Shown: piece by piece, positions 1-64,000 of the stretch
Numbering within the stretch: the stretch's first letter is position 1
Layout of the letters: each line of letters begins with the position of its first letter
NCBI GenBank assembly: GCA_016182795.1
Contig: JACPFW010000015.1
Span: forward strand, 1 to 64,000
Direction of reading: 5' to 3'
Origin: Gemmatimonadota bacterium
GTDB lineage: Bacteria > Gemmatimonadota > Gemmatimonadetes > Gemmatimonadales > Gemmatimonadaceae
Length of the DNA stretch: 64,000 nucleotides
Translations under genes and position numbers: made by a program
The notes under the pieces: generated by a model
The model's database searches: none
The model's input: the letters and a program-made list of their open reading frames with translations, nothing else
Told to the model about the DNA's origin: nothing

Positions 1-229
1 GCTCCAACTGCTTGAGCCGCTCGCGCTCTTCGGTGGTCAGCCCCGGCCGCTGGCCCGTATCCCGCTCGGTCTGCCGCACCCAGGACCGCAGGGTCTCGGG
101 ATTACACCCGATCTTCGCCGCGATGGACGTGATCGTGGCCCCCTGGGAGGTATGCTCCGCGGTGTGCTCGAACACCATCCGGACGGCCCGATCCTGCACT
201 TCGGGGGAGTACTTTGATGATCGTCGCAT
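1..229 (-). CDS. IS3-family transposase OrfA (partial at left edge)
   Basis: The frame starts with ATG at 229 and runs off the left edge after 76 codons. The translation begins MRRSSKYSPEVQDRAVRMV and contains the helix-turn-helix segment ITSIAAKIGCNPETLRSWV. It then enters the start of the leucine-zipper region (LTTEERERLKQLE). This is the standard N-terminal half of IS3 OrfA, which binds the element's inverted repeats and in intact elements is joined to OrfB by -1 frameshifting. No defect is visible in the part present. Confidence 0.88.
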   Translation of the reverse strand, partial: MRRSSKYSPEVQDRAVRMVFEHTAEHTSQGATITSIAAKIGCNPETLRSWVRQTERDTGQRPGLTTEERERLKQLE

Positions 230-280
230 GACTCCAAATCTCCCAAGGATCGGAGCCTCCGGGAATCCCGGGGCGATTCA
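1..280 (-). mobile_element. Partial IS3-family insertion sequence (one end)
   Basis: The first 280 bases hold one end of an IS3-family element, read on the minus strand. The terminus is at 280 and begins TGAATCGCCCCGGGATTCC on the minus strand. That is the TGA-plus-C/G-rich end typical of this family, and it lies about 50 bp before an OrfA start. The rest of the element (OrfB and the other inverted repeat) lies left of the window, so subgroup, target duplication and intactness cannot be judged. Confidence 0.85.
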
Positions 281-379
281 GAGAGGTGTTCCCCGGCGAT
301 CGTGGTCTCGTTGGTAGCGGCACCTCGCACACGCCCTCAGAGCGCCACTTCTACCTCATTCCGTGAGCTCGCTCTCGCC

Positions 380-1039
380 ATGACCTTTGTCCGCAGGATC
401 TTGCCTCATTTGCTCGATGTTGCCACCGGGGCGCTTCTTCTCATTGCCGTCCTGCTTCTCGCACGTCCCGGCTCCGGCGTGCGTGCATGGATCGACGACT
501 GGCGAACCACGCGTCAACAGCGACGCGAAGTGCAGGCGGCATGGAGTGTGATGGTGCAGTCCGCGATGCCGCTCTATGAGGCGGTCGAGCCTCCGCGCGT
601 CTTTCTCTTCACTGACTATCAGTGTCCATTCTGCCGTGAAGTTGAAGCTGCCGTTGCAAGTGCTGTGAGTGCTGGCGCTCGCATCGCCGTCATTCAGATG
701 CCGATCAAGTCGATCCACCCTCTGGCCTCCGCCGCCGCGAGGGCAACGTTGTGTGCGAGGCATCAAGGCAGGGGACAGCGCATGCATTCAACACTGATGA
801 CCGCAACCGGTTGGCAACGCGACTCGTCGTGGGTGCGACAAGCAGTTGAGGCAGGTGTGCGCGACACGGTTGCGTTCGAGAAGTGTATGAAGGCCGCCGA
901 GACGGCAAAGGTACTTGAGGCGCAGATGGCATTGGCAGCACGCCTTCGCATCTCGAACACACCCACGTTCGTCAGCGTATCTCATCGAAAGGTGGGCGTG
1001 CTCACCTCGACAGCCTTACTCGCTCTCGATTCCAACTGA
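380..1039 (+). CDS. DsbA-like thiol:disulfide oxidoreductase, membrane-anchored
   Basis: This 219-aa protein has one N-terminal membrane segment (about residues 14-28) and a thioredoxin-fold domain opening with FTDYQCPFC. C82 and C85 form the CPFC redox pair. A TPTF segment near the C-terminus matches the cis-Pro loop of DsbA/DsbG-like proteins. The expected role is oxidising or isomerising disulfides of exported proteins. ATG380 was chosen because the preceding 26 in-frame codons are not protein-like and the hydrophobic anchor follows directly. It sits beside an IS end and small exported proteins, and no clear operon partner is visible. Confidence 0.8.
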   Translation: MTFVRRILPHLLDVATGALLLIAVLLLARPGSGVRAWIDDWRTTRQQRREVQAAWSVMVQSAMPLYEAVEPPRVFLFTDYQCPFCREVEAAVASAVSAGARIAVIQMPIKSIHPLASAAARATLCARHQGRGQRMHSTLMTATGWQRDSSWVRQAVEAGVRDTVAFEKCMKAAETAKVLEAQMALAARLRISNTPTFVSVSHRKVGVLTSTALLALDSN

Positions 1040-1220
1040 GCGCTCCGTAGGCCCTCGTGCGGACGCGTCGCGCGTTGCACGGCGGACACGTCCGCTCGGG
1101 AGCACGCGGCCATCGCGTTGAGGGGGTGACGGTGAGTGATGAGCACATGAGCGGCCATTGCGTATTCGCGATATACGGGAAGCGTACCCTGATGAAGCGT
1201 TCGTCGGGCATAGGGGAACG

Positions 1221-1790
1221 ATGAGAGACTCTCGAACAACATTCAAACGCTCAGTTCTGGGAGTGGTGCTTCTGGCGGGACTGGCGACTGCGATCGCAGG
1301 TGTTCGCACGCACGCGAGGGTGCCGACGCCGCCGCCACCGCCGCGACTTCCGCGCGAACTCATCGGCGAGTGGATTCAGGTCTATCCGGCAGAAGGGGCG
1401 CTCTCACGCGTGTACCTGCGGTCCGATAGCACGCTCAGAATCGCTGGTTCAACAACGGTATTCGAGTCACGTGCCGAGTTTCCCGACGGCCTAAAGCCGG
1501 ACCATTGGTATGTTGACGCTCGGATCAGCTTGGGAGAGTTGTGTGTGGGCGAGAAGGCAAAGCGTCGAGGAGACTGCTATTTCGTACGCTTGATCGCGGA
1601 TACTCTTTGGTTCCTCGAACGCCGCTGGCCAGTTCTTGTACGAGCGCGTGAGGGGGCGCCATCACTGCAGGCTCCCTGGAGCGACACGCGTCTCCCAGCA
1701 CGAGTCACACCGAACAGCAATTCGTTTCGGCCGCCTGTGTCAGTGCGCGTATTTGGTAGGCTCCCCTCAATCCCTGACAGCATGAGGTGA
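1221..1790 (+). CDS. Hypothetical exported protein
   Basis: This 189-aa protein is of unknown family. It starts at ATG1221 behind AGGGGAA. A positively charged N-terminus and a hydrophobic stretch (VLGVVLLAGLATAIAGV) give an uncleaved anchor or signal peptide, followed by a proline run. A mature part with alternating polar and hydrophobic residues (RELIGEWIQVYPA, STLRIAG) recalls lipocalin-like beta proteins, but this is only an impression. The frame can open earlier at a TTG, which has no better ribosome site. No function is assigned. Confidence 0.55.
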   Translation: MRDSRTTFKRSVLGVVLLAGLATAIAGVRTHARVPTPPPPPRLPRELIGEWIQVYPAEGALSRVYLRSDSTLRIAGSTTVFESRAEFPDGLKPDHWYVDARISLGELCVGEKAKRRGDCYFVRLIADTLWFLERRWPVLVRAREGAPSLQAPWSDTRLPARVTPNSNSFRPPVSVRVFGRLPSIPDSMR

Positions 1791-1841
1791 ACCTGGCGGG
1801 CGCGTGCCGGCCGATTCGTCGCCCTGCGTTCTCCACGCGCC

Positions 1842-2624
1842 GTGAATGCTCCTGGCCGTCTCGATGAACTGAGTCCGGTGATACTGCCCTTCACAAACTC
1901 GGCCGAGGGCGAGAGGCGCGGTTCCACCGAGCGCTTCTCGTTGGACCACGACCCATCGGGTAGACACTTCGGTCGAGAAACGTTCACGCCCACGTGCTCT
2001 CGCCAGACGCCGATCCTTGACTCCCTGCAAAATCCCACGGGTAACTACACATGCACTGTCACAGACACGGTCGGGACTTGGGAAGAGCCGAACTACGTTC
2101 CTACAAATGTCGCGCACGCTATTGACCCACAGGGGCGATTCGCTATCGCCTACATTGGCGTGTGGAACATGGTTCGAAGCCTGGCGACGACTTGGTCGAC
2201 CTGCCCGGATTCTGGTTCAAACCCCCACCCCGATCAGTGCAAGCTCAGGACCGCCGATAGCGTTCTCACATCGCGCGTCGTCGCATGGACGGTGACGCGG
2301 GGTGGGGCGTGGTCTGCGCTATCGCTTCCGTCCGTTGCAGCCTCAACGGCTGAACTCTGGGGTATGGCAATAGGTGAATCCGGCCGCGAACTGATGGTCC
2401 AAGTCGGTCGATTCGTCTGGGATAGGCGTAATGGAGGAAGTGCCTGCACGGCGACGCGACACGAATGGATCGACCTGCAGACTTCGCCCGGAAGCATGCT
2501 GTATACCCGGCCGGTAGCCGACGAACAGCTCTGCGACGGCGGCTACTCTTCGGAGGCAATGGGTGCGGCGCTGCGCAACCAGCCGGCAGGAAAGAACTCA
2601 CTCAGGAAACCGCCTGGACGATGA
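1842..2624 (+). CDS. Hypothetical protein, likely 5'-incomplete or GTG-started
   Basis: The frame opens at GTG1842 and encodes 260 aa with no recognised domain and no signal peptide. The mature-looking body contains several Cys residues and strings such as HAIDPQGRFAIAYIG and ELWGMAIGESGRELMVQVGRFVW. These read like beta-repeat segments of a secreted protein. The lack of an export signal among exported neighbours suggests that the true 5' end is lost or frameshifted. The coding call rests on frame length and amino-acid texture only. Confidence 0.45.
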   Translation: MNAPGRLDELSPVILPFTNSAEGERRGSTERFSLDHDPSGRHFGRETFTPTCSRQTPILDSLQNPTGNYTCTVTDTVGTWEEPNYVPTNVAHAIDPQGRFAIAYIGVWNMVRSLATTWSTCPDSGSNPHPDQCKLRTADSVLTSRVVAWTVTRGGAWSALSLPSVAASTAELWGMAIGESGRELMVQVGRFVWDRRNGGSACTATRHEWIDLQTSPGSMLYTRPVADEQLCDGGYSSEAMGAALRNQPAGKNSLRKPPGR

Positions 2625-2648
2625 CGGACCTCTCAATCAGGAGGAACC

Positions 2649-3161
2649 ATGAGTATCACTCGCGGTGTACTTGGTACTGCCCTCTGTGCGGTCGCAGCTA
2701 CGTCAAGCCTTTCGGTCGCCCACACCGTATCGGCGGCACCTCAGTCTAACTCCCCTCACGATTCCATTGTCGTGCTGCACAAATCGTTTCAGAACAATGT
2801 GACTACCCGAGTGAGGCGGATTGTGCGAACCCAAAAGACCCTTGATAGTCTTTGGCGACTGGCGGCTCCGGGGGAAGGCGCCGCGCCGCGCGTCGCGTTT
2901 GATCGGCATGATGTGATCGTCGCGGCGCTGGGCGATAAGCCAACAACGCACTATGAAGTCCGAGTAGTGAACGTCGAGGTGTTAGCGTCGGAAGAGGTTG
3001 TTTTTATTGAAACGACTGCGCCGCCGGTGCAGTGCATTACGGGTGACATGGTCACGCAGCCACTTACGATCGTGCGATTTCCCAGGCCGGCAACTGGTGC
3101 CACTCGAAACAATGTCAGATTCGTCGACCTACCGGTGCGCAAGGTGTGCGTGAGGCCGTAA
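2649..3161 (+). CDS. Exported PrcB-like domain protein
   Basis: This 170-aa protein starts at ATG2649 behind AGGAGGAA. A signal peptide (residues 1 to about 29, ending VSAAP) precedes a compact domain. Its core pattern is a beta strand DVIVAALGDKPTTHYEVRV, then PPVQC and LTIVRFPRP. This resembles the C-terminal domain of PrcB, a small periplasmic domain of unknown activity found in many exported proteins. It lies 24 bp after the preceding unknown gene and may be co-transcribed with it. The family call is by motif memory only. Confidence 0.6.
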   Translation: MSITRGVLGTALCAVAATSSLSVAHTVSAAPQSNSPHDSIVVLHKSFQNNVTTRVRRIVRTQKTLDSLWRLAAPGEGAAPRVAFDRHDVIVAALGDKPTTHYEVRVVNVEVLASEEVVFIETTAPPVQCITGDMVTQPLTIVRFPRPATGATRNNVRFVDLPVRKVCVRP

Positions 3162-3453
3162 CGCCGCAGTGGTGCTAAAGGAGGGGGTGGTAGTTCGCCG
3201 GAGACGTCGGGTCGCGGAACGCAGCGACGCCGAGAGCAGTCAATGCAGCGCCAATCAGAGCCTATGGTGTCTGTTCATGATGGGGCCTCCGAGAGAATCC
3301 GAAATGCCTCGCTCGGGAGTGCGGCGCGCTCGATAGGCGGCGGGCCCGGACGCAAGATCCCGACTAGTGCCCGCGCCGGCGTCTCAAGGCAAAGCGTCGC
3401 AGCGTATCGCCGATCGTCGACATGCTTCCTGGCGACGCAGCTCCGCCCTCGGT

Positions 3454-3705
3454 TCACGATGACCCATCGCTTCCGGAATCGGAGCCAGTCGATTCGATGC
3501 GCGGCCGGATCGATCGCTGCATGGCCGGAGTGAGCGAATCGAAGAGCCCGCGCGCGACCTGTCGCTTGGTCCGGCGTTCTGACTCGCTCATCTCACCGGA
3601 CTTGAGGTCCTCGACGAGTGGGAGAAGCGTCAGGTAGCGAGCGTGCGGGTTCGCGAGGGGCGGGATGAAGAGTCGGTGGCGGGGGACGCGCGACGGGCGG
3701 AACAT
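3454..3705 (-). CDS. Small hypothetical protein, paralogue of the 4816-5076 product
   Basis: This 83-aa protein begins with ATG at 3705 behind a clean AAGGGAG on the minus strand. Its core (RYLTLLPLVEDLKSG, then KRQVARGLFDSLTPAMQ) aligns with the core of the small protein on the other side of the exonuclease gene (LLALALVSDQL, then QRVARGLYRSLSDASR). The shared pattern is a helical ARGL-x-x-SL block. No known family is recognised. Its placement with exonuclease and HipAB genes suggests a mobile-element accessory role, which is an inference. Confidence 0.55.
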   Translation of the reverse strand: MFRPSRVPRHRLFIPPLANPHARYLTLLPLVEDLKSGEMSESERRTKRQVARGLFDSLTPAMQRSIRPRIESTGSDSGSDGSS

Positions 3706-3837
3706 GGTAGGACTCCCTTGTTGTGGGGCCGGCATGGTGCCGGTTACGGAGTCCTGCGCGTGCGCCGAGGGACGTACGAATCGGGCGTCCAAGAAGGCCC
3801 GCGCCCCGACAGAGACGCTGTCGGGGCGCGAGCTTCG

Positions 3838-4725
3838 TTACCCGGCGGTCGGGTCCGCTGCGAAGCGCTGATGGAGGGGCAGCGGCGTCGCCCGAGGGCT
3901 GATGCCGATCAGTTCGTTCAGCCAACGCCGCTCCGCGTCGACTTGGTCCGTGACCACGTCTCGGTACCAGACGCGGCGCTCCGGACTCCACCGATACCCG
4001 CGCTCCTTGAGGGCATGGCGGTCGTCGAAGGGCGCTCGCTCCGCCCACAGACGGATCACGGGGGTGCGCGCCGCCTCAATGAGGCAAGAGAGCACGGAAC
4101 GCGCTGAGACGGGCAGCTTGGCCGCCAGGAGGTCGGCGAGCACCTCCGTGTCCTCCGTCGCATCATGCGCGCGGTAGAACTTCCCGCACATCTCCTGCAC
4201 CAGCCAGTCGAGCTTCTGATTGGCGAATCCCTCGTCCATCCACGCCACGTCCCGCCACGTGCACGCCCAAAGCCTGTCACGGAACACCGGCAGTCGCTTC
4301 TCCAGAAACGGTCGGTCGAAGCCGGCATTGTGGGCGATCACGAGCGACGCTTGGTCTGCGATGGCGCTCGCCTCGGCGTCGTCGATGCGCTGGCCCTGGA
4401 GGTCAGCGTCGCGGAGTCCGGTGAGCGCCGTAATGACGGGCTCGGGCGGCCGGCCGGGATCTTCAAGCCATGTGCGGCACGGTTCGGCACGTATAATGGT
4501 GCCGTCCGGCAGGAAGTCGACCGCGACCATCGCAAGCTGAATGATGCGATCGCGCTCGTGGTTCATGCCGGTCGTCTCGACATCGACGAGCAGCGCGCGC
4601 TCGGCGCCCGCGAGCGGATGTTCGGGCCAGTCCCGACGCGGGGTGAAGCGCTCGACGACCTTGTAGTCGCCGCACGCTCGCAGGGCCTTCGCCATCGTGT
4701 GGTACGTCGAACGATGGACATGCAT
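3838..4725 (-). CDS. DnaQ-like 3'-5' exonuclease (DEDDh) with C-terminal DUF5710-like module
   Basis: This 295-aa protein has all DEDDh exonuclease motifs: DVETTG (D48, E50), HNAGFD (D137) and HDATED (H187, D192). They span about residues 43-205, as in DnaQ, epsilon and RNase T. A C-terminal segment (FDDRHALKERGYRWS followed by VWYRDV) resembles the short DUF5710 module seen in plasmid and phage enzymes. The start ATG4725 has a strong AAGGAGG ribosome site. The absence of polymerase genes and the flanking small paralogues suggest a mobile-element nuclease rather than the replicative proofreader. Confidence 0.88.
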   Translation of the reverse strand: MHVHRSTYHTMAKALRACGDYKVVERFTPRRDWPEHPLAGAERALLVDVETTGMNHERDRIIQLAMVAVDFLPDGTIIRAEPCRTWLEDPGRPPEPVITALTGLRDADLQGQRIDDAEASAIADQASLVIAHNAGFDRPFLEKRLPVFRDRLWACTWRDVAWMDEGFANQKLDWLVQEMCGKFYRAHDATEDTEVLADLLAAKLPVSARSVLSCLIEAARTPVIRLWAERAPFDDRHALKERGYRWSPERRVWYRDVVTDQVDAERRWLNELIGISPRATPLPLHQRFAADPTAG

Positions 4726-4815
4726 GATAGCCTCCTTCGGGGGAAGTGTTGCCGGCAGCGAGGCCGGTGGCCGTGCGGGCCCCGCTCCAGGCGAGCCCGC
4801 GCGGCCCAGCGGGTG

Positions 4816-5076
4816 TCAGCGATGCTGGTGCCGGAGCTGATGACTGCGGGCGGCGGGATACCGTTCGTGCAGGTGCCGCGCGTACGTCGTCCGTGAGGCA
4901 TCCGACAGGGAGCGGTACAGGCCGCGAGCGACGCGCTGGAGGGCACGGCGCTGCTTGGCGGGCAGCTGGTCTCGACCCAGGATCAGCTGGTCGGAGACGA
5001 GAGCGAGCGCGAGGAGGCGCGCGCCGCGCTTGCTGGGGGCGCCGTCAGGCGCCTTGGAAACGGTGGTGCGATGCAT
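4816..5076 (-). CDS. Small hypothetical protein, paralogue of the 3454-3705 product
   Basis: This 86-aa protein starts at ATG5076 with GGAG 5-6 bases upstream. A longer frame upstream (to 5280) is Ala/Pro-rich and not convincing. The body is basic and helical (LLALALVSDQLI, QRVARGLYRSLSDASR, ending in a His-rich tail). It shares its core with the small protein at 3454-3705, so the exonuclease gene lies between two copies of one small-protein family. It lies 90 bp upstream of the exonuclease on the same strand and may form an operon with it. Confidence 0.5.
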   Translation of the reverse strand: MHRTTVSKAPDGAPSKRGARLLALALVSDQLILGRDQLPAKQRRALQRVARGLYRSLSDASRTTYARHLHERYPAARSHQLRHQHR

Positions 5077-5256
5077 GGGCACTCCGAATCGAGGAACGCC
5101 GCCCACCGGGGAGTCCGGGAGCGGCGTTACGGGGTGCACCTGCGCCGGAGCGTCACCGTTCGCTTTTCCAGCGGCAGCCACCTTGCGATCCTGAGGCTCG
5201 CCGCAGGCGTCGGCGTGGGTTCGCTGAGAGGCAGTCTTGCGAGCAACGTCATTAGT

Positions 5257-5266
5257 GCCTAATATT
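5257..5266. repeat. 10-bp direct repeat copy A upstream of hipBA
   Basis: The sequence GCCTAATATT at 5257-5266 recurs exactly at 7084-7093. The two copies bracket the hipB-hipA pair in AT-rich patches that stand out from the GC-rich surroundings. They could be boundaries of a transferred unit or HipB operator-like sequences. Confidence 0.4.
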
Positions 5267-5306
5267 CTAGTCACTGTCAAGCACCAAACATCCTTATTTA
5301 GTCTTT

Positions 5307-5639
5307 ATGCGCCTGTCCGCTGCTGCTCGCCTTTCCCCGTCGGTCCGCCGCTCGCTGACAAAGTTTGGGCGGGATATCCGTGCGGCCCGCATCCGGCGGC
5401 GTCTGACCGCGCGCATGATGGCCGAGCGGGTCGGAGTCGCCCTCGAGACCTACCGTCGGGTCGAACGCGGCGATCCCGGCACGAGCGTGGCCACCTACGC
5501 GAGCGTGCTCTTCGTGCTGGGCTTCGGCACGCCGCTCGCCGTCATGGCAGATGTCGCCCACGACCAGCAGGGGCAGATGCTGGACGACGCACGGCTGCCG
5601 CAGCGCGTGCGCGCGCGCCGCGAGGCGAAGCCGCTGTGA
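5307..5639 (+). CDS. hipB: HipB-like XRE-family antitoxin/repressor
   Basis: This 110-aa DNA-binding protein has a Cro/XRE helix-turn-helix: FGRDIRAARIRRRLTARMM, then GVALETYRRVERGDPGTS. It is followed directly by hipA with a 4-base overlap, the normal hipBA arrangement in which HipB binds HipA and represses the operon. The AT-rich stretch 5245-5306 upstream is the likely promoter and operator. The protein is slightly longer than E. coli HipB because of an N-terminal extension. ATG5307 is the first start. Confidence 0.82.
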   Translation: MRLSAAARLSPSVRRSLTKFGRDIRAARIRRRLTARMMAERVGVALETYRRVERGDPGTSVATYASVLFVLGFGTPLAVMADVAHDQQGQMLDDARLPQRVRARREAKPL

Positions 5640-6913
5640 AGCGTGCCCTCGACGTCTGCCTCGGCAACGCCGGCGTCCGCATCGGCATGCTGCGCTACGA
5701 GCAGGACGGCTCGCGGGAACATGCGTCGTTCGCGTACGACGAGGCGTGGCGCACGTCGGCCGACGCGTTCCCGCTCGATCCCACCCTCCCGCTCGTCGCC
5801 GGTCCGCAGTTCCATCGGAAGGAACGCGGCGGGTCACTCTTTCACCTCGCCATCGCCGACACGGAACCGGACGGCTGGGGCCGAACGGTGATCCGGCGGG
5901 ACGCCGCCAAGCGCCGCGCCGCCGCACGGGCGGCGGGGCAGGCGGTGCCTGCTATCGAGGGCGAACTCGACTATCTGCTAGGCGTGGATGACTTGTGCCG
6001 AGTGGGGGCGTTGCGCTTCCGCGATGAACGCGGCGTCTTCTGGCGTCCGAGTGCGGACGGCCATCGCACGACACCGCCCCTCATCGAATTGGCCGATCTC
6101 TACGCGGCCTCGCGCGCCGTTGAACAGGAGACGGAGACATCGGCCGACCTCGCGTACCTGCTCGGGCGGGGCACGTCGCTGGGCGGACTGCGTCCAAAGT
6201 GCAACGTCATCGATGACCAGGGCCTCCTGAGCCTCGCGAAGTTCCCCAGCGTGCAGGACACGCGAGCAGTCACCAGGGGCGAGGTCTTGGCGTTGCACTT
6301 GGCGGCGGCGGCGGGGATTGACGCGTCCGAGGCGTGCCTCGTGATGGCCAGCGATGTCCCAGTGACCGTCGTGCGGCGCTTCGACCGGACCGCCGATGGG
6401 GCGCGCTTCATGTACGTCTCGGCAGCGACCATGCTCGGCGTGGAACATGGCGCCAGCGGCGACCACAGCTACCTCGAGTTGGTGGATGTCATCCGCCGGT
6501 ACGGGGCCGACGCGAAGCGTGATTGCGCGGAGCTGTTCCGGCGCATCGCCTTCACGGTGCTCATCAACAACGTCGACGATCACCTGCGGAACCACGGCTT
6601 CCTGTACGCCGGACATGGCAACTGGCGCCTCGCGCCGGCGTTCGACATCAACCCATTCCCCGAGCGGGTACGGGAACTGAAGACGTGGATTTCAGAGGAG
6701 GCGGGACCGGTCGCCTCGATCACGGCGCTGCTTCGAGCCGCCCCATACTTCGGCCTCACATCGGCACGCGCGGCCGAGATCGTGCGCCAGGTGGAGGCGG
6801 TGGTAGGCACGTGGCGCGTGGTTGGCGCGCGCCTGGGGATGAGTGATCGCGATCTCGAGCAGGTCGAGGCGGCGTTCGAGCATTCCGACCGCGAGGTCGC
6901 ACGGACGGCGTGA
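5636..6913 (+). CDS. hipA: HipA-like Ser/Thr kinase toxin
   Basis: GTG5636 overlaps the hipB stop (GTGA). The 425-aa product has the HipA features: an N-terminal subdomain, a SLGGLRPKCN nucleotide-binding segment, the conserved LLSLAKF lysine region, the catalytic NNVDDHLRNH (D314, N319) and the metal-binding APAFDINP (D337). HipA kinases phosphorylate aminoacyl-tRNA synthetases and induce persistence. Length and motifs look intact. The frame is open further upstream through hipB, but that part is only an alternative reading of hipB. Confidence 0.88.
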   Translation: MKRALDVCLGNAGVRIGMLRYEQDGSREHASFAYDEAWRTSADAFPLDPTLPLVAGPQFHRKERGGSLFHLAIADTEPDGWGRTVIRRDAAKRRAAARAAGQAVPAIEGELDYLLGVDDLCRVGALRFRDERGVFWRPSADGHRTTPPLIELADLYAASRAVEQETETSADLAYLLGRGTSLGGLRPKCNVIDDQGLLSLAKFPSVQDTRAVTRGEVLALHLAAAAGIDASEACLVMASDVPVTVVRRFDRTADGARFMYVSAATMLGVEHGASGDHSYLELVDVIRRYGADAKRDCAELFRRIAFTVLINNVDDHLRNHGFLYAGHGNWRLAPAFDINPFPERVRELKTWISEEAGPVASITALLRAAPYFGLTSARAAEIVRQVEAVVGTWRVVGARLGMSDRDLEQVEAAFEHSDREVARTA

Positions 6914-7328
6914 CCGCACTCTTGCCACCTCTTGGCTCGACCCGCAGCGTCGCGAGATGGCCCCGACCGCCACGCTTGACGTCCCATGCCCGGCCTTCGC
7001 CGGTTACACAACCCCAACGCCGTACGCCCAGTGGCACCGACCGGGCCGCGATATTACGCTCAGCGTGTAATACGCATAATGTCGCCTAATATTTTCCAAT
7101 ATCGACCGGTCGATCCGCGCAAAACCCGATGGTATCCAAGCAAGGGCGGTGCGACCGAGCGGTCGGGCACAACACAGTCCTGAAGACGGCGCCGAGTTCC
7201 TCACGAGAGAACCGAAGCTGTGAGAACGGCACAAGGCGACAATCTCCGTGGTGTAACCACGAGGGCGTCATCGGTGATCATCGCCACGCGGAGCCTCAGT
7301 CGCGCGTGACCAAGAAATGGAGCGCGTG
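6914..7328. other. Intergenic gap between hipA and the STAND gene
   Basis: These 415 bp contain no convincing gene. They hold an imperfect inverted repeat around 7053-7072 (TATTACGCTCAGCGTGTAAT) and the second GCCTAATATT copy. Local composition falls in GC at 7050-7100. The genes on either side converge here (hipA plus, STAND gene minus), so the inverted repeat may mark a transcription end or an insertion boundary. Confidence 0.35.
7084..7093. repeat. 10-bp direct repeat copy B downstream of hipBA
   Basis: This is an exact copy of GCCTAATATT found at 5257-5266. The two copies are 1.8 kb apart and enclose hipBA completely. Confidence 0.4.
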
Positions 7329-10300
7329 TCATCCGAATCGTTCCTCGGACTCCTCGCTTTCAGCACTGGCTAGCTGCGCTTCGATATCTGGGACGAGCCC
7401 GGCGCCGAAGGAACGCACAGTGGGGTCGTCGTCCCCCGCCCAGGCCTTTGCTTGGTGTAGCTTCCCGCGCAACCATGTTGATTGGTGGCCGCGGATCATG
7501 CCCGACAGGAAACAGGACCCGAAGACTCCGGTAACACCGTACTCGTGATAACGGCGGAGCATTTCCGCGTGCAACTGACCAACGCGCGGTAGAGGCGCAC
7601 CGATGACGCGAGCGAACCTCAGTGAGCGCGTTTTCGGCGCCTCGTCAATCCACGCCAGTAGATAGTCCACGGGAAGAATGTGAAGCGGAAGCTGGCTTAG
7701 AGCCTGTTGCTGCCACCAGGCAGCGGAGCCTCTCGCATCGATGACCGGGCCGACAATCTCTTCGAAGAAACGACGAGTATGGGACTTATCCCAAGCCGTG
7801 CGCAGCACCTCGAGGAGACCCATGTCGTGTGAGACCTCGAGTGCGCCAATCCGCTCCAATGCAAGCCGACCAACAGTCATCGGTTCGGCCTCGACCACAC
7901 GTTTGGCCAGAGAGTCCCAATCGTAGACAGTGCCGCTATTTCGTCGGGCCGATTCTTCCAGCTGGAGCAGCTGAAGGACTTCTGGGCGGAGCTCATCAAC
8001 ATCCGCCGCGTGATGCTGCAAATACGCGCTCATCAAAGTGCGCCTGGCTGCAACCGAAGCTGTGCCGATCAGCGCGAGGAGTTCGCGCAGGTCCGGAACG
8101 GCCAGGCCCACGACCCACGCGCTGTGCGCAAGCTGTGCTGGCAAGTCTGCATCTACGGCCCCCGTGCGCAAAATGGAACTCAAAACCTCAAAAGCATCGC
8201 GTGAATACTCTCCGCGTCGAAGCAGGTCGAACGCCTGCACCACCTCTCCAAGGCGCACCAGCTCTGCCGCGCGCCGAACCGTCCAAGACGCGTCGTCGAG
8301 AGCCCTTCCGTACGACATCTCGTAAAGCGATCGCCAACCGACAGCGCGCACATCCTGCTGCGCAAGTCGACCGAGCGCACCATCGAGCACTCTTCCTCTA
8401 TCCGCTTCGCCTAGAAACTCGATCCAGCGCTCAGCCCTCGACCACTCCTTGTCTTGCACAAGCCAGCCCCACTGCGAATCCATAAGGGCAGGGTGATCGG
8501 CCACCTGTTGCGCGAGCGCGCGCAGCTCCCCTCGCACGGTGTCGTTTCGAGGAGTCTCAGTGTACACCTCAGTGCGCAGTAGCTCATTGAGGAGTGATCT
8601 GAGCCTAGTGCCGAATCCTCCGTCACCCTGCACTGCTGCAGCGATCGCGCTCAGAGTGTCGAGTCGATCACGGATCATCTTGCGCTCAACGTCTCGCCCC
8701 TCGGGCCACTGACCATCGCCCTGGTCGTTTCGCTCAGTCGCCTGCTCAGCGCGAGCCCAGAGTTCCCAGCGACGGATGGCCGCATCCAACGCGGTGCCGA
8801 ACGCCAGGCGAGTGGAAGCGTCTTGAGGAAGCGCGCGCGCAATCTCACACCATCGGTCAAAGACGCGGTCGCCCGACTTCACGGTCTCCATCGCAAGCTC
8901 ACCGAGCGTTGCGGATGCTGCCGAGGCTACTGTCTGGTCTCTGTCCGCAATCAACACGCCCAGCACGGAAAGGTACTCGAGGAGCGAATCGAACCACTCG
9001 CCGTAGGTTTCTGGCCGCCACTCGGCCTCCGGCATGCCGGTGACGTCCGTGGGGATGACACCCATTCGCGAGATGTGCCCGCTGTTGAACGCAGCTTCGA
9101 TCGCCTGGAGCGTGATGCACCTCGCGGCAGGATCGTCATGGCTTGCCGCCCGGCGTACGGCCGCGGTCCGAGCTGTGCCGTCCGCTGCCGTCCGGCCGAG
9201 GTAGGTCTGAAACGTCTCGACCCACACGCCGGTCGCGTTATTCCCCCACGATTCGTTCTCGGCAACCGCGAGCATAAAGAGGAGGTCACTGGCACCACCG
9301 AACGTGTCTCTCCTCCAGAGGAGGTCCTGCAAGGCGTTCACCAGGTCACGCCTGCTGTGTCGCGCCTCACGCAATTCGAGAGTGGTCGCTCCGCCGACTG
9401 TGCGGCGAAGCATGGCGAGAGTTCTGACCGGATAGGCGCCTGCGAGGTGCGCAATGATGAAGGAACGGCCCCCGTTCTCTACATCGTCGAACGTGCGAAA
9501 GAGGCCCTGCTTTCCGAGAATGACGTCCTCGACACTCCCCGGGTTGCCGATGATACCCGACAGCCGGCGCGCACGTCGTGCGAAGCTGTCAGTCATCGTC
9601 GGTGTCAAAGCCGCAAGAAAGTCGGTGAGCTTCTCCCGTGTCCACGCTCCGATCTGTCTCGCAGCGAGGTGATCAGCCAAGATCGCTGGACTAACGTATC
9701 GATACCGCCCAGCTACCGGTGCCACACCGAATTGTCGGTGCATTTGGTCGACGTATCGACGGGAGTCACTCGGTTCGAGGCCAAGCGTGCTGAACAAGAC
9801 AGCAGACTCGACTTCCTGGGCGTCGCTCCAGCCAACGCGCATGAGGAGTGAAGCACACGACAACGCTGTCCACTTGGGTTCATTTATCGAAAGCCCGAGG
9901 TATCGATCGAGGGCGCTCTGCACCTCGCCGTCCCCAAGGACGGTCGGAAGCCCCAACGCCGGATCCTCCTGAATGCGTCGGGCGATGAGGACGGCTAACT
10001 TCGGCGACCCCTCGCAAGCTTCAGCTATCGCCCGAGCGGCGACGTCATCGATTCCGGGAACGATCGATTTGATCGTCGCAACAAGCAGATCGAGGCTCAA
10101 TCCCGGCGCTAGGAACACGTCGGGGCCGGTCCTTGGAGACGCGTCCACGCCGATGAGAACCAGCCGAACGCCGGGTGGGCGGGTTGCAAGTCGATCAGTC
10201 AGTTCTTGGGCCCCCTGGTCGTCCACTTCGTCGACGACCAGGGTACAGCGCACGTTGGTGGTTCGGCGCAGATAGGCGATAAGCGAGGGGCTAACGTCGT

Positions 10301-11045
10301 CTGCCTGCGAGGCGTACAGGACCGAATCTGCAAAGGCGGACCGTCGGATCGCCTCGAGCACCAAGCGAGTCTTGCCATTCCCGGCGGCCCCGAACACCCT
10401 GACAGTCGACCGCTCTGCGGCAAGTCGATGCGTAAGATCTTCAACCTGCGCGTCGACGTTCCAATCAAGCTGAAACGGATTGGCAAGCGTTGGCGAGGCG
10501 GCCCAGAGGTTGATATCGAGCAGCGCGGAGTCATCGACTCCGAGGTACCGGGCTACAACGCCAGGATGTCGCAACAGTTCGTTGACGAGCATTTCGCGGC
10601 CGATGAACCGGATTTGTCCGTCGACGACAGGTAGCCCTCCTTCGCGCACTCCCTTCGTCAACAACTCGTCGATAGAGTCGGCCCGGTCCCACGCGGCGAC
10701 ATAGACCAAGGAGTGGCCGGCTTTGAGTGCCTCGACTACACGCGGCTTCTCGAGGATGTCGTCCTTCACGATCCTCGGCACGGAGCGCGGATTCTGTCCG
10801 CCCTTGAACTGATACACGGTGTTGCTCGCCGGGATGAGGGCGCCGCAAGCCGTAGGAGCGTCAATGCACGCCGCATCAATACCCCCGTCAGGCTCCTTTG
10901 TGTTCAGGGTCAGCCGCAGACAGGTCGGAGGTATTCCGTCCGCGGCAGCCGCATTCCGAAGCAAGTCATTGCCGAGTCGGACAAAGGGTACGTCGTCGAG
11001 CAACGCGACCGCCCTTGAGAGCCCACTTGGATCCGCCCACGACAT
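7329..11045 (-). CDS. Nuclease-STAND NTPase with helical-repeat C-terminus, putative defence effector
   Basis: This is a 1238-aa multidomain protein. Residues 45-85 carry PDGGID (D53, D57) and YQFK (Q79, K81), matching a PD-(D/E)XK or Mrr/Cap4-like nuclease core. Residues 219-226 (GAAGNGKT) form Walker A and residues 269-273 (LVVDE) form Walker B, as in STAND/NACHT ATPases. The remaining roughly 800 residues are helical with Ala/Leu-rich repeats and probably act as the sensor. ATG11045 is preferred because GGGAG lies just upstream, 10 bp after the kinase stop. The architecture resembles Avs-type antiphage proteins, but the sensor part is not recognised. Function is inferred. Confidence 0.78.
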   Translation of the reverse strand: MSWADPSGLSRAVALLDDVPFVRLGNDLLRNAAAADGIPPTCLRLTLNTKEPDGGIDAACIDAPTACGALIPASNTVYQFKGGQNPRSVPRIVKDDILEKPRVVEALKAGHSLVYVAAWDRADSIDELLTKGVREGGLPVVDGQIRFIGREMLVNELLRHPGVVARYLGVDDSALLDINLWAASPTLANPFQLDWNVDAQVEDLTHRLAAERSTVRVFGAAGNGKTRLVLEAIRRSAFADSVLYASQADDVSPSLIAYLRRTTNVRCTLVVDEVDDQGAQELTDRLATRPPGVRLVLIGVDASPRTGPDVFLAPGLSLDLLVATIKSIVPGIDDVAARAIAEACEGSPKLAVLIARRIQEDPALGLPTVLGDGEVQSALDRYLGLSINEPKWTALSCASLLMRVGWSDAQEVESAVLFSTLGLEPSDSRRYVDQMHRQFGVAPVAGRYRYVSPAILADHLAARQIGAWTREKLTDFLAALTPTMTDSFARRARRLSGIIGNPGSVEDVILGKQGLFRTFDDVENGGRSFIIAHLAGAYPVRTLAMLRRTVGGATTLELREARHSRRDLVNALQDLLWRRDTFGGASDLLFMLAVAENESWGNNATGVWVETFQTYLGRTAADGTARTAAVRRAASHDDPAARCITLQAIEAAFNSGHISRMGVIPTDVTGMPEAEWRPETYGEWFDSLLEYLSVLGVLIADRDQTVASAASATLGELAMETVKSGDRVFDRWCEIARALPQDASTRLAFGTALDAAIRRWELWARAEQATERNDQGDGQWPEGRDVERKMIRDRLDTLSAIAAAVQGDGGFGTRLRSLLNELLRTEVYTETPRNDTVRGELRALAQQVADHPALMDSQWGWLVQDKEWSRAERWIEFLGEADRGRVLDGALGRLAQQDVRAVGWRSLYEMSYGRALDDASWTVRRAAELVRLGEVVQAFDLLRRGEYSRDAFEVLSSILRTGAVDADLPAQLAHSAWVVGLAVPDLRELLALIGTASVAARRTLMSAYLQHHAADVDELRPEVLQLLQLEESARRNSGTVYDWDSLAKRVVEAEPMTVGRLALERIGALEVSHDMGLLEVLRTAWDKSHTRRFFEEIVGPVIDARGSAAWWQQQALSQLPLHILPVDYLLAWIDEAPKTRSLRFARVIGAPLPRVGQLHAEMLRRYHEYGVTGVFGSCFLSGMIRGHQSTWLRGKLHQAKAWAGDDDPTVRSFGAGLVPDIEAQLASAESEESEERFG

Positions 11046-11055
11046 CGCGTTCTCC

Positions 11056-11613
11056 CTAGCCCAGGCGCAGCGCACGCTGCAGTTCGGTCGCAACCTCCGT
11101 CATCGTACCAAGGCGTGACTCCCTCCGGTTCTGCGTCATCGAGCGGATCAACTCGTTGAACGCAATCGCACCGGCCGAAGTGTTTGCGACGGTATGGACG
11201 GCGATGCCAGCCCCGACAGAGGCCAGGGGCAGCTGGCGTCCCGTCACCCATTCATTCAGCGTCATGCCCAAGGCGTACACGTCGCCTCGGCAATCGCATT
11301 TGCCCGTGGCCCACTGCTCCTGCGAACAGTAGTACTCGGTTCCCATGCCGCCTCGGGTCAGCTGTTGGAGGACGACAGATGCCTGGTGGACGAAGTAGCC
11401 GATGCCCCAGTCGGCGATCATGAGCGGGCCGGCTGGGTCAAACAGAATGTTGTCGGGCTTGATGTCCCGGTGCACGTAGTTCTTGTCGTGCGCATACTGG
11501 AGCGCGCCGGCAAGGACTGCTCCCCAGCCCGCCACCTGCTGCCAGGTGGGGCGATGAGCCTCTGCGATGTGACGACGGACGCTGGTAGCATAGAGCTTCA
11601 TCATGTAAAATCG
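11056..11613 (-). pseudogene. Ser/Thr protein kinase, 3' (C-lobe) fragment of a split gene
   Basis: This segment encodes the kinase C-lobe: RFYMMKLYATSVRRH, catalytic loop HRDIKPDN, metal-binding DWG in place of DFG, activation segment GTEYYCSQEQW and DVYALG. The ATP-binding N-lobe is missing. It lies 3.3 kb away at 14903-15199, and joining the two at a shared 9-bp sequence restores one frame. The open frame continues upstream to 11766 but is unrelated there. The stop at 11056 lies 10 bp before the STAND gene, so the intact kinase and STAND genes would be one operon. The fragment cannot be an active kinase alone. Confidence 0.85.
11605..11613. repeat. 9-bp direct repeat at left breakpoint of kinase insertion
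   Basis: GTAAAATCG (minus strand CGATTTTAC, codons Arg-Phe-Tyr) sits at the left edge of the inserted DNA and recurs at 14903-14911. It looks like a target-site duplication. Confidence 0.65.
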
Positions 11614-12116
11614 GCGCTGCGCAAGAGACTGTGGAAACAGTGTTAGTTGAGCGGCCCTTTCAGCGCCTTCGCGAATGTGGAAAGTAGCGTGCCAATCGCC
11701 TCCGACACGTCCGCCGGCGACAACCCAATCAACAGCAGATTCGGCCGATAGCCGACGAACCTTCACTCAAGGTTCAGTCTGAGTAGGCGTCGGCGGTTGA
11801 ACCTGCAATGGGCGAAAGGCGCCCTGATCCGAACGGCGTCGAAGGAGTAGCACCGGCCCGCCCTGTCGATATGTCGGAGTGCTCGGTCGACGGCCTCGTC
11901 TGAACGCCGGTGCGGCTCCTCTCGTGGAGTTCCACTCGGCGCGTGCAAGTTCGTTCCTTCACTGAACGTAGCACCCGAATCGCCCCGGACCTCCGAAAGC
12001 CGTTGATTCGTGTGCCAGTCAACCGCGGACTGAAGAAGTTGCTTCGTCGGAGGAAGTCAGTCATTCGGTAAAGCCAAGCGGACGACGCGGATCCTCCAGC
12101 GGGCCTTGGCTTTTCA
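11614..12116. other. Noncoding stretch inside the kinase insertion
   Basis: About 500 bp has no convincing complete gene. On the minus strand a short frame ending at 11643 reads FVGYRPNLLLIGLSPADV and continues to LKGPLN. This protein-like fragment has no start and follows an in-frame TGA, so it may be the tail of a decayed gene. An inverted repeat lies at 12070-12113. Confidence 0.3.
12070..12113. terminator. Inverted repeat / possible terminator
   Basis: The 9-bp arms AAAGCCAAG (12070-12078) and CTTGGCTTT (12105-12113) enclose a 26-nt loop. It lies immediately downstream of the minus-strand frame ending at 12117 and has a short T run on the plus strand. The long loop makes it atypical for an intrinsic terminator. 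A recombination site or repeat element is an alternative. Confidence 0.35.
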
Positions 12117-12389
12117 TCAACTTCGGGGACGGTACCTCAAGTGCACCTGCGCCAGACCGTACACGAAGAACTGGGGCGAGAGTATCGACGCATCGCCCCA
12201 TCCCTTCAAGGTCTGGTGATACAGCACGCGAGGAATGGTGATGATTTCCGATGCCTCGTCACGGGCAACGAGGAGTTGCGCAGAAGTGGCGAGAGGGCCT
12301 GCGCCTAATTCGCCCCACCCTGCAAATCCGCTCCACCCTCGCCGCGACGGGCGCACCCGTTCAAAGTTCGCGGCCGCCAAGCAAGACAA
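12117..12389 (-). CDS. Doubtful hypothetical protein fragment
   Basis: This 90-aa frame would start at TTG12389. The C-terminal half (EIITIPRVLYHQTLKGW, SPQFFVYGLAQVHLRYRP) looks protein-like, while the N-terminal half is basic and low in hydrophobicity. No ribosome site or family is recognised. It may be the remaining 3' end of a larger gene within the inserted segment. A hairpin follows its stop directly. Confidence 0.28.
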   Translation of the reverse strand: MSCLAAANFERVRPSRRGWSGFAGWGELGAGPLATSAQLLVARDEASEIITIPRVLYHQTLKGWGDASILSPQFFVYGLAQVHLRYRPRS

Positions 12390-12511
12390 TACACAGTATC
12401 TTTCGATGTAACCAGTCTGCTACCGCCCTATCAGCTCGGACCAATTCCAAAGCCTATTACTAAGCCCGTACTACAGTCGGCGTCCTTGTTCAATGATTCG
12501 CCGGCGCAAGC

Positions 12512-12964
12512 CTACCTCAGGCGGAATGGCGGTGTGCGCACCCGTTGCGCGCCGTCGGTGTCATATCCCGGCTTCGGCAGCATGAGCAGGGTGATCCGGA
12601 AGGTTTCTTGTTCGAGGCCGGAAGCGATTATGGCGTATCGAGGCAGCACGAATGAGCGTGTCACGGAACTGCCTGCGTCCAGGCGCTCCGTGTGGAGCGC
12701 GGCACATCCTACGGCCAGGGCCCGATCCTGCACCCACTCGCCGCCGGACTGTCGTTCGATAGAGTGGCACCCCTCCGCCCAGAAGACGGCGGCCGTGCCG
12801 TGATTCGCGATGCGGACCTCCGCGATGTAGTTCGCGTCAGCAGGCAACACGTTCACCACGCTCGTCTCCACCTTGAGGCGCGGCGCCACGGGGGCGTTCG
12901 CGGAACAAGCGATGATGGCGAAGAACGACGCACTCACGACCGACCTGAGAAGGAGAGACTGCAT
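12512..12964 (-). CDS. Small lipoprotein of unknown function
   Basis: This 150-aa protein starts at ATG12964 behind AAAGGAG. It has a lipoprotein signal peptide (SASFFAIIAC, lipobox Cys near residue 20) and a beta-rich domain with YIAEVRIANHGTAAVFW and a later AGSSVTRSFVLP. This pattern recalls Ig-like inhibitor domains of the BsuPI type. The secreted protease gene lies 170 bp upstream on the same strand, so a protease-inhibitor relation is conceivable but unproven. It lies within the DNA that splits the kinase gene. Confidence 0.65.
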   Translation of the reverse strand: MQSLLLRSVVSASFFAIIACSANAPVAPRLKVETSVVNVLPADANYIAEVRIANHGTAAVFWAEGCHSIERQSGGEWVQDRALAVGCAALHTERLDAGSSVTRSFVLPRYAIIASGLEQETFRITLLMLPKPGYDTDGAQRVRTPPFRLR

Positions 12965-13134
12965 GTGAACTCCTTTCAATGTTGCGGAGAGGTCCGTTTC
13001 CTCTCAACCGACGAAAAAGGGAACAAGACACCGCTTCTGGGACACGGCGTGCACGCCAGCGTTCTACGTTGGATCGCGCCGACCGTGGCCGACAGCGGAG
13101 ACGCGCCGCGCGACCACGGCCGGCACCGGCGTAT

Positions 13135-14442
13135 CTAGAGCGAGTAGACACCCCCAAGCGCATACAGGATATACCCAACTGTTGAGAAATACCACGTATT
13201 ATTGCCGGGAAGGAGCGAGTGGAACACGCCCGACGGCCACGGGGAACCGCTATACTGGCTGACGTAGGGCGTATAAACGGGCCCACCGCTGTCCCCTCCA
13301 GCGCTGTAGCCGCTTACCTCGGCTGAGCAGAGAATGTAGCCGTCCGCTCTGACCACGTCGACACAAGTACGCGTAATGGTGCCATCCCGTTGACCGCTCG
13401 TCTTCCCCACGCGGCGGACTGGCTGTCCCTGCACCGCGCTCCAGATCGACGTGTTCAAGCTCAGTTGCCCTAAGTAACTCGGAGGACTGGACGCGTTCGA
13501 AAGCGCGACTCGCTGCCAAGTGGACCCGACGGAGTCCGCCATGCGCAGCACGGCTACGTCCGCATACTGGCAGCCGGCCGCGCCGTAGGGACAACGGGCA
13601 TCCGTGAAGTACTCGGCGTTGTCCACTTCCGTTGCGTGCACCCCGTAGCCGACGTGGGGCTGCCCGAATTGCACCCCAGTGACGGTCCCCTGCGGGGGTG
13701 CGCAGTGATTCGCCGTCAAGACATACCGGCCGAGCGACGGATCCGGATAGCCGTTCGCGTCGTTCTTCCAGACCTGCAGGCCAACCGAACACGAACTGTC
13801 ATCGCGGGCGAGCATGCCGATCTGTACGCCGCCAGTGACCGGGCGCACGACGTCTCGCAGCGTGGTCGCCGGCACAGCGTAGGGGGCCTCGATGAGGGTG
13901 AATGCCGTCGCCGGGATGCCTGCCGCCCTCAACGCCCGGGCAGCCCGCGACAAGTCGGCGCCAGTGGCGCGCAGGTCGAGCCTGCCCGTCGCGACGTCGA
14001 TGCCAACGCCGAGCAGGACGCCGGACTCCCGGATCATGGCGCGCACCCGAGTGCGTAACGCATCAAGCTCACGGAAGCTGTACGGCACCTGATGGACCGC
14101 AGACGGGCCGAACGCTGAGAATGTCCCATTCCGCTGCGCGACGCGGGCCAAAATTCTTCCACGCGAGATCTCAGATACCTGGCCACCCTTCATCGTGATC
14201 ACCGGCGTTCCGTCCGGCGCAAGGTACAGCCCACCGAACTCCGGCTCCTCCTCGCTAATGGCGCGGAACTCATTCTCGATGGAGAGAGGTCCCTGCTGCG
14301 TCGCCGCGGCGCTCACGGCTGGCGTGGTCTTCTTGGTTGGCACCGCAAGTTCCTTCGTGGCCTGCACGGGGGCATCATGCGAGCACGCCGTGGTGCCGAG
14401 CAGCGCTAGCAGTGCGAGAAGGGCCTTTGACTGAAGGTTCAT
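13135..14442 (-). CDS. Secreted trypsin-like serine protease lipoprotein
   Basis: This 435-aa protein has a lipoprotein signal peptide (lipobox Cys20) and an acidic propeptide-like region (about 50-200). The chymotrypsin-fold catalytic domain carries TANHC (H246), YADVAVLR (D295) and GGDSGGPV (S385). The Cys pairs around the triad fit extracellular disulfides. The prodomain and protease order resembles alpha-lytic-type enzymes. It acts outside the cytoplasm and is probably anchored to the outer membrane. ATG14442 is chosen because the signal peptide starts there and the long open frame upstream is not protein-like. It lies in the insertion between the kinase halves. Confidence 0.87.
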   Translation of the reverse strand: MNLQSKALLALLALLGTTACSHDAPVQATKELAVPTKKTTPAVSAAATQQGPLSIENEFRAISEEEPEFGGLYLAPDGTPVITMKGGQVSEISRGRILARVAQRNGTFSAFGPSAVHQVPYSFRELDALRTRVRAMIRESGVLLGVGIDVATGRLDLRATGADLSRAARALRAAGIPATAFTLIEAPYAVPATTLRDVVRPVTGGVQIGMLARDDSSCSVGLQVWKNDANGYPDPSLGRYVLTANHCAPPQGTVTGVQFGQPHVGYGVHATEVDNAEYFTDARCPYGAAGCQYADVAVLRMADSVGSTWQRVALSNASSPPSYLGQLSLNTSIWSAVQGQPVRRVGKTSGQRDGTITRTCVDVVRADGYILCSAEVSGYSAGGDSGGPVYTPYVSQYSGSPWPSGVFHSLLPGNNTWYFSTVGYILYALGGVYSL

Positions 14443-14902
14443 GGAAGCTCCATTGACGGACGTGCAGTTCGGAGGTAGCGCACGCGCAGCACGTCTCGAG
14501 CGTTCGCCTCGTACCATACGGCGAGAACTCGCCGCGTTGGGCCTCTCGCACGACTGACGCAAGTCGAGCGGTCTCCGCGGTGACGCGAGTCCGTCGAGCA
14601 GTCTCGGAGGGGCTGACAGGATGATCGCCTGCAGCGAGATGCAGAACGGCCGCGAGGAGAAGAATCGCGAGCAGCGGTCAAACTCAGCCGTTAGTCTGAA
14701 GGGTACCTGACATACCTCGGTTCTCCGGCTAGGAGAGTGAACACGACTGACCATCAGACGCTCGGCACGGAGGTCGGAACTGACGTCCTCCTTCCACATC
14801 GCGCGAGCACTGCACCGGGGAACCTCAACTGCAATATGCACGTTACGTCGCGTAATGCAAGAGTGCGCTCGCTCAGCTGATGCTGCCAGTGGGGCGGGGG
14901 CC
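14443..14902. other. Leader region of the protease and right end of the insertion
   Basis: There is no gene in these 460 bp. An inverted repeat TTACG-TCG-CGTAA lies at 14843-14855. The right end shows no inverted match to the left end. A promoter for the protease is expected here but none is obvious. Confidence 0.35.
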
Positions 14903-14911
14903 GTAAAATCG
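14903..14911. repeat. 9-bp direct repeat at right breakpoint of kinase insertion
   Basis: This is the second copy of GTAAAATCG, in the same orientation and the same codon phase (Arg-Phe-Tyr) as the copy at 11605-11613. Confidence 0.65.
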
Positions 14912-15199
14912 CTCGCCGCTTGGGATGTTCTCGCCCCAGCAGCGGATGATATTCGGATGGTCCATCGATTGGAGTGCCGCAATCTCCCGATCGAACCGCG
15001 CGCGAGCCTCCGGGTGCGACTTCCACTTGGCATTCAGTTTCTTGATGGCCCACTCGGACCCAACGTTGATCGCCGGAGCCTGGCTGGCGGTGATCACGAT
15101 CTTCGCAACCTGGCCAAGGCCACCCTCCCCGATGATCATGACCTGGTTGAACGTGAACTTCCCCGGCGCGAGTGGCTGTGAGATGCGTGGCGCTGCCAT
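14903..15199 (-). pseudogene. Ser/Thr protein kinase, 5' (N-lobe) fragment of a split gene
   Basis: This is the N-lobe of a Hanks-type kinase: glycine loop IGEGGLGQV (residues 23-31), WAIKK with ATP-binding K53, helix-C glutamate E72 in RFDREIAAL, then HPNIIRCWG. At residue 99 (Arg-Phe-Tyr) the frame leaves homology, adds nine foreign residues and stops at 14873. The matching C-lobe begins with the same Arg-Phe-Tyr at 11613. Rejoined, the protein would be 281 aa. ATG15199 has GAGG upstream. It lies 134 bp behind the ImmA-like gene on the same strand. Unless the insertion can excise, this gene is broken. Confidence 0.88.
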
Positions 15200-15265
15200 G
15201 TCCGACCTCTCCGAAAGTGGCCGCGGGCGATATCACCCCAGTGCAGGAAATACGCCCATCAGCAG

Positions 15266-15283
15266 TTACGCGGATTAGCGTAA
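15266..15283. promoter_or_regulatory. Inverted repeat upstream of the kinase gene
   Basis: TTACGC and GCGTAA (15266-15271 and 15278-15283) flank a 6-nt spacer, between the ImmA-like gene and the kinase start, next to an AT-rich TAATAC. Similar TTACG/CGTAA pairs occur at 14843 and, degenerate, near 7054 and 47824. It is a possible operator or promoter element. Confidence 0.35.
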
Positions 15284-15333
15284 TACAAAACTGACGCACA
15301 CGCAAGGGTCACCTCGCCTGGGGCAAATTGCGG

Positions 15334-16086
15334 CTACTCGAAGACCGAGCGCTCGACCCGCTTCGTCACGGCAAGGCCGAGCACCTGGAGGCGCACGCGG
15401 GCTGCCTCGGCGGACACAAAGAACCGTTGAGCCACTTCGGCTACGAGCGCCCGGCCCAGCTCGGACCCGATCTCGAGCTCGTCGATCTGTCCGGCCTTAC
15501 GCATTGCGGCGTGAACGATTCCGCGGAGCTCCTTCCGTGGCATCAGGAGCGCCCCGCAGACGTACCCCGCCTGCCACTCCATCCAGTCCGTATCCCGCGC
15601 GCCAACAATCGTCTCTCGTTTGCACCTAGCGAGCGATTCCTGCGTCGCGACCGACTTCGGGGATTGGCGCGCCCCCACCGTTCGATCACCAAAGAGGTCC
15701 GGCGCGGATACGTGGGCCTGAAACAGGGCGTCGTGCAGGTGTACGTGCCCGAACTCATGGCCGAGCGTCGTGCGAAGCCGCACTTCTCGGCGTACGTCGT
15801 TGGACAGATCGCTGCTGATTCGCACTCGGGGCTTCTGGCCCTTGAGGAAGTCGGTCACCCCCTCCACGTCGTCTCCCTCGCCGGAAAGGTCGGCGAACAG
15901 ATCGAGCTTCCCTGCGTGTGCCTCGATCAGGGTCTGCAGGAGCTCCGTCGAGACCGGATACTCGAGACGTGTGTCGCACTCACTGAGATGGTCAATCAAG
16001 GCCCGCTCGCAAATCGCGTCGAGCTCTTCGCGCTCGAACAACGGGCGCTGGTGAAACCGCCCGGTAAGGTCCCGGACGTATTTCAT
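15334..16086 (-). CDS. ImmA/IrrE-type metallo-endopeptidase
   Basis: This 250-aa protein has a gluzincin HEXXH centre in LGHEFGHVHLH near the middle, plus the downstream EWQAGYVCGALLMP helix that supplies the third ligand region. These are hallmarks of the ImmA/IrrE family. Such proteases cleave a partner XRE repressor to release mobile-element, stress or defence genes. The start codon overlaps the stop of the XRE gene by one base (TAATG), so the pair is translationally coupled. The kinase and STAND genes follow on the same strand, so this pair probably controls them. Confidence 0.87.
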   Translation of the reverse strand: MKYVRDLTGRFHQRPLFEREELDAICERALIDHLSECDTRLEYPVSTELLQTLIEAHAGKLDLFADLSGEGDDVEGVTDFLKGQKPRVRISSDLSNDVRREVRLRTTLGHEFGHVHLHDALFQAHVSAPDLFGDRTVGARQSPKSVATQESLARCKRETIVGARDTDWMEWQAGYVCGALLMPRKELRGIVHAAMRKAGQIDELEIGSELGRALVAEVAQRFFVSAEAARVRLQVLGLAVTKRVERSVFE

Positions 16087-16409
16087 TATTTCCTGAGACT
16101 CCGTCGGAATGCCTTATAGGCTTCCTCAATCGTCTTCGCCGTCAGGTCCTCGGTCGGGATGTCAGGCGGAAACTTCCGGGCGAGATGAAAGAGGACGTCC
16201 TTCTGGATATCGAGAGCTTTCGCGAGACCCTCGATGACGATGTCAGCCGGAATACGGCGTCCGTGCTCGATGTCATTCAAGTACTGGGGCGTAACCGGCG
16301 TGCCCTTTTCACTCCGAACACGATCGGCAAGTTCGCGCAGGCTCCACTTCCGGCGCTTGCGCTCGGCTGCTATCACGTCACCGAAGCTGGTAACCGTTTC
16401 GCTCGACAT
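16086..16409 (-). CDS. XRE-family transcriptional regulator
   Basis: This 107-aa protein begins MSSETVTSFGDVIAAERKR. Its Cro/C1 helix-turn-helix contains SLRELADRV and PVTPQYLNDIEHGRRIP. It is the partner repressor expected for the ImmA-like protease whose gene overlaps it. ATG16409 was preferred to a start at 16442 because the helix-turn-helix follows directly. A palindrome at 16456-16485 lies just upstream, between this gene and the divergent JAB gene, and is a natural operator. Confidence 0.85.
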   Translation of the reverse strand: MSSETVTSFGDVIAAERKRRKWSLRELADRVRSEKGTPVTPQYLNDIEHGRRIPADIVIEGLAKALDIQKDVLFHLARKFPPDIPTEDLTAKTIEEAYKAFRRSLRK

Positions 16410-16455
16410 ACTGCGAACTCCTAGAACAACGTGCGTGAGCAAGCGGCAATGCGAA

Positions 16456-16485
16456 ATACTTGCGTCTGCTTATCTGCGGAAGTAT
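16456..16485. promoter_or_regulatory. Palindromic operator between XRE and JAB genes
   Basis: ATACTTGCG (16456-16464) and CGGAAGTAT (16477-16485) form a near-perfect inverted repeat around an AT-richer centre in the 123-bp divergent gap. It is positioned to control both directions and is a likely binding site of the XRE protein. Confidence 0.5.
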
Positions 16486-16532
16486 GTAATAGAGTCTCGC
16501 GGCATACGTCAAGCGCTTCGTGGGAGAACCGT

Positions 16533-17192
16533 GTGATCGGAGATGTCGTCGTTCAACGCCTGTTGGCCGAGTTTGAACCTCGAACAGCTGCAATGCGATT
16601 CGATTCCGCGCAGGTTGGAGCAATCCGTCGGTCACTCAGGCGATCACGTGGAAACGAGATCTTCTTCTCCTCTGGTGCGAAAGCGCGTTGGGATTTTCTT
16701 GAGGCCGCTCGACGCCACCTTTGCTCACTCAGGGATCGCGAAGAACTTCTCGTGGCCTTTGGGACGAAAGGCGGCCCCTCTCGTCGCGCTCGCTCGTATC
16801 TAACTTCATTCATGCGAAGTGTCGGCACGGAGCGGCAGGTTGCCCTTGAGCCGCAACTTCTGTGCCGACTCATGGACGTCGCGAAATCCGCGAACGAGGA
16901 GGCGCTGATCATTCACAACCACCCGCCACACTGGATGAGAGGCATCGCGTCAGCCCTCGGACTGTGGAGGCCGACGCCTTCGGATCAGGACCGTGCTTTG
17001 ATGACGGCGTTCGAGACTGCGAGAGCTGCGGCGTGGTTCACTCACGCCGGGTGCGGAAGACTCCGCTGGTACCTTGTGGACGAGGAAGAGATTTCCGAGT
17101 TCCGGTTGCCGACGTGGGGCACGATCGGTGCGGTCCTTCAGCGACTCGGCTGGGCGGCGGCAACGCCCCAATCGGCTCCGAGCTCTCAGTGA
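16533..17192 (+). CDS. JAB/MPN (RadC-like) domain protein
   Basis: This 219-aa protein has a C-terminal JAMM signature: EALIIHNHPP, then PTPSDQD with a longer loop than RadC. The zinc ligands would be His-x-His and the following Asp. The N-terminal part is helical and basic. RadC-like JAB proteins are common on mobile elements and in defence loci, where some process ubiquitin-like partners. No such partner is visible here. GTG16533 with GGGAG upstream is chosen over a GTG at 16431 that lies in the presumed operator region. It is divergent from the XRE-ImmA-kinase-STAND set. Confidence 0.68.
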   Translation: MIGDVVVQRLLAEFEPRTAAMRFDSAQVGAIRRSLRRSRGNEIFFSSGAKARWDFLEAARRHLCSLRDREELLVAFGTKGGPSRRARSYLTSFMRSVGTERQVALEPQLLCRLMDVAKSANEEALIIHNHPPHWMRGIASALGLWRPTPSDQDRALMTAFETARAAAWFTHAGCGRLRWYLVDEEEISEFRLPTWGTIGAVLQRLGWAAATPQSAPSSQ

Positions 17193-17855
17193 ACTCACAA
17201 GCCGAATCCAGGGTGCCGAGGTGCGACTGCGAGATCGGCGCCGACGCGGGCCATGACACTCCGGACTCGGTGTTGTCACCGGACTCGGCAGGAATCAGGA
17301 AGCAGTTCTCCAACTTCCCCGCTTGAAACGCGAATTCCCACGGAGTCGGCCACGTAATCAGGGCTTTGTCAATCGCGAGACGACCACGAGACTTCAAGTC
17401 GATGCCGTGCCTCGCTTTCGCTCGCTTCCCCCTCGAATGTTCACCGTGTCGAGTGCAATTGCATCCGGTACAAGAGTGAGGTCGCGCGGGTCAACAAACG
17501 TACCTGTCCAGGGCGCATGTCGTCCAACGTAGTCGCATCGCCGCTCAACAATCGCGCAGACCGACGGAAGAACAGTCCGGTAGGCCTGCTGGCGCTTGCA
17601 CCCAACATCACTCGCGCGCTCGCCGCTCGTGACACGCGGGCGGACGGCCATCACGACAATCGCGTCAGCAGAGGTCACCGAAATCGTCGTCGCCTCGCCA
17701 TTGACGGCGATCGTCCCTCCTTACAGTTTTATCCTACATAAAATCAGGGAATGTACGGCTTGGAGGCGGTGGTTGGACGACACAATCTTCTTCGCGAGAC
17801 GCCCCGGCACCCGTCGGAGCGCACCCGTACTCGATACCACCTGGAGGCTCCGAGC
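17193..17855. other. Gap with decayed minus-strand coding remnants
   Basis: There is no intact gene. On the minus strand, about 17678-17394 encodes a protein-like segment (VDPRDLTLVPDAIALDTVN). A different frame at about 17430-17200 encodes another (LAIDKALITWPTPWEFAFQ, then LENCFLIP). They abut near 17400, which suggests one gene broken by a frameshift. The family is not recognised. A BlaI-like palindrome lies at 17726-17744 and the leader of the next gene follows. Confidence 0.35.
17726..17744. promoter_or_regulatory. Putative BlaI/CopY-type operator upstream of the copper efflux cluster
   Basis: The sequence GTTTTATCCTACATAAAAT matches the perfect palindrome at 44657 (ATTTTACACAGTGTAAAAT) in length, central single base and TTTTA/TAAAA arms, with several inner mismatches. 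It lies 112 bp before the first gene of the cluster. Confidence 0.42.
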
Positions 17856-18347
17856 ATGAGACACACGGCCGTTGCGGGATACGCCATCGCCGTGCTGACG
17901 GCAATCGCCGTCAGCGCCAGTCAGGCTTCCGCCCAGGGGCAGATGGGCACCAGTGGCATGGCCGCCCATCAGGGCATGATGGCACAGCAGGGCATGTCGG
18001 GCGCGACAATGGCGCAAATGCAGGCGATGATGACGCGAACCGACGGGATGGTGCAGCGCACACAGCAGATGGCACAGCATGCCCAGGCGATGCCCATGGC
18101 AATGGCCGGCGGGCACGCGATGCAGCTGATGACCGATCACCTGGCCGCGATGTCGGTGCAGGCGAAGGGACTAACCACGCAGATGCACACGCTCATGCAG
18201 GACCAGAAGGTGATGAGCGACGGGACGATGCAGCGCGAAATGGGTACGATGCAGAAGTCCCTTGGGGACATGCTCGGCACGATGGATCGCATGGTGCAGG
18301 CGATGGAGAAGATGCAACACGGCGCCGCGGCGCCCGCTCGTCCATAG
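17856..18347 (+). CDS. Methionine-rich periplasmic protein, probably metal-binding
   Basis: This 163-aa protein starts at ATG17856 with GGAGG upstream. A signal peptide (cleavage near SQASAQ) is followed by a helical domain unusually rich in Met, Gln and His (QGMMAQQGMSG, MAMAGGHAMQLM). Met-rich exported proteins next to CusCBA-like genes typically bind Cu(I) or Ag(I). It heads a tightly spaced run of genes, and the next start overlaps its stop. No named family is recognised. Confidence 0.72.
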   Translation: MRHTAVAGYAIAVLTAIAVSASQASAQGQMGTSGMAAHQGMMAQQGMSGATMAQMQAMMTRTDGMVQRTQQMAQHAQAMPMAMAGGHAMQLMTDHLAAMSVQAKGLTTQMHTLMQDQKVMSDGTMQREMGTMQKSLGDMLGTMDRMVQAMEKMQHGAAAPARP

Positions 18348-19207
18348 TGGAAGCTGTCGTGCGCCGCTCGCTGCTCACGCTCCTGTTGGCGGTCGTCGGT
18401 CCGACTGTCGCGTCGGCGCAGGACTCCTTCGTCCTGTTCGGCAACGCCCAGTTCTCCGCCGGTCGGTACGGGGGCGACCGCGCGGTCAGCACGGCGTATC
18501 TGTCCGTCGGCACGCTCGGCAATCGCGGCCGTTGGCGCTGGTGGGCGTCGCTCCCGTTCGTGTTTCAGGATGCCGCTACCGTCCGCACGGTGGGCGCGGG
18601 CATGGTGCCCGTGGGCGGAAGTCCGCACGGCACGATGTCCGGCACGGCCGGTGGCATGATGGGAGGCGGCACATCCAACACGGCGGGGATGGATCGCGGC
18701 GGCAGCGGCATGATCGGTCACGCGGGCGTTGGCGATCCCATCCTTCGTCTCGACGTATCGCCATGGGCTGCTCCCGGAGCCCCGCAATCCGGCACCATCT
18801 ACGCTGCCGTCAAGGCCCCGGTGGCATCGGCGGCGGAGGGGTTCGGGACGGGTCGCTGGGACGAGGGGATCGGCGCGACATACTCGCGTCATGCGGCCGC
18901 CTTTTCGGTGCTGCTCGATGGCGCGTACTGGCACGTCGGCCGCGCGACCACCGACCCGTTCCGTGACGTGGCCAGCGGCAGCCTCACGCTCACGCGCCCC
19001 CTGGCCTCGGCGGACCAACACGTGTACGCGAGCGCCCTCGCGACGACGCCGTTCGCGCGTGGCTGGCAGGCGCCGGTACAACTCGCGATCGGCTGGAGTC
19101 GCGTGGGCGCCGATCGCCGGGTGCTCGCGGTAACGGCCGGTGCTGGCCTGACGGCGACCGCTCCCGCGCTCACGATGTCCGCGTCGTGGCAGTGGAGCGT
19201 TCGGTGA
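18347..19207 (+). CDS. Exported outer-membrane beta-barrel-like protein
   Basis: This 286-aa protein with a signal peptide (ending VASAQ) starts at GTG18347, overlapping the previous stop. The mature part has alternating beta-strand patterns (WRWWASLPFVF, AAFSVLLDGAYW, LTMSASWQW) and a Gly/Met-rich loop near residues 85-125. It resembles small outer-membrane transporter-type barrels often found beside metal efflux genes. The substrate is unknown. The next gene overlaps by 4 bp. Confidence 0.65.
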   Translation: MEAVVRRSLLTLLLAVVGPTVASAQDSFVLFGNAQFSAGRYGGDRAVSTAYLSVGTLGNRGRWRWWASLPFVFQDAATVRTVGAGMVPVGGSPHGTMSGTAGGMMGGGTSNTAGMDRGGSGMIGHAGVGDPILRLDVSPWAAPGAPQSGTIYAAVKAPVASAAEGFGTGRWDEGIGATYSRHAAAFSVLLDGAYWHVGRATTDPFRDVASGSLTLTRPLASADQHVYASALATTPFARGWQAPVQLAIGWSRVGADRRVLAVTAGAGLTATAPALTMSASWQWSVR

Positions 19208-19776
19208 CCGACAGGCGCCCTCGCTCGCGCGCGTCCGCGGCGCTGACGGCACTCGCCGTGACGCTGCTGATGGCCGCGTCGGCTCATGCTCAGACGTGCG
19301 ACCACACGTCGCGCACGGCTTCCGTCGCGACGTCGCGTCATGATGACCGACGAATGGCGAAGCCGACGATGTCGATGATGTCCATTACGTCTGCGATGTC
19401 TGCGATGTCTACGATGCCCTCCGCACTCGAGTCCGACGTGCAAGTCGGGGTCGTCCCGCCCATGCATCACGCCATGCGCGCGCACGTTGGCGGAGCGCGA
19501 CCAGACGTTCGCTCGGCATCGCCCTCAACGCCGAGCGTGCGAGCGCAGCTCTCGGCGCGGGGAACGGACTGCTGTGCGAATCCGGAGGGCAACGCCCCAG
19601 GGTGTCCGTCCTGTCCGGTCGGCATGGGTTGCGCGAACTCTGTTCCTCCGAGTGCACTCGCGTCCGTCACGCTGGCATCGGCGGCACGCGTCACCGGCGG
19701 CGTAGCGCATGGAGGCAGCTCGATCTCGCCCGCGACCTGGTCGCGCGCGCTTGACACGCCCCCTCCGAGAGGCTGA
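19204..19776 (+). CDS. Exported Met/Cys/His-rich protein of unknown function
   Basis: This 190-aa protein begins at GTG19204, which overlaps the preceding stop (GTGA). A signal peptide ends near ASAHAQ. A Met/Ser run follows (MSMMSITSAMSAMS), then His pairs (MHHAMRAH) and a Cys-dense patch (DCCANPEGNAPGCPSCPVG). These clusters suggest soft-metal ligands. No family is recognised and parts look low-complexity. Its place between copper-cluster genes supports a metal-related role. Confidence 0.55.
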   Translation: MTDRRPRSRASAALTALAVTLLMAASAHAQTCDHTSRTASVATSRHDDRRMAKPTMSMMSITSAMSAMSTMPSALESDVQVGVVPPMHHAMRAHVGGARPDVRSASPSTPSVRAQLSARGTDCCANPEGNAPGCPSCPVGMGCANSVPPSALASVTLASAARVTGGVAHGGSSISPATWSRALDTPPPRG

Positions 19777-19902
19777 GTCTCGTTCATCGGCGCATCGCGC
19801 CGATAACCGACTGTGTGTTCGTGCCGCCCCGCTGGCGAACGATTCGCCACGTGGCATCCTCTCTGCGCTTCGAGGTCGCTCGTGTTCCTACCATCCGTGC
19901 CC

Positions 19903-21276
19903 ATGCCGCGCGTCGGCAGGGCAATCCGTCGATCGCCGTCCGTAAATGGTGGCGCGCATCGCGCCGGCCCGCTGCACTCAACGTTGGCTTTGGTCGCATG
20001 GAGTCTGCTCGCCGCGACCACTCCCCTCCAGGCGCAGCGCGTTGCCGCCTCGCCGGACGGATTGCGACTCGGAACGCTCTATTCCGCCGCCGAGCGCGCG
20101 AATCCGCGCATAGCTGCGGCGAACGCGCTGGTGGTCGCTGCGGAGGCGCGGGTGCCTGGCACCCGACGGCCCCCCGATCCGCAGGTGCAGCTTGGCCTCA
20201 TGAACCGCTCGCTTCCAGGGCTCGGTCCGATGGACCCGCTCGGCATGACGCAGTTGCAGGTCATGCAGATGCTGCCGACGGCGGGCAAGCTGGGGCTCGC
20301 GGGGGCCGCGGCCGACGCGCGCGTGGGTGGTGCGCGCGCACGGGCCACCGACCTCCGATGGGAGGTGCGGAGCCAGGTGGCGGCTGCCTTCTACGAGGTG
20401 TACCGCACCGAACGCAGCATCAGCATCGCAAGGCAGACGCGGCAGCTGATGCAGGATGTCGCATCGACGAGTGAAGCGATGTTTCGCGTCGGCGAGACGG
20501 TGCAGGCGGACGTCCTGAAGGCGCAGGTTGAAGTCGCACGGATGACAGAGGACATCACCGCTATGCAGGCCATGCGCGCCGTCAACCTCGCCCGGCTCTC
20601 CGGGCTCCTCGATCAGCCCATCGACTCGACGGCCGGCGATGCCGTGTTGCCGGCCTTTCCGAGGCAGTTGCCGACACCCGACAGCTTGATGGTGCGGGCC
20701 GCCGCTCGGCGTCCGATGGTGCAAGCCGGTGAGGCCGACGTGCGCGCGGCCGAGGCCGAAGCGCGGCTCGCCACGCGCGAGATCTGGCCGGACCTCCAGG
20801 TTGGCGTTCAGTACGGACAGCGCGGCGGCATGAATGGTCAGGAGCGGATGGGCAGCCTCATGATCGGGGCCAGTGTGCCCATTTGGGCGCGCAGCAGGCA
20901 ATACCGGATGCGTGACGAGACCGAGGCGATGCGCGCGATGGCGGCGGCAGATCTGGCGGCGATGCGCGCCGACACGCGCGCGCGGGTCGGCGTGGCGTAC
21001 GCCGAATGGTCGCGTGCGCGGAACTTGAGGTCCCTCTATGAGACTGCGGTACTCCCGCAGGCACGCGCTGCCGTCGCCGCGGCGATGGCGGCATACCGCG
21101 TCGGGCGCGTCAACCTGATGACCGTGCTCGACAACCAGGCCACCGTGAACCGCTACGAACAGGAACTCGCCGCGCTCGATGCGGCCGAAGGCATGACGCT
21201 TGCCGACATGGAAATGCTGCTTGGCCAGGAACTCTTTGACTCCAATGCCGGCCGGACGACGCCGGGAGGAAAGTGA
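19903..21276 (+). CDS. CusC-like outer-membrane efflux protein (TolC family)
   Basis: This 457-aa protein has the TolC-family double OEP repeat: long amphipathic helices, GETVQADVLKAQVEV near the repeat centre and GRVNLMTVLDNQATVNRYE near the end. It forms the outer-membrane channel of a tripartite RND pump. ATG19903 starts a signal-peptide-like N-terminus ending PLQAQ. Further upstream codons are not protein-like. The membrane-fusion gene follows immediately. The unusually high Met content agrees with copper or silver export. Confidence 0.85.
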   Translation: MPRVGRAIRRSPSVNGGAHRAGPLHSTLALVAWSLLAATTPLQAQRVAASPDGLRLGTLYSAAERANPRIAAANALVVAAEARVPGTRRPPDPQVQLGLMNRSLPGLGPMDPLGMTQLQVMQMLPTAGKLGLAGAAADARVGGARARATDLRWEVRSQVAAAFYEVYRTERSISIARQTRQLMQDVASTSEAMFRVGETVQADVLKAQVEVARMTEDITAMQAMRAVNLARLSGLLDQPIDSTAGDAVLPAFPRQLPTPDSLMVRAAARRPMVQAGEADVRAAEAEARLATREIWPDLQVGVQYGQRGGMNGQERMGSLMIGASVPIWARSRQYRMRDETEAMRAMAAADLAAMRADTRARVGVAYAEWSRARNLRSLYETAVLPQARAAVAAAMAAYRVGRVNLMTVLDNQATVNRYEQELAALDAAEGMTLADMEMLLGQELFDSNAGRTTPGGK

Positions 21277-21278
21277 TA

Positions 21279-22856
21279 ATGCCAGAAGCCATGGACAAGA
21301 CCGGCGCGTCGGCTCCCGACAAGGGGATCTTTGGTACCAAGCCGCGCAATCACGCTGCACGGCTGCGTGCCGTCGTACTGGGGATCGCGGTGATTGCTGG
21401 GGCCGTCGGCGTCGCGTTCTACGCCGGACGCGGCAAGGCGCCGCCCGCGGAGGGCGCCGGGCATCAGCACGGTGCGGCTGCCGGCGCCGACGCGGCGCAG
21501 CCCGTGATGTTGACATCCGAGCAGGCGCGGCGGATCGGAGTCACGTATGCGGCAGTCGAGCGCAGCGCGCTCGCCCAGGAGATCCGCACAGTGGCCCAGG
21601 TCACGTTCGACGAGACGCGCGTGCGCGCCGTCACGCTGAAGTTCGACGGCTGGATCGACCGCCTCTTCGTGGACTACACCGGTCGCGACGTGCGAGCGGG
21701 AGAACCCCTGGTGTCCACGTATGCCCCGATGCTGTTGAGTGCCGAAGAAGAACTGGCGATTGCGTCCAGGCTCGCGCGGGATGTGGCGGGCACGGACGCG
21801 GCCGCCGCTGCCAATGCGCGGTCGCTCCTGACGGCCGCGCGGCAACGGCTGCTGAACTGGGATGTCCCAGCCGCGGAGGTCGAACGGGTGGAGCGCACCG
21901 GCGAGGCGCAGAAGTCGCTCATGATCCGCGCCCCGTATTCGGGCGTGGTCGTGGACAAGCTGGTCCTGCAGGGACAGCGCGTCATGGCTGGCGACCCGCT
22001 CTTCCGCATCGCCGATCTCTCCGTGGTGTGGGTGGAGGGCGAGGTGTTCGAACGGGATCTGGCGCTGGTGCATGTCGGGGAGGCTGTCGATGTCGAACTG
22101 CAGGCCCTTCCAGGGGTGACGCGGCGCGGGCGCATCGTCTTCCTGCAGCCGACCGTCAACAACGAGACACGCACGGTACGCGTCCGCGTGGAACTCGAGA
22201 ACGCGAGTGGTGCGCTCAAGCCGGGCATGTACGCCACAATTCACATTCGCTCTGCGGGGGGAGCGCCAGTCCTCCACGTCCCACGGTCAGCCATGCTGTC
22301 CACGGGACGCCGCGATCTGGTCTTCGTCCAGCGTCCGGACGGCATGCTCGAGCCGCGCGACGTCGTGCGCGGCATCGCCACCGACGAGCGGGTCGAGGTG
22401 AAGTCAGGACTTCGGATGGGCGAGACGGTCGTTGCCTCGGCCACCTTCCTCGTCGATGCCGAATCCAACCTCGGCTCGATGCTCGGGGGTATGGCCGGCA
22501 TGCCGGGCATGGATATGTCCGCGCCGGGCGGGGGCGCTGCGGGTACGCCGCCGCCGAGTGCGGCCGAGGATCACTCCAAGCATGACATGCCAGGAATGGA
22601 CATGTCCGGCGCGAAGGCGGTGACGCCACAGACGCCAGCCACGAAATCACCGGCCAAGAGGCCGTCGCCCAAGCCGCCGACGTCGGCGCCGGCGATGGAT
22701 CACGCGATGCACGATATGCCGGGCATGGAAATGCCGCCGACAGCCTCGACTCCGACCAAGGCGTCAGGCAAGGCGAAGACGACGTCGCCGGTGAAGCCGA
22801 AGGCGAAGCCCGATACCATGCCGGCGATGCCCGGCATGAAGCACCCCAACGGCTGA
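21279..22856 (+). CDS. CusB-like membrane-fusion protein with Met/His-rich C-terminal tail
   Basis: This 525-aa periplasmic adaptor starts at ATG21279, 9 bases after GGAGG. An N-terminal membrane segment (about 27-50) precedes CusB-type barrel-sandwich and beta-barrel domains (DGWIDRLFVDYTGRDVRAG, IRAPYSGVVVDKLVLQGQ). From about residue 400 a 125-residue tail is built of repeated MPGMDM and MDHAMHDMPGM-type motifs with Lys/Pro linkers. The adaptor links CusC-like and CusA-like proteins. The tail probably captures Cu(I) or Ag(I), replacing a separate CusF. Confidence 0.87.
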   Translation: MPEAMDKTGASAPDKGIFGTKPRNHAARLRAVVLGIAVIAGAVGVAFYAGRGKAPPAEGAGHQHGAAAGADAAQPVMLTSEQARRIGVTYAAVERSALAQEIRTVAQVTFDETRVRAVTLKFDGWIDRLFVDYTGRDVRAGEPLVSTYAPMLLSAEEELAIASRLARDVAGTDAAAAANARSLLTAARQRLLNWDVPAAEVERVERTGEAQKSLMIRAPYSGVVVDKLVLQGQRVMAGDPLFRIADLSVVWVEGEVFERDLALVHVGEAVDVELQALPGVTRRGRIVFLQPTVNNETRTVRVRVELENASGALKPGMYATIHIRSAGGAPVLHVPRSAMLSTGRRDLVFVQRPDGMLEPRDVVRGIATDERVEVKSGLRMGETVVASATFLVDAESNLGSMLGGMAGMPGMDMSAPGGGAAGTPPPSAAEDHSKHDMPGMDMSGAKAVTPQTPATKSPAKRPSPKPPTSAPAMDHAMHDMPGMEMPPTASTPTKASGKAKTTSPVKPKAKPDTMPAMPGMKHPNG

Positions 22857-22867
22857 GGAATTCCCCG

Positions 22868-25800
22868 ATGCTCAAACGGATCATCGCCTGGTCGGCGGGC
22901 AACAAGTTCCTCGTCGTGCTCTTCACGGTGGCGGCGGTTTTGGCGGGGGTCATCGCGGTCCGCCGCACGCCGCTGGAGGCGCTGCCCGACCTCAGCGACG
23001 TGCAAGTCATCGTCCAGACCGAATACAACGAACAGGCACCGCGCATCGTGGAGGATCAGGTCACGTACCCGATTGCCGCCGAGATGCTCAAGGTCCCGGG
23101 CGCGCGCACGGTGCGTGGATACTCGTATTTCGGCGTGTCGTTCGTCTATATCATCTTTGACGACGGCACCGATCTGTACTGGGCGCGCAGTCGCGTGCTC
23201 GAATATCTGAATGGCCTGAAAGGGCGCCTGCCAGAGACGGTCTCCCCGACCCTCGGTCCCGACGCCACCGGGCTTGGCTGGGTGTACCAATACGCGCTCG
23301 AGGATACAACGGGGCGCATGAGCCTCGCCGATCTGCGTTCGCTGCAGGACTGGTACTTGCGCTATCAGTTGACCTCGGTCCCCGGCGTCTCCGAAGTCGC
23401 CACCATCGGCGGCTTTGAGAAGCAGTATCAGGTCGATCTGGATCCGGCGAAGCTGCTTGCGTATCGCATCCCGGTGACACGGGTGATGCAGGCAATCCAG
23501 GGCGCGAATGCGGATGTGGGTGCGATGGTCGTCGAGCTGTCTGAGCGGGAGTACATGGTCCGCGGCCTCGGCTACCTGAAGTCGATCACCGACATCGAGA
23601 ATGTGGTCGTCGGCGCGACCGCCGCCGGCACGCCGATTCGCGTGGCTGAGTTGGGGCAGGTGAACGTGGGTCCGGCGGTGCGCCGCGGCGTGGCCGAGCT
23701 CGACGGCCGCGGCGATGCGGTGGGCGCCATCGTGGTGATGCGGTTCGGGCAGAACGCGTTGACCACGATCGAACGCGTGAAGGACCGCCTCAAGGAGATT
23801 GCGCCGGGACTGCCCCCGGGCGTCGTCGTGCGCCCGGTCTATGATCGCAGCGACCTCATTGAACGCGCCATCGAGACGCTGCGCGGCAAGCTGCTGGAGG
23901 AGAGCCTGGTCGTCGCGCTGGTGTGCATCGTGTTCCTGCTGCACGCGCGGTCGGCGTTGGTGGCCATTCTGACGCTCCCGATCGGCATTCTGATGGCGTT
24001 CGTCGCCATGCGGGGCGTGAAGGTCGGCGCGGACATCATGTCGCTTGGTGGCATCGCCATCGCCATCGGCGCCATGATCGACGCTGCCATTGTGATGATC
24101 GAGAACCTGCACAAGCACCTTGAGCGCCGCATCGCCGCGAAGGAGCGAGCGGCGACCGGCGCCGAAGGGACGTCGCGCTGGCTCGACACCGGCGTGCTGA
24201 CCATTGGCGAACGCTGGCAGGTGGTGGTGGAGGCCGCACAGGAGGTCGGCCCAGCGCTCTTCTTCTCGCTGCTCATCATCACGGTATCGTTCCTCCCCGT
24301 CTTCGCGCTCGAAGGGCAGGAGGGACGTCTCTTCCATCCGCTGGCGTTCACCAAGACGTTCGCGATGGCGGCGTCGAGCCTGCTCTCGGTGACGCTCGTC
24401 CCGGTGACGATGGGGCTCTTTGTCACGGGGCGGATCTTCCGCGAGTCGGCCAATCCCGTGAATCGCGTGCTCATCCGATGGTATCGGCCCATGATCACCT
24501 TCGTCCTGCGTCATCGCTGGCCGGTGGTGGCGGCGTCGGTGGTGGTGGTCATTCTCACCTGGGTGCCGTGGACCCGTATCGGCAGCGAGTTCATGCCGCC
24601 ACTGGGCGAGGGAAGCATTCTCTACATGCCCACGACACTGCCCGGCGTCAGCGTGGCGCGCGCTCGCGAGATTCTGCGCATCCAGGACGAGATTCTCAAG
24701 AAGTTCCCCGAAGTGGATCACGTCTGGGGCAAGGGGGGGCGCGCCAACACGGCAACCGATCCCGCAGGGCTCGACATGTTCGAGACGACGATCACGCTCA
24801 AGCCGCAGAGCGAATGGCGCCCTGGCATGACGTACGACGGGCTCGTGGCCGAAATGGACTCGGCGGTACGCATGCCGGGCGTCACGAACGCGTGGACGAT
24901 GCCGATCAAGGGGCGCATCGACATGCTCGCGACCGGAATCCGCACGCCAGTCGGCATCAAGGTGTTCGGGCCCGACCTCGCGGAGTTGGAGCGCATCGGT
25001 CGCGAGGTCGAGCGGGCGGTGCAGATGGTGCCGGGCACACGCAGCGCGTTCGCCGAGCGCGCGGTCAGTGGCTATTACCTCGACATCGACATCGACCGGC
25101 AGGCCGCGGCGCGCCATGGCCTCAACGTCGGCGACGTGCAGGCGGTCATTGCCACCGCGATCGGCGGCATGACGATCACGCAGACGGTCGAAGGTCGACA
25201 GCGCTTCGGGGTGCGCGTGCGCTACCCGCAGGAACTGCGCGACACCCCCGAGCGGCTTGCCGCTGTGCTCGTGCCCGTGAGTCATTCAACTGCGGGCGGC
25301 GCCTCGTCCGCCGGCATGGGGAGCATGGGTGGCGGAGCTTCTGCGCTCAGCGGCAATGCGGCACAGGTGCCGCTGGGCCAGATCGCCACCATCCGGTCCG
25401 TCGCGGGGCCGATGGTCGTGCGCACGGAGGGCGCCATGCCGACGGCGTGGGTCTACGTGGACGTCGCGGGTCGGGACATTGGCGGCTACGTGGCGGACGC
25501 GCAGCGGGAAGTGGCCGCTCGCGTGACGATGCCTCCGGGGTATTCGCTCGTGTGGAGCGGGCAGTACGAATACATGCAGCGGGCCAAGGAGACCATGAAG
25601 CTGGTGATCCCGGCCACGCTCGCGCTGATCTTCCTGCTGCTCTACTTCAACTTCAACAGCGTCGGCGAGACCCTGATCGTCATGCTCTCGCTCCCCTTCG
25701 CGTTGGTCGGGGGCATCTGGTTCCTCTGGGCACTCAGCTTCAATTGGTCCGTGGCGGTGGCCATTGGCTTCATTGCCTTGGCGGGCGTTGCGGCCGAGAC

Positions 25801-26161
25801 GGGCGTGGTGATGCTCATTTACCTGGATCACGCCTGGGCCGCCCGTTGTGCGGACGGGCGGACGCCGACACTTCGCGACCTGTATGACGCCGTCATGGAA
25901 GGGGCGGTCGAACGCGTACGCCCCAAGATGATGACTGTGACGGCCATCATGGCGGGCCTCCTGCCGATTCTCTGGGGCAATGGCGCGGGCGCCAGCGTGA
26001 TGCGCCGCATCGCCGCGCCCATGATCGGCGGCATGATCTCGAGCACCGTGCTCACGCTGCTGGTCATTCCGGCGATCTACTCTCTGTGGAAGGAGCGGTC
26101 GTTGCAGATGGCGGAGCCGGCGCCAAGCGCCGCCGCGTCCATTGCACCTCTCACCGATTAG
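22868..26161 (+). CDS. cusA: CusA-like heavy-metal RND transporter (Cu/Ag type)
   Basis: This 1097-aa inner-membrane pump has RND organisation: TM1, large periplasmic loop, TM2-6, second loop and TM8-12. The TM4 motif AIGAMIDAAIVMIEN is the monovalent-cation form. CusA-like surroundings of the methionine relay are present (GLDMFETTITLKPQSEWRPG, RIDMLATG). It exports Cu(I)/Ag(I) from the periplasm or cytoplasm through the CusC-like channel, driven by protons. Length is normal. A second loop insertion (SSAGMGSMGGGAS, around residue 815) adds Met and Gly. Confidence 0.93.
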   Translation: MLKRIIAWSAGNKFLVVLFTVAAVLAGVIAVRRTPLEALPDLSDVQVIVQTEYNEQAPRIVEDQVTYPIAAEMLKVPGARTVRGYSYFGVSFVYIIFDDGTDLYWARSRVLEYLNGLKGRLPETVSPTLGPDATGLGWVYQYALEDTTGRMSLADLRSLQDWYLRYQLTSVPGVSEVATIGGFEKQYQVDLDPAKLLAYRIPVTRVMQAIQGANADVGAMVVELSEREYMVRGLGYLKSITDIENVVVGATAAGTPIRVAELGQVNVGPAVRRGVAELDGRGDAVGAIVVMRFGQNALTTIERVKDRLKEIAPGLPPGVVVRPVYDRSDLIERAIETLRGKLLEESLVVALVCIVFLLHARSALVAILTLPIGILMAFVAMRGVKVGADIMSLGGIAIAIGAMIDAAIVMIENLHKHLERRIAAKERAATGAEGTSRWLDTGVLTIGERWQVVVEAAQEVGPALFFSLLIITVSFLPVFALEGQEGRLFHPLAFTKTFAMAASSLLSVTLVPVTMGLFVTGRIFRESANPVNRVLIRWYRPMITFVLRHRWPVVAASVVVVILTWVPWTRIGSEFMPPLGEGSILYMPTTLPGVSVARAREILRIQDEILKKFPEVDHVWGKGGRANTATDPAGLDMFETTITLKPQSEWRPGMTYDGLVAEMDSAVRMPGVTNAWTMPIKGRIDMLATGIRTPVGIKVFGPDLAELERIGREVERAVQMVPGTRSAFAERAVSGYYLDIDIDRQAAARHGLNVGDVQAVIATAIGGMTITQTVEGRQRFGVRVRYPQELRDTPERLAAVLVPVSHSTAGGASSAGMGSMGGGASALSGNAAQVPLGQIATIRSVAGPMVVRTEGAMPTAWVYVDVAGRDIGGYVADAQREVAARVTMPPGYSLVWSGQYEYMQRAKETMKLVIPATLALIFLLLYFNFNSVGETLIVMLSLPFALVGGIWFLWALSFNWSVAVAIGFIALAGVAAETGVVMLIYLDHAWAARCADGRTPTLRDLYDAVMEGAVERVRPKMMTVTAIMAGLLPILWGNGAGASVMRRIAAPMIGGMISSTVLTLLVIPAIYSLWKERSLQMAEPAPSAAASIAPLTD

Positions 26162-26220
26162 CGAACGATCGGCACGGGCCGATAAGGAGCTGGAATGTTA
26201 CGCTACTGGAGGATAGACCA

Positions 26221-26742
26221 ATGATGTCTCGGAAGCTCATGGCCGGCATCGCGGTGGTCCTCTTCTCGAGCGGCTGCACCGCCACCAGTGGTACTAGTTT
26301 CGGCATGATGATGGGAGGGGGGCGCGCACTCGGCATGTCGCCGGTTCACGCGCCAGCGGCGCCGATGGATCCTGCTGCGAAGGCTCAGGCAGTGCCCTCA
26401 CTTGCCCAGATGCTGCAGCGGGCTGATTCGCTCGTGATGCGCGCCGAGCGCCTCGTGTCGGCTGCGCACACCGACACCACCGGACATGCCATGATGATGT
26501 CGCATGGCGCGGCGGGCTCCGCTCCTGCTGGGGCCAACAGCGTCTTGGAGATGGCGATGGGACTGCGTGGGTTGCTTCGACACCTGGACGCCATGCATCG
26601 CGCGGGAATGCCGATGGAAGGCGCGGCGGCGACGGCCATGCACGAGTTGCATCAACGCAGCGCGACGTTGCTGAGCGAGGTGGAGCAGACGATGCAGGCG
26701 ATGGAACGGATGCACGCGATGCACGGGAAGACCACGAGGTAG
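26221..26742 (+). CDS. Met/His-rich lipoprotein
   Basis: This 173-aa protein starts at ATG26221. A lipoprotein signal (VVLFSSGC, lipobox Cys near 19) precedes a Met/Gly segment (FGMMMGGGRALGM). A helical domain with many Met and His residues follows (GHAMMMSHGAAG, LRHLDAMHRAGMPM). It resembles the Met-rich protein at the start of this cluster in style but not in clear alignment. It is probably an outer-membrane-anchored metal-binding factor. It is 60 bp downstream of cusA. Confidence 0.68.
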   Translation: MMSRKLMAGIAVVLFSSGCTATSGTSFGMMMGGGRALGMSPVHAPAAPMDPAAKAQAVPSLAQMLQRADSLVMRAERLVSAAHTDTTGHAMMMSHGAAGSAPAGANSVLEMAMGLRGLLRHLDAMHRAGMPMEGAAATAMHELHQRSATLLSEVEQTMQAMERMHAMHGKTTR

Positions 26743-26786
26743 CGGCGAATCCCAGGAGCGCTCGAACACGCGATCAGGAGGGCGAC

Positions 26787-27335
26787 ATGTCGCCACACGC
26801 AGGACGGGATCCGAACGGCAAACCACCGCGGAGGCGGCCAAGCATTCTCGATGATCCCGAGAAGGGTCTCACGCGTGGCCAGTGGCTCTCGCTGGTCGGC
26901 GGTGGAATCGTGCTTGTCGCGTCGGTGATGCTGCTTGGGCGTGTGGGCCGCGGATGGCGACCCGGGGTCACGCCGATGGTGATGTACGCCTCGGAGAACT
27001 GCGAGTGCTGTCGCCTGTGGGTCGCGCATCTCGAGGCCAACGGGTATCGCGTCCGCATCAAGTACACGTCGAACCTGGCGAGACGGAAGGACGCACTGGG
27101 TGTGCCGCCGACCCTGCGCGCCTGTCATACCGCCGAAGTACAGGGCGTGGTAGTCGAAGGGCACGTGCCCGCGGACGTCCTGACACGCTTCCTCTCGCAG
27201 AGGTCCGGGGAACGCGGCCTCGCGGTGCCCGACATGCCGGGGGGATCTCCCGGCATGGAGGTGATCCGGAAGGAACCGTACGACGTCTTCGCGTTTCAGC
27301 GCGACGGGACCTCACGCGTGTACGCTCACATTTGA
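26787..27335 (+). CDS. DUF411 family metal-binding protein (copy 1)
   Basis: This 182-aa protein starts behind AGGAGGG. One membrane segment (about 33-50) anchors a DUF411 domain with CECC, then RACHTAEV, then VVEGHVPADV. The conserved Cys and His residues fit metal binding. DUF411 proteins occur in copper and other metal resistance operons, with incompletely defined function. It lies between the CusCBA-like set and the thioredoxin gene. A second copy is at 31820-32386. Confidence 0.88.
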   Translation: MSPHAGRDPNGKPPRRRPSILDDPEKGLTRGQWLSLVGGGIVLVASVMLLGRVGRGWRPGVTPMVMYASENCECCRLWVAHLEANGYRVRIKYTSNLARRKDALGVPPTLRACHTAEVQGVVVEGHVPADVLTRFLSQRSGERGLAVPDMPGGSPGMEVIRKEPYDVFAFQRDGTSRVYAHI

Positions 27336-27353
27336 GCTGGAGACGATGTCCCG

Positions 27354-27941
27354 ATGCGATGGCGGCGCGCGATCGTCGGCGGACTGACAGGCATACCGCT
27401 GGTGATGCTCTTTGCCTGGGGGATGGGACGTGATCCGAAGGACATCCCGTCCCCATTGCCCGGCCAACCGGCTCCCGATTTCACGTTGCCCGTCTTCACG
27501 AACGGACTGGGCGGCGCGTCGCAGGACAGCGTGCGCCTCACGGACTGGCTGGGCGACCCCATCGTGCTCAATGTGTGGGCCTCGTGGTGCCTCGCCTGCC
27601 GGGACGAGCATCCCGTGCTGCTCGAGGTCGGTCGGCGCGAGGCCGGCACCGACGTGCATTTTGTCGGCCTGCTCTACAACGACACGCCAGACGCGGGTCG
27701 CGCGTGGATCAAGAAGATGGGCGGTCAGTCGTACCCGTCCGTACTCGATCCCAGTGGACGCACGGCCATCGCGTACGGCGTCTACGGAGTTCCCGAAACG
27801 TACTTCATCGGGCGGGATGGACGCGTGGCGTACAAGCACACCGGGCCGGTCACCGAGCCGGTGCTCACCGCATGGATTGCGCGGCTGCGCGCGCAGGCGG
27901 TTCCCGCTCGCGCGGACGTGCCGCGAGGAAGGCGCCCATGA
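27354..27941 (+). CDS. TlpA/CcmG-like periplasmic thioredoxin
   Basis: This 195-aa protein has an N-terminal anchor (IVGGLTGIPLVMLFAWG), a thioredoxin fold with active site ASWCLACRDEHP, and the cis-Pro segment YGVYGVPETYFIG. It closely follows the CcmG/DsbE pattern of reductases that keep cytochrome c or CuA-site cysteines reduced. That fits the cytochrome and CuA genes just downstream. The stop overlaps the HD-GYP gene start (ATGA). Confidence 0.87.
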   Translation: MRWRRAIVGGLTGIPLVMLFAWGMGRDPKDIPSPLPGQPAPDFTLPVFTNGLGGASQDSVRLTDWLGDPIVLNVWASWCLACRDEHPVLLEVGRREAGTDVHFVGLLYNDTPDAGRAWIKKMGGQSYPSVLDPSGRTAIAYGVYGVPETYFIGRDGRVAYKHTGPVTEPVLTAWIARLRAQAVPARADVPRGRRP

Positions 27942-28954
27942 TTCACGGGGCTCGCGGCCATACCGCCACGGACGCACGTCACCGGAGCACGCTGGTGCTC
28001 GTGACCGTGCTGATTGCCCTGATTCACTTTGGCCTGCCCACGACCACGCACAGCCTGCACTCGCTGCACATCGTCCTGCGCAAGCTGTATTTCCTGCCGC
28101 CAGTGCTCGCCGCCATCTGGTTTGGGCGTCGCGGTGCCTTCTGGGCGACGCTCGTCGTGAGCGGGCTGTTCCTTGCCCATGCTGCCACGGACTGGCCGAA
28201 TGATCGGATGGAGCAGGCCAATCAGCTTGGCGAGCTACTTGGCTTCTGGGTGCTCGGCATGCTGGCTGGGCATCTGTTCGACCGTCAGCACTCGCTCATG
28301 GTGCGAATCGCCACGGCGCACGCTGAGACCATCGACGGTCTCGTCTCGGCGCTCGACCTGCGGGAGCACCACACCGGCATGCACTCGCAGCGCGTGCGCG
28401 AGTACACGCTGCTTATGGCCGACCGTTGGGGCATCGATGATGCGCAGCGCCAGCACATCTCCTATGGTGCGCTGCTGCACGACATCGGCAAGATCGCGGT
28501 GCCCGACCACATCCTGCTCAAACCGGGTCGCCTGACCGAGGACGAGTGGGCCGAGATTCGCCGGCACCCCGCCGTGGGTTACCGGATCCTCCGGCGCATC
28601 GCCTGGCTGCGAGAGGCCGCACGGATGGTGCATGCACATCACGAGCGATTCGATGGCGGCGGATATCCGCGCGGGCTGGCGGGACCGGCGATTCCTCTCG
28701 GGGCGCGACTGTTCGCGGTAGCGGATGCCTACGATGCGCTCACTTCGGAGCGTCCGTATCGCGCGCCGCTCCCGTATGCAGAGGCTGTGGAGGAAATCGG
28801 CAAAGGCGAGGGGACGCAGTTTGATCCCGAGGCCATCGCCTGCTTCCTTCAGATTCCTCAGGGGCAGCTCGCACGGGTCGCGGCGCGATGGCGGGACGTC
28901 GCGGCGGCGGCACCGGACCCTCACACGCTGGCCAATGTCGCCCAGGCGTCGTAA
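27938..28954 (+). CDS. Membrane HD-GYP phosphodiesterase-like protein
   Basis: This 338-aa protein has about four N-terminal membrane helices (residues 18-115) and then an HD-GYP domain with REHHTGMHSQRV, LLHDIGK (H181, D182) and HHERFDGGGYPRGL. HD-GYP proteins degrade cyclic di-GMP, and most conserved residues are present. The final GYP trio reads GYP. The start overlaps the thioredoxin stop. Its presence in a metal/redox operon suggests signalling of metal or redox state, which is an inference. Confidence 0.86.
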   Translation: MIHGARGHTATDARHRSTLVLVTVLIALIHFGLPTTTHSLHSLHIVLRKLYFLPPVLAAIWFGRRGAFWATLVVSGLFLAHAATDWPNDRMEQANQLGELLGFWVLGMLAGHLFDRQHSLMVRIATAHAETIDGLVSALDLREHHTGMHSQRVREYTLLMADRWGIDDAQRQHISYGALLHDIGKIAVPDHILLKPGRLTEDEWAEIRRHPAVGYRILRRIAWLREAARMVHAHHERFDGGGYPRGLAGPAIPLGARLFAVADAYDALTSERPYRAPLPYAEAVEEIGKGEGTQFDPEAIACFLQIPQGQLARVAARWRDVAAAAPDPHTLANVAQAS

Positions 28955-29264
28955 CGCGCCGTCTGGCGCCGGATGGCGCGCATCAACCGCCGAACCAGCG
29001 GTGATCGTCCGACGCCGCGCCGGGGAACCCGCCGGTACCGTGGCAGTCGTCGGCCACGTCCGCGTCGGTACGCAGTGCTGCCTCTGCAGCTTGAGGAAAC
29101 TCCTTCCAGGAATACGGGTGTTTCCTGACAGTTTCGATTTTATGGCGCATCAATTTTATGCCGTGTAAAGTCGTGTGTTCGTCGCTTCGGCTGCCAATCC
29201 CGGGTGGTATTGGCTCGGGGTGTCCGGGAACCGCATCTCACTCCGCCCGTGAGGAATTCGTTCA
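28955..29264. promoter_or_regulatory. Promoter region of the Cyc2-like cluster
   Basis: The 310-bp gap has a sharply AT-richer patch at 29120-29172, unlike its surroundings, containing the palindrome at 29153-29171. GAGGA lies before the start at 29265. No gene is seen. Confidence 0.45.
29153..29171. promoter_or_regulatory. Putative BlaI/CopY-type operator upstream of the Cyc2-like gene
   Basis: ATTTTATGCCGTGTAAAGT differs from the perfect palindrome at 44657 at three arm positions and at the central base, and keeps the same 9+1+9 geometry. It lies 93 bp before the cytochrome-porin start. Confidence 0.5.
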
Positions 29265-30461
29265 ATGACGTCCGTTCATCGTCTGCTGACGCTTGGCCTT
29301 CTGGCCCTGTCGCTTCCCGCGACTGCGCGCGCGCTACCCTCGTGGGCGCGGCGGTACAACATGAACTGCTCGGGGTGCCACAGCCCGGCGGTTCCGCGGC
29401 TCAACGCCACGGGGATCGCCTTCAAATGGGCCGGCTACCGCATGCCCGATGACATCGGTACGGCCGTGGCGGTCAAGAAAGCCGAGGAGTATCTCGCCGC
29501 TCGGGTCATCGCCGCGTACGACTATGTGACGCGACGGGGTGGGGAGACCGAGGCCGACGGATTCTCCGTGCCATCCGCGAGTCTCTTCGCGGCGGGTCCG
29601 CTCGGAAAGAACTACGCCGCCTATCTGGAGTTCGAACGCGAGTCCGAGGGGACCGTCGACCTCATCGGGTCCCTGTCGAGCGTGTGGGGTCGGGAGAACC
29701 TGTACGGGGGATTTCGTGTGGGCCAAGGCCATCTCCTGATGGCCAGCGGAGGCGTCGCCGGCTTTGATCGGCCGACGGCGATTTCCATGCCGTTGGCCTA
29801 CGCGGAGTCCTTGACGGACGGCATTCCGCTTGCGCTCGGCGGTGATCAGAGCGGGGCCGAGGCATTCCTTGTCCTCGGTGGTCGTAATCGGACCGCGCTG
29901 CAGGTGCTGAATGGTGTAGTGGTCGGTGCTGGAGAGTCCGGCGCAACCGTCAGCCGACGCGACGTGGTGCTGACGAACCAACTGATGTGGGATGACGCAG
30001 GCAGCGGCATCGGCGTGGCCGCGTACTTCGGCCGTGCCCTTGGACTGGTGAGCGACGCGCCGACCGAGAGCCGCCGATTCTACCGTCTGGCCGTCACGGC
30101 GAACAAGATCGTGAATCGGGTCGAGGTACTGGGCGGGTATGCCTTCGCGTCTGATCGCGACCTGCCAGGCAGCTCCGGTACCCTGTTGGAGACGCGCTCA
30201 CCCACCGGGGACTCGTACTGGCTGCAAGGGCAGTACACGACGCGACGGCGACCACTGACGCTCTTCGGCCGCTACGAGGCGCTCAACCCGGACCGCGACG
30301 TGGCGTCCGCCTCGCGGACACGGACGGTCGCCGGCCTCGTGCTCCCGTTCAGCCTGCCCGAGTACTTCCGCTGGAGTGTCGAGCTGTTCCGCGACACCTA
30401 CCGCTCGGCGGCGTCGCCGCGCCGCGACGGGCTGGCCACGCGGCTGCAAGTCGCGTTCTGA
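29265..30461 (+). CDS. Cyc2-like outer-membrane monoheme cytochrome-porin
   Basis: This 398-aa protein has a signal peptide (cleavage near ATARA), then ALPSWARRYNMNCSGCH (heme site C35, C38, H39), VPRLNATGIAFKWAGYRMP, and about 330 residues of alternating beta strands ending in LQVAF. The order heme motif, P-L-x-x-x-G-x-x-FK-x-x-GY and a 16-strand-sized barrel is the pattern of Cyc2, the fused cytochrome-porin that moves electrons across the outer membrane in Fe(II) oxidisers. The C-terminal Phe fits an outer-membrane barrel. The donor is unknown. It heads a redox gene cluster. Confidence 0.75.
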   Translation: MTSVHRLLTLGLLALSLPATARALPSWARRYNMNCSGCHSPAVPRLNATGIAFKWAGYRMPDDIGTAVAVKKAEEYLAARVIAAYDYVTRRGGETEADGFSVPSASLFAAGPLGKNYAAYLEFERESEGTVDLIGSLSSVWGRENLYGGFRVGQGHLLMASGGVAGFDRPTAISMPLAYAESLTDGIPLALGGDQSGAEAFLVLGGRNRTALQVLNGVVVGAGESGATVSRRDVVLTNQLMWDDAGSGIGVAAYFGRALGLVSDAPTESRRFYRLAVTANKIVNRVEVLGGYAFASDRDLPGSSGTLLETRSPTGDSYWLQGQYTTRRRPLTLFGRYEALNPDRDVASASRTRTVAGLVLPFSLPEYFRWSVELFRDTYRSAASPRRDGLATRLQVAF

Positions 30462-30501
30462 GTCCCGCTACGCACCATTCCTTGCCCGCGGAGAAACCCC
30501 G

Positions 30502-30918
30502 ATGACCATGCACACCGTCCATCGCACGTTCCTTGTCATCCCGCTCGGCCTTCTCGCGGCGATCGGTGGGGCGCCCTCCGCGCGCGGGGCGTCCGCGGTG
30601 CGCCTCCGCCCGCTGACCATCTACGCCAGCAACGCGTCCGGACTCCGCCAGGATGCCCCAGGCCAGACGCTCTATCTGCGGCACTGTAAAATCTGCCACG
30701 GCGCGACGGGGAAGCCGGCGAACCTGATGCGAAAGAAGTTCGAGAAGATCCCCGATCTCTCCGATCCGGCGTTCTTCGCGACGCGCTCCGAGGACTCCGT
30801 CGTGACGGTGCTGACGAAGGGAGTCGGCCCCGACATGAAACCGTTCGCCGAACGCCTCTCGGTCGAGGAGATGCGCGCCGTGGCCACGTACATCCGGTCC
30901 CTGAGCCATGCGCATTGA
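30502..30918 (+). CDS. Small periplasmic c-type cytochrome
   Basis: This 138-aa protein starts at ATG30502 behind GGAGAAA. It has a signal peptide and one class-I cytochrome c domain: LYLRHCKICHGATGKPAN (heme site CKICH), the methionine-ligand region GVGPDMKPFAERL and the C-terminal helix MRAVATYIRSL. It probably carries electrons from the Cyc2-like protein to inner-membrane partners. It is 40 bp after the Cyc2-like gene. Confidence 0.87.
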   Translation: MTMHTVHRTFLVIPLGLLAAIGGAPSARGASAVRLRPLTIYASNASGLRQDAPGQTLYLRHCKICHGATGKPANLMRKKFEKIPDLSDPAFFATRSEDSVVTVLTKGVGPDMKPFAERLSVEEMRAVATYIRSLSHAH

Positions 30919-30984
30919 ACGACGACATCCCTCGATGTCGCTAGCGCGCCGTTGTCGTCACGACTCCCGAGCCGGGGAGCCTCT

Positions 30985-31650
30985 ATGACACGGACCGCAC
31001 TCTTCGCTCTCCTGGCGCCTTTGGCGCTGACGGGCTGCATGATGGCGGGCATGGCCTCGATGGCGGGCATGGGCCACGCAGGAGACAGCGCGACGCACGT
31101 TGAATCCGCGCTCCGGCCCGACGAATCCGCGATGTCGAAAGAAGCGGTCGCTCACGGTCTTCGCGTCAGCGCGGCCTTCTTCCTCGCGCCCGCAGGCGAC
31201 GCGGCGCGCGTGGTCGTCAACGTGCGCCGACTCGACGGATCGAGCCCGGTGGCAGATGCGTCGGTCTTCCTTGATGTGTCACCCACTGCCGTCGGCGCCA
31301 ACACCTCCCACAACGACGCATCGCACAACCGACCGCGAGAGCACGAGCTCGGAGCCACGCGGGCAGGCCACGTCAGCACCCGATTTGCGCCCGTCGAACA
31401 AGGCGACGGCCAGTACGTCTTTCAGCCGCCGCTGGCGCGCGACGGGGCCTATCGGTTGACCGTCGTCGTCGGAGGCACGAGCCAAGTCGTGCTCGATCCG
31501 CCGATCCGCTTTGACCATGTCATGGAGCGCTCGCCTCGATCGAGTCCGATTGGTCTTGGGCAGGAGAGGCCGGGCGCCAGATCAACGCCCCTCCTCCTGA
31601 TGCTGGGCGGGGGCCTCATGACCGTCATGATGCTCTGGACGGTCAGATGA
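30985..31650 (+). CDS. Lipoprotein with FixH/YtkA-like beta domain
   Basis: This 221-aa protein has a lipoprotein signal (APLALTGC), a Met/Gly linker (MMAGMASMAGMG) and a beta-rich domain (SAAFFLAP, VVVNVRRLDGSSPVADASVFL, QGDGQYVFQPPLARDGAYRLTV split by loops). A C-terminal membrane helix (LLLMLGGGLMTVMMLW) follows. The domain resembles YtkA/FixH-type Ig folds that occur in copper-handling and cytochrome-assembly contexts. The precise role is unknown. Confidence 0.6.
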   Translation: MTRTALFALLAPLALTGCMMAGMASMAGMGHAGDSATHVESALRPDESAMSKEAVAHGLRVSAAFFLAPAGDAARVVVNVRRLDGSSPVADASVFLDVSPTAVGANTSHNDASHNRPREHELGATRAGHVSTRFAPVEQGDGQYVFQPPLARDGAYRLTVVVGGTSQVVLDPPIRFDHVMERSPRSSPIGLGQERPGARSTPLLLMLGGGLMTVMMLWTVR

Positions 31651-31819
31651 GCGCTGTTCGTTCCGGTTCGTGCAACGTCTCCAGTGGAGCCTCGATGCTC
31701 GTGCGCTCCCGCCTCCGCACACCGCGCGGCCCGAACATGGCGCTCGGGCCACAACGGCACCCCTATCACCGCCAACTCGCTCGTCGAGTCGACGAGCGCG
31801 CCACTCAGAGGAACCGATC

Positions 31820-32386
31820 ATGAGCTGCCATCAAATGCGACCCACGACGCCCTACCCGCCGCGCAAGCAGAAGCCGGCGCCCACCAGTGAACCCGCGAAG
31901 CGGATCTCTCGCCGCGCTTGGATCGGTCTCGCGACGGGCGGCACCGTGATTTCGCTCGTCGGCGCGCGGTGGGCGCAGGGGCGTTTTCCCTGGGAGCCTG
32001 ATCCCGCCGCGACGCCCGTTGACGTCTTCGCCTCACCGACTTGCGACTGCTGCCGCGAATGGATGCGACACATGGGCAAGAATGGTTTCGCCGTGACGAA
32101 GCACCTGATGGACGACGTCACCGTGAAGAAGTCCGAGCTTCACATTCCGCAGGACTTGTGGTCGTGCCACACGGCCGTCGTTGGCGGCTATGCGATCGAA
32201 GGTCACGTGCCGGCAGACCTGATTCAGCGAGTTCTGACCGAACGGCCCGCGATCGTCGGCCTGGCGGCACCTGGCATGCCAAACGGCGCGCCAGGGATGG
32301 AGGGACCGACGCAGGACCGGTACGAGATCATCGCCTTCACACGGACCGGCGCGACCGAAGTGTACGCCGTGCGGGGGCTCGTCTGA
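31820..32386 (+). CDS. DUF411 family metal-binding protein (copy 2), Tat-type signal
   Basis: This 188-aa protein starts at ATG31820. KRISRRAWIGLATGG is a twin-arginine-type signal or anchor. The DUF411 domain shows SPTCDCC, WSCHTAVV and IEGHVPADLI, matching the copy at 26787-27335 in every key Cys and His. Export by Tat would imply a prefolded, possibly metal-loaded protein. It lies between the cytochrome genes and the PCYCGC gene. Confidence 0.87.
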   Translation: MSCHQMRPTTPYPPRKQKPAPTSEPAKRISRRAWIGLATGGTVISLVGARWAQGRFPWEPDPAATPVDVFASPTCDCCREWMRHMGKNGFAVTKHLMDDVTVKKSELHIPQDLWSCHTAVVGGYAIEGHVPADLIQRVLTERPAIVGLAAPGMPNGAPGMEGPTQDRYEIIAFTRTGATEVYAVRGLV

Positions 32387-32499
32387 TGTGTCAGTGTCAT
32401 CGCCTGCCCGCCGTGCGCGATCAGAAGCGCACACCTCAGTACGCGCCTCCGCCCCGTGTGCTCAAGGCGCGACCGCATCACATACCAGAGACAATCCCC

Positions 32500-32943
32500 A
32501 TGTCGAAGTGGACGCGATGGAGACGTCTGATACTGGGCGCGCTGAGCAGTATCGTGATCGGGTGTGGTGGCTCGTCCTCGGCGACCGGTGCGCATGCCAC
32601 CGAGATGGCATCGCTGGAAATTATGCCCCCCGCCGTACGCCGGTCAGCCGCCGTGACCCAGCAGGCGTATCAGTTCGCGGTCGCCAATCCGGAGATCGTG
32701 AAGGAGATCCCCTGCTACTGTGGCTGCGGAGGCATGGGGCATACCTCGAACTACTCGTGCTATGTCCAGGGCGTCAGCAGCTCCGGCGCGATCACCTTCG
32801 ACACCCACGCGCTCGGTTGCTCGATTTGCGTGGACATCACGCAGGACGCGATGCGGCTCACGCGACAGGGCAAGCCGCTCCACGAAATCCGGGCGTACGT
32901 CGACAAGACGTATCGTCAGTTCGGTCCCTCAAACATGGAGTAG
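32500..32943 (+). CDS. PCYCGC motif lipoprotein
   Basis: This 147-aa protein has a lipoprotein signal (SSIVIGCGG) and the signature PCYCGCGGMGH, then SNYSCYV and GCSICVDI, the pattern of the PCYCGC family. These small Cys-rich exported proteins are of unknown function but look like metal binders. It sits directly before two CuA-type proteins, so a role as copper chaperone for CuA assembly is plausible, which is an inference. Confidence 0.85.
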   Translation: MSKWTRWRRLILGALSSIVIGCGGSSSATGAHATEMASLEIMPPAVRRSAAVTQQAYQFAVANPEIVKEIPCYCGCGGMGHTSNYSCYVQGVSSSGAITFDTHALGCSICVDITQDAMRLTRQGKPLHEIRAYVDKTYRQFGPSNME

Positions 32944-33020
32944 TTCGTCGCGGCCAGGATCCGCGGTCTCGGTGCGTGCGCCGAGCGCTCGCGACTCCGG
33001 TCGGTTCGACAATCGGTCAG

Positions 33021-33482
33021 ATGCAGCTTCTTCGTCGGCGTCGCTCGTTGATCGCTCTCGCGTTCGTCGCGGGCACCATCGCAATGGCGCCTTTCCCTCA
33101 GCGCCGCGAGCGCCCCGCCGCCCGCCTGGTGCGCATCGAGGCGAGCCAATTTGCGTATTCGCCTGGCACGATCGCCGTGAACCTCGGCGACACGGTCACG
33201 CTCGAACTCGTGTCGAAAGACGTCGTGCACGGGCTGTTCGTCGATGGGTACGAGCAGCGGATCTCTGCTGACCCCGGGCAGACGGCCGCAATGTCCTTCG
33301 TCGCGAACCGGCCGGGGATGTTCCGGTTGCGATGCTCGGTCACCTGCGGTGCGCTGCATCCGTTCATGGTCGGCCAGTTGCATGTGGGACGGAACGCACT
33401 GGGTTGGCGGGCGATGAGCCTCGCGCTCCTCGCGGCGCTCTGCGGTCTCTGGCTCCTGCCGCTGGGAGGGCGACCGACATGA
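33021..33482 (+). CDS. Membrane-anchored CuA-type cupredoxin
   Basis: This 153-aa protein has an N-terminal signal-anchor, a cupredoxin domain and a C-terminal membrane helix (ALLAALCGLWLLPLG). Ligands fit a binuclear CuA site: H70 (VVHGLFVDG), C105 and C109 (RCSVTC), H113 and M116 (ALHPFM). It is related to the soluble domain of cytochrome oxidase subunit II but lacks the two-helix hairpin. No catalytic subunit is nearby. The stop overlaps the start of the polyferredoxin gene. Confidence 0.83.
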   Translation: MQLLRRRRSLIALAFVAGTIAMAPFPQRRERPAARLVRIEASQFAYSPGTIAVNLGDTVTLELVSKDVVHGLFVDGYEQRISADPGQTAAMSFVANRPGMFRLRCSVTCGALHPFMVGQLHVGRNALGWRAMSLALLAALCGLWLLPLGGRPT

Positions 33483-34852
33483 CGCCTCGTGATCGCCGGA
33501 ACCTTCTCGGGATACCGGTCGTCAAGGCCCTGCTGCACAGTCGTTGGCCACAGTTAGTGGCCCGTCTTCTCGCGCTTGCGGGGCTACTGGTCGCGATTCT
33601 CGCCGCCGTGGTCGGTTCCCCGGTTGGCAGCCACAACATCGGCATCGTGCTGGTATGGATTGCGTGGTGGGCGCTGTTGATCCTGCTCATCCTCCCAGTC
33701 TTCGGCCGCGGGTGGTGCGCGGTGTGTCCCATTCCCATGCCCGCCGAGTGGCTGCAGCATGGCGCCGTGCTCGGACCGGGAGGCCCTGGCATCGGACTCA
33801 AGCGACGCATGCCGGCGGCGCTGCGGAACATCTGGCTCCAGAACGTCGCCTTCACCGGACTCGCGCTGTGCAGCGCCGTCGTGCTGACGCAACCGCGCGT
33901 GACGGGATGGGTCCTTCTCCTCTGCCTGCTCGTCGCGCTCGGGATGGGGCTGGTGTACGAACGGCGGTCGTTCTGCCGCTACGTGTGTCCGGTGGGCGGC
34001 TTCATCGGCCTCTACGCGCAACTGGCGCCCGTCGGACTTCGCGTGCGGGACACGTCGCGGTGTGCCTCGCATACGGAGAAGACGTGCTTCGTCGGCAGCG
34101 CCGATGGCTTCGGGTGTCCGTGGATGCTGTTTCCTGGCGCCGTCGTGAAGAACACGTATTGCGGTCTGTGCATGGAATGCGTGCGCACGTGCCCGCATGA
34201 CAACATCGTCCTCAACCTGCGCCCCGTTGGCGCGGATCTCTGCCAACCCCGGGGTCGTCGACTGGACGAGGCGTTCAAGGCGTTCATCATGCTGGGCGCC
34301 GCGATGGTCTACTCTGCCGTCATGCTCGGTCCGTGGGGTGCGCTCAAGGCGGCCGCTTACGAGATCGGCTCACAGGCCTGGCTCCAATACGCGGTGAGTT
34401 TCGTGAGTCTCGTGTATGGTGTTCTGCCGGCTCTCTTTCTGCTGTCGGTGGCGGTCGGCAAGCGGCTGGCCGGCTCCACGGTGCCGCTGCGAGCCTTGTT
34501 CGTCGCCCTCTCGTACGCGCTGGTGCCCCTGGGTCTCGCCGCGTGGATCGCGTTCAGTCTGTCGTTTGTCTTCGCCAGCATTTCGTACCTGTGGGCGACG
34601 GTGAGCGATCCGTTGGGTGCGGGGTGGAACCTGTTCGGGACCGCGCACCTCGGTTGGCAGCCTTACGTGAGCGGTGGCGTGCCGTATCTGCAGGCGGCGG
34701 TCCTGCTCGTCGGGCTGACATGGGCAAGCGTCACCGCGCGTCGCATCTCCGCTGAGCAGCATGCGCCGCGAGTCGCGCCGCGCCTGGCCCTGCCCGTGGC
34801 GGGTTTCTGTCTCGTTGTCACGGTGGCCCTCATGAAACTGCTGATTATATGA
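33479..34852 (+). CDS. NapH/NosR-like membrane polyferredoxin
   Basis: This 457-aa protein has about nine membrane helices. It carries the twin CxxxCP motifs typical of NosR/NapH/CcoG membrane modules (GWCAVCPIPMP, CRYVCPVGG) and two partial ferredoxin clusters (CGLCMECVRTCP). It is expected to pass electrons between quinol or cytoplasmic donors and periplasmic proteins through Fe-S centres. ATG33479 overlaps the CuA stop, and its own stop overlaps the next CuA gene, so the three are translationally coupled. Confidence 0.85.
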   Translation: MTPRDRRNLLGIPVVKALLHSRWPQLVARLLALAGLLVAILAAVVGSPVGSHNIGIVLVWIAWWALLILLILPVFGRGWCAVCPIPMPAEWLQHGAVLGPGGPGIGLKRRMPAALRNIWLQNVAFTGLALCSAVVLTQPRVTGWVLLLCLLVALGMGLVYERRSFCRYVCPVGGFIGLYAQLAPVGLRVRDTSRCASHTEKTCFVGSADGFGCPWMLFPGAVVKNTYCGLCMECVRTCPHDNIVLNLRPVGADLCQPRGRRLDEAFKAFIMLGAAMVYSAVMLGPWGALKAAAYEIGSQAWLQYAVSFVSLVYGVLPALFLLSVAVGKRLAGSTVPLRALFVALSYALVPLGLAAWIAFSLSFVFASISYLWATVSDPLGAGWNLFGTAHLGWQPYVSGGVPYLQAAVLLVGLTWASVTARRISAEQHAPRVAPRLALPVAGFCLVVTVALMKLLII

Positions 34853-35853
34853 ACCGCGAACTTGCTGCGCGCCTTCTGGCCTCGCTCGTCCTGCTCGGGG
34901 TCCCCGTAGGCGTGCTGCTCGCGCGAAAAGTCACTACCCAGCACGTGGCCATCCACGGCGTGATGGCCGACAACGGCGGCTGGACGCCGGGCACCATCGA
35001 GGCGAGAGTCGGAGAGCCGCTCACGTTGCATCTGACGTCAGATGACGTGATCCATGGATTTGCCATCGGACAGAGCGAGCACCCGGCGGTTGACGTGATG
35101 CCGGGCGCGTGGACGAAGACGAAGCTCGTCTTTGCGCGACCGGGCAGGTACACGTTCTATTGCACCCGCTGGTGCGGTTCGAACCACTGGCGGATGCGCG
35201 GCACTATCGAGGTCAGCGGGCCGGGTGCGGAGGTGGCGACCGATTCGGCTCCGCTCTTCGTACGGCTCAAATTAGATCTCGATGCCCCCCATCCCAGTGG
35301 TGTCGTGCCCACGCGAATGCCCGTTGCGGCGCGTGGCACGGAGGCTGCGATGCCGTTTGCGTGGTCGCTCGACGAATACCGATCCCGTAGTCCGGTCGCG
35401 CTCTTTCGGACCATGCGCGAGCGCGCTCCCAAGTCCGTCACAGATTCCCGAGTATGGGACGTCGTGGCCACCGTATGGCGTGACAAGACCACCGCCGAGC
35501 GTCTCGCAGTAGGTCGAAAGCTCTATCGCGAGAACTGCGCAGCCTGCCATGGCGAGTCAGGGCGCGGGAATGGGGTCATGGCGGCCGCGCTCGCTGCGTC
35601 AGCAGGGACCGCGATGGCGGGCATGACAGGCCATACCACCGCCTCGCCGACCGACTTCACCGATGCTGCGACCATGCTTGGCGCAAGTCCCGCCTTCCTG
35701 CACGGGAAGATCATCCGTGGCGGTATGGGGACCGGGATGCCGTACTGGGGGCCGATCTTCAATGACACCCAAGTGTGGGCGCTGGTGGACTACCTGTGGA
35801 CGTTTCAGTTCGCCTACGAGTGGACCGCGCCGCCCTCGTCCGCATCACCCTGA
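34849..35853 (+). CDS. CuA cupredoxin-cytochrome c fusion
   Basis: This 334-aa protein has an N-terminal membrane helix, then a CuA domain with H69, C105, C109, H113 and M116 (YCTRWCGSNHWRM), and a C-terminal cytochrome c domain with CAACH (C230, C233, H234) and methionine-ligand region GGMGTGMPYWG. It resembles caa3-type oxidase subunit II but has only one anchor and no oxidase subunit I in the cluster. It could act as a shuttle between cytochrome, CuA and the polyferredoxin. ATG overlaps the preceding stop. Confidence 0.85.
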   Translation: MNRELAARLLASLVLLGVPVGVLLARKVTTQHVAIHGVMADNGGWTPGTIEARVGEPLTLHLTSDDVIHGFAIGQSEHPAVDVMPGAWTKTKLVFARPGRYTFYCTRWCGSNHWRMRGTIEVSGPGAEVATDSAPLFVRLKLDLDAPHPSGVVPTRMPVAARGTEAAMPFAWSLDEYRSRSPVALFRTMRERAPKSVTDSRVWDVVATVWRDKTTAERLAVGRKLYRENCAACHGESGRGNGVMAAALAASAGTAMAGMTGHTTASPTDFTDAATMLGASPAFLHGKIIRGGMGTGMPYWGPIFNDTQVWALVDYLWTFQFAYEWTAPPSSASP

Positions 35854-35865
35854 GGAGTTGCCCAC

Positions 35866-36357
35866 ATGAACGTACTCCTATCGTCGGAGCCTACCCCGCC
35901 GCGCCCTCGTCGGAGGCGAACTTTGCAACTGATCGGCGCACTCCTGCTGCTGACGCTCGGCGGATTGGTGGCGATACGTGCCCATCGCTCCGCTGCGTCC
36001 CCGGTGACCGCTACGAAGCATGAAGGTGCGCCCGAGCTGGTGACGGACAAGGCGAAGGTCGACTTCGGCGTGGTCCCCTTCGGCAAATGGATTGAGGCAA
36101 CGTTCGAGGTCCAGAACGCCGGCCGGGAGACACTGGAGTTCACGGAATCGCCGTACATCGAGGTCGTGAAGGGGTGTTGCCCGCCGTCCCCTCAACTCGG
36201 CAAGCGGTCCTTGAAGTCCGGAGAGCGCACCAGCCTTTCGGTGAAGTTCATGATGTACCGGGGCATGGGTGGCGTGCACGACTTCCGCGTGCATCTGCGC
36301 ACCAATGATCCCGCTCGTCCTGACCAGACGGTGCAGATCCTGTCGGACTGGAGATAG
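35866..36357 (+). CDS. DUF1573 family exported protein
   Basis: This 163-aa protein has an N-terminal membrane helix (residues 23-40), then a DUF1573/Ig-like domain: VDFGVVPFGKWIEATFEV, then VVKGCCPPSP and VHLRTNDPARPDQTV. The GCCPP pair is the conserved Cys region of this family. The function is unknown, and it often occurs with cytochrome and copper genes. It closes the redox cluster 12 bp after the CuA-cytochrome gene. Confidence 0.82.
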   Translation: MNVLLSSEPTPPRPRRRRTLQLIGALLLLTLGGLVAIRAHRSAASPVTATKHEGAPELVTDKAKVDFGVVPFGKWIEATFEVQNAGRETLEFTESPYIEVVKGCCPPSPQLGKRSLKSGERTSLSVKFMMYRGMGGVHDFRVHLRTNDPARPDQTVQILSDWR

Positions 36358-36577
36358 TCGTGGCCCCGACCGACCTCGACGGAGTGCGCCGACACAGCGT
36401 GCCGAACGGTCATCGCGCACCCTCCGCGCGCGTGCCGACGACACGGTCGTGCGGTGCCGACACTATACGCGCAGCGAGTCGCGTTCAAGCGAGCTCGCCT
36501 TTGAATGCCGAGAGACGTTGGTGGTCGCGCTGTACGAAGCTGCGTCAACGTGCGGTCCTCGCCAGGGCGGACACGCG

Positions 36578-38131
36578 ATGAGCGACCGAATCGTGCCCCC
36601 GCGTCGAGGATGGGGCCTCGGATTGCGGCTCGGGCTACTCACCACCCTGGTGGTCACCGGGGTGATGGGCGTCGTATCCGGCACGCAGCTCGCGGGGGAG
36701 TTGCGCGCTGAGTTGCGCGAACGGCGGGCGCGACTCGGCGAGTCCTTGGCGCCCCTCGTGTCGGATCTGCAGAGCGCCGTCACGCGCGAGGATGTCCGTG
36801 TCGCCGTCGAGCGATTCCACGCGTCGTATGTGGCCCAAGGGCACGCCTACCATAACCTCGTCGTCGTCGACTCCTCCGGTCGTATCGCCATCGATACGCG
36901 CGACGAAGGCCGGCATGGCGCGCGGGACCTGTTGACGGCCGCGGTGCCGCTCGTCTCGCCCGCGTTTGGTCCTCAGCTGGTAGAGCTGCACATCACAGAA
37001 GACAGTTTTGACTTCTCCGCAGAGCGTGCACGACGGTGGAGGGACTGGGCGATTCACGTGGGCGTTACGGCGTTGTTGATCCTCGTCCTGTTGTTCTTCG
37101 TGATCCGTCGCGAAGTGACGGGGCCGATCGAGCGTCTCCTCGGAGGCGTCCGGAAGATGGAGCTGGGATACTGGGACGACATGCCAAGTCCTGGTGGCGC
37201 CTGGGAGGTTCGCTGGCTCGGCTGGCGCTTCGGGGCCCTCGGCCTGGAGTTGAGCCGGACGGTGGAACACCTCGTCGCCGCGCAACGCCGTGCGTATGCC
37301 GCGGAGCGCGACACGCACACCGAGTCGGCGACACCCGAGCCGGGAGACTCACCGAGGCCCCAGTCGCCGGATTCTCAGCGTTCGGCTGAAGCCATCGCGT
37401 GGCTCCGGGCGCAATTGGAGCGTCTCCGTTCCGCCGACCCCGGAGACTCGGCGACCCGCGCCTTGGCGGAGAGCATCCTGGATCGACACGCGACGGCGGC
37501 GGAGCGACTCGGCCTGTCTGAACTGCGCGTGAGTCTCGAAGACGCGGCCCTACGCGTGCTCGACCCCGACGAGTTCCTCGCCATCTCCCGGCGCATCGAG
37601 GCGGAGCGCCCACGACTCGATGCACTCGCCCAAGCACGCGAAACTCAGATCCGGCGCGCCTTGGCACTCCAAGGGGTCCCTGTTGTCGAAATCTCCCACC
37701 GGGTAAAGCATCCCGCGGGCACCTTGAAGAAGATGCACGCCAAGAACCTGACGTTCGAGCAAGTCCACGACCTCGTCGCCCTGCGAATTCTTGTGCCCAC
37801 CGAGACGGACTGCTACCACGCGCTTCGCGTGGTTCACGATCTCCACGTCCCCATCGCTGGTCGTTTCAAGGACTACATCGCCCAGCCCAAGACCAACGGC
37901 TATCGCGGCCTCCACGCCAATGTGCGTGACACGAGCGGCGCGCCCTTCGAAGTGCAGATCCGCTCGCTCGCCATGCATCGGCACGCCGAGCAGGGGCCTG
38001 CGGCCTATGCGGACTACAAGCATGCCACCCGCATCGAGGCGAACCAGTGGCGCGTGGAACCGTGGAAGCGCGTCTTGGCGCTGTTCGGCCACAGCCGGCG
38101 GCACCGCGCGAACGAAGGAGACGCCAGCTAA
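36578..38131 (+). CDS. Membrane sensor-HAMP-RelA-type (p)ppGpp synthetase
   Basis: This 517-aa protein has TM1 (about 13-33), a periplasmic sensor region (34-158), TM2 (159-176) and a HAMP-like segment from 177 (IRREVTGPIERLLGG). After a linker it matches the RelA/SpoT region between hydrolase and synthetase (RLGLSELRVSLEDAALRVL). The synthetase domain (375-485) follows, with DLVALR (D398), RFKDYIAQPKTNGYRGLH and FEVQIR (E458). No HD hydrolase, TGS or ACT domain is present. ATG36578 begins the first membrane segment. It suggests a receptor making (p)ppGpp on an external cue. Confidence 0.85.
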   Translation: MSDRIVPPRRGWGLGLRLGLLTTLVVTGVMGVVSGTQLAGELRAELRERRARLGESLAPLVSDLQSAVTREDVRVAVERFHASYVAQGHAYHNLVVVDSSGRIAIDTRDEGRHGARDLLTAAVPLVSPAFGPQLVELHITEDSFDFSAERARRWRDWAIHVGVTALLILVLLFFVIRREVTGPIERLLGGVRKMELGYWDDMPSPGGAWEVRWLGWRFGALGLELSRTVEHLVAAQRRAYAAERDTHTESATPEPGDSPRPQSPDSQRSAEAIAWLRAQLERLRSADPGDSATRALAESILDRHATAAERLGLSELRVSLEDAALRVLDPDEFLAISRRIEAERPRLDALAQARETQIRRALALQGVPVVEISHRVKHPAGTLKKMHAKNLTFEQVHDLVALRILVPTETDCYHALRVVHDLHVPIAGRFKDYIAQPKTNGYRGLHANVRDTSGAPFEVQIRSLAMHRHAEQGPAAYADYKHATRIEANQWRVEPWKRVLALFGHSRRHRANEGDAS

Positions 38132-38690
38132 GGGACAGCGCGTCCAGCTGAACACGAAGGCGTCAATCTGCCGCCGATTCGCTTGGCCACTCGAATCGCA
38201 TCATTGCGCCGCGCCTGGGAGCTTACCAAGGAGCGTGTTCTGCCTCGCCCCAACCACGGGACCGACGATCCGTGCGGGGCAAACAGGGTGACGCTTGGGC
38301 TGTCAACACCGAAACGCCACCCCGCGAACCTCCACGGTGCCAGACGGTGTGGTGCACTTGATAAGAGCGAGAACAGTCCGGGCAGGCGAGCGCTCAACCA
38401 CTTAACACGGAGGTAAGCGACTCCGTCCGCTGCGCCTGCGCTCGAGTAGGAGATGACTTGGCCAGTGTAGGCGTGACATGGCGTATTGCTATGGCGCCAC
38501 GCAACGCCCATTATTCTAACACGTGCTCCCCCGAGTGGAGATGCATTTCGCGACGTCGGTGCGCTCGTCAAGGTGGCGCGAAGACGACGCTCGCGGATCC
38601 GAGCAACGGCTCTTCTCGACGCGAACTCGCGTCCGCATTCCCAAGAACCGACGGACGGGCGCCATCCTCACATGTCTCGGGAGAACCAAC
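38132..38690. other. Intergenic region without recognisable genes
   Basis: These 559 bp hold no convincing frame. An AT-richer spot at 38505-38525 (CCATTATTCTAACACG) may be a promoter element for the following lipoprotein gene, which has GGGAG before its ATG at 38691. Confidence 0.3.
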
Positions 38691-39794
38691 ATGACGCTGT
38701 CCCAGCGCTTTCATGTCTCACGAACCTCGCTTCTCGCTTCCACTCTGCTTGCTTCCGTTGTTCTCTTGGTCGCCTGCGACCGCCAGCCCACACCACCCGA
38801 ACGTGTCACGGCGAAACGAACAGGCGCGGAGACATTCCAGATGGCCCCGGCAGTGCAGAGCGCGCAACGCGGCGAGTTCCTACCGTACGGACGGCCCACC
38901 GCGGCCGACCAGGTCGTAGACCGACTGCCAGAACCATTCGACCCGATCAGGCATCCCGTTGCACGGGTCGATGAAATTCCCGGCGTGGTGCCGGCGACGG
39001 GCATAAAGTACCCAGCGCGCGCCGAGTTTCGGACTCGGAGTTCAGGAGCTGCCTTGCCGACTACAGCTCTTTCCACGGACGCGTGGGCGGGTATCTTCCT
39101 CGATAGCAGCAGCCGAGGCATCGAGGGGCTGATGGATCTCCGCGATGACGTGGTCATTCCAGCAGGTTGGTTTCAGGCGCTGGTGTACGCGCCGACTTTG
39201 CTCCCTGGTGGCGGCTCCTGCATCGAGTTGACAACGATTCACTGGAATCGCCACGACTGGGGTTCGCAGATGAACCACGGATTGGGAGCATGGGACTGGT
39301 GTCATGGCGGGCAGTTCGTGAAGACCGCGCCTTTCGACCAGTGGTTCAAGGACCGTTACGCGCGCATCTACTACGACGAGTGGATGCAGCCGCGCCTGAA
39401 ATACTACGCTGTCGTCGTGGCGGATAATCCAGCCGGATCGCCTAGCTCGGAAGACACCTGGCGTGTATACCTATACAATTTCAGTGCCGGCATCTATCAG
39501 CAGTGGGTGTCGCTAACAGGAGTTGGCGAGAAGCCGAATGGCTGGTCCATGCACGAGTCCATGCGAATGCAAGGGTACTACAACGGTGGCGGCTGTACCA
39601 CGCTACCGACGATTCGCACGCTCGCCCAGAACGTACTCCGACCGGACGGAACGTGGGTGCCACCGACGGCGGCTGTCAGGACGTCGGCCGGTATTCTGGG
39701 CGGTAACTGCTTCATCAATGGCAGCTATACGCTTTTCCTTGATCAGGTAACCGACGGTGATTGGTGGGCGTGGACTCCGTCGAACTCCAACTAA
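38691..39794 (+). CDS. Hypothetical exported lipoprotein
   Basis: This 367-aa protein starts at ATG38691. A lipoprotein signal (SVVLLVACDRQ, lipobox Cys near 26) is followed by an aromatic-rich, Trp-rich mature region (NRHDWGSQMNHGLGAWDW, WWAWTPS) with scattered Cys pairs, typical of a stable secreted protein. No enzyme motif is recognised. It stands alone between the RelA-like gene and another small lipoprotein. Confidence 0.6.
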   Translation: MTLSQRFHVSRTSLLASTLLASVVLLVACDRQPTPPERVTAKRTGAETFQMAPAVQSAQRGEFLPYGRPTAADQVVDRLPEPFDPIRHPVARVDEIPGVVPATGIKYPARAEFRTRSSGAALPTTALSTDAWAGIFLDSSSRGIEGLMDLRDDVVIPAGWFQALVYAPTLLPGGGSCIELTTIHWNRHDWGSQMNHGLGAWDWCHGGQFVKTAPFDQWFKDRYARIYYDEWMQPRLKYYAVVVADNPAGSPSSEDTWRVYLYNFSAGIYQQWVSLTGVGEKPNGWSMHESMRMQGYYNGGGCTTLPTIRTLAQNVLRPDGTWVPPTAAVRTSAGILGGNCFINGSYTLFLDQVTDGDWWAWTPSNSN

Positions 39795-39827
39795 CAGGCG
39801 CCGTACCTACACATCCGGGGAGGTCCC

Positions 39828-40259
39828 ATGTTCCGTGCCAGCAAACCACCGACCTTTGCCTTGAGCCTCGCCCTGGCGGCGAGTGCGTGCGCGGCTACAG
39901 CCACGTCGCTCTCTCCGAATGAGATCGCGGGCACGTACCGGCTCGTGTCGATCTATGGCATGCCACTACCGGCGCAGTCGGTTCCCGGGCGTGTCACTGT
40001 GGACTCCGGGAGCATCGAGGTCGGGGCCGGTGGCGACATGCGACGAGACGAGTTCGGCACCTCCTGCTCGCTCGGAACTTGCACCGCGTTTCACGAGCAG
40101 TTCCTCGCGCAATGGACGCTCGCGCGTGGGAACCGGCTCCTGCTCTCGTACTCGACCGGCGGCGTCGACTCCAGTTACGTCGCCTCGCCCGGAAACATCA
40201 TTAGCACCTATGTTTCCGGATCGAAGACAGCGGAGGCAAAGCGCTGGGAGAAGCGCTGA
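39828..40259 (+). CDS. Small lipoprotein, lipocalin-like pattern
   Basis: This 143-aa protein with a lipoprotein signal (LAASACAATAT) starts at ATG39828 behind GGGGAGG. The mature domain opens with ISGT-like IAGTYRLVSIYGMPLP and has regular beta alternation, reminiscent of small lipocalin-type proteins. The function is unknown. It follows the preceding lipoprotein gene by 33 bp and may share its transcript. Confidence 0.55.
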   Translation: MFRASKPPTFALSLALAASACAATATSLSPNEIAGTYRLVSIYGMPLPAQSVPGRVTVDSGSIEVGAGGDMRRDEFGTSCSLGTCTAFHEQFLAQWTLARGNRLLLSYSTGGVDSSYVASPGNIISTYVSGSKTAEAKRWEKR

Positions 40260-40348
40260 TCGACGAAGCGTCCCATGCGCGCTGGAGTCGAGGCGTAGGA
40301 CACCCCCTCGACTCCAGCGTCTTCTTTCGACTGCGACGCCATCATTCC

Positions 40349-40891
40349 GTGACCGGCAATGTCGAGCTTCGATTTCGGCGAGACTGCGCGCCTATTGTGC
40401 CTCGCTGGTCGAACGCCGCTGTTACCGGCGTGTGTGTGGTCCAGGGTGGCACGACGGACGGCTGCTTGCTCCTGCCGGACAGAGCCTGCGCTCCGAAGCG
40501 GAACTTCGTGTCTGTCAAGGCTCTCGCGGGAGTGGCCACGCCGGTCAACCGCTTGCGTGCAGTGGCGTTGGCTGGCCTGAATTTGTACAGTGGCGCCGGC
40601 GACACGCCGCTCGGCGTTCAGCGGCGACTTGAGTTCAACGAGCCGATGTCGACGCAGCTCGGGCTAGGCGTGATGCCACGTGCGACGGTGCTGTCATCGT
40701 ACGGTGGCGAGCGACTTACGCTGTGGGCGGTGGGCGGTAGTCTCACGCTCCGTCAGCCCTGGTATCCCTCGATGCGACCGAGAACTGTATCGCCCCGGGT
40801 TTCCCGGAGTCTCGAGCTCGCCAATGAGAGCGAGTCCTGTGTGTTTCCGGGGCGGTTCCGCCTTCTTCCATTCGCACAGGCTCGCGCGTGA
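40349..40891 (+). pseudogene. Possible remnant of an outer-membrane protein gene
   Basis: The open frame contains LGLGVMPRATVLSSYGG, LTLWAVGGSLTLR, which looks like the last strands of a beta-barrel, but then reads on into unlike sequence. The N-terminal part lacks a signal peptide. I read it as a truncated or frame-disrupted gene. Coding status is uncertain. Confidence 0.3.
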
Positions 40892-41228
40892 CCGCACGCG
40901 GCTGCCGCTTGGCGTTGGTCGTGCGCGTGGCCGAGTCCTGCACCTGAAGTGTTCGCTGCGACGTCTTCCAACGGCGATCCGCTGGCCGAGAGCGCCGCGT
41001 TCGCGCGCTCGAGTTTGCACGCGAAGTTACTTTGGCAGACAATCCAGCTGGCGTGATCTGATACTTCCTAACATCTCAGTTGGGGCGGTTCGGACAGAAC
41101 GCGTGGTACAGAACAGATCGCGCAGGCGGTCACGCGGTCACTCGGAGGCATTGTCCTCGTGAGCGAGGGTGCGCGCTGGAACGTCGTCGGCCCATTCGCA
41201 TGAGCTGGCGATGACCGTAGCTCCAACA
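40892..41228. other. Intergenic region, nothing recognised
   Basis: About 340 bp between a doubtful plus-strand remnant and the convergent end of the restriction-like gene. No gene, clear repeat or terminator is seen. Confidence 0.3.
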
Positions 41229-42494
41229 CTACAGCGTCTTCGCGACCGCCTCGATCGCCTTCAAGCCGGTGCCGAACCGCGCCATCTGTTCCCGATTGGC
41301 GGCGAGCACTCCGTAGGGAACGAACCGGACCCCGAGTTCGCCGACGCGAGAGAACGCGGGACGCGCGAGTTGGGCGCGCACGTCGGCCTCACGTTCATCG
41401 GGGGCGACCAGAAAAAGTCCATGTGCCGTCCCGGCCCCCGCACCAAGCGCCAGGTCCAGCAGTCGGACGATGCCACTGTAGATCGAGGTCGTGTGCTCCA
41501 CTTCGAAGGCGGCGCGCACGTGCTGCGTCGTGCGGTCGAGCCACAGCACGTCGATCAACCGGATGGCATCGGCACCGGCGCCATCACGCAGCGCTGGCGG
41601 CAGCTCCGCGAGGCACCCGTCGCCGAGCAGGCCATCGCCGAGTGCGCGTCGCTGATCGTTGCTGGCGATCCAGACACCGAAGCCGAGGGCCGATCCCAGG
41701 TCGCGCAGCCAGCCCTGTATCTGCGTATGCGTCAGTTCGTCGGCTCCGTCGTCGGCAGTCTCGGCGCTCATCGACGCTTGCAGCGCCTGCGCCAGCGCGT
41801 CGCGCCACGCGCGGCGCGCGTCAGTCGTCGCGTCCGGCGCGAGCGGCGGCGCCGGATACCGACCGCTGCCGACATCAAACAGGAATCCGGCGATCGCGCC
41901 CAGATCGTTGGACAGCACGCGTCGGTGTCGCGCGGTCAAGTCGAGCATGCCCTTGCGCATGGCCAGATACGCGGTCCACCGGCCGAGTGGCACGCGAACG
42001 CCGGTGACGCGTTCGTAGCCCTTCGCGATGGCGGTGTTCGTGGGCGGCGCGATCGTGGGATGCAAGAAGTAGAGCAGGTTCGCCGCGGCGGGTCCCAAGC
42101 CCTTGATGCCAAGTGCGTCCAGCCGGTGGATCGCATCAAGCACCTCCGCCTCGGTGTCGCAGCACGCGCATTGGTCCAGGAACGCCGCGAACGCGAGCTG
42201 ATTCTGCCGGTTCTCGTAGATGTCCGGAATGCGGAGCTTTGGCTTCCAGAGAAAGGCGTGATCGGCGCCGCGAAAGAGCGGCCGTTGCTCCGCCACGCAT
42301 TTCACCACCGTCTCCAGGGAGGTGCCGCGATACTGGCGTCCGAAGGAGTCCGCCCGGATCTCGTCCACGACGACGGCCAAGCCTCTACGGATGCTTCGGA
42401 AGTTCTTGAGTCGTTCGTCCCAGAGAAACCAGCGATGATAGGAGCCGCCAACGTCGTCGCGCCAGCGTTCCAGCAGAGTGGCGAGCAAGTCCAT
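41229..42494 (-). CDS. Putative PD-(D/E)XK restriction-endonuclease-like protein
   Basis: This 421-aa protein starts at ATG42494, with an alternative ATG at 42551. The N-terminal half has a helix-hairpin-helix-like GIKGLGPAAANLLYFLHP. The C-terminal half has IRLIDVLWLDR, then AAFEVEHTTSIYSGIVRLLDL, a D...ExE pattern of PD-(D/E)XK nucleases, followed by GLFLVAPDERE. I recall this C-terminal signature from proteins annotated as restriction endonucleases, often without a visible methylase. None is seen here. It is divergent from the BlaI-type gene. Confidence 0.6.
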   Translation of the reverse strand: MDLLATLLERWRDDVGGSYHRWFLWDERLKNFRSIRRGLAVVVDEIRADSFGRQYRGTSLETVVKCVAEQRPLFRGADHAFLWKPKLRIPDIYENRQNQLAFAAFLDQCACCDTEAEVLDAIHRLDALGIKGLGPAAANLLYFLHPTIAPPTNTAIAKGYERVTGVRVPLGRWTAYLAMRKGMLDLTARHRRVLSNDLGAIAGFLFDVGSGRYPAPPLAPDATTDARRAWRDALAQALQASMSAETADDGADELTHTQIQGWLRDLGSALGFGVWIASNDQRRALGDGLLGDGCLAELPPALRDGAGADAIRLIDVLWLDRTTQHVRAAFEVEHTTSIYSGIVRLLDLALGAGAGTAHGLFLVAPDEREADVRAQLARPAFSRVGELGVRFVPYGVLAANREQMARFGTGLKAIEAVAKTL

Positions 42495-42525
42495 GAGGCA
42501 AATGGTCGGTGTCAGTGGCGTGGAG

Positions 42526-42544
42526 GCTTTACGAGCGATAAAAC
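42526..42544. promoter_or_regulatory. Weak BlaI-type operator candidate before blaI
   Basis: GCTTTACGAGCGATAAAAC shares the TTTA/TAAA arms and 9+1+9 spacing with the palindrome at 44657 but has about eight arm mismatches. It lies in the gap upstream of the BlaI-type gene where autoregulation would be expected. Confidence 0.22.
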
Positions 42545-42605
42545 TTCGCATAGATTTCAGCAGATCGGCAAGGCAAGCACGCCGCTCCAACGCAGAGGCG
42601 CACGC

Positions 42606-43073
42606 ATGGCATCGTCGAAATCCGCCGGTCGGCCACGGCCCGAACCCAAACTCCAGGACACGGTTCGGCTTTCGGCCGATGGACTGGCGAAGGTGCTTGG
42701 CGATCTTGAGGCGCGCATCCTCCGCGCCGTTTGGGACCTCGGTCGCCCTGCCACGGCTCGCGAGATCCACGACCGGGTCGTGCGGTCGCACCGGGTCTCC
42801 CCGTTGACTACCATCACGGTCCTGAACCGACTTGCGTCCAAGCGGATCTTGGAGCGCACACACACGGACGACCGGTACCACTACGCGGCGCGGCTCGAGG
42901 AGGCCGCGTTCATGGCGCATGCATCGCGGCGAGTCGTCGAGGGCATCCTCTCGTTCGGACCCGATGCCGTGGCCGCCTCGCTGGTGGATGTGCTGGCGGA
43001 ACGTGATCCGGCGCAGTTGGCGGACTTGGCGCGACTTGTGCGCCGGAAACTGCGGGAGCGCGACGACAGGTGA
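42606..43073 (+). CDS. BlaI/MecI/CopY-family transcriptional repressor
   Basis: This 155-aa protein has a winged helix (LEARILRAVWDLGRPATAR, SPLTTITVLNRLASKRIL) and a C-terminal dimerisation region, the family pattern. Such repressors bind TACA/TGTA palindromes and are inactivated by cleavage (BlaR1/MecR1 partner) or by copper (CopY). CopY-type Cys motifs are absent, which favours the protease-controlled type. The next gene encodes an M56 protease with a 4-base overlap. Target candidates are the palindromes at 17726, 29153 and 44657. Confidence 0.86.
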   Translation: MASSKSAGRPRPEPKLQDTVRLSADGLAKVLGDLEARILRAVWDLGRPATAREIHDRVVRSHRVSPLTTITVLNRLASKRILERTHTDDRYHYAARLEEAAFMAHASRRVVEGILSFGPDAVAASLVDVLAERDPAQLADLARLVRRKLRERDDR

Positions 43074-44116
43074 GAACGATGGCCGCGGACGCACCGGCCG
43101 TGTTGCCACCACTGGTTCGGCGCGAACAGCGCCATCGACGGTGGCTGCTAGTCTCGCTCGCCGTGCTGCTCCTGCTGAGCATCAGTCCGGTGGTCGGCCA
43201 CCATCTCGTGTCGGCGGTGCCCTGGCTCCCTGCGTCCCGCCAGCACCTCGGCATCTTCTGTCTGGTGGCCCTGCATCATCTATTGGCCCCCGTGCACACG
43301 GCCTTCCACGCGATGTTGTATCTGGGCATCGCGTATATGGTCGTGGATCGCGCGCGAGCCGCGAGGCGCCACGCGCGCGTGCTGCGCAGCCTGCCCGCAC
43401 CGAGCCTTCCAGTTGACGCGGCCCTGCAGGCCGCGGTCGTTCGCGCCGGGCTCGACGCCTCGCGCGTGCGGGTCATCGACGGCCTTCCCAACCCCGCCTT
43501 CACCACGGGCTGGTGGCGCCCTCGCGTCTACGTCGCCGGCGATCTCTCGCAGCGACTTTCGCCCGATGAACTGGCGGCCGTGCTGGCGCATGAGGCGGAG
43601 CACGTGCGCCGCCGCGATCCACTCCGTCTCTTTGCGCTGCGGAGCCTGGCGGGCGTGCTCTTCTGGCTGCCTGCAATGCGTCGGCTGGCCGAAGACCTCG
43701 CGGACGAGGCCGAGATCACCGCCGATGACGCGGCGGCCGAGCGGTTCGCGTTGCCGCTCGCCAGCGCCATCCTTCGGCTGGCGGGCGCGCCCGTTGACGG
43801 AGTCGAACCGGCCGTCGGCTTTCAGCGCGGTGACCTGCTGCCGCGACGGATCAAGCGTCTCGCCGGTGTGGACGTGGCCGCGAGCACGCATGTCTCTAGG
43901 GGCTCGCTCGGCGTCGCGGGAACCGCGCTCGTGCTGGCGTGGGCCTCCGGGCTCATGGTGCTTCATCCACTGGTCCCGTCAACTGACCCGAGCGCCCATT
44001 GCGAGCATCGCGGTGCGTGGGCGATTACGCACCTCATTTGCGTCGGCCGACAGGTGAGTGGCGGCGCGACGTTGTGCGCCCATTCCTCGGTCTTGCGTCC
44101 TTCCACCTCCTCGTGA
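43070..44116 (+). CDS. BlaR1-like M56 membrane metalloprotease
   Basis: This 348-aa protein starts at GTG43070, overlapping the repressor stop. Membrane helices at about 25-48, 60-80 and 85-105 precede LAAVLAHEAEHVRRRDP (H174, E175, H178), the zinc motif of M56/BlaR1 peptidases. A last helix lies near 280-300. Unlike BlaR1 it has no C-terminal penicillin-binding sensor domain, only a short Cys/His-containing tail. The signal it senses is therefore unlikely to be a beta-lactam and may be metal stress. It should cleave the BlaI-type repressor. Confidence 0.84.
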   Translation: MRTMAADAPAVLPPLVRREQRHRRWLLVSLAVLLLLSISPVVGHHLVSAVPWLPASRQHLGIFCLVALHHLLAPVHTAFHAMLYLGIAYMVVDRARAARRHARVLRSLPAPSLPVDAALQAAVVRAGLDASRVRVIDGLPNPAFTTGWWRPRVYVAGDLSQRLSPDELAAVLAHEAEHVRRRDPLRLFALRSLAGVLFWLPAMRRLAEDLADEAEITADDAAAERFALPLASAILRLAGAPVDGVEPAVGFQRGDLLPRRIKRLAGVDVAASTHVSRGSLGVAGTALVLAWASGLMVLHPLVPSTDPSAHCEHRGAWAITHLICVGRQVSGGATLCAHSSVLRPSTSS

Positions 44117-44124
44117 GCCCCCCG

Positions 44125-44622
44125 ATGCGAAGCTGCCGAAGAAATCTCGTTCTCGTCGCCATCTCCCTGCTCGGAGGCGCACCGCTGGCCGCACAGGCGT
44201 CGCGCCTGTCTGCGACCGATGACGCCTCGCGCGTTGCGTCGGTGCTCCGCGCCGTTTTCGACGCGCAGGAGCAGGGCAATCTGGCCGCCCTCGACACGCT
44301 CTATGCCGGCGACAGCCTGATCATCATCGAAGGCACTGGAGTGAATCGCGGTTGGGCCGACTACCGCGATCATCATCTGGCCCCAGAGCTCCGCGAGATG
44401 AAGAACCTCGCGTATCGACCGGCCGACCTCGAGGTTCACGTCGCGGGGAACATCGCCTGGGTGAGCTTTCGCTACAGTCTGCATGCAAACCTGAACGATC
44501 GCGCCGTCGATTCGGTCGGGCGCGGCACCGCCATCCTCGAGCGCCAAGCGACGCGGTGGGTGGTCCGCCATGTGCAAACGGCGGGCCGCGCGCGCCGGGT
44601 GTCGGACCCGCCGGCGATCTAG
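44125..44622 (+). CDS. Exported NTF2/SnoaL-like (DUF4440-type) protein
   Basis: This 165-aa protein has a signal peptide (ending APLAAQA) and an NTF2-like cone fold: VLRAVFDAQEQGNLAALDTL, then WADYRDHHLAPEL and VAGNIAWVSFRYSLH, ending WVVRHVQTAGRA. Such domains without catalytic residues often bind small ligands. The paired His in the middle (YRDHHL) could bind metal. It is 8 bp after the M56 gene and before CopC, so it is probably part of the copper operon. Confidence 0.76.
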   Translation: MRSCRRNLVLVAISLLGGAPLAAQASRLSATDDASRVASVLRAVFDAQEQGNLAALDTLYAGDSLIIIEGTGVNRGWADYRDHHLAPELREMKNLAYRPADLEVHVAGNIAWVSFRYSLHANLNDRAVDSVGRGTAILERQATRWVVRHVQTAGRARRVSDPPAI

Positions 44623-44656
44623 GACCTCCACGTACGTCGTGACCCCTTGCGCGCGC

Positions 44657-44675
44657 ATTTTACACAGTGTAAAAT
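44657..44675. promoter_or_regulatory. Perfect 19-bp palindromic operator before copC
   Basis: ATTTTACACAGTGTAAAAT has perfect 9-bp arms around one base. It contains TACA and TGTA halves as in BlaI/MecI/CopY operators. It lies 38 bp upstream of the CopC start and downstream of the blaI-type repressor operon. Related 19-mers occur at 17726 and 29153. Confidence 0.7.
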
Positions 44676-44713
44676 CATCTGTCCGTGCCCCCTTGCCGAT
44701 GGAGTTCTCCCCA

Positions 44714-45112
44714 ATGCGCTTCGCTCTCGTGCTAATGCTGCTCGCCACGACCGTCCAGCCGCTCTGGGCGCACCCTCGCCTGGTGCGCTCCGCACCGGTG
44801 GCCGATGGCCGTCTCTCCGCGGCTCCCGTGGCGGTATCGCTCACCTTCAATGAACCAGTCAACGCTGCGCTGAGCCGTGTCACCCTGCTCGATGCGCAGC
44901 AGCGTCCCGTGCTCCTCGCACCTCTGGCGGTAGACCCGAAGGATCCGGCGACCGTCGTCGCCCGCGTCACCGGGGCGCTGCGGCCGGGGCGCTATACGGT
45001 ACAATGGCAGGCGGCTGGCGATGACGGGCATCCCGTGCGCGGCACCTTTGCATTTACCATCACGGCGAGTCCCGACAAGCCGGGCGACGCGGCGCCCGGC
45101 CCTCGGCAGTGA
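44714..45112 (+). CDS. copC: CopC-like periplasmic copper-binding protein
   Basis: This 132-aa protein starts at ATG44714, 7 bases after GGAGTT (an ATG at 44699 is possible). The signal peptide ends at LWAHPRLVRSAP, where the first mature His is the classic CopC copper ligand. SLTFNEPVNAALSRV and DGHPVRGTFAFTI complete the CopC beta-sandwich, including the second conserved His. It delivers Cu(II) to the adjacent CopD protein. GTG of copD overlaps its stop. Confidence 0.9.
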   Translation: MRFALVLMLLATTVQPLWAHPRLVRSAPVADGRLSAAPVAVSLTFNEPVNAALSRVTLLDAQQRPVLLAPLAVDPKDPATVVARVTGALRPGRYTVQWQAAGDDGHPVRGTFAFTITASPDKPGDAAPGPRQ

Positions 45113-46110
45113 GTCTCGTTGCGGAGACGACATTCGGCGTGGAGTCGCCGGCATACGTCGCCATTCGCTGGGCGCAGTCAGTCGGCGTGTCGCTGCTGGT
45201 CGGCACGGCAATCGTACGATGGCTGATTCTACCGCGCGCCAAACGCGCGCTGGCGCAGCGTTCACGAGAATCCGCTGCGGCGGGAGTCGAGATTCCAGCA
45301 ATTCCGGACGATGACCTGATGCGCCGGGTGGAGCGACTCGCAGCACCCCTCGCGCTGGCGCTGTTCGTGGTGGAAGTCGCTCGATTGGCCGCGCAGTATC
45401 ATGCGGTTGCGGGGGGCGACGCCTTTGAGGTGGCGATCCTTCGTGCCCTAGTCTTCTCGTCACATTGGGGCGGGGCGTGGATCGCCACACTGCTCGGCGC
45501 GGCGCTCATACTCGCGGCGACACGTCTGCGCGTGCGCGATGCGCGGTGGGTCGAAGCCGTGTTTTGGTCGGCGCTCGTCGTAACCGCTGCCGGCGTCGCG
45601 TCAGGCGGACATGCGGCCACCGGTGGTTGGCAAGCCGAGGCCCTTCAGACGTTGCACGTTCTCGCGGCGGGTGCGTGGATTGGCAGCTTGGCTGTCGTGG
45701 TGCTGGTCGTCATACCACCGCTCGCGCGCTTGGGAACCGCGACGGCGCATGCCACGGTTGCCGCCGTGATCGCCGCGTTCAGCCCCGTCGCGCTCGTCGC
45801 GGGCGCGCTGCTGCTCGCGACCGGAGTCAGCGCGGCCGCGCGTGCGCTCGGGAGTTTCGACGCGCTCTGGCTGAGCACCTATGGTCGTACGCTCATCGTG
45901 AAGCTGGCGCTTCTGGGTGTGACTGCCGGAACGGGCGCCTACAACTGGCGACGCGTCCTTCCGACGCTGGGGACTGCTGCGGGGAGCACAGCGCGCCTGC
46001 GCCGGTCAAGCGCGGTGGAACTGGTGGCCGCGCTGGCCATTCTGGTCGTGACGGCGGTGCTGGTTGCTACGCCGTTGCCCGCCGAGCTGTCCGGCGCCGT
46101 GCACCCGTAG
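45109..46110 (+). CDS. copD: CopD-family copper transport membrane protein
   Basis: This 333-aa protein has about eight membrane helices and the CopD-type pattern LHVLAAGAWIGSLAVVVLV with His in a membrane helix, plus SGGHAATGG. GTG45109 overlaps the copC stop, giving the standard copCD operon. It is thought to bring copper into the cytoplasm. It lies directly after copC and before a methyltransferase gene. Confidence 0.87.
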   Translation: MSLVAETTFGVESPAYVAIRWAQSVGVSLLVGTAIVRWLILPRAKRALAQRSRESAAAGVEIPAIPDDDLMRRVERLAAPLALALFVVEVARLAAQYHAVAGGDAFEVAILRALVFSSHWGGAWIATLLGAALILAATRLRVRDARWVEAVFWSALVVTAAGVASGGHAATGGWQAEALQTLHVLAAGAWIGSLAVVVLVVIPPLARLGTATAHATVAAVIAAFSPVALVAGALLLATGVSAAARALGSFDALWLSTYGRTLIVKLALLGVTAGTGAYNWRRVLPTLGTAAGSTARLRRSSAVELVAALAILVVTAVLVATPLPAELSGAVHP

Positions 46111-46125
46111 CCGGACGACGCATCC

Positions 46126-46752
46126 ATGTCTTGGCCGATGGCGCTCATCTACGACCATTGGATGCACCCGGCCGAGTCGGCAGGTCTCAGGGAATGGCGC
46201 GCTGAGCTGGTGCGCGACCTCGCGGGCGTCGTACTGGAGATCGGCGCCGGGACGGGCGCGATGCTCCCGCACTATCCCTTGGCAATTCGGCGACTGGTCC
46301 TCGCCGAGCCTGACCGCCACATGCGACGCCGGCTGGCGGCGAAATGCACGCGACTCGTCCTGCCCCCCATTGAGCTGTGCGAGGCGTCAGCGGAACGCCT
46401 TCCGTTTCCTGACGCCTCCTGCGATGCTGTCGTCTCGACACTGGTGCTCTGTTCCGTACGCTCTCCGCCGGCCGCGCTCGCCGAGGTGGTCCGAGTGCTG
46501 CGGCCTGGGGGCCGGTTCCTCTTCCTCGAGCACGTCGTCGCCGATGCGCGATCCACGCGATTCCTCTGGCAGCGAGGGCTCGAGCCGATATGGCGGCAAT
46601 GCGCCGGGAACTGTCACCTGACAAGGGACACCGAGCGCGAGATCGCGCGGGCCGGTCTCGCGGTGGAGGCGATTGAGCGTCAGAGTCTCCGGAAGGTCAT
46701 GCCGTTCCTGCGGCCGAGCATTCGCGGATTGGCGCGGAAGCCGCTCGCCTGA
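46126..46752 (+). CDS. Class I SAM-dependent methyltransferase
   Basis: This 208-aa protein has motif I VLEIGAGTGAMLP, motif II-like DASCDAVVSTLVLCSV and post-motif VLRPGGRFLFLEHV. It is a small-molecule methyltransferase of the UbiE/COQ5 or ArsM-like size, but no Cys triad of arsenite methylases is apparent, so the substrate is unknown. It lies 15 bp after copD. Its last 12 codons and the downstream DNA are repeated at 50548. Confidence 0.85.
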   Translation: MSWPMALIYDHWMHPAESAGLREWRAELVRDLAGVVLEIGAGTGAMLPHYPLAIRRLVLAEPDRHMRRRLAAKCTRLVLPPIELCEASAERLPFPDASCDAVVSTLVLCSVRSPPAALAEVVRVLRPGGRFLFLEHVVADARSTRFLWQRGLEPIWRQCAGNCHLTRDTEREIARAGLAVEAIERQSLRKVMPFLRPSIRGLARKPLA

Positions 46753-46923
46753 CCCGCACTGGCCGCCGCACGCGACGTCGGGTTTCGCGCGCAGAGTGGC
46801 CTCGCTCGAGCGGTCGTAACGGTGTACGTCATGCCGAACGTCGCATACCGTGTGCACAATGGCGCTGTAGCCCCCACCGCGCCGCCGGCAGGGAGGCAGT
46901 CGCCGGCAGTCGGCCGAAATTGA
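46711..46923. repeat. About 214-bp direct repeat, copy 1
   Basis: It begins in the last 12 codons of the methyltransferase gene (RPSIRGLARKPLA) and ends at CAGTCGGCCGAAATTGA. Copy 2 at 50548-50762 has the same order of blocks, including GCCGAACGTC, CATACCGTGTGCACAA and GTCGGCCGAAA, with scattered mismatches. Confidence 0.7.
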
Positions 46924-47036
46924 CTGACCAGCGATGCGCTCACGGGTCGCTAGCTCTCTTTTGAGGAGGACGTCAGTAGGGCGCGAGAAAATACCATCCA
47001 ACGGGTGGCGTTGGTCCACGGTCCACCGCGCGCTCA

Positions 47037-47309
47037 TGTGCTCTGGGCCCGTATGGCGCGGCCGACGTGGCGCGCGTACGGTTCATCAAGGCAGCGCAAG
47101 GCCTGGGTTTCAGCCTCGACGAAGTCGCCGAACTGCTGCACCTGGACGATGGCGCGCACTGCGATGACGCTCGGGTGGCGGCCGAGACAAAACTGCACGA
47201 GGTCGGTGCGAAACTTGCCAGCTTGCGACGCATCGAGCGCGCACTCGCGCGCTTGGTCACGAGATGTCAGGCGAGCATCGGGCGCGTGCATTGTCCGTTG
47301 ATTGAAGCA
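47037..47309 (+). pseudogene. merR-family regulator remnant
   Basis: The frame reads GPYGAADVARVRFIKAAQ, LGFSLDEVAELLHLDD, then a long helix and LVTRCQASIGRVHCPLIEA, the central and C-terminal part of MerR-family metal regulators, including Cys residues at ligand positions. The N-terminal helix-turn-helix is absent in this frame and the end runs into unrelated sequence. A truncated, probably inactive regulator is the best reading. Confidence 0.65.
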
Positions 47310-47321
47310 TGTGTTGTATGC

Positions 47322-47768
47322 GTTCCCCAGCGCGCGCACCGCGCCGATGATTGGCGCATTGTCCCTGAGAAGACCGGAAAGACTGATGTGGTGGCCTTGC
47401 GCACCGTTGGAAACGAGAAGCCACGCGCCTGCACCTGCCATTCGACCGCTGGTCCTAAGTGCCGTCCCTTGAAGTCCGGCCGCGTAACGATCTGCAAAGT
47501 ATGTAGCTCCTGCGCGGGCAAGCACCGTAGCAGCTCGAGCACCTCGTGTACCGTAGACCGCAACTAGTCCCGCGCCTGTCAGTGCAAACGCATCCGATCC
47601 TAGCGCCATCCCTGCATCGACTGCCGCCGCAGAACAAGCCGTTCCGTTCCCGAGAAGGTCGCGCTCGGGTGGCAAGGCACCTGAGCTGCTCCGTCTACGG
47701 ACGGCACGCTCGTTTCGCTCACAGTCCTCACGTTCTATGGCGGGCAGATCCTTGCTGCATCCCAACAA
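47322..47768 (-). CDS. Doubtful hypothetical frame
   Basis: This minus-strand frame encodes an Ala/Gly-rich but protein-like segment (AAVDAGMALGSDAFALTGAG, ATYFADRYAAGLQ). No start signal or family is identified, and it opposes the merR remnant. It could be a fragment of a larger secreted repeat protein. Coding status is uncertain. Confidence 0.25.
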
Positions 47769-48033
47769 GACGTAAGGGTCCTGCTGATTGAGATGATCAC
47801 CCTGCGGGCTAGACGTCTCTCATGACGTTACGTAGTGTAAGAGCAAAGAGTAGTGACGTGGCGTGAGAGAGAAACAACGTCAAAGGATCGACGTTAGCGC
47901 GTGTTTGGACGCTGGAGTCAAAGCGCGTTCAGACGAGTGACTACCGGGCTGGCGCAGTAGGGTCGTGACCCGACTGGTCTCGAGCAGCGCAAACAGAAAC
48001 CGGCCCCCCGAAACACTATTCCGAAGACTGCGA

Positions 48034-49890
48034 ATGTTTCGATCACTGCGTGTGGCACAATTGGCTGTACCGGCGCTCATCATTCTATCGGCGAGCTCTG
48101 GCTGCGATGCGCCGCCGGGCCTCGATTCTACGAACGACGCGGAGCCGACTGCGTCGCGAGGCGCGGTCGCGCATGCATACGCAACGGCCGGGCGCGACTT
48201 GAGCATTGAGGAGATGCAGTCCGTGCGGATCACCGGAAGCGGTAGTTTCGTACCAGGCGATCCTGTGACGATTCGGGCGATGGTTGATGGTCGCCTTCCG
48301 AGTGCTCGTACTAAGATCGACATCACGGTACTCGACGTTGCGCTAGACGAAGACCCATCGGGTCAACGAAAGGTAGAATCGTGGCAAGGCGCGGTGGCAA
48401 CAGGAGCGCGTCGAGAACACCAGATGTCGTTTATCTTCGCGCGGCCGGGTTACTATCGAGTTGTTGCGAGCGCGAGAGGAGAGCGGGAGGGGAGCGTGAG
48501 CGGTCGGCACGGCCTCGTTGCCGAACTCACCTTCGCAACACTTTGGATTCTCGTCGATGAAACAGGCGGGAGGATCACGGAGGGGTACGACCCATCTGCG
48601 GCGAATGGGCGTGCGCTCATGTTCGGTGCGTACGGTCCTTTCGTGTCCACTGCACTGCCCATTCGAGAGCGAAGCGGTCGCCGCGGTGGGCCGAGTGCGG
48701 ATGCGTCAGTTCCGTCAACGCTTCTCGAGGGGTACGTCAAGTACTACGACCCATCACTTTCGGCATATACGGGAGTCACGGGCCGCATTAGCGGCACGTG
48801 CTACGGGCGTTCGGAATACGCGATCGACTACGATCTATTTACGAACGTGATTGTGTACGTGATGGAGAGCGGCTACTTCCAGGCCGAGTGCCCCGATGGC
48901 TATGAGTATTTCTCGGGAGTGCATTATCTTACGGGAACCTACAGCGACGCGTACGGTAAGAACGGTGCCCAGGCAGGTACCACTGTAAGCGGGTACCTAG
49001 GTGGTTCAGCAGCGTTAGCGTACGTTACGAATGACGCGGCAGCCAGCGCCTTCAATAAGGCTGAGCACTACGCTCCGATTGCGAACAGTAGGTTCGGGCA
49101 ATCGCGCAGCAGCAAGATCACGTACTGGGTATCCAACGACGTTGCCGACAGCACAAGCTATTACTGGAGATTCTGTTACGGCGGCTCCTGTGGCGACGGG
49201 ATGATTTACGGAAATCCTCAAGGAGCATTCGGCGAGCTAGGCTATTTCACAGTGATTCACGAATACGGTCACGCGTTTCATCGAGGCGCGCTTGGCGCGA
49301 CCTACTCGTCAGCAGCGTGTGGCAGCGAGCATTACATCGACGATGAGAGCACGCTCCAATGCGCATATCGAGAGGGTTTTGCCGACTTCTTTGCTGTGTG
49401 GATCGCTGGAGACCAGCTTACTGGGACGCCAACGGGGATCATAACGGACTACCGGATTGAGGGAAACGTCTACCTTTTAACTGGCCAGAATGGTTCGATC
49501 ACAGAGGGTGCCGTCGCGGCATTCCTCTATGACCTTGTCGACACGTCGTCAGACCCCAACAGCGCCAACAATCAGTCTGGATCAACTGACGACAGCATAG
49601 GGTATCCAGGTTCGTACATCTCGGACGTCATCATGAACTGTTCGCTAGCGAAGTCGGGTGGAGGAACGGTCACGATTCTGGACGGCATCGATCAGTTCGT
49701 CTATTGCGCGGAAAGATCGCTTGACGATCAGTCGCTGGTCAACTCTGCGACGGGCAACCCGTACTTTGCAGAACGAACGCAGGCATACACCAGCGTATCG
49801 GGACCCTCGAACACGCCATCTGGGTGGAGCGTCAGCAACATTCGAGCAGCGTGGAAGTATGACCTCTTCAAGCATGGGAGCCTGCCGTAG
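48034..49890 (+). CDS. Secreted HEXXH metalloprotease-like lipoprotein
   Basis: This 618-aa protein starts at ATG48034. A lipoprotein signal (LIILSASSGC, lipobox Cys near 25) leads into a beta-rich region (about 60-330) of unknown type. A zinc-protease-like domain follows with VIHEYGHAFH (H409, E410, H413) and EGFADFFAVW (E447 as third ligand), the gluzincin arrangement. Many Cys residues fit an extracellular fold. It probably degrades or processes external protein. Its neighbours are a merR remnant and another lipoprotein, with no operon partner. Confidence 0.75.
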   Translation: MFRSLRVAQLAVPALIILSASSGCDAPPGLDSTNDAEPTASRGAVAHAYATAGRDLSIEEMQSVRITGSGSFVPGDPVTIRAMVDGRLPSARTKIDITVLDVALDEDPSGQRKVESWQGAVATGARREHQMSFIFARPGYYRVVASARGEREGSVSGRHGLVAELTFATLWILVDETGGRITEGYDPSAANGRALMFGAYGPFVSTALPIRERSGRRGGPSADASVPSTLLEGYVKYYDPSLSAYTGVTGRISGTCYGRSEYAIDYDLFTNVIVYVMESGYFQAECPDGYEYFSGVHYLTGTYSDAYGKNGAQAGTTVSGYLGGSAALAYVTNDAAASAFNKAEHYAPIANSRFGQSRSSKITYWVSNDVADSTSYYWRFCYGGSCGDGMIYGNPQGAFGELGYFTVIHEYGHAFHRGALGATYSSAACGSEHYIDDESTLQCAYREGFADFFAVWIAGDQLTGTPTGIITDYRIEGNVYLLTGQNGSITEGAVAAFLYDLVDTSSDPNSANNQSGSTDDSIGYPGSYISDVIMNCSLAKSGGGTVTILDGIDQFVYCAERSLDDQSLVNSATGNPYFAERTQAYTSVSGPSNTPSGWSVSNIRAAWKYDLFKHGSLP

Positions 49891-50052
49891 TTGGTCGGGG
49901 CGCACTTCGGGGTCGTCAGTCAGAAAAGGAAGCCGACCCCGAAGTGCACGATGCGCGGCGCCCATCGTTTGTGTTTGTGAGATTGCTCGAGTGGTTGGTG
50001 TATTGAGGCGGCCTGAGGCAATAGCGAGTGTCGTCGAGTTTTCGGAGGCAAT

Positions 50053-50523
50053 ATGAGCAGAGGAAGCAAGGTAGGCCTAATCTTGTTGAGCGCGTCGATC
50101 TTCGGATGTGGCGCGGGCTCGGGACCCACAGAAGCACCAGGGGAGCCGGTGTGTCCACGTACTGTTGGTGAATTCGGCTCCTATGGATGCGCAGTTGTGA
50201 AGGGAACCGTCCGGGACGCCAAGTCGAACGGATTACCGGGCGTCACTGTGTCTATTCATGCCGGAGCGAATTTTGGGGACTTCTTGGGATCCGCCGTCGT
50301 CGACGATTCCGGTACGTTCAGGGCGACCTTGAACCTGATGTCTCCTCTCGATCGCCTGCCTGACACGGTTGAAGTTCGCGTGCTTGCGCGTGCCACAGGT
50401 CCGTATCCCAGGCCCTCTCCGGAGACGATGTATTCAGATAGTGTCGTCAAGAACGTGATCTTCGTTGCCGCGGGGAGTCCCTCGCACGCTACTGAGGTCG
50501 CACTCACGATTCGGTTTCCGTGA
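50053..50523 (+). CDS. Small lipoprotein with carboxypeptidase-regulatory-like fold
   Basis: This 156-aa protein has a lipoprotein signal (LLSASIFGCGAG). A mature domain contains VKGTVRDAKSNGLPGVTVSI and DDSGTFRATLNL, the usual pattern of the CarboxypepD-regulatory (transthyretin-like) beta fold. Such domains serve as adhesion or assembly modules. ATG50053 lies behind GGAGG. It lies 163 bp after the metalloprotease gene on the same strand. Confidence 0.65.
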   Translation: MSRGSKVGLILLSASIFGCGAGSGPTEAPGEPVCPRTVGEFGSYGCAVVKGTVRDAKSNGLPGVTVSIHAGANFGDFLGSAVVDDSGTFRATLNLMSPLDRLPDTVEVRVLARATGPYPRPSPETMYSDSVVKNVIFVAAGSPSHATEVALTIRFP

Positions 50524-50999
50524 GGCACGCGCAAGGTGGGCGGCGGCCGGCCGAGTATTCGCGGATTGGCGCGGAAGCCGCTCGCCTGACGCGCACTCGC
50601 CGCCGCATGCGAATCCGGGGTTTCGCGTGTGGAGTGGCCGCGCTCAAGCGGTCGTGACGGTGCTCATCGTGCCGAACGTCCCATACCGTGTGCACAACGG
50701 CGCAGTAGCCCGCCACCGCACCGTCGGCAAGGATCCAGTGGCTGGAAGTCGGCCGAAACTGAGGGCCCTTTGGAATCTGACAGTTCACAGGAGCGCGGGA
50801 CTTTCGAAGCACCGGTGGGGGGTCGACCTGCGCGAATCGAATTAAGCGCCCTGAACGCGCGTAGCCATGATGGCGAGAGGCCGAGCTGGACGACTCGGTC
50901 CATGGCAGTGTGCCCGAACGGCCTCGCAGTGCGAATTTGGCGCGCGCGTGACACGCGATTACTTTTCAACGTACCTCTTTCGATGGTGGACCCCTCCCG
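50524..50999. other. Repeat-bearing gap before the Czc cluster
   Basis: There is no gene. It contains repeat copy 2 (50548-50762), a copy of the methyltransferase gene end with the following spacer. The remaining 240 bp before the His-rich protein gene shows no recognisable feature other than ATTACTTTTCAACG near 50960, a possible promoter element. Confidence 0.4.
50548..50762. repeat. About 214-bp direct repeat, copy 2
   Basis: It repeats 46711-46923 with mismatches, beginning with codons for PSIRGLARKPLA and a stop but with no methyltransferase gene before it. The orphan gene end shows that this copy is derived from a longer ancestral segment. Confidence 0.7.
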
Positions 51000-51368
51000 A
51001 TGCACCGTCTACTCGGGCTCGTGCTTCTTGGCGCGACGATCTTTTCGTCGGCCGAGTCGGCGCTTGCCCTCAGCAGTGATGGTCGCGTCCACCATGAGAG
51101 TGCCGCGGCCGCCGCGGCGCATCGGGATTCTGGCGTGACGGCTGGGCATGGTCACGAGGATGATGCTCCCTCGGGCCACCCGAACAGCGACGGCGGACAT
51201 CGGCATGGCACGGCCGCCGATCACTGCTCGCACAGCCATACCGTGGCGCCGACGGTATCGCCGCAGCGATGCGCGGTCGTTCCCGAGCACCAGCGTTCGA
51301 TACCCGCGCCAGCCGCGTTGCACGCCGACGCCGAGCGGAGCCGCCTCTTGCGGCCACCCAGCGCGTAG
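51000..51368 (+). CDS. Exported histidine-rich protein
   Basis: This 122-aa protein has a signal peptide (LVLLGATIFSSAESALA). The mature part is rich in His (HGHEDDAPSGHPNSDGGHRH, then HCSHSHT), with two Cys. His-rich exported proteins upstream of czcCBA-like genes are thought to buffer Zn, Co or Ni in the periplasm. It is the first gene of the cluster that continues with the CzcC-like gene 141 bp downstream. Confidence 0.68.
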   Translation: MHRLLGLVLLGATIFSSAESALALSSDGRVHHESAAAAAAHRDSGVTAGHGHEDDAPSGHPNSDGGHRHGTAADHCSHSHTVAPTVSPQRCAVVPEHQRSIPAPAALHADAERSRLLRPPSA

Positions 51369-51509
51369 CTGATCGCCGGCGCCAAGGGCGCCGGCCTACC
51401 GCCACCTCCGTGGGCGGCAACGACCGTAGTCGTACCGACTCGCCGGTCCAGTCCACATCCTGACTTCCCCCAAGACGCGCTCTCTTTCGGCGCGTCGGAG
51501 ACCTCGTAC

Positions 51510-52757
51510 ATGATGTTCCCGTTGCTGGGCGTCGTGACCCTGCTACAGATGCAGGACACGCTCGCCCTCACACTCGATCAGGCCGCGGCGCGTGCCGGCG
51601 CCGTCAGTCCGCGCATACTGGCCGCGGAAGGCGCGATACGCGCGCCCCGTGGCCTGCGCGAAGAATCGCGCTGGCCGTTTCCCAGTAACCCCACGCTCTC
51701 GCTCGGACGCACCGCCCGACGGTCACCGCCTGCCACGACACAAGACCGCGCGTGGGAAGTCAGTCAGGAGGTTGACGTCGCCGGGGCGTGGGTCTACCGC
51801 ACGCGAGCGGCGACGTCGCTCATCCAGGCATTCGAGGCGCGCGCGGACGATGCGCGACGGCTGGTGGCCCTCGAAGCGCGTCTCGCGTATCTCGATGTGG
51901 CCATCGCGGAACGCCGCGCCGCACTGACCGACTCGGCGGCCGCGTTCGCCGAACACCTGTCCGAGCAGGCCAGCCGACAGCTCGCCGCTGGCGAGATCAA
52001 TCGGCTCGAACGCAACGCCGCCGCACTGGAAGCGGCTCGTGCGCGCAGCGCGGCCGATCGGTTCGGCGCGGAGGCAACCGCGGCACGCGCTGAGTTGGCC
52101 CGCGTGCTGGGACTGCCGCGCGACACGGTGCCGCGCACGACGGAGCTCCCGGCCATGCCCTCGCTGGTGTGGCCTGGCGATTCGGTGCTGTTGCAGCTCG
52201 CGCGCTCACGCCGCCCGGACCTGCGCGCCGGCGAACTGCTCCGTCGAAGCGCCGATCGCTCGGTCACGGCGGCCGCGGTGGCGCGCGCACCGAGTCTTGT
52301 CGCCGCAGCCTTCGGTGGGCGCGAGTCGGGCACCGATCGTCTGCGCGGCGTGCAGCTCGGGGTCAGCATTCCGCTCTTCCGCCGTCAGCAAGCCGCGCTC
52401 GGCGAAGCGGAGGCGGCGCGCGTGGCCGCCGATGCCGACCTGACGGCGACCGATCGGGCGGTCATGGCCGAAGTGCTCGCGGCGAGTGCGCGCTTTCGCC
52501 GCGCGGTGATCTCCGAACGCCGTTTTGCAAGCGAGGTGCTTCGCGCGGCGACGGAGAACGTGACGCTTACCGAGCGTGCGCTGACTGAGGGCGAGGCGAG
52601 CCTCACCGACGTGCTCGTGCTGCGCGGCACGGCGGTGGCCGCGCAGTTGGAGTACCTCGAGGTCCTGCGCGAGGCCGCCACGGCGTGGTTCGATCTCGCC
52701 GCGGCGCTGGCCAGCGAGCCAGCGGCGCTCGCCCAACTACTCAACCGAGGTCGCTGA
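51510..52757 (+). CDS. CzcC-like outer-membrane efflux protein (TolC family)
   Basis: This 415-aa protein has the OEP repeat pattern: ALTLDQAAARAGAVSPRIL near the N-terminus, long amphipathic helices, QLGVSIPLFRRQQAALGEA and a C-terminal EASLTDVLVLRGTAVAAQLEY split by helix breaks. It forms the outer-membrane channel for the Czc-type pump encoded next. The N-terminal signal is short. It ends 2 bp before the membrane-fusion gene. Confidence 0.84.
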   Translation: MMFPLLGVVTLLQMQDTLALTLDQAAARAGAVSPRILAAEGAIRAPRGLREESRWPFPSNPTLSLGRTARRSPPATTQDRAWEVSQEVDVAGAWVYRTRAATSLIQAFEARADDARRLVALEARLAYLDVAIAERRAALTDSAAAFAEHLSEQASRQLAAGEINRLERNAAALEAARARSAADRFGAEATAARAELARVLGLPRDTVPRTTELPAMPSLVWPGDSVLLQLARSRRPDLRAGELLRRSADRSVTAAAVARAPSLVAAAFGGRESGTDRLRGVQLGVSIPLFRRQQAALGEAEAARVAADADLTATDRAVMAEVLAASARFRRAVISERRFASEVLRAATENVTLTERALTEGEASLTDVLVLRGTAVAAQLEYLEVLREAATAWFDLAAALASEPAALAQLLNRGR

Positions 52758-52758
52758 A

Positions 52759-53891
52759 ATGCAAGGATATCGTGTGGTTCTTCTCACCCTAGGCCTCCTT
52801 GCGGGCGCCGCCTGCGGATCGCCCGAGGCGAGCAGCGAGCAGCGGCCCGCCGCGGCATCAGACGTTGTCGTGTTGGACACCGCACAGATGCGCTCGGCGG
52901 CGATCGCGGTGCAACCCGTCGGCGCGTTGCCCGCCGACACCATCTCGCTGACGGGCACCGTGGGCTTCGATGGCGCGCGCGTGAGTCATGTGGCATCGCG
53001 CATTCAGGGACGGATCCGCAGGGTCTACGCGGACATCGGCACGCATGTGTCGCGCGGTGACACGCTGGCCGTGCTGGACAGCCCGGAGCTGGGCGCGGCG
53101 CAAGCCCGCTGGGCACAGGCGCGCGTATCGCGCGACGTCGCCCGGCGCAACTTCGACCGGGCCGAACGCCTGTATCGCGACGGCATCGTGTCGGAGCGAC
53201 GACGCCTCGAAGCCGAGGCGACGTTGCGCGAGCAGGACGCTAGCCTCACGGCCGCGCTCCAGACCCTTTCCGCGCTGGGGGCGTCGCCTGACTCCGGGGG
53301 CTCCGGGCTCTTCGTGATCCGCGCTCCGCTCGACGGCGAGGTGGTGGAGAAGCACGCGACCGAAGGCGAAGTGGTCGGACCGGAGGAGAACCTTTTCATC
53401 GTCGGTGAGCTCAACCGGGTCTGGCTGCTGCTGGATCTGTACGAAACCGACCTGCGTCGTCTGCGCGTCGGCGTTCCCGCACGAGTGGTTGCGGATGCGT
53501 ATCCGCAGACGCCGTTCTTCGCGCGGGTCGGGCTGATAAGTTCGGTCATCGACACGGTCAGCCGGACCGTCAAGGTGCGCGTGGAAATCTCCAATGAGCA
53601 GCACCTGCTCAAACCCGGCATGTTCGCGCGGGCGGGACTCGCACTGGCCGCGCCCTCCGGTGCGCTCGGGGTGCCGCATGCCGCGGTGCAATCGCTTGGC
53701 GGCCGCGACGTCGTCTTCGTGCCGGCGGGTGCGGGACGGTACCGCGCGACGCCGGTGGAACTTGGACCGCCGCGCGCCGGCGGATGGCTCGAGGTGCGCT
53801 CGGGGCTGCAGGTCGGCGATTCCGTGGTCGTCAGCGGCGCGTTCGCGCTCAAGACGCACCTGCTGCAGTCAGCCAACGAGGGCTCCGACCG

Positions 53892-53895
<4 letters not shown>
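52759..53895 (+). CDS. CzcB-like membrane-fusion lipoprotein
   Basis: This 378-aa protein has a lipoprotein-type signal (GLLAGAACGSP), barrel-sandwich and beta-barrel domains (RIQGRIRRVYADIGTHVSRG, IRAPLDGEVVEKHATEG) and helical hairpins between. It is the periplasmic adaptor of a tripartite RND pump. The stop overlaps the CzcA-like start by 4 bp. Unlike the CusB-like protein of this window it has no Met/His tail, which agrees with divalent-metal specificity. Confidence 0.86.
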
Positions 53896-56974
<3,079 letters not shown>

Positions 56975-56978
<4 letters not shown>

Positions 56979-57319
56979 AGCTGATCGTAGCCATCGTTCG
57001 TCCGTTCAAGCTGCCGGCCCTCGTGGACGCCATGGCGGCCGAGCCCGCCTTCCCCGGCATCACCGTGCTGCCGTGCCGAGGGTTCGGCCGCGAGAAGGCG
57101 GCGCCGCATGTGCACACGGCGGACGAAGACCTGCACGACTTCTCTCCCGGCGTCGTGCTGTTGGTCGCGGCGCCAGACGACGTCGCGCACCTCGTGGAGG
57201 AGACCATCACCCGGTGCGCGCACACGGGGCGCGCCGGCGACGGAAAGATCTTCATTCTTCCTATGGAAGACGCATTGCGTATCGCGTCCGGCGAGCGTCT
57301 TGATGAGGCCCTCCGATGA
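56975..57319 (+). CDS. PII-like protein linked to a metal pump
   Basis: This 114-aa protein begins MKLIVAIVRPFKLPALVDA and has GITVLPCRGFGREKA, then CAHTGRAGDGKIFILPMEDALRI, the PII fold with a shortened T-loop. No classic uridylylation Tyr site is obvious. PII-like proteins next to transporters bind nucleotides or metals and modulate the neighbour. Its start overlaps the CzcA-like stop and its stop overlaps the ATPase start, so stoichiometric translation with the pump is likely. Confidence 0.82.
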
Positions 57320-59223
57320 CGGGCGCCGATCGCCCGTCGCCGTGGCGCACGCGCTTCGCTGTTCGGACGTACGTCGCCGGGGCGCTGCTCGCCCTTGGCG
57401 GCCTGACAAGTCTCACCTTGCACGCACCGGACGAGGCCGGCTGGCTCGCGCTTCGTCTCGACGCCGCGGGGCTGCTGTACACCGCCGCATCGCTGATCGG
57501 TGGCACCAACTTCTTCGCGGCCGGCGTGCGGGCGGCGCGCACGCTGCGGCTCGACATGAACTTCCTCATGTCGGTGGCCATCGTCGGGGCCATCCTCATT
57601 GGCGAACCATTCGAGGCGGCGTCGCTGGCCTTCCTCTTCTCGGTGGCCGAACTGCTTGAGCGTTTCGCGGTGGACCGCGGGCGACGGGCGATTGCGCGTC
57701 TGGTGGAGCTCGCACCGGAGGAAGCGAGTGTCCTTCTCGCCGACGGCACGGTGCAGCGACTGCCCGTGGCCCGGTTGGGCGTGGGCGACCGGATCCGCAT
57801 CCGGCCGGGCGACCGGATTCCGGCCGACGGTCGGGTGGTGGCTGGTCGGACCGACGTCAATGAAGCCACCATCACGGGCGAGTCGGTGCCGCAGCCCAAG
57901 GTGGTCGGCAATGTCGTCTTTGCGGGGACAACCAACGCAGCAGGTGCCATTGATGTCGAGGTCACGGCGGACGCGGCGCACTCGACGCTCTCGCGCATTG
58001 TGGAGCTGGTGCGCGCAGCGGAGGGGCGCCGCGCGCCCATCGAGCAGTTCGTGGCGCGTTTCGCCCGCGTCTACACGCCGGTGGTCACGGCGCTGGCGTT
58101 CCTGCTCATGACGGTGCCCGCGCTGGCCTTTGGCGCCAGTGGACTCGAATGGTTTGTGCGCGGCCTCACCCTGCTGGTCATCGCCTGTCCGTGCGCGCTC
58201 GTTATCGCCACGCCGGTAACCGTCGTCAGCGCCCTGACGAGTGCGGCGCGGCACGGCGTGCTCATCAAGGGAGGCGAGCACCTCGAGCGGCTTGGCGCCA
58301 TCCAGGCTTTCGCGTTTGACAAGACCGGCACGTTGACCACGGGGCGATTGCAGGTGCAGGCCCTGCTCGTGGCCGACGGCACCGACGAGCGCGAACTGCT
58401 GCGCCGCCTCGCGGCGGCGGAAGCCCGGTCGGAACATCCGATCGCGACGGCGATCGCGCGATATGCCGAAGAGCGCGGCGTCGATGCGCGCTCCAGCGTC
58501 GTAGAGGAGTTCGAGGCAACGCCCGGACGCGGCCTTCACGCTACGGTGGACGGACGCCGGGTGTGGGTCGGCACAGACGACTTCGTCGGTCGCACGCGAC
58601 CGTTACCGACGGCGGCGGCGCAATCGACAACGACGGTCGCGGTGCGCACCGAGGACGGGCTCGAGGGTGAGGTGCAGCTCGGCGACGAACTACGCGAGCA
58701 GGCGCCCCTGGTGGTGGCGCGCTTGAGGCGCCTTGGCGTCGCCCACATTGCGATTCTCACCGGCGATGCGTCGGCGCCCGCCGAGCGGGTCCGGCGCGCC
58801 ACGGGCGCAGACGCCGTGGCCGCGCGGCTCCTGCCGGCAGAGAAGGTCGCGGAAGTCGAGCGATTGCGTCAGCGCTTCGGGTCGGTGGCCATGCTCGGCG
58901 ATGGCGTGAACGATGCGCCGGCCCTGGCCACGGCGACCGTCGGGATCGCCATGGGCGGGGCCGGATCGCCTGCCACGATCGAGACCGCCGATGTGGCGCT
59001 GATGGCAGATGATCTCTCTCGATTGCCGTACGCGATCGCGCTGGCGCGTCGCTCACGGCGCGTCATCCGCATGAATATCGCGGTCGCACTCGGGCTGAAG
59101 GCCGTGCTCGCGGTGGGGGCCATCGCAGGCGTCGTGAGCCTGGCGGTCGCGGTGCTCGTGGGCGACCTCGGCGCCTCGGTTGCGGTCACGCTGTCCGCGT
59201 TGCGGCTGGCGCGGTTCAAGTGA
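57316..59223 (+). CDS. P1B-type ATPase (Zn/Cd/Co exporter) without N-terminal metal domain
   Basis: This 635-aa pump starts at ATG57316. It has TM helices, TGES (actuator), the CPC ion motif (C291, C293), DKTGT phosphorylation site (D335) and a hinge GDGVNDAPAL. The last helices carry NIAVALGLKAVL and VGDLGAS, matching the P1B-2 (Zn/Cd/Pb) signature. No CxxC heavy-metal domain precedes the first helix; the short N-terminus is charged. It complements the Czc pump by moving metal out of the cytoplasm. Confidence 0.9.
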   Translation: MTGADRPSPWRTRFAVRTYVAGALLALGGLTSLTLHAPDEAGWLALRLDAAGLLYTAASLIGGTNFFAAGVRAARTLRLDMNFLMSVAIVGAILIGEPFEAASLAFLFSVAELLERFAVDRGRRAIARLVELAPEEASVLLADGTVQRLPVARLGVGDRIRIRPGDRIPADGRVVAGRTDVNEATITGESVPQPKVVGNVVFAGTTNAAGAIDVEVTADAAHSTLSRIVELVRAAEGRRAPIEQFVARFARVYTPVVTALAFLLMTVPALAFGASGLEWFVRGLTLLVIACPCALVIATPVTVVSALTSAARHGVLIKGGEHLERLGAIQAFAFDKTGTLTTGRLQVQALLVADGTDERELLRRLAAAEARSEHPIATAIARYAEERGVDARSSVVEEFEATPGRGLHATVDGRRVWVGTDDFVGRTRPLPTAAAQSTTTVAVRTEDGLEGEVQLGDELREQAPLVVARLRRLGVAHIAILTGDASAPAERVRRATGADAVAARLLPAEKVAEVERLRQRFGSVAMLGDGVNDAPALATATVGIAMGGAGSPATIETADVALMADDLSRLPYAIALARRSRRVIRMNIAVALGLKAVLAVGAIAGVVSLAVAVLVGDLGASVAVTLSALRLARFK

Positions 59224-59342
59224 GTCGCGCGGTCCAACCTTCGCAGATCGCGCGCAACGGATCAGCCGCCCGACGCGTCGTGGTGCGCCGCCGCCGGTCA
59301 CCGTCCTGAGGGGGGTTGAATTAAGTAGTAACCTCAACAAAG

Positions 59343-59375
59343 TTAAGAGGCCTTGACACTTTCCAGTACTCTTAA
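59343..59375. promoter_or_regulatory. Inverted repeat before the TonB-dependent receptor gene
   Basis: TTAAGAG (59343-59349) and CTCTTAA (59369-59375) flank a 19-nt spacer containing TTGACA. The AT-rich patch is unlike its surroundings and lies 22 bp before the receptor start. An iron- or zinc-responsive regulator site is possible. No consensus Fur box is recognised. Confidence 0.4.
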
Positions 59376-59396
59376 TCCAGACAGTTCTTATCCCAT

Positions 59397-61487
59397 ATGC
59401 CATTGTCCCGGTCCCTCTCGATCGGCGCGGCCGTAGCGCTTCTCCCCGCGCTCGCCCTCAGCCAGCGCTCCCTTCCAAAAGACACCTCGTCGCGCCTCGA
59501 TACCGTGCGAGTTCGTTCAGAACGGTCGAATCCGTATGCCACCGCAGCGACTCGAAGCGCCACCCGTACGCCGGTCCGGCTCGTCGACCTTCCGGTGTCG
59601 CTCTCGGTGGTTTCGCGCAGCCTGCTACAGGACCAGGCGATGCGTTCCATGTCCGACGTGGTGCGCTATCTCCCGGGGATCACCATGGGGCAGGGCGAAG
59701 GGCATCGCGACCAGCCAACCACGCGCGGAATCGCCTCGACCGCGGATCTCTTCGTGGACGGGGTCCGCGACGACGTGCAGTACCTGCGTGACCTGTACAA
59801 CGTGGAGCGCGTGGAGGCGCTGCGCGGCCCGAACGCGCTCGCGTTCGGCCGTGGCGGCGGCGGTGGTGTGCTGAACCGTGTGCTTCGTCAGGCCGACTTC
59901 GGTGTGCACCGCGAACTCGTGCTGGCCGGCGGGAGCTTCGATCAGCGCCGAGGGACGTTCGACGCGGGACGGGCATTTGGTCCCGCCGCGGCGGGGCGAC
60001 TGAACGCCATGGCGGAGAACAGCAGTGCATTCCGCGGCATCGCGCTGTCGCGATCGGGCATCAACCCGACCGCCACGTTCGTCATTGGCGGCGGCACGCT
60101 GCGAGCGAACTACGAGCACTTCGAGGATCGTCGCATCGTGGATCGCGGGATTCCCTCCTTCCGCGGCGCCCCGGCGCCGATCGATCAGACCATCTTCTTC
60201 GGTGATCGTGCCGTGAACCGCGCGCGGGCCGCCGTCGACCACGGACGAATGGAGTTCGAGCGTGGGGCCGGGCAGGCAGTGCAACTGCGCACGGTGCTGT
60301 CCTGGTCGGCGTACGACAAGATGTACCAGAACTTCGTGCCGGGCGCGATGAACCCCACGGGGACTACGGTCACCGTCAGCGCCTACCGCAATCAGACCGA
60401 ACGGCGAAACCTCTTCAGCCAGACCGACCTCGTCTGGAAGGCGCGCACGGGCGTGGTCGAGCACGAGATCCTCACCGGCGCCGAGTTCGGGCGGCAGACG
60501 ACCGCGAACTTCCGGGAGACGGGGTACTTCACCGGTAACGCGACGAGCACGACGGTACCGGCCTCGGGACTTGCGGTGTGGCCCGCTACAAGCTTCCGGC
60601 AGTCGGCCACGGATGCGGACAATGGCACGCAGGCCAACATCGCGGCGGCCTACGCGCAGCATCGGGGCAGTCTTGGGCGCGCCTGGCAGACGACGCTGGG
60701 CGTACGCGTGGAGCGGATGGCGATCGACTTCGAGAATCACCGGACCGGAGAGGTCCTGCACCGCGCGGACGTGATGGTGACTCCACGGGCGGGACTGGTG
60801 TACAAGCTGCGTCCGTCGGCGTCGCTGTACGCCAGCGTCGCCACGTCTGCGCTGCCGAGCGCGGGCGACCAGTTCGGGTCGCTTACGGCGACGACCACCA
60901 CGCTGAAACCAGAGCGCTTCGAGACGCGCGAAGCCGGTGCGAAATGGGAGCCGCATGCGAACCTGCGTCTGAGCGGCGCGTTCTACGTGCTCACGCGCAG
61001 TCGGTCGAGCGCGCCTGATCCTCTGCGTCCCGGCATCGTGGTGCAGACCGGGCGGCAGGAATCGCGCGGCGTTGAACTCGAGGGACAGGGACAAGTCACG
61101 GCGGGGTGGCTGCTCTCCGCGGCCTACACCACACAGCGTGCGCGCATCGCGAGCCGCACCACGGCCGCGTCGGCCGGTGCGACGATTCCGCTCGTCCCGG
61201 CGCAGTCGCTGGCGCTCTGGAATCGCGTGCAGGTCGCGCGGCCGGTCTCGCTGGCGCTCGGCGTGGTACGACAGGCGCGCATGTACGCGGCGATCGACAA
61301 TACCGTCACGCTGCCGGCGTTCACCAGGCTCGATGCCGCACTGTATGTCACGCCCGGGAGGCACGTGCTCCTGCAGGCGAACGTCGAGAACCTGGCAAAC
61401 GTCCGGTACGTCGCTTCAGCCAACGGGAACAACAATCTGCAGCCTGGCACACCGCGTCTGCTTCGACTCTCGGTGACCGTGCGCTGA
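59397..61487 (+). CDS. TonB-dependent siderophore-type receptor
   Basis: This 696-aa protein has a signal peptide (ALLPALALSQ), a plug domain with DTVRVRSERS (TonB-box-like), LVDLPVSLSVVSRSLLQDQ and GRGGGGGVLNRVLRQ. A 22-strand-sized barrel ends in LRLLRLSVTVR. The plug signature is that of the siderophore receptor subgroup. Ligand is unknown. Start ATG59397 has a weak ribosome site. No siderophore synthesis genes are present. It lies after the Czc/P1B cluster and converges with the CzcA-like gene. Confidence 0.87.
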   Translation: MPLSRSLSIGAAVALLPALALSQRSLPKDTSSRLDTVRVRSERSNPYATAATRSATRTPVRLVDLPVSLSVVSRSLLQDQAMRSMSDVVRYLPGITMGQGEGHRDQPTTRGIASTADLFVDGVRDDVQYLRDLYNVERVEALRGPNALAFGRGGGGGVLNRVLRQADFGVHRELVLAGGSFDQRRGTFDAGRAFGPAAAGRLNAMAENSSAFRGIALSRSGINPTATFVIGGGTLRANYEHFEDRRIVDRGIPSFRGAPAPIDQTIFFGDRAVNRARAAVDHGRMEFERGAGQAVQLRTVLSWSAYDKMYQNFVPGAMNPTGTTVTVSAYRNQTERRNLFSQTDLVWKARTGVVEHEILTGAEFGRQTTANFRETGYFTGNATSTTVPASGLAVWPATSFRQSATDADNGTQANIAAAYAQHRGSLGRAWQTTLGVRVERMAIDFENHRTGEVLHRADVMVTPRAGLVYKLRPSASLYASVATSALPSAGDQFGSLTATTTTLKPERFETREAGAKWEPHANLRLSGAFYVLTRSRSSAPDPLRPGIVVQTGRQESRGVELEGQGQVTAGWLLSAAYTTQRARIASRTTAASAGATIPLVPAQSLALWNRVQVARPVSLALGVVRQARMYAAIDNTVTLPAFTRLDAALYVTPGRHVLLQANVENLANVRYVASANGNNNLQPGTPRLLRLSVTVR

Positions 61488-61554
61488 CAGTCGGTGCCAT
61501 GTCTCTCCCAGTGGTGTGACGGGTCCGGGTGGCGTACTCTAGAACCAGAACTGC

Positions 61555-64000
61555 TCAAGCGTTCGGCACGTCGTGGTGCTCCGCCGCTGCCGAGCGCCGC
61601 CGTTCCAGCCACGCATAGAAGGTTGGAAGCGCGATGAGCGTGAGCAGCGTTGAGGTCACGAGCCCGCCGATGACGACGGTGGCGAGCGGGCGCTGCACCT
61701 CGGCGCCGACGCCGTGCGAGAGGGCCACGGGAATGAAACCGATGGACGCCACGAGCGCGGTCATCAGCACGGGCCGGAGTCGCTCGCGCGCGCCGTCGCG
61801 CGCGGAGCGCTCGGCGCTCGCGCCCGCGGCGCGCAGCCGCTGCACGGTCGAGAGGAGCACCAGCCCGTTCAGCACGGCCACGCCAAAGAGGGCGATGAAG
61901 CCGACGGCCGCCGAGATGCTCAGGTGCAGGCCGCGCGCCCAGAGGGCCACGACGCCACCGACGGCCGCCATCGGCAGGTTCACGAGGACGAGCCCGGCGA
62001 GACGCCAGCTCCGCAACGATGTGTACAGCAATAGTGCGATCAGCAGAATCGACACCGGCAGCACGATACGCAGCCGGCGCATGGCACGCTGCTGATTCTC
62101 GAACTGGCCTCCGTAGGTCAGGAAGACCCCCGCGGGGAGCGTGACCTGTCGGCCGATCGCGCGCTGCACGTCCGCCACATAGCCGCCCAAGTCCCGACCT
62201 CGCACATTCGCTTGCACCACGACGAGTCGCTGCGCTCGCTCGCGGCTGACTTGCACCGGTCCAGCGGCCATGCGGATACGGGCCAGCTCCGCCAGCGCGA
62301 CGCGCGCACCGCGCGCCGTACGCAGCGTGATACTGCCGATCCCCTCGGGGCCGTTGCGAAACTCCAAGGGCACCTGCACGACCGCGTTCAGCGTCCACGT
62401 GCCGTCGGCGCCATCCGTGACGCTGGCCACGGGCTGACCGCCAACGGCGACCGCCAGCACGTTCTTGACCTCTTCCACCGGAATGCCGTGCCGCGCGAGC
62501 GCGGCGCGGTCTACGCGCACCTCGAGGTACGATTGCCCCGTCGTCGCCTCAACAAATACTTCCGCCGTGCCCGGCACGGCGCGGATGGCCGCCGCCACGG
62601 CGTTCGCCGTCGTGCGGTTCACGTCGGCGTCGTCACCGAAGACCTTGACCGCGAGGTCGCTGCGTACGCCGGAAATCAATTCGTCGAGCCGCATCTTCAC
62701 GGGCTGTGTGAACCCGAACGCGCTGCCGGGAATGCGGGCGTTGAGCCGCTGCTCGAGTTCGGCGACCAGGCTATCCTTGTCGACCCCCGGACGCCACGCC
62801 GCACGCGGCTTGAGCATCACGAAGACATCGCTCTGGTTCATCCCCATAGGGTCGCTGCCCACTTCCGCGCGCCCCATGCGACTGACGACCGTCGTCACCT
62901 CCGGTGTCTCGCGGATTGCGCGCTCGATCGCCGCATGCAACGCACCCGCGGCGGTCAGCGAGATGCCCGGATCCTTGGTCGCTTGCAGAAGGATAGACCC
63001 TTCGTCCAGCACCGGCAGAAACTCCGTGCCCAGCCTGGGGACGAGGAGCAGGCTCGCTCCCCACACGGCCACGGAGGCTCCGGCCACGAGCGCAGGGCGC
63101 CGCAACGTGGCGTCGAGCACGCGCCGGTACTTGCTGTCGAGCCAACGCGCTAGCCAGGTCGAGTAGCCGGCCTCGCGCGCCCCTCGCCGGAACACCCAGG
63201 TGGCGAGCGCGGGAACCACGAACAACGCGAGCGCGAGGCTCCCCAACAGCGCGATGACGACGGTCATCGCCATCGGGCGGAACATGCGCCCTTCCAGTCC
63301 TTCGAGCGCCATCACCGGCACGTAGACGAGCACGATGATGAGCACGCCAAAGAGGATCGGGCGTCCGACCTCGCGCGCTGCGAGACCGATGTGCCGCGCC
63401 GTGTCGTCGGACGTGCGCACGCTGGTGACGTCAGCCGGCGTGCCGGGCTGATGATGAAGGCGGCGCACCAGGTTCTCGACCATCACGACGGCTCCATCGA
63501 CAATCATGCCGAAGTCGATGGCACCGAGACTCATCAGGTTGGCCGAGAGGCCGAGCCAGCGCATGCCGAGAAACGCGCAGAGCAGCGAGAGGGGAATGGT
63601 GGCGGCGACCAGCAGGGCCGCTCGCAGATTGCCGAGGAAGAAGAGCAGGATGGCGATCACGAGAAAACCGCCCGCCAGCAGGTTGTGCTCCACGGTCGCG
63701 AGCGTGCCGTCCACCAGTTCCGTCTGGTCGTAGTAGGGCGCGAGGACGATGCCGGGCGGGAGCGAGCGATTGATCTCGGCGACCCGCTGCTGCACGCGAT
63801 GCACGACGTCGCGCGCATTGGCGCCGCGCAACATCATCACGATACCGCTCATGACTTCGCCCTCGCCGTCGCGCGACACGGCTCCCTGCCGCAGTTCCGG
63901 CCCATAGCGCACTTCGGCGACGTCCCCGACCAGCACCGGCACGACGCCCGTCGTGCGCACGACCGAGCGCTTCATGTCGTCGAGATTCGTGGCCTGTCCC
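61555..64000 (-). CDS. CzcA-like heavy-metal RND transporter, partial at right edge
   Basis: At least 815 codons on the minus strand continue to the window edge, with GQATNLDD preceding the first internal Met at 63975. It carries the TM4 motif AIDFGMIVDGAVVMVEN of the divalent-metal CzcA group, LGTEFLPVLDEGSILLQ at the second loop, and the C-terminal TM block with VGFIALFGVAVLNGLVLL. The N-terminal part is off the window. It differs from the CzcA-like gene at 53892 in TM4, so it is a distinct paralogue and not a duplication. Confidence 0.9.
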   Translation of the reverse strand, partial: GQATNLDDMKRSVVRTTGVVPVLVGDVAEVRYGPELRQGAVSRDGEGEVMSGIVMMLRGANARDVVHRVQQRVAEINRSLPPGIVLAPYYDQTELVDGTLATVEHNLLAGGFLVIAILLFFLGNLRAALLVAATIPLSLLCAFLGMRWLGLSANLMSLGAIDFGMIVDGAVVMVENLVRRLHHQPGTPADVTSVRTSDDTARHIGLAAREVGRPILFGVLIIVLVYVPVMALEGLEGRMFRPMAMTVVIALLGSLALALFVVPALATWVFRRGAREAGYSTWLARWLDSKYRRVLDATLRRPALVAGASVAVWGASLLLVPRLGTEFLPVLDEGSILLQATKDPGISLTAAGALHAAIERAIRETPEVTTVVSRMGRAEVGSDPMGMNQSDVFVMLKPRAAWRPGVDKDSLVAELEQRLNARIPGSAFGFTQPVKMRLDELISGVRSDLAVKVFGDDADVNRTTANAVAAAIRAVPGTAEVFVEATTGQSYLEVRVDRAALARHGIPVEEVKNVLAVAVGGQPVASVTDGADGTWTLNAVVQVPLEFRNGPEGIGSITLRTARGARVALAELARIRMAAGPVQVSRERAQRLVVVQANVRGRDLGGYVADVQRAIGRQVTLPAGVFLTYGGQFENQQRAMRRLRIVLPVSILLIALLLYTSLRSWRLAGLVLVNLPMAAVGGVVALWARGLHLSISAAVGFIALFGVAVLNGLVLLSTVQRLRAAGASAERSARDGARERLRPVLMTALVASIGFIPVALSHGVGAEVQRPLATVVIGGLVTSTLLTLIALPTFYAWLERRRSAAAEHHDVPNA

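Follow-up and report, generated by a model that had tools for sequence, protein, structure and literature searches.

The window analysed here, a stretch of 64,000 nucleotides from a Gemmatimonadota genome (contig JACPFW010000015.1), contains an intact open frame, with coordinates and frame verified, that encodes a putative receptor-type RSH protein among genes for metal resistance and electron transfer (Table 1). The frame stays open in the 5' direction as far as a GTG at 36269, but the ATG at 36578 is preferred because three close homologues begin at the same position. A promoter scan found none. In a comparison among five close homologues, in which some synonymous distances to the Stagnimonas member (L020) are saturated, dN/dS was below 1 in TM1, the sensor, the TM2-HAMP region and the synthetase, and highest in the linker (residues 242-270). 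Since the frame is confirmed, homologues exist and dN/dS lies below 1 outside the linker, we regard the gene as real and under selection. A chance frame or a misassembly was rejected, given this dN/dS pattern and homologues located on separate contigs.

Table 1. Predicted features of the receptor-type RSH gene and of its surroundings in the window.
Feature	Coordinates	Strand	Evidence
Receptor-type RSH gene, 517 aa	36578..38131	+	Pfam, NCBIfam, solved-structure matches; 11 further full-length homologues aligned
TM1, residues ~14-37	36617..36688	+	Hydropathy; helix 14-55 in model
External sensor, residues ~38-157, helix-helix-helix and four strands predicted	36689..37048	+	Models, Foldseek
TM2, residues ~158-178	37049..37111	+	Hydropathy; helix 144-195 in models
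HAMP-like segment, residues ~178-236	37109..37285	+	hhalign, Pfam in members and weak relatives
Variable Pro/Ser-rich linker, residues ~242-265	37301..37372	+	pLDDT, dN/dS, alignment variability
Helices matching the pre-synthetase segment of long Rel, residues ~268-364	37379..37669	+	NCBIfam, Rel_Seq alignment, model
RelA_SpoT synthetase domain, residues 374-483	37697..38026	+	PF04607; catalytic positions
Heavy-metal RND efflux set: OEP, HlyD_D23 adaptor, CusA/CzcA-family pump (over cut-off)	19813..26161	+	
DUF411 gene	26787..27335	+	
DUF411 gene	31670..32386	+	
Membrane 4Fe-4S protein (Fer4_5; NapH-like below cut-off), kept in two relatives	33332..34852	+	
COX2-type CuA domain fused to cytochrome c	34849..35853	+	
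DUF1573 / HYDIN-like Ig domain protein, directly upstream, kept in two relatives	35866..36357	+	
CopC and CopD genes	44570..46110	+	
MerR-family DNA-binding protein	47067..47567	+	
Second metal RND set (CusA/CzcA family) and heavy-metal P-type ATPase	51510..59223	+	

By its predicted gene content the window is a heavy-metal island, the P-type ATPase of which scores over the cadmium-family cut-off and just under that of the copper family. The 4Fe-4S and CuA-cytochrome c pair (33332-35853, +) resembles, below cut-off, models of N2O reductase and oxidase subunit II, and possibly constitutes a copper-linked electron-transfer unit. An HD_5 (HD-GYP type) protein, encoded at 27575-28954 (+) and kept beside the DUF411 genes in the relatives L023 and L024, represents a second second-messenger gene in the cluster. 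The product of 41229-43112 (-) has no Pfam match, and its homologues lie at most about 7 kb from the receptor gene in L024, L082 and L079, the last belonging to another phylum and displaying 65% identity; this protein is a travelling companion of the receptor gene. At about 42600-44116 (+) the end of a frame resembling BlaI-type repressors is followed by a gene for an M56 (BlaR1-like) peptidase, likewise in L024, and an M56 peptidase gene is also found in L082.

The catalytic half of the protein is clearly related to the RelA/SpoT enzymes. Pfam assigns RelA_SpoT (PF04607) to residues 374-483 with 114.8 bits against a cut-off of 27 (E 3.3e-33), which places the protein in the RSH superfamily, defined by a SYNTH and/or an HD domain. 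In the whole protein this is the only Pfam domain reported; HD, active or degenerate, as well as TGS and ACT were not found, so the features of long RSHs are missing, and 34 residues remain after the synthetase. The NCBIfam RelA/SpoT model covers residues 296-487 with 183 bits, a score far below the full-length cut-off of 499, which is expected when the other RelA/SpoT domains are lacking. The best solved relatives are the Rel catalytic fragments 1vj7, 8acu and 6yxa, and the score against 1vj7 (123.9 bits, versus 28.2 for YwaC) is nearer to long RSHs than to small synthetases. The match to Rel_Seq (1vj7) begins only at residue 163 of that enzyme and, consequently, the HD domain proper is considered absent and the pre-synthetase helices retained; in the same alignment D398, E458, R375, K377, Y442 and H446 are equivalent to Rel_Seq 264, 323, 241, 243, 308 and 312, respectively. 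These results bear out the earlier note on this DNA, which had located D398 and E458 in synthetase motifs, likened the preceding region to long RelA/SpoT enzymes and reported that HD, TGS and ACT parts are absent.

Across the 12 full-length members aligned, 14 of the 17 tabulated active-site positions are invariant, including the equivalents of Rel_Seq R241, K243, K251, D264, K304, Y308, H312 and E323. K431 is kept in 11 of the 12 and R429 in nine, position 381 is occupied by glycine or serine, and the RFKD motif, which in the window protein we take to be of the bifunctional type (RXKD label), is incomplete in four members. Judged by these residues the active site is intact, and the predicted synthetase would be expected to be active and to produce (p)ppGpp. 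The genome itself encodes two RelA_SpoT proteins, and its sole HD_4 match is the long Rel, with the sequence HDVIEDT.

The N-terminal half was described in the earlier note as two membrane helices around an external domain, followed by a HAMP-like segment, and this description holds. Two strong hydropathy peaks (residues 15-33 and 158-176) flank an external part of about 120 residues and are present in 12/12 aligned members, with one weaker extra peak in L021 and L081. A cytoplasmic small synthetase was rejected on account of these peaks. Pfam reports no HAMP domain in the window protein itself. The HAMP segment of the family, compared by hhalign with nine HAMP domains of the same genome, gave a probability of 93 (E 3.4e-7, the value for a single comparison), and a narrower profile of six rows (A2) a probability of 37 (E 3.6e-4). 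Likewise, Pfam matched HAMP in three of the 12 members (best 6.7e-6) and in every one of the 18 examined loci with weak similarity to the N-terminal profile (10 from one search with an N-terminal profile and 8/15 from another); of these loci, 11 encode histidine kinases, six diguanylate cyclases and one a chemoreceptor. Hence the receptor half is, in terms of sequence relationship, a module shared with histidine kinases, chemoreceptors and diguanylate cyclases, in which HAMP has diverged. Three of the kinases (L101, L105 and L106, HisKA_3 proteins of 477 aa) match the family across the entire receptor half, with LapD_MoxY_N at its place, and are candidates for the source or the sister of the sensor module.

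Mean pLDDT of the AlphaFold2 model built from five sequences was 67 over the full protein; when the N-terminal part was modelled by itself it was 76. The prediction comprises a long helix (13-56), two shorter ones (58-66 and 70-86), strands at 92-97, 103-106, 118-126 and 134-142, and a helix (144-195) that would cross the membrane and enter a HAMP-like pair; block means of pLDDT are mostly 80-95 in the sensor, dipping near residues 110-120, and about 49-66 in the HAMP region. In a Foldseek search with the N-terminal model the first rank was taken by a modelled WalK-YycH complex (E 6.6e-5) and ranks 2-5 by the silver-bound sensor domain of CusS (four chains of 5ku5; E 0.009-0.017, probability 0.99-1.00, TM-score on the target 0.45-0.48), which provides the best crystal matches, albeit weak; further PAS/Cache sensors came next, together with unrelated chains, all with higher E values. 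For a gene from copper islands, the second place of CusS in a search with a predicted fold is suggestive. A relationship to CusS was not supported by sequence: hhalign found no significant similarity to the sensor (probability 0.4, E 0.14), and the N-terminal profile gave two matches among solved structures by sequence, both at chance level (E 0.85 and 1.1). The metal-ligand histidines of CusS/CopS are placed at the dimer interface in the accessible part of PMC7763554; at the matching positions of the sensor, located by manual placing only, they are not evident. A metal site formed by H81, H89 and H92 was rejected as a feature of the family, the three residues being retained together only in a branch of six members, with two of them in L076 and L078.

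Between the receptor and the catalytic half lies a segment with pLDDT below 50 (residues 233-267) and a linker that is variable in the alignment of 12 members, in which L232, V233 and A235, at the end of the HAMP region, are invariant. In long Rel, the pre-synthetase helices that are retained here connect the hydrolase and the synthetase. Because about 25 Pro-rich, variable residues modelled with low confidence separate HAMP from the catalytic helices, the sequence does not suggest a rigid coiled-coil coupling as in histidine kinases. A conserved HAMP end followed by a disordered, variable linker makes control through the dimer state or through docking more likely than a continuous coiled coil.

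Members of this family are scattered. Profile and protein searches, which scored the best few candidates per genome and so yield lower bounds, recovered full-length members in at least 3/60 close genomes (own genome included), at least 4/395 genomes of Gemmatimonadota, at least 1/321 in the class of a Stagnimonas MAG and at least 1/398 in its phylum (the same genome), and at least 6/329 genomes (seven loci) in the phylum of an Oligoflexia MAG; other matches in the phylum- and class-wide searches were weak (47 bits or less). A contig scan with exact-peptide seeds, which reach close relatives only, yielded four loci of roughly full length, of which two were already known from the genome searches. 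The 12 distinct members aligned come from Gemmatimonadota, the Stagnimonas MAG and the phylum of the Oligoflexia MAG, and this patchy distribution across phyla suggests horizontal transfer. No full-length relative was found in viral contigs, plasmids or phages; the N-terminal part had no match in IMG/VR or plasmids, and phage matches span the synthetase only. One genome (G832) carries two divergent receptor-type synthetases with differing sensor sequences (L076 and L077), and another (G873) has at least four RelA_SpoT matches in a PF04607 inventory of 235 genomes, of which two were examined, L078 and a long Rel truncated where its contig stops (L115).

A phylogeny against RSH proteins, proposed in the earlier note, was computed from the catalytic part and, as an unrooted tree, split the 12 receptor-type members from 21 long RSHs, E. 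coli RelA, E. coli SpoT and the Rel of the same genome among them, at 100/100. In a previous tree, with the divergent small synthetase L022 (end branch 7.5) as outgroup, the receptor rows required two changes and were separated from all other rows in 18% of bootstraps; the support of 100/100 was obtained after L022 had been dropped. A third RelA_SpoT frame of the Oligoflexia MAG (L039) gave no match to the catalytic profile and is absent from the tree, and this frame, within L117, had no match to the N-terminal profile either (E 0.34).

All five close members with readable flanks (the window, L023, L024, L082 and Stagnimonas L020/L114) lie in copper or heavy-metal islands, a context that the earlier note does not mention; L021 is on a contig of 3,480 bases, too short to reveal its surroundings. 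BLAST identified the DUF411, HD-domain, membrane 4Fe-4S and DUF1573-like neighbours as retained in L023 and L024, and in L024 a copper P-type ATPase (over cut-off) adjoins and faces the receptor gene. L082 is accompanied by a P-type ATPase, a multicopper oxidase and an outer-membrane efflux protein, and in Stagnimonas CopK is encoded directly upstream, with a second CopK, CusF, DUF305, a plastocyanin-type protein and DUF411 nearby. CopC is found near the receptor gene in two of the five cases. DUF411 has 10 matches in 4/11 genomes, eight of which, among them the sole match in Stagnimonas, lie at most 10 kb from the receptor gene, and two on other contigs (G000:C45 and G001:C21); in 14 control genomes there was none. 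Among divergent members, L079 adjoins MerR, MerC and a thioredoxin-like protein, and no metal genes were found among the few neighbours scanned of four of the five others (L076, L077, L080 and L081, but not L078). The metal linkage thus characterises one branch together with L079, amounting to perhaps three independent lineages; three of the five metal-linked genomes belong to one genus and metal genes tend to cluster, so that independent cases are few.

The RSH table of PMC3153485 comprises 30 subgroups, none described there with a transmembrane or HAMP part, and the words "transmembrane" and "HAMP" are absent from the text of that paper, in agreement with the earlier note, which judged the architecture to fall outside the standard RSH classes. 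A full-text literature search, covering few subscription journals or preprints, retrieved no receptor-type alarmone synthetase, and "HAMP domain" combined with "alarmone synthetase" gave 0 papers. The protein joins a known enzyme to a known receptor module, in a combination not found described in the literature searched. With long RSHs (Rel, RelA, SpoT) it shares a homologous synthetase, the preceding helices and RFKD, but instead of HD, TGS and ACT it carries a membrane receptor half, and it forms a separate branch. Small alarmone synthetases (RelP, RelQ, RelV and others, as listed in PMC3153485) likewise contain a synthetase without a hydrolase; in contrast to a synthetase alone, the window protein keeps the long-RSH helices and adds two TM segments, a sensor and HAMP. 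The exported alarmone synthetases of PMC12691689, according to its accessible part, have in common with it an RSH-type synthetase and an N-terminal hydrophobic segment, whereas here a second TM and HAMP precede the synthetase and are predicted to keep it in the cytoplasm, as opposed to signal-peptide export. HAMP sensor kinases, chemoreceptors and diguanylate cyclases display the same order of TM, PAS/Cache-like domain, TM and HAMP, and their N-terminal halves are statistically related to ours, but the output in the present case is an alarmone synthetase. CusS/CopS kinases also combine a two-TM receptor, located beside CusCBA-type efflux genes, with a sensor fold to which the one predicted here is weakly similar; they differ in that the window protein offers no response regulator route, the metal ligands known from these kinases are not evident in it and the sequence similarity is not significant.

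Alarmone synthesis is understood as a response to signals from inside the cell, namely starved ribosomes, partner proteins and transcriptional control. Based on what the sequences support, that is the gene, the topology signals, the HAMP relationship, the intact active site, selection, a separate clade and the context, we hypothesize that the window protein is probably a transmembrane alarmone synthetase of the one-component kind, gated by metal in the periplasm or by envelope stress. More tentatively, the family might represent a new, metal-gated RSH class, in which a periplasmic sensor of the copper/silver type directly drives (p)ppGpp synthesis and which has spread between phyla with metal-resistance islands; at that same tentative level, such a class could act without ribosome, tRNA or two-component relay.

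The same receptor-type synthetase could have an input other than metal, namely some general signal from the envelope, from redox state or from a small molecule, and be part of the cargo of metal islands. We consider this less likely in view of the copper or metal genes around 5/5 close members whose flanks are readable and which represent two phyla, although it would accommodate the divergent members that keep the architecture without visible metal neighbours, the HisKA_3 kinases that share the full receptor half with LapD_MoxY_N, a domain not tied to metals in its Pfam description, the electron-transfer proteins upstream in three genomes and the fact that known metal ligands are not evident. 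A product other than (p)ppGpp, for instance (p)ppApp, or the pyrophosphorylation of another acceptor as by some toxic relatives, is improbable: RSH synthetase domains with different products do exist (accessible part of PMC12691689), but the nearest relatives in sequence are guanosine-specific long Rel enzymes and the equivalents of Y308, H312 and K304 are kept in 12/12 members. Alarmone synthetase domains are also known to act as toxins (accessible part of PMC8832971), yet a membrane-bound toxin or phage-defence synthetase resembling toxSAS seems highly improbable here: the neighbours that could be identified belong to metal and electron-transfer functions, none of those scanned, in a non-systematic look for antitoxins, was recognised as one, the N-terminal part is without a match in IMG/VR or plasmids, and phage matches cover the synthetase alone. 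That the domain is a dead relic serving as a nucleotide-binding module, as the glycine or serine at position 381 and the incomplete RFKD motifs might indicate, is hardly credible with D398, E458 and 12 further tabulated positions invariant throughout and a low dN/dS in the synthetase.

In the metal- or stress-gated synthetase that we favour, both termini would be cytoplasmic and the PAS/Cache-like domain periplasmic, with TM2 and the diverged HAMP relaying the state of the sensor to the RelA/SpoT synthetase, which would occupy the position held in other receptors by a kinase, cyclase or chemotaxis output. Because genes for copper and heavy-metal resistance accompany this gene, the likeliest input in its branch would be a metal of the copper/silver type or envelope stress caused by metal. 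The outside signal would alter the sensor dimer, TM2 and HAMP would follow, and the synthetase would be released or rearranged; to cross the flexible linker, a change in dimer state or the release or holding of the synthetase is likelier than a rigid coiled coil, and the retained Rel helices may be the joint exploited by the receptor. We infer that triggering would increase (p)ppGpp and retard growth during induction of the efflux genes, and that the cell's one long Rel, with its HD hydrolase retained, would remove the alarmone.

If this is true, an outside signal would reach the stringent response within one protein, as happens with c-di-GMP, and an alarmone would be added as a second-messenger output to those known for HAMP receptors. 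The metal context supplies a concrete candidate input: a metal or envelope stress met on the outside may trigger the (p)ppGpp alarm within the cell directly.
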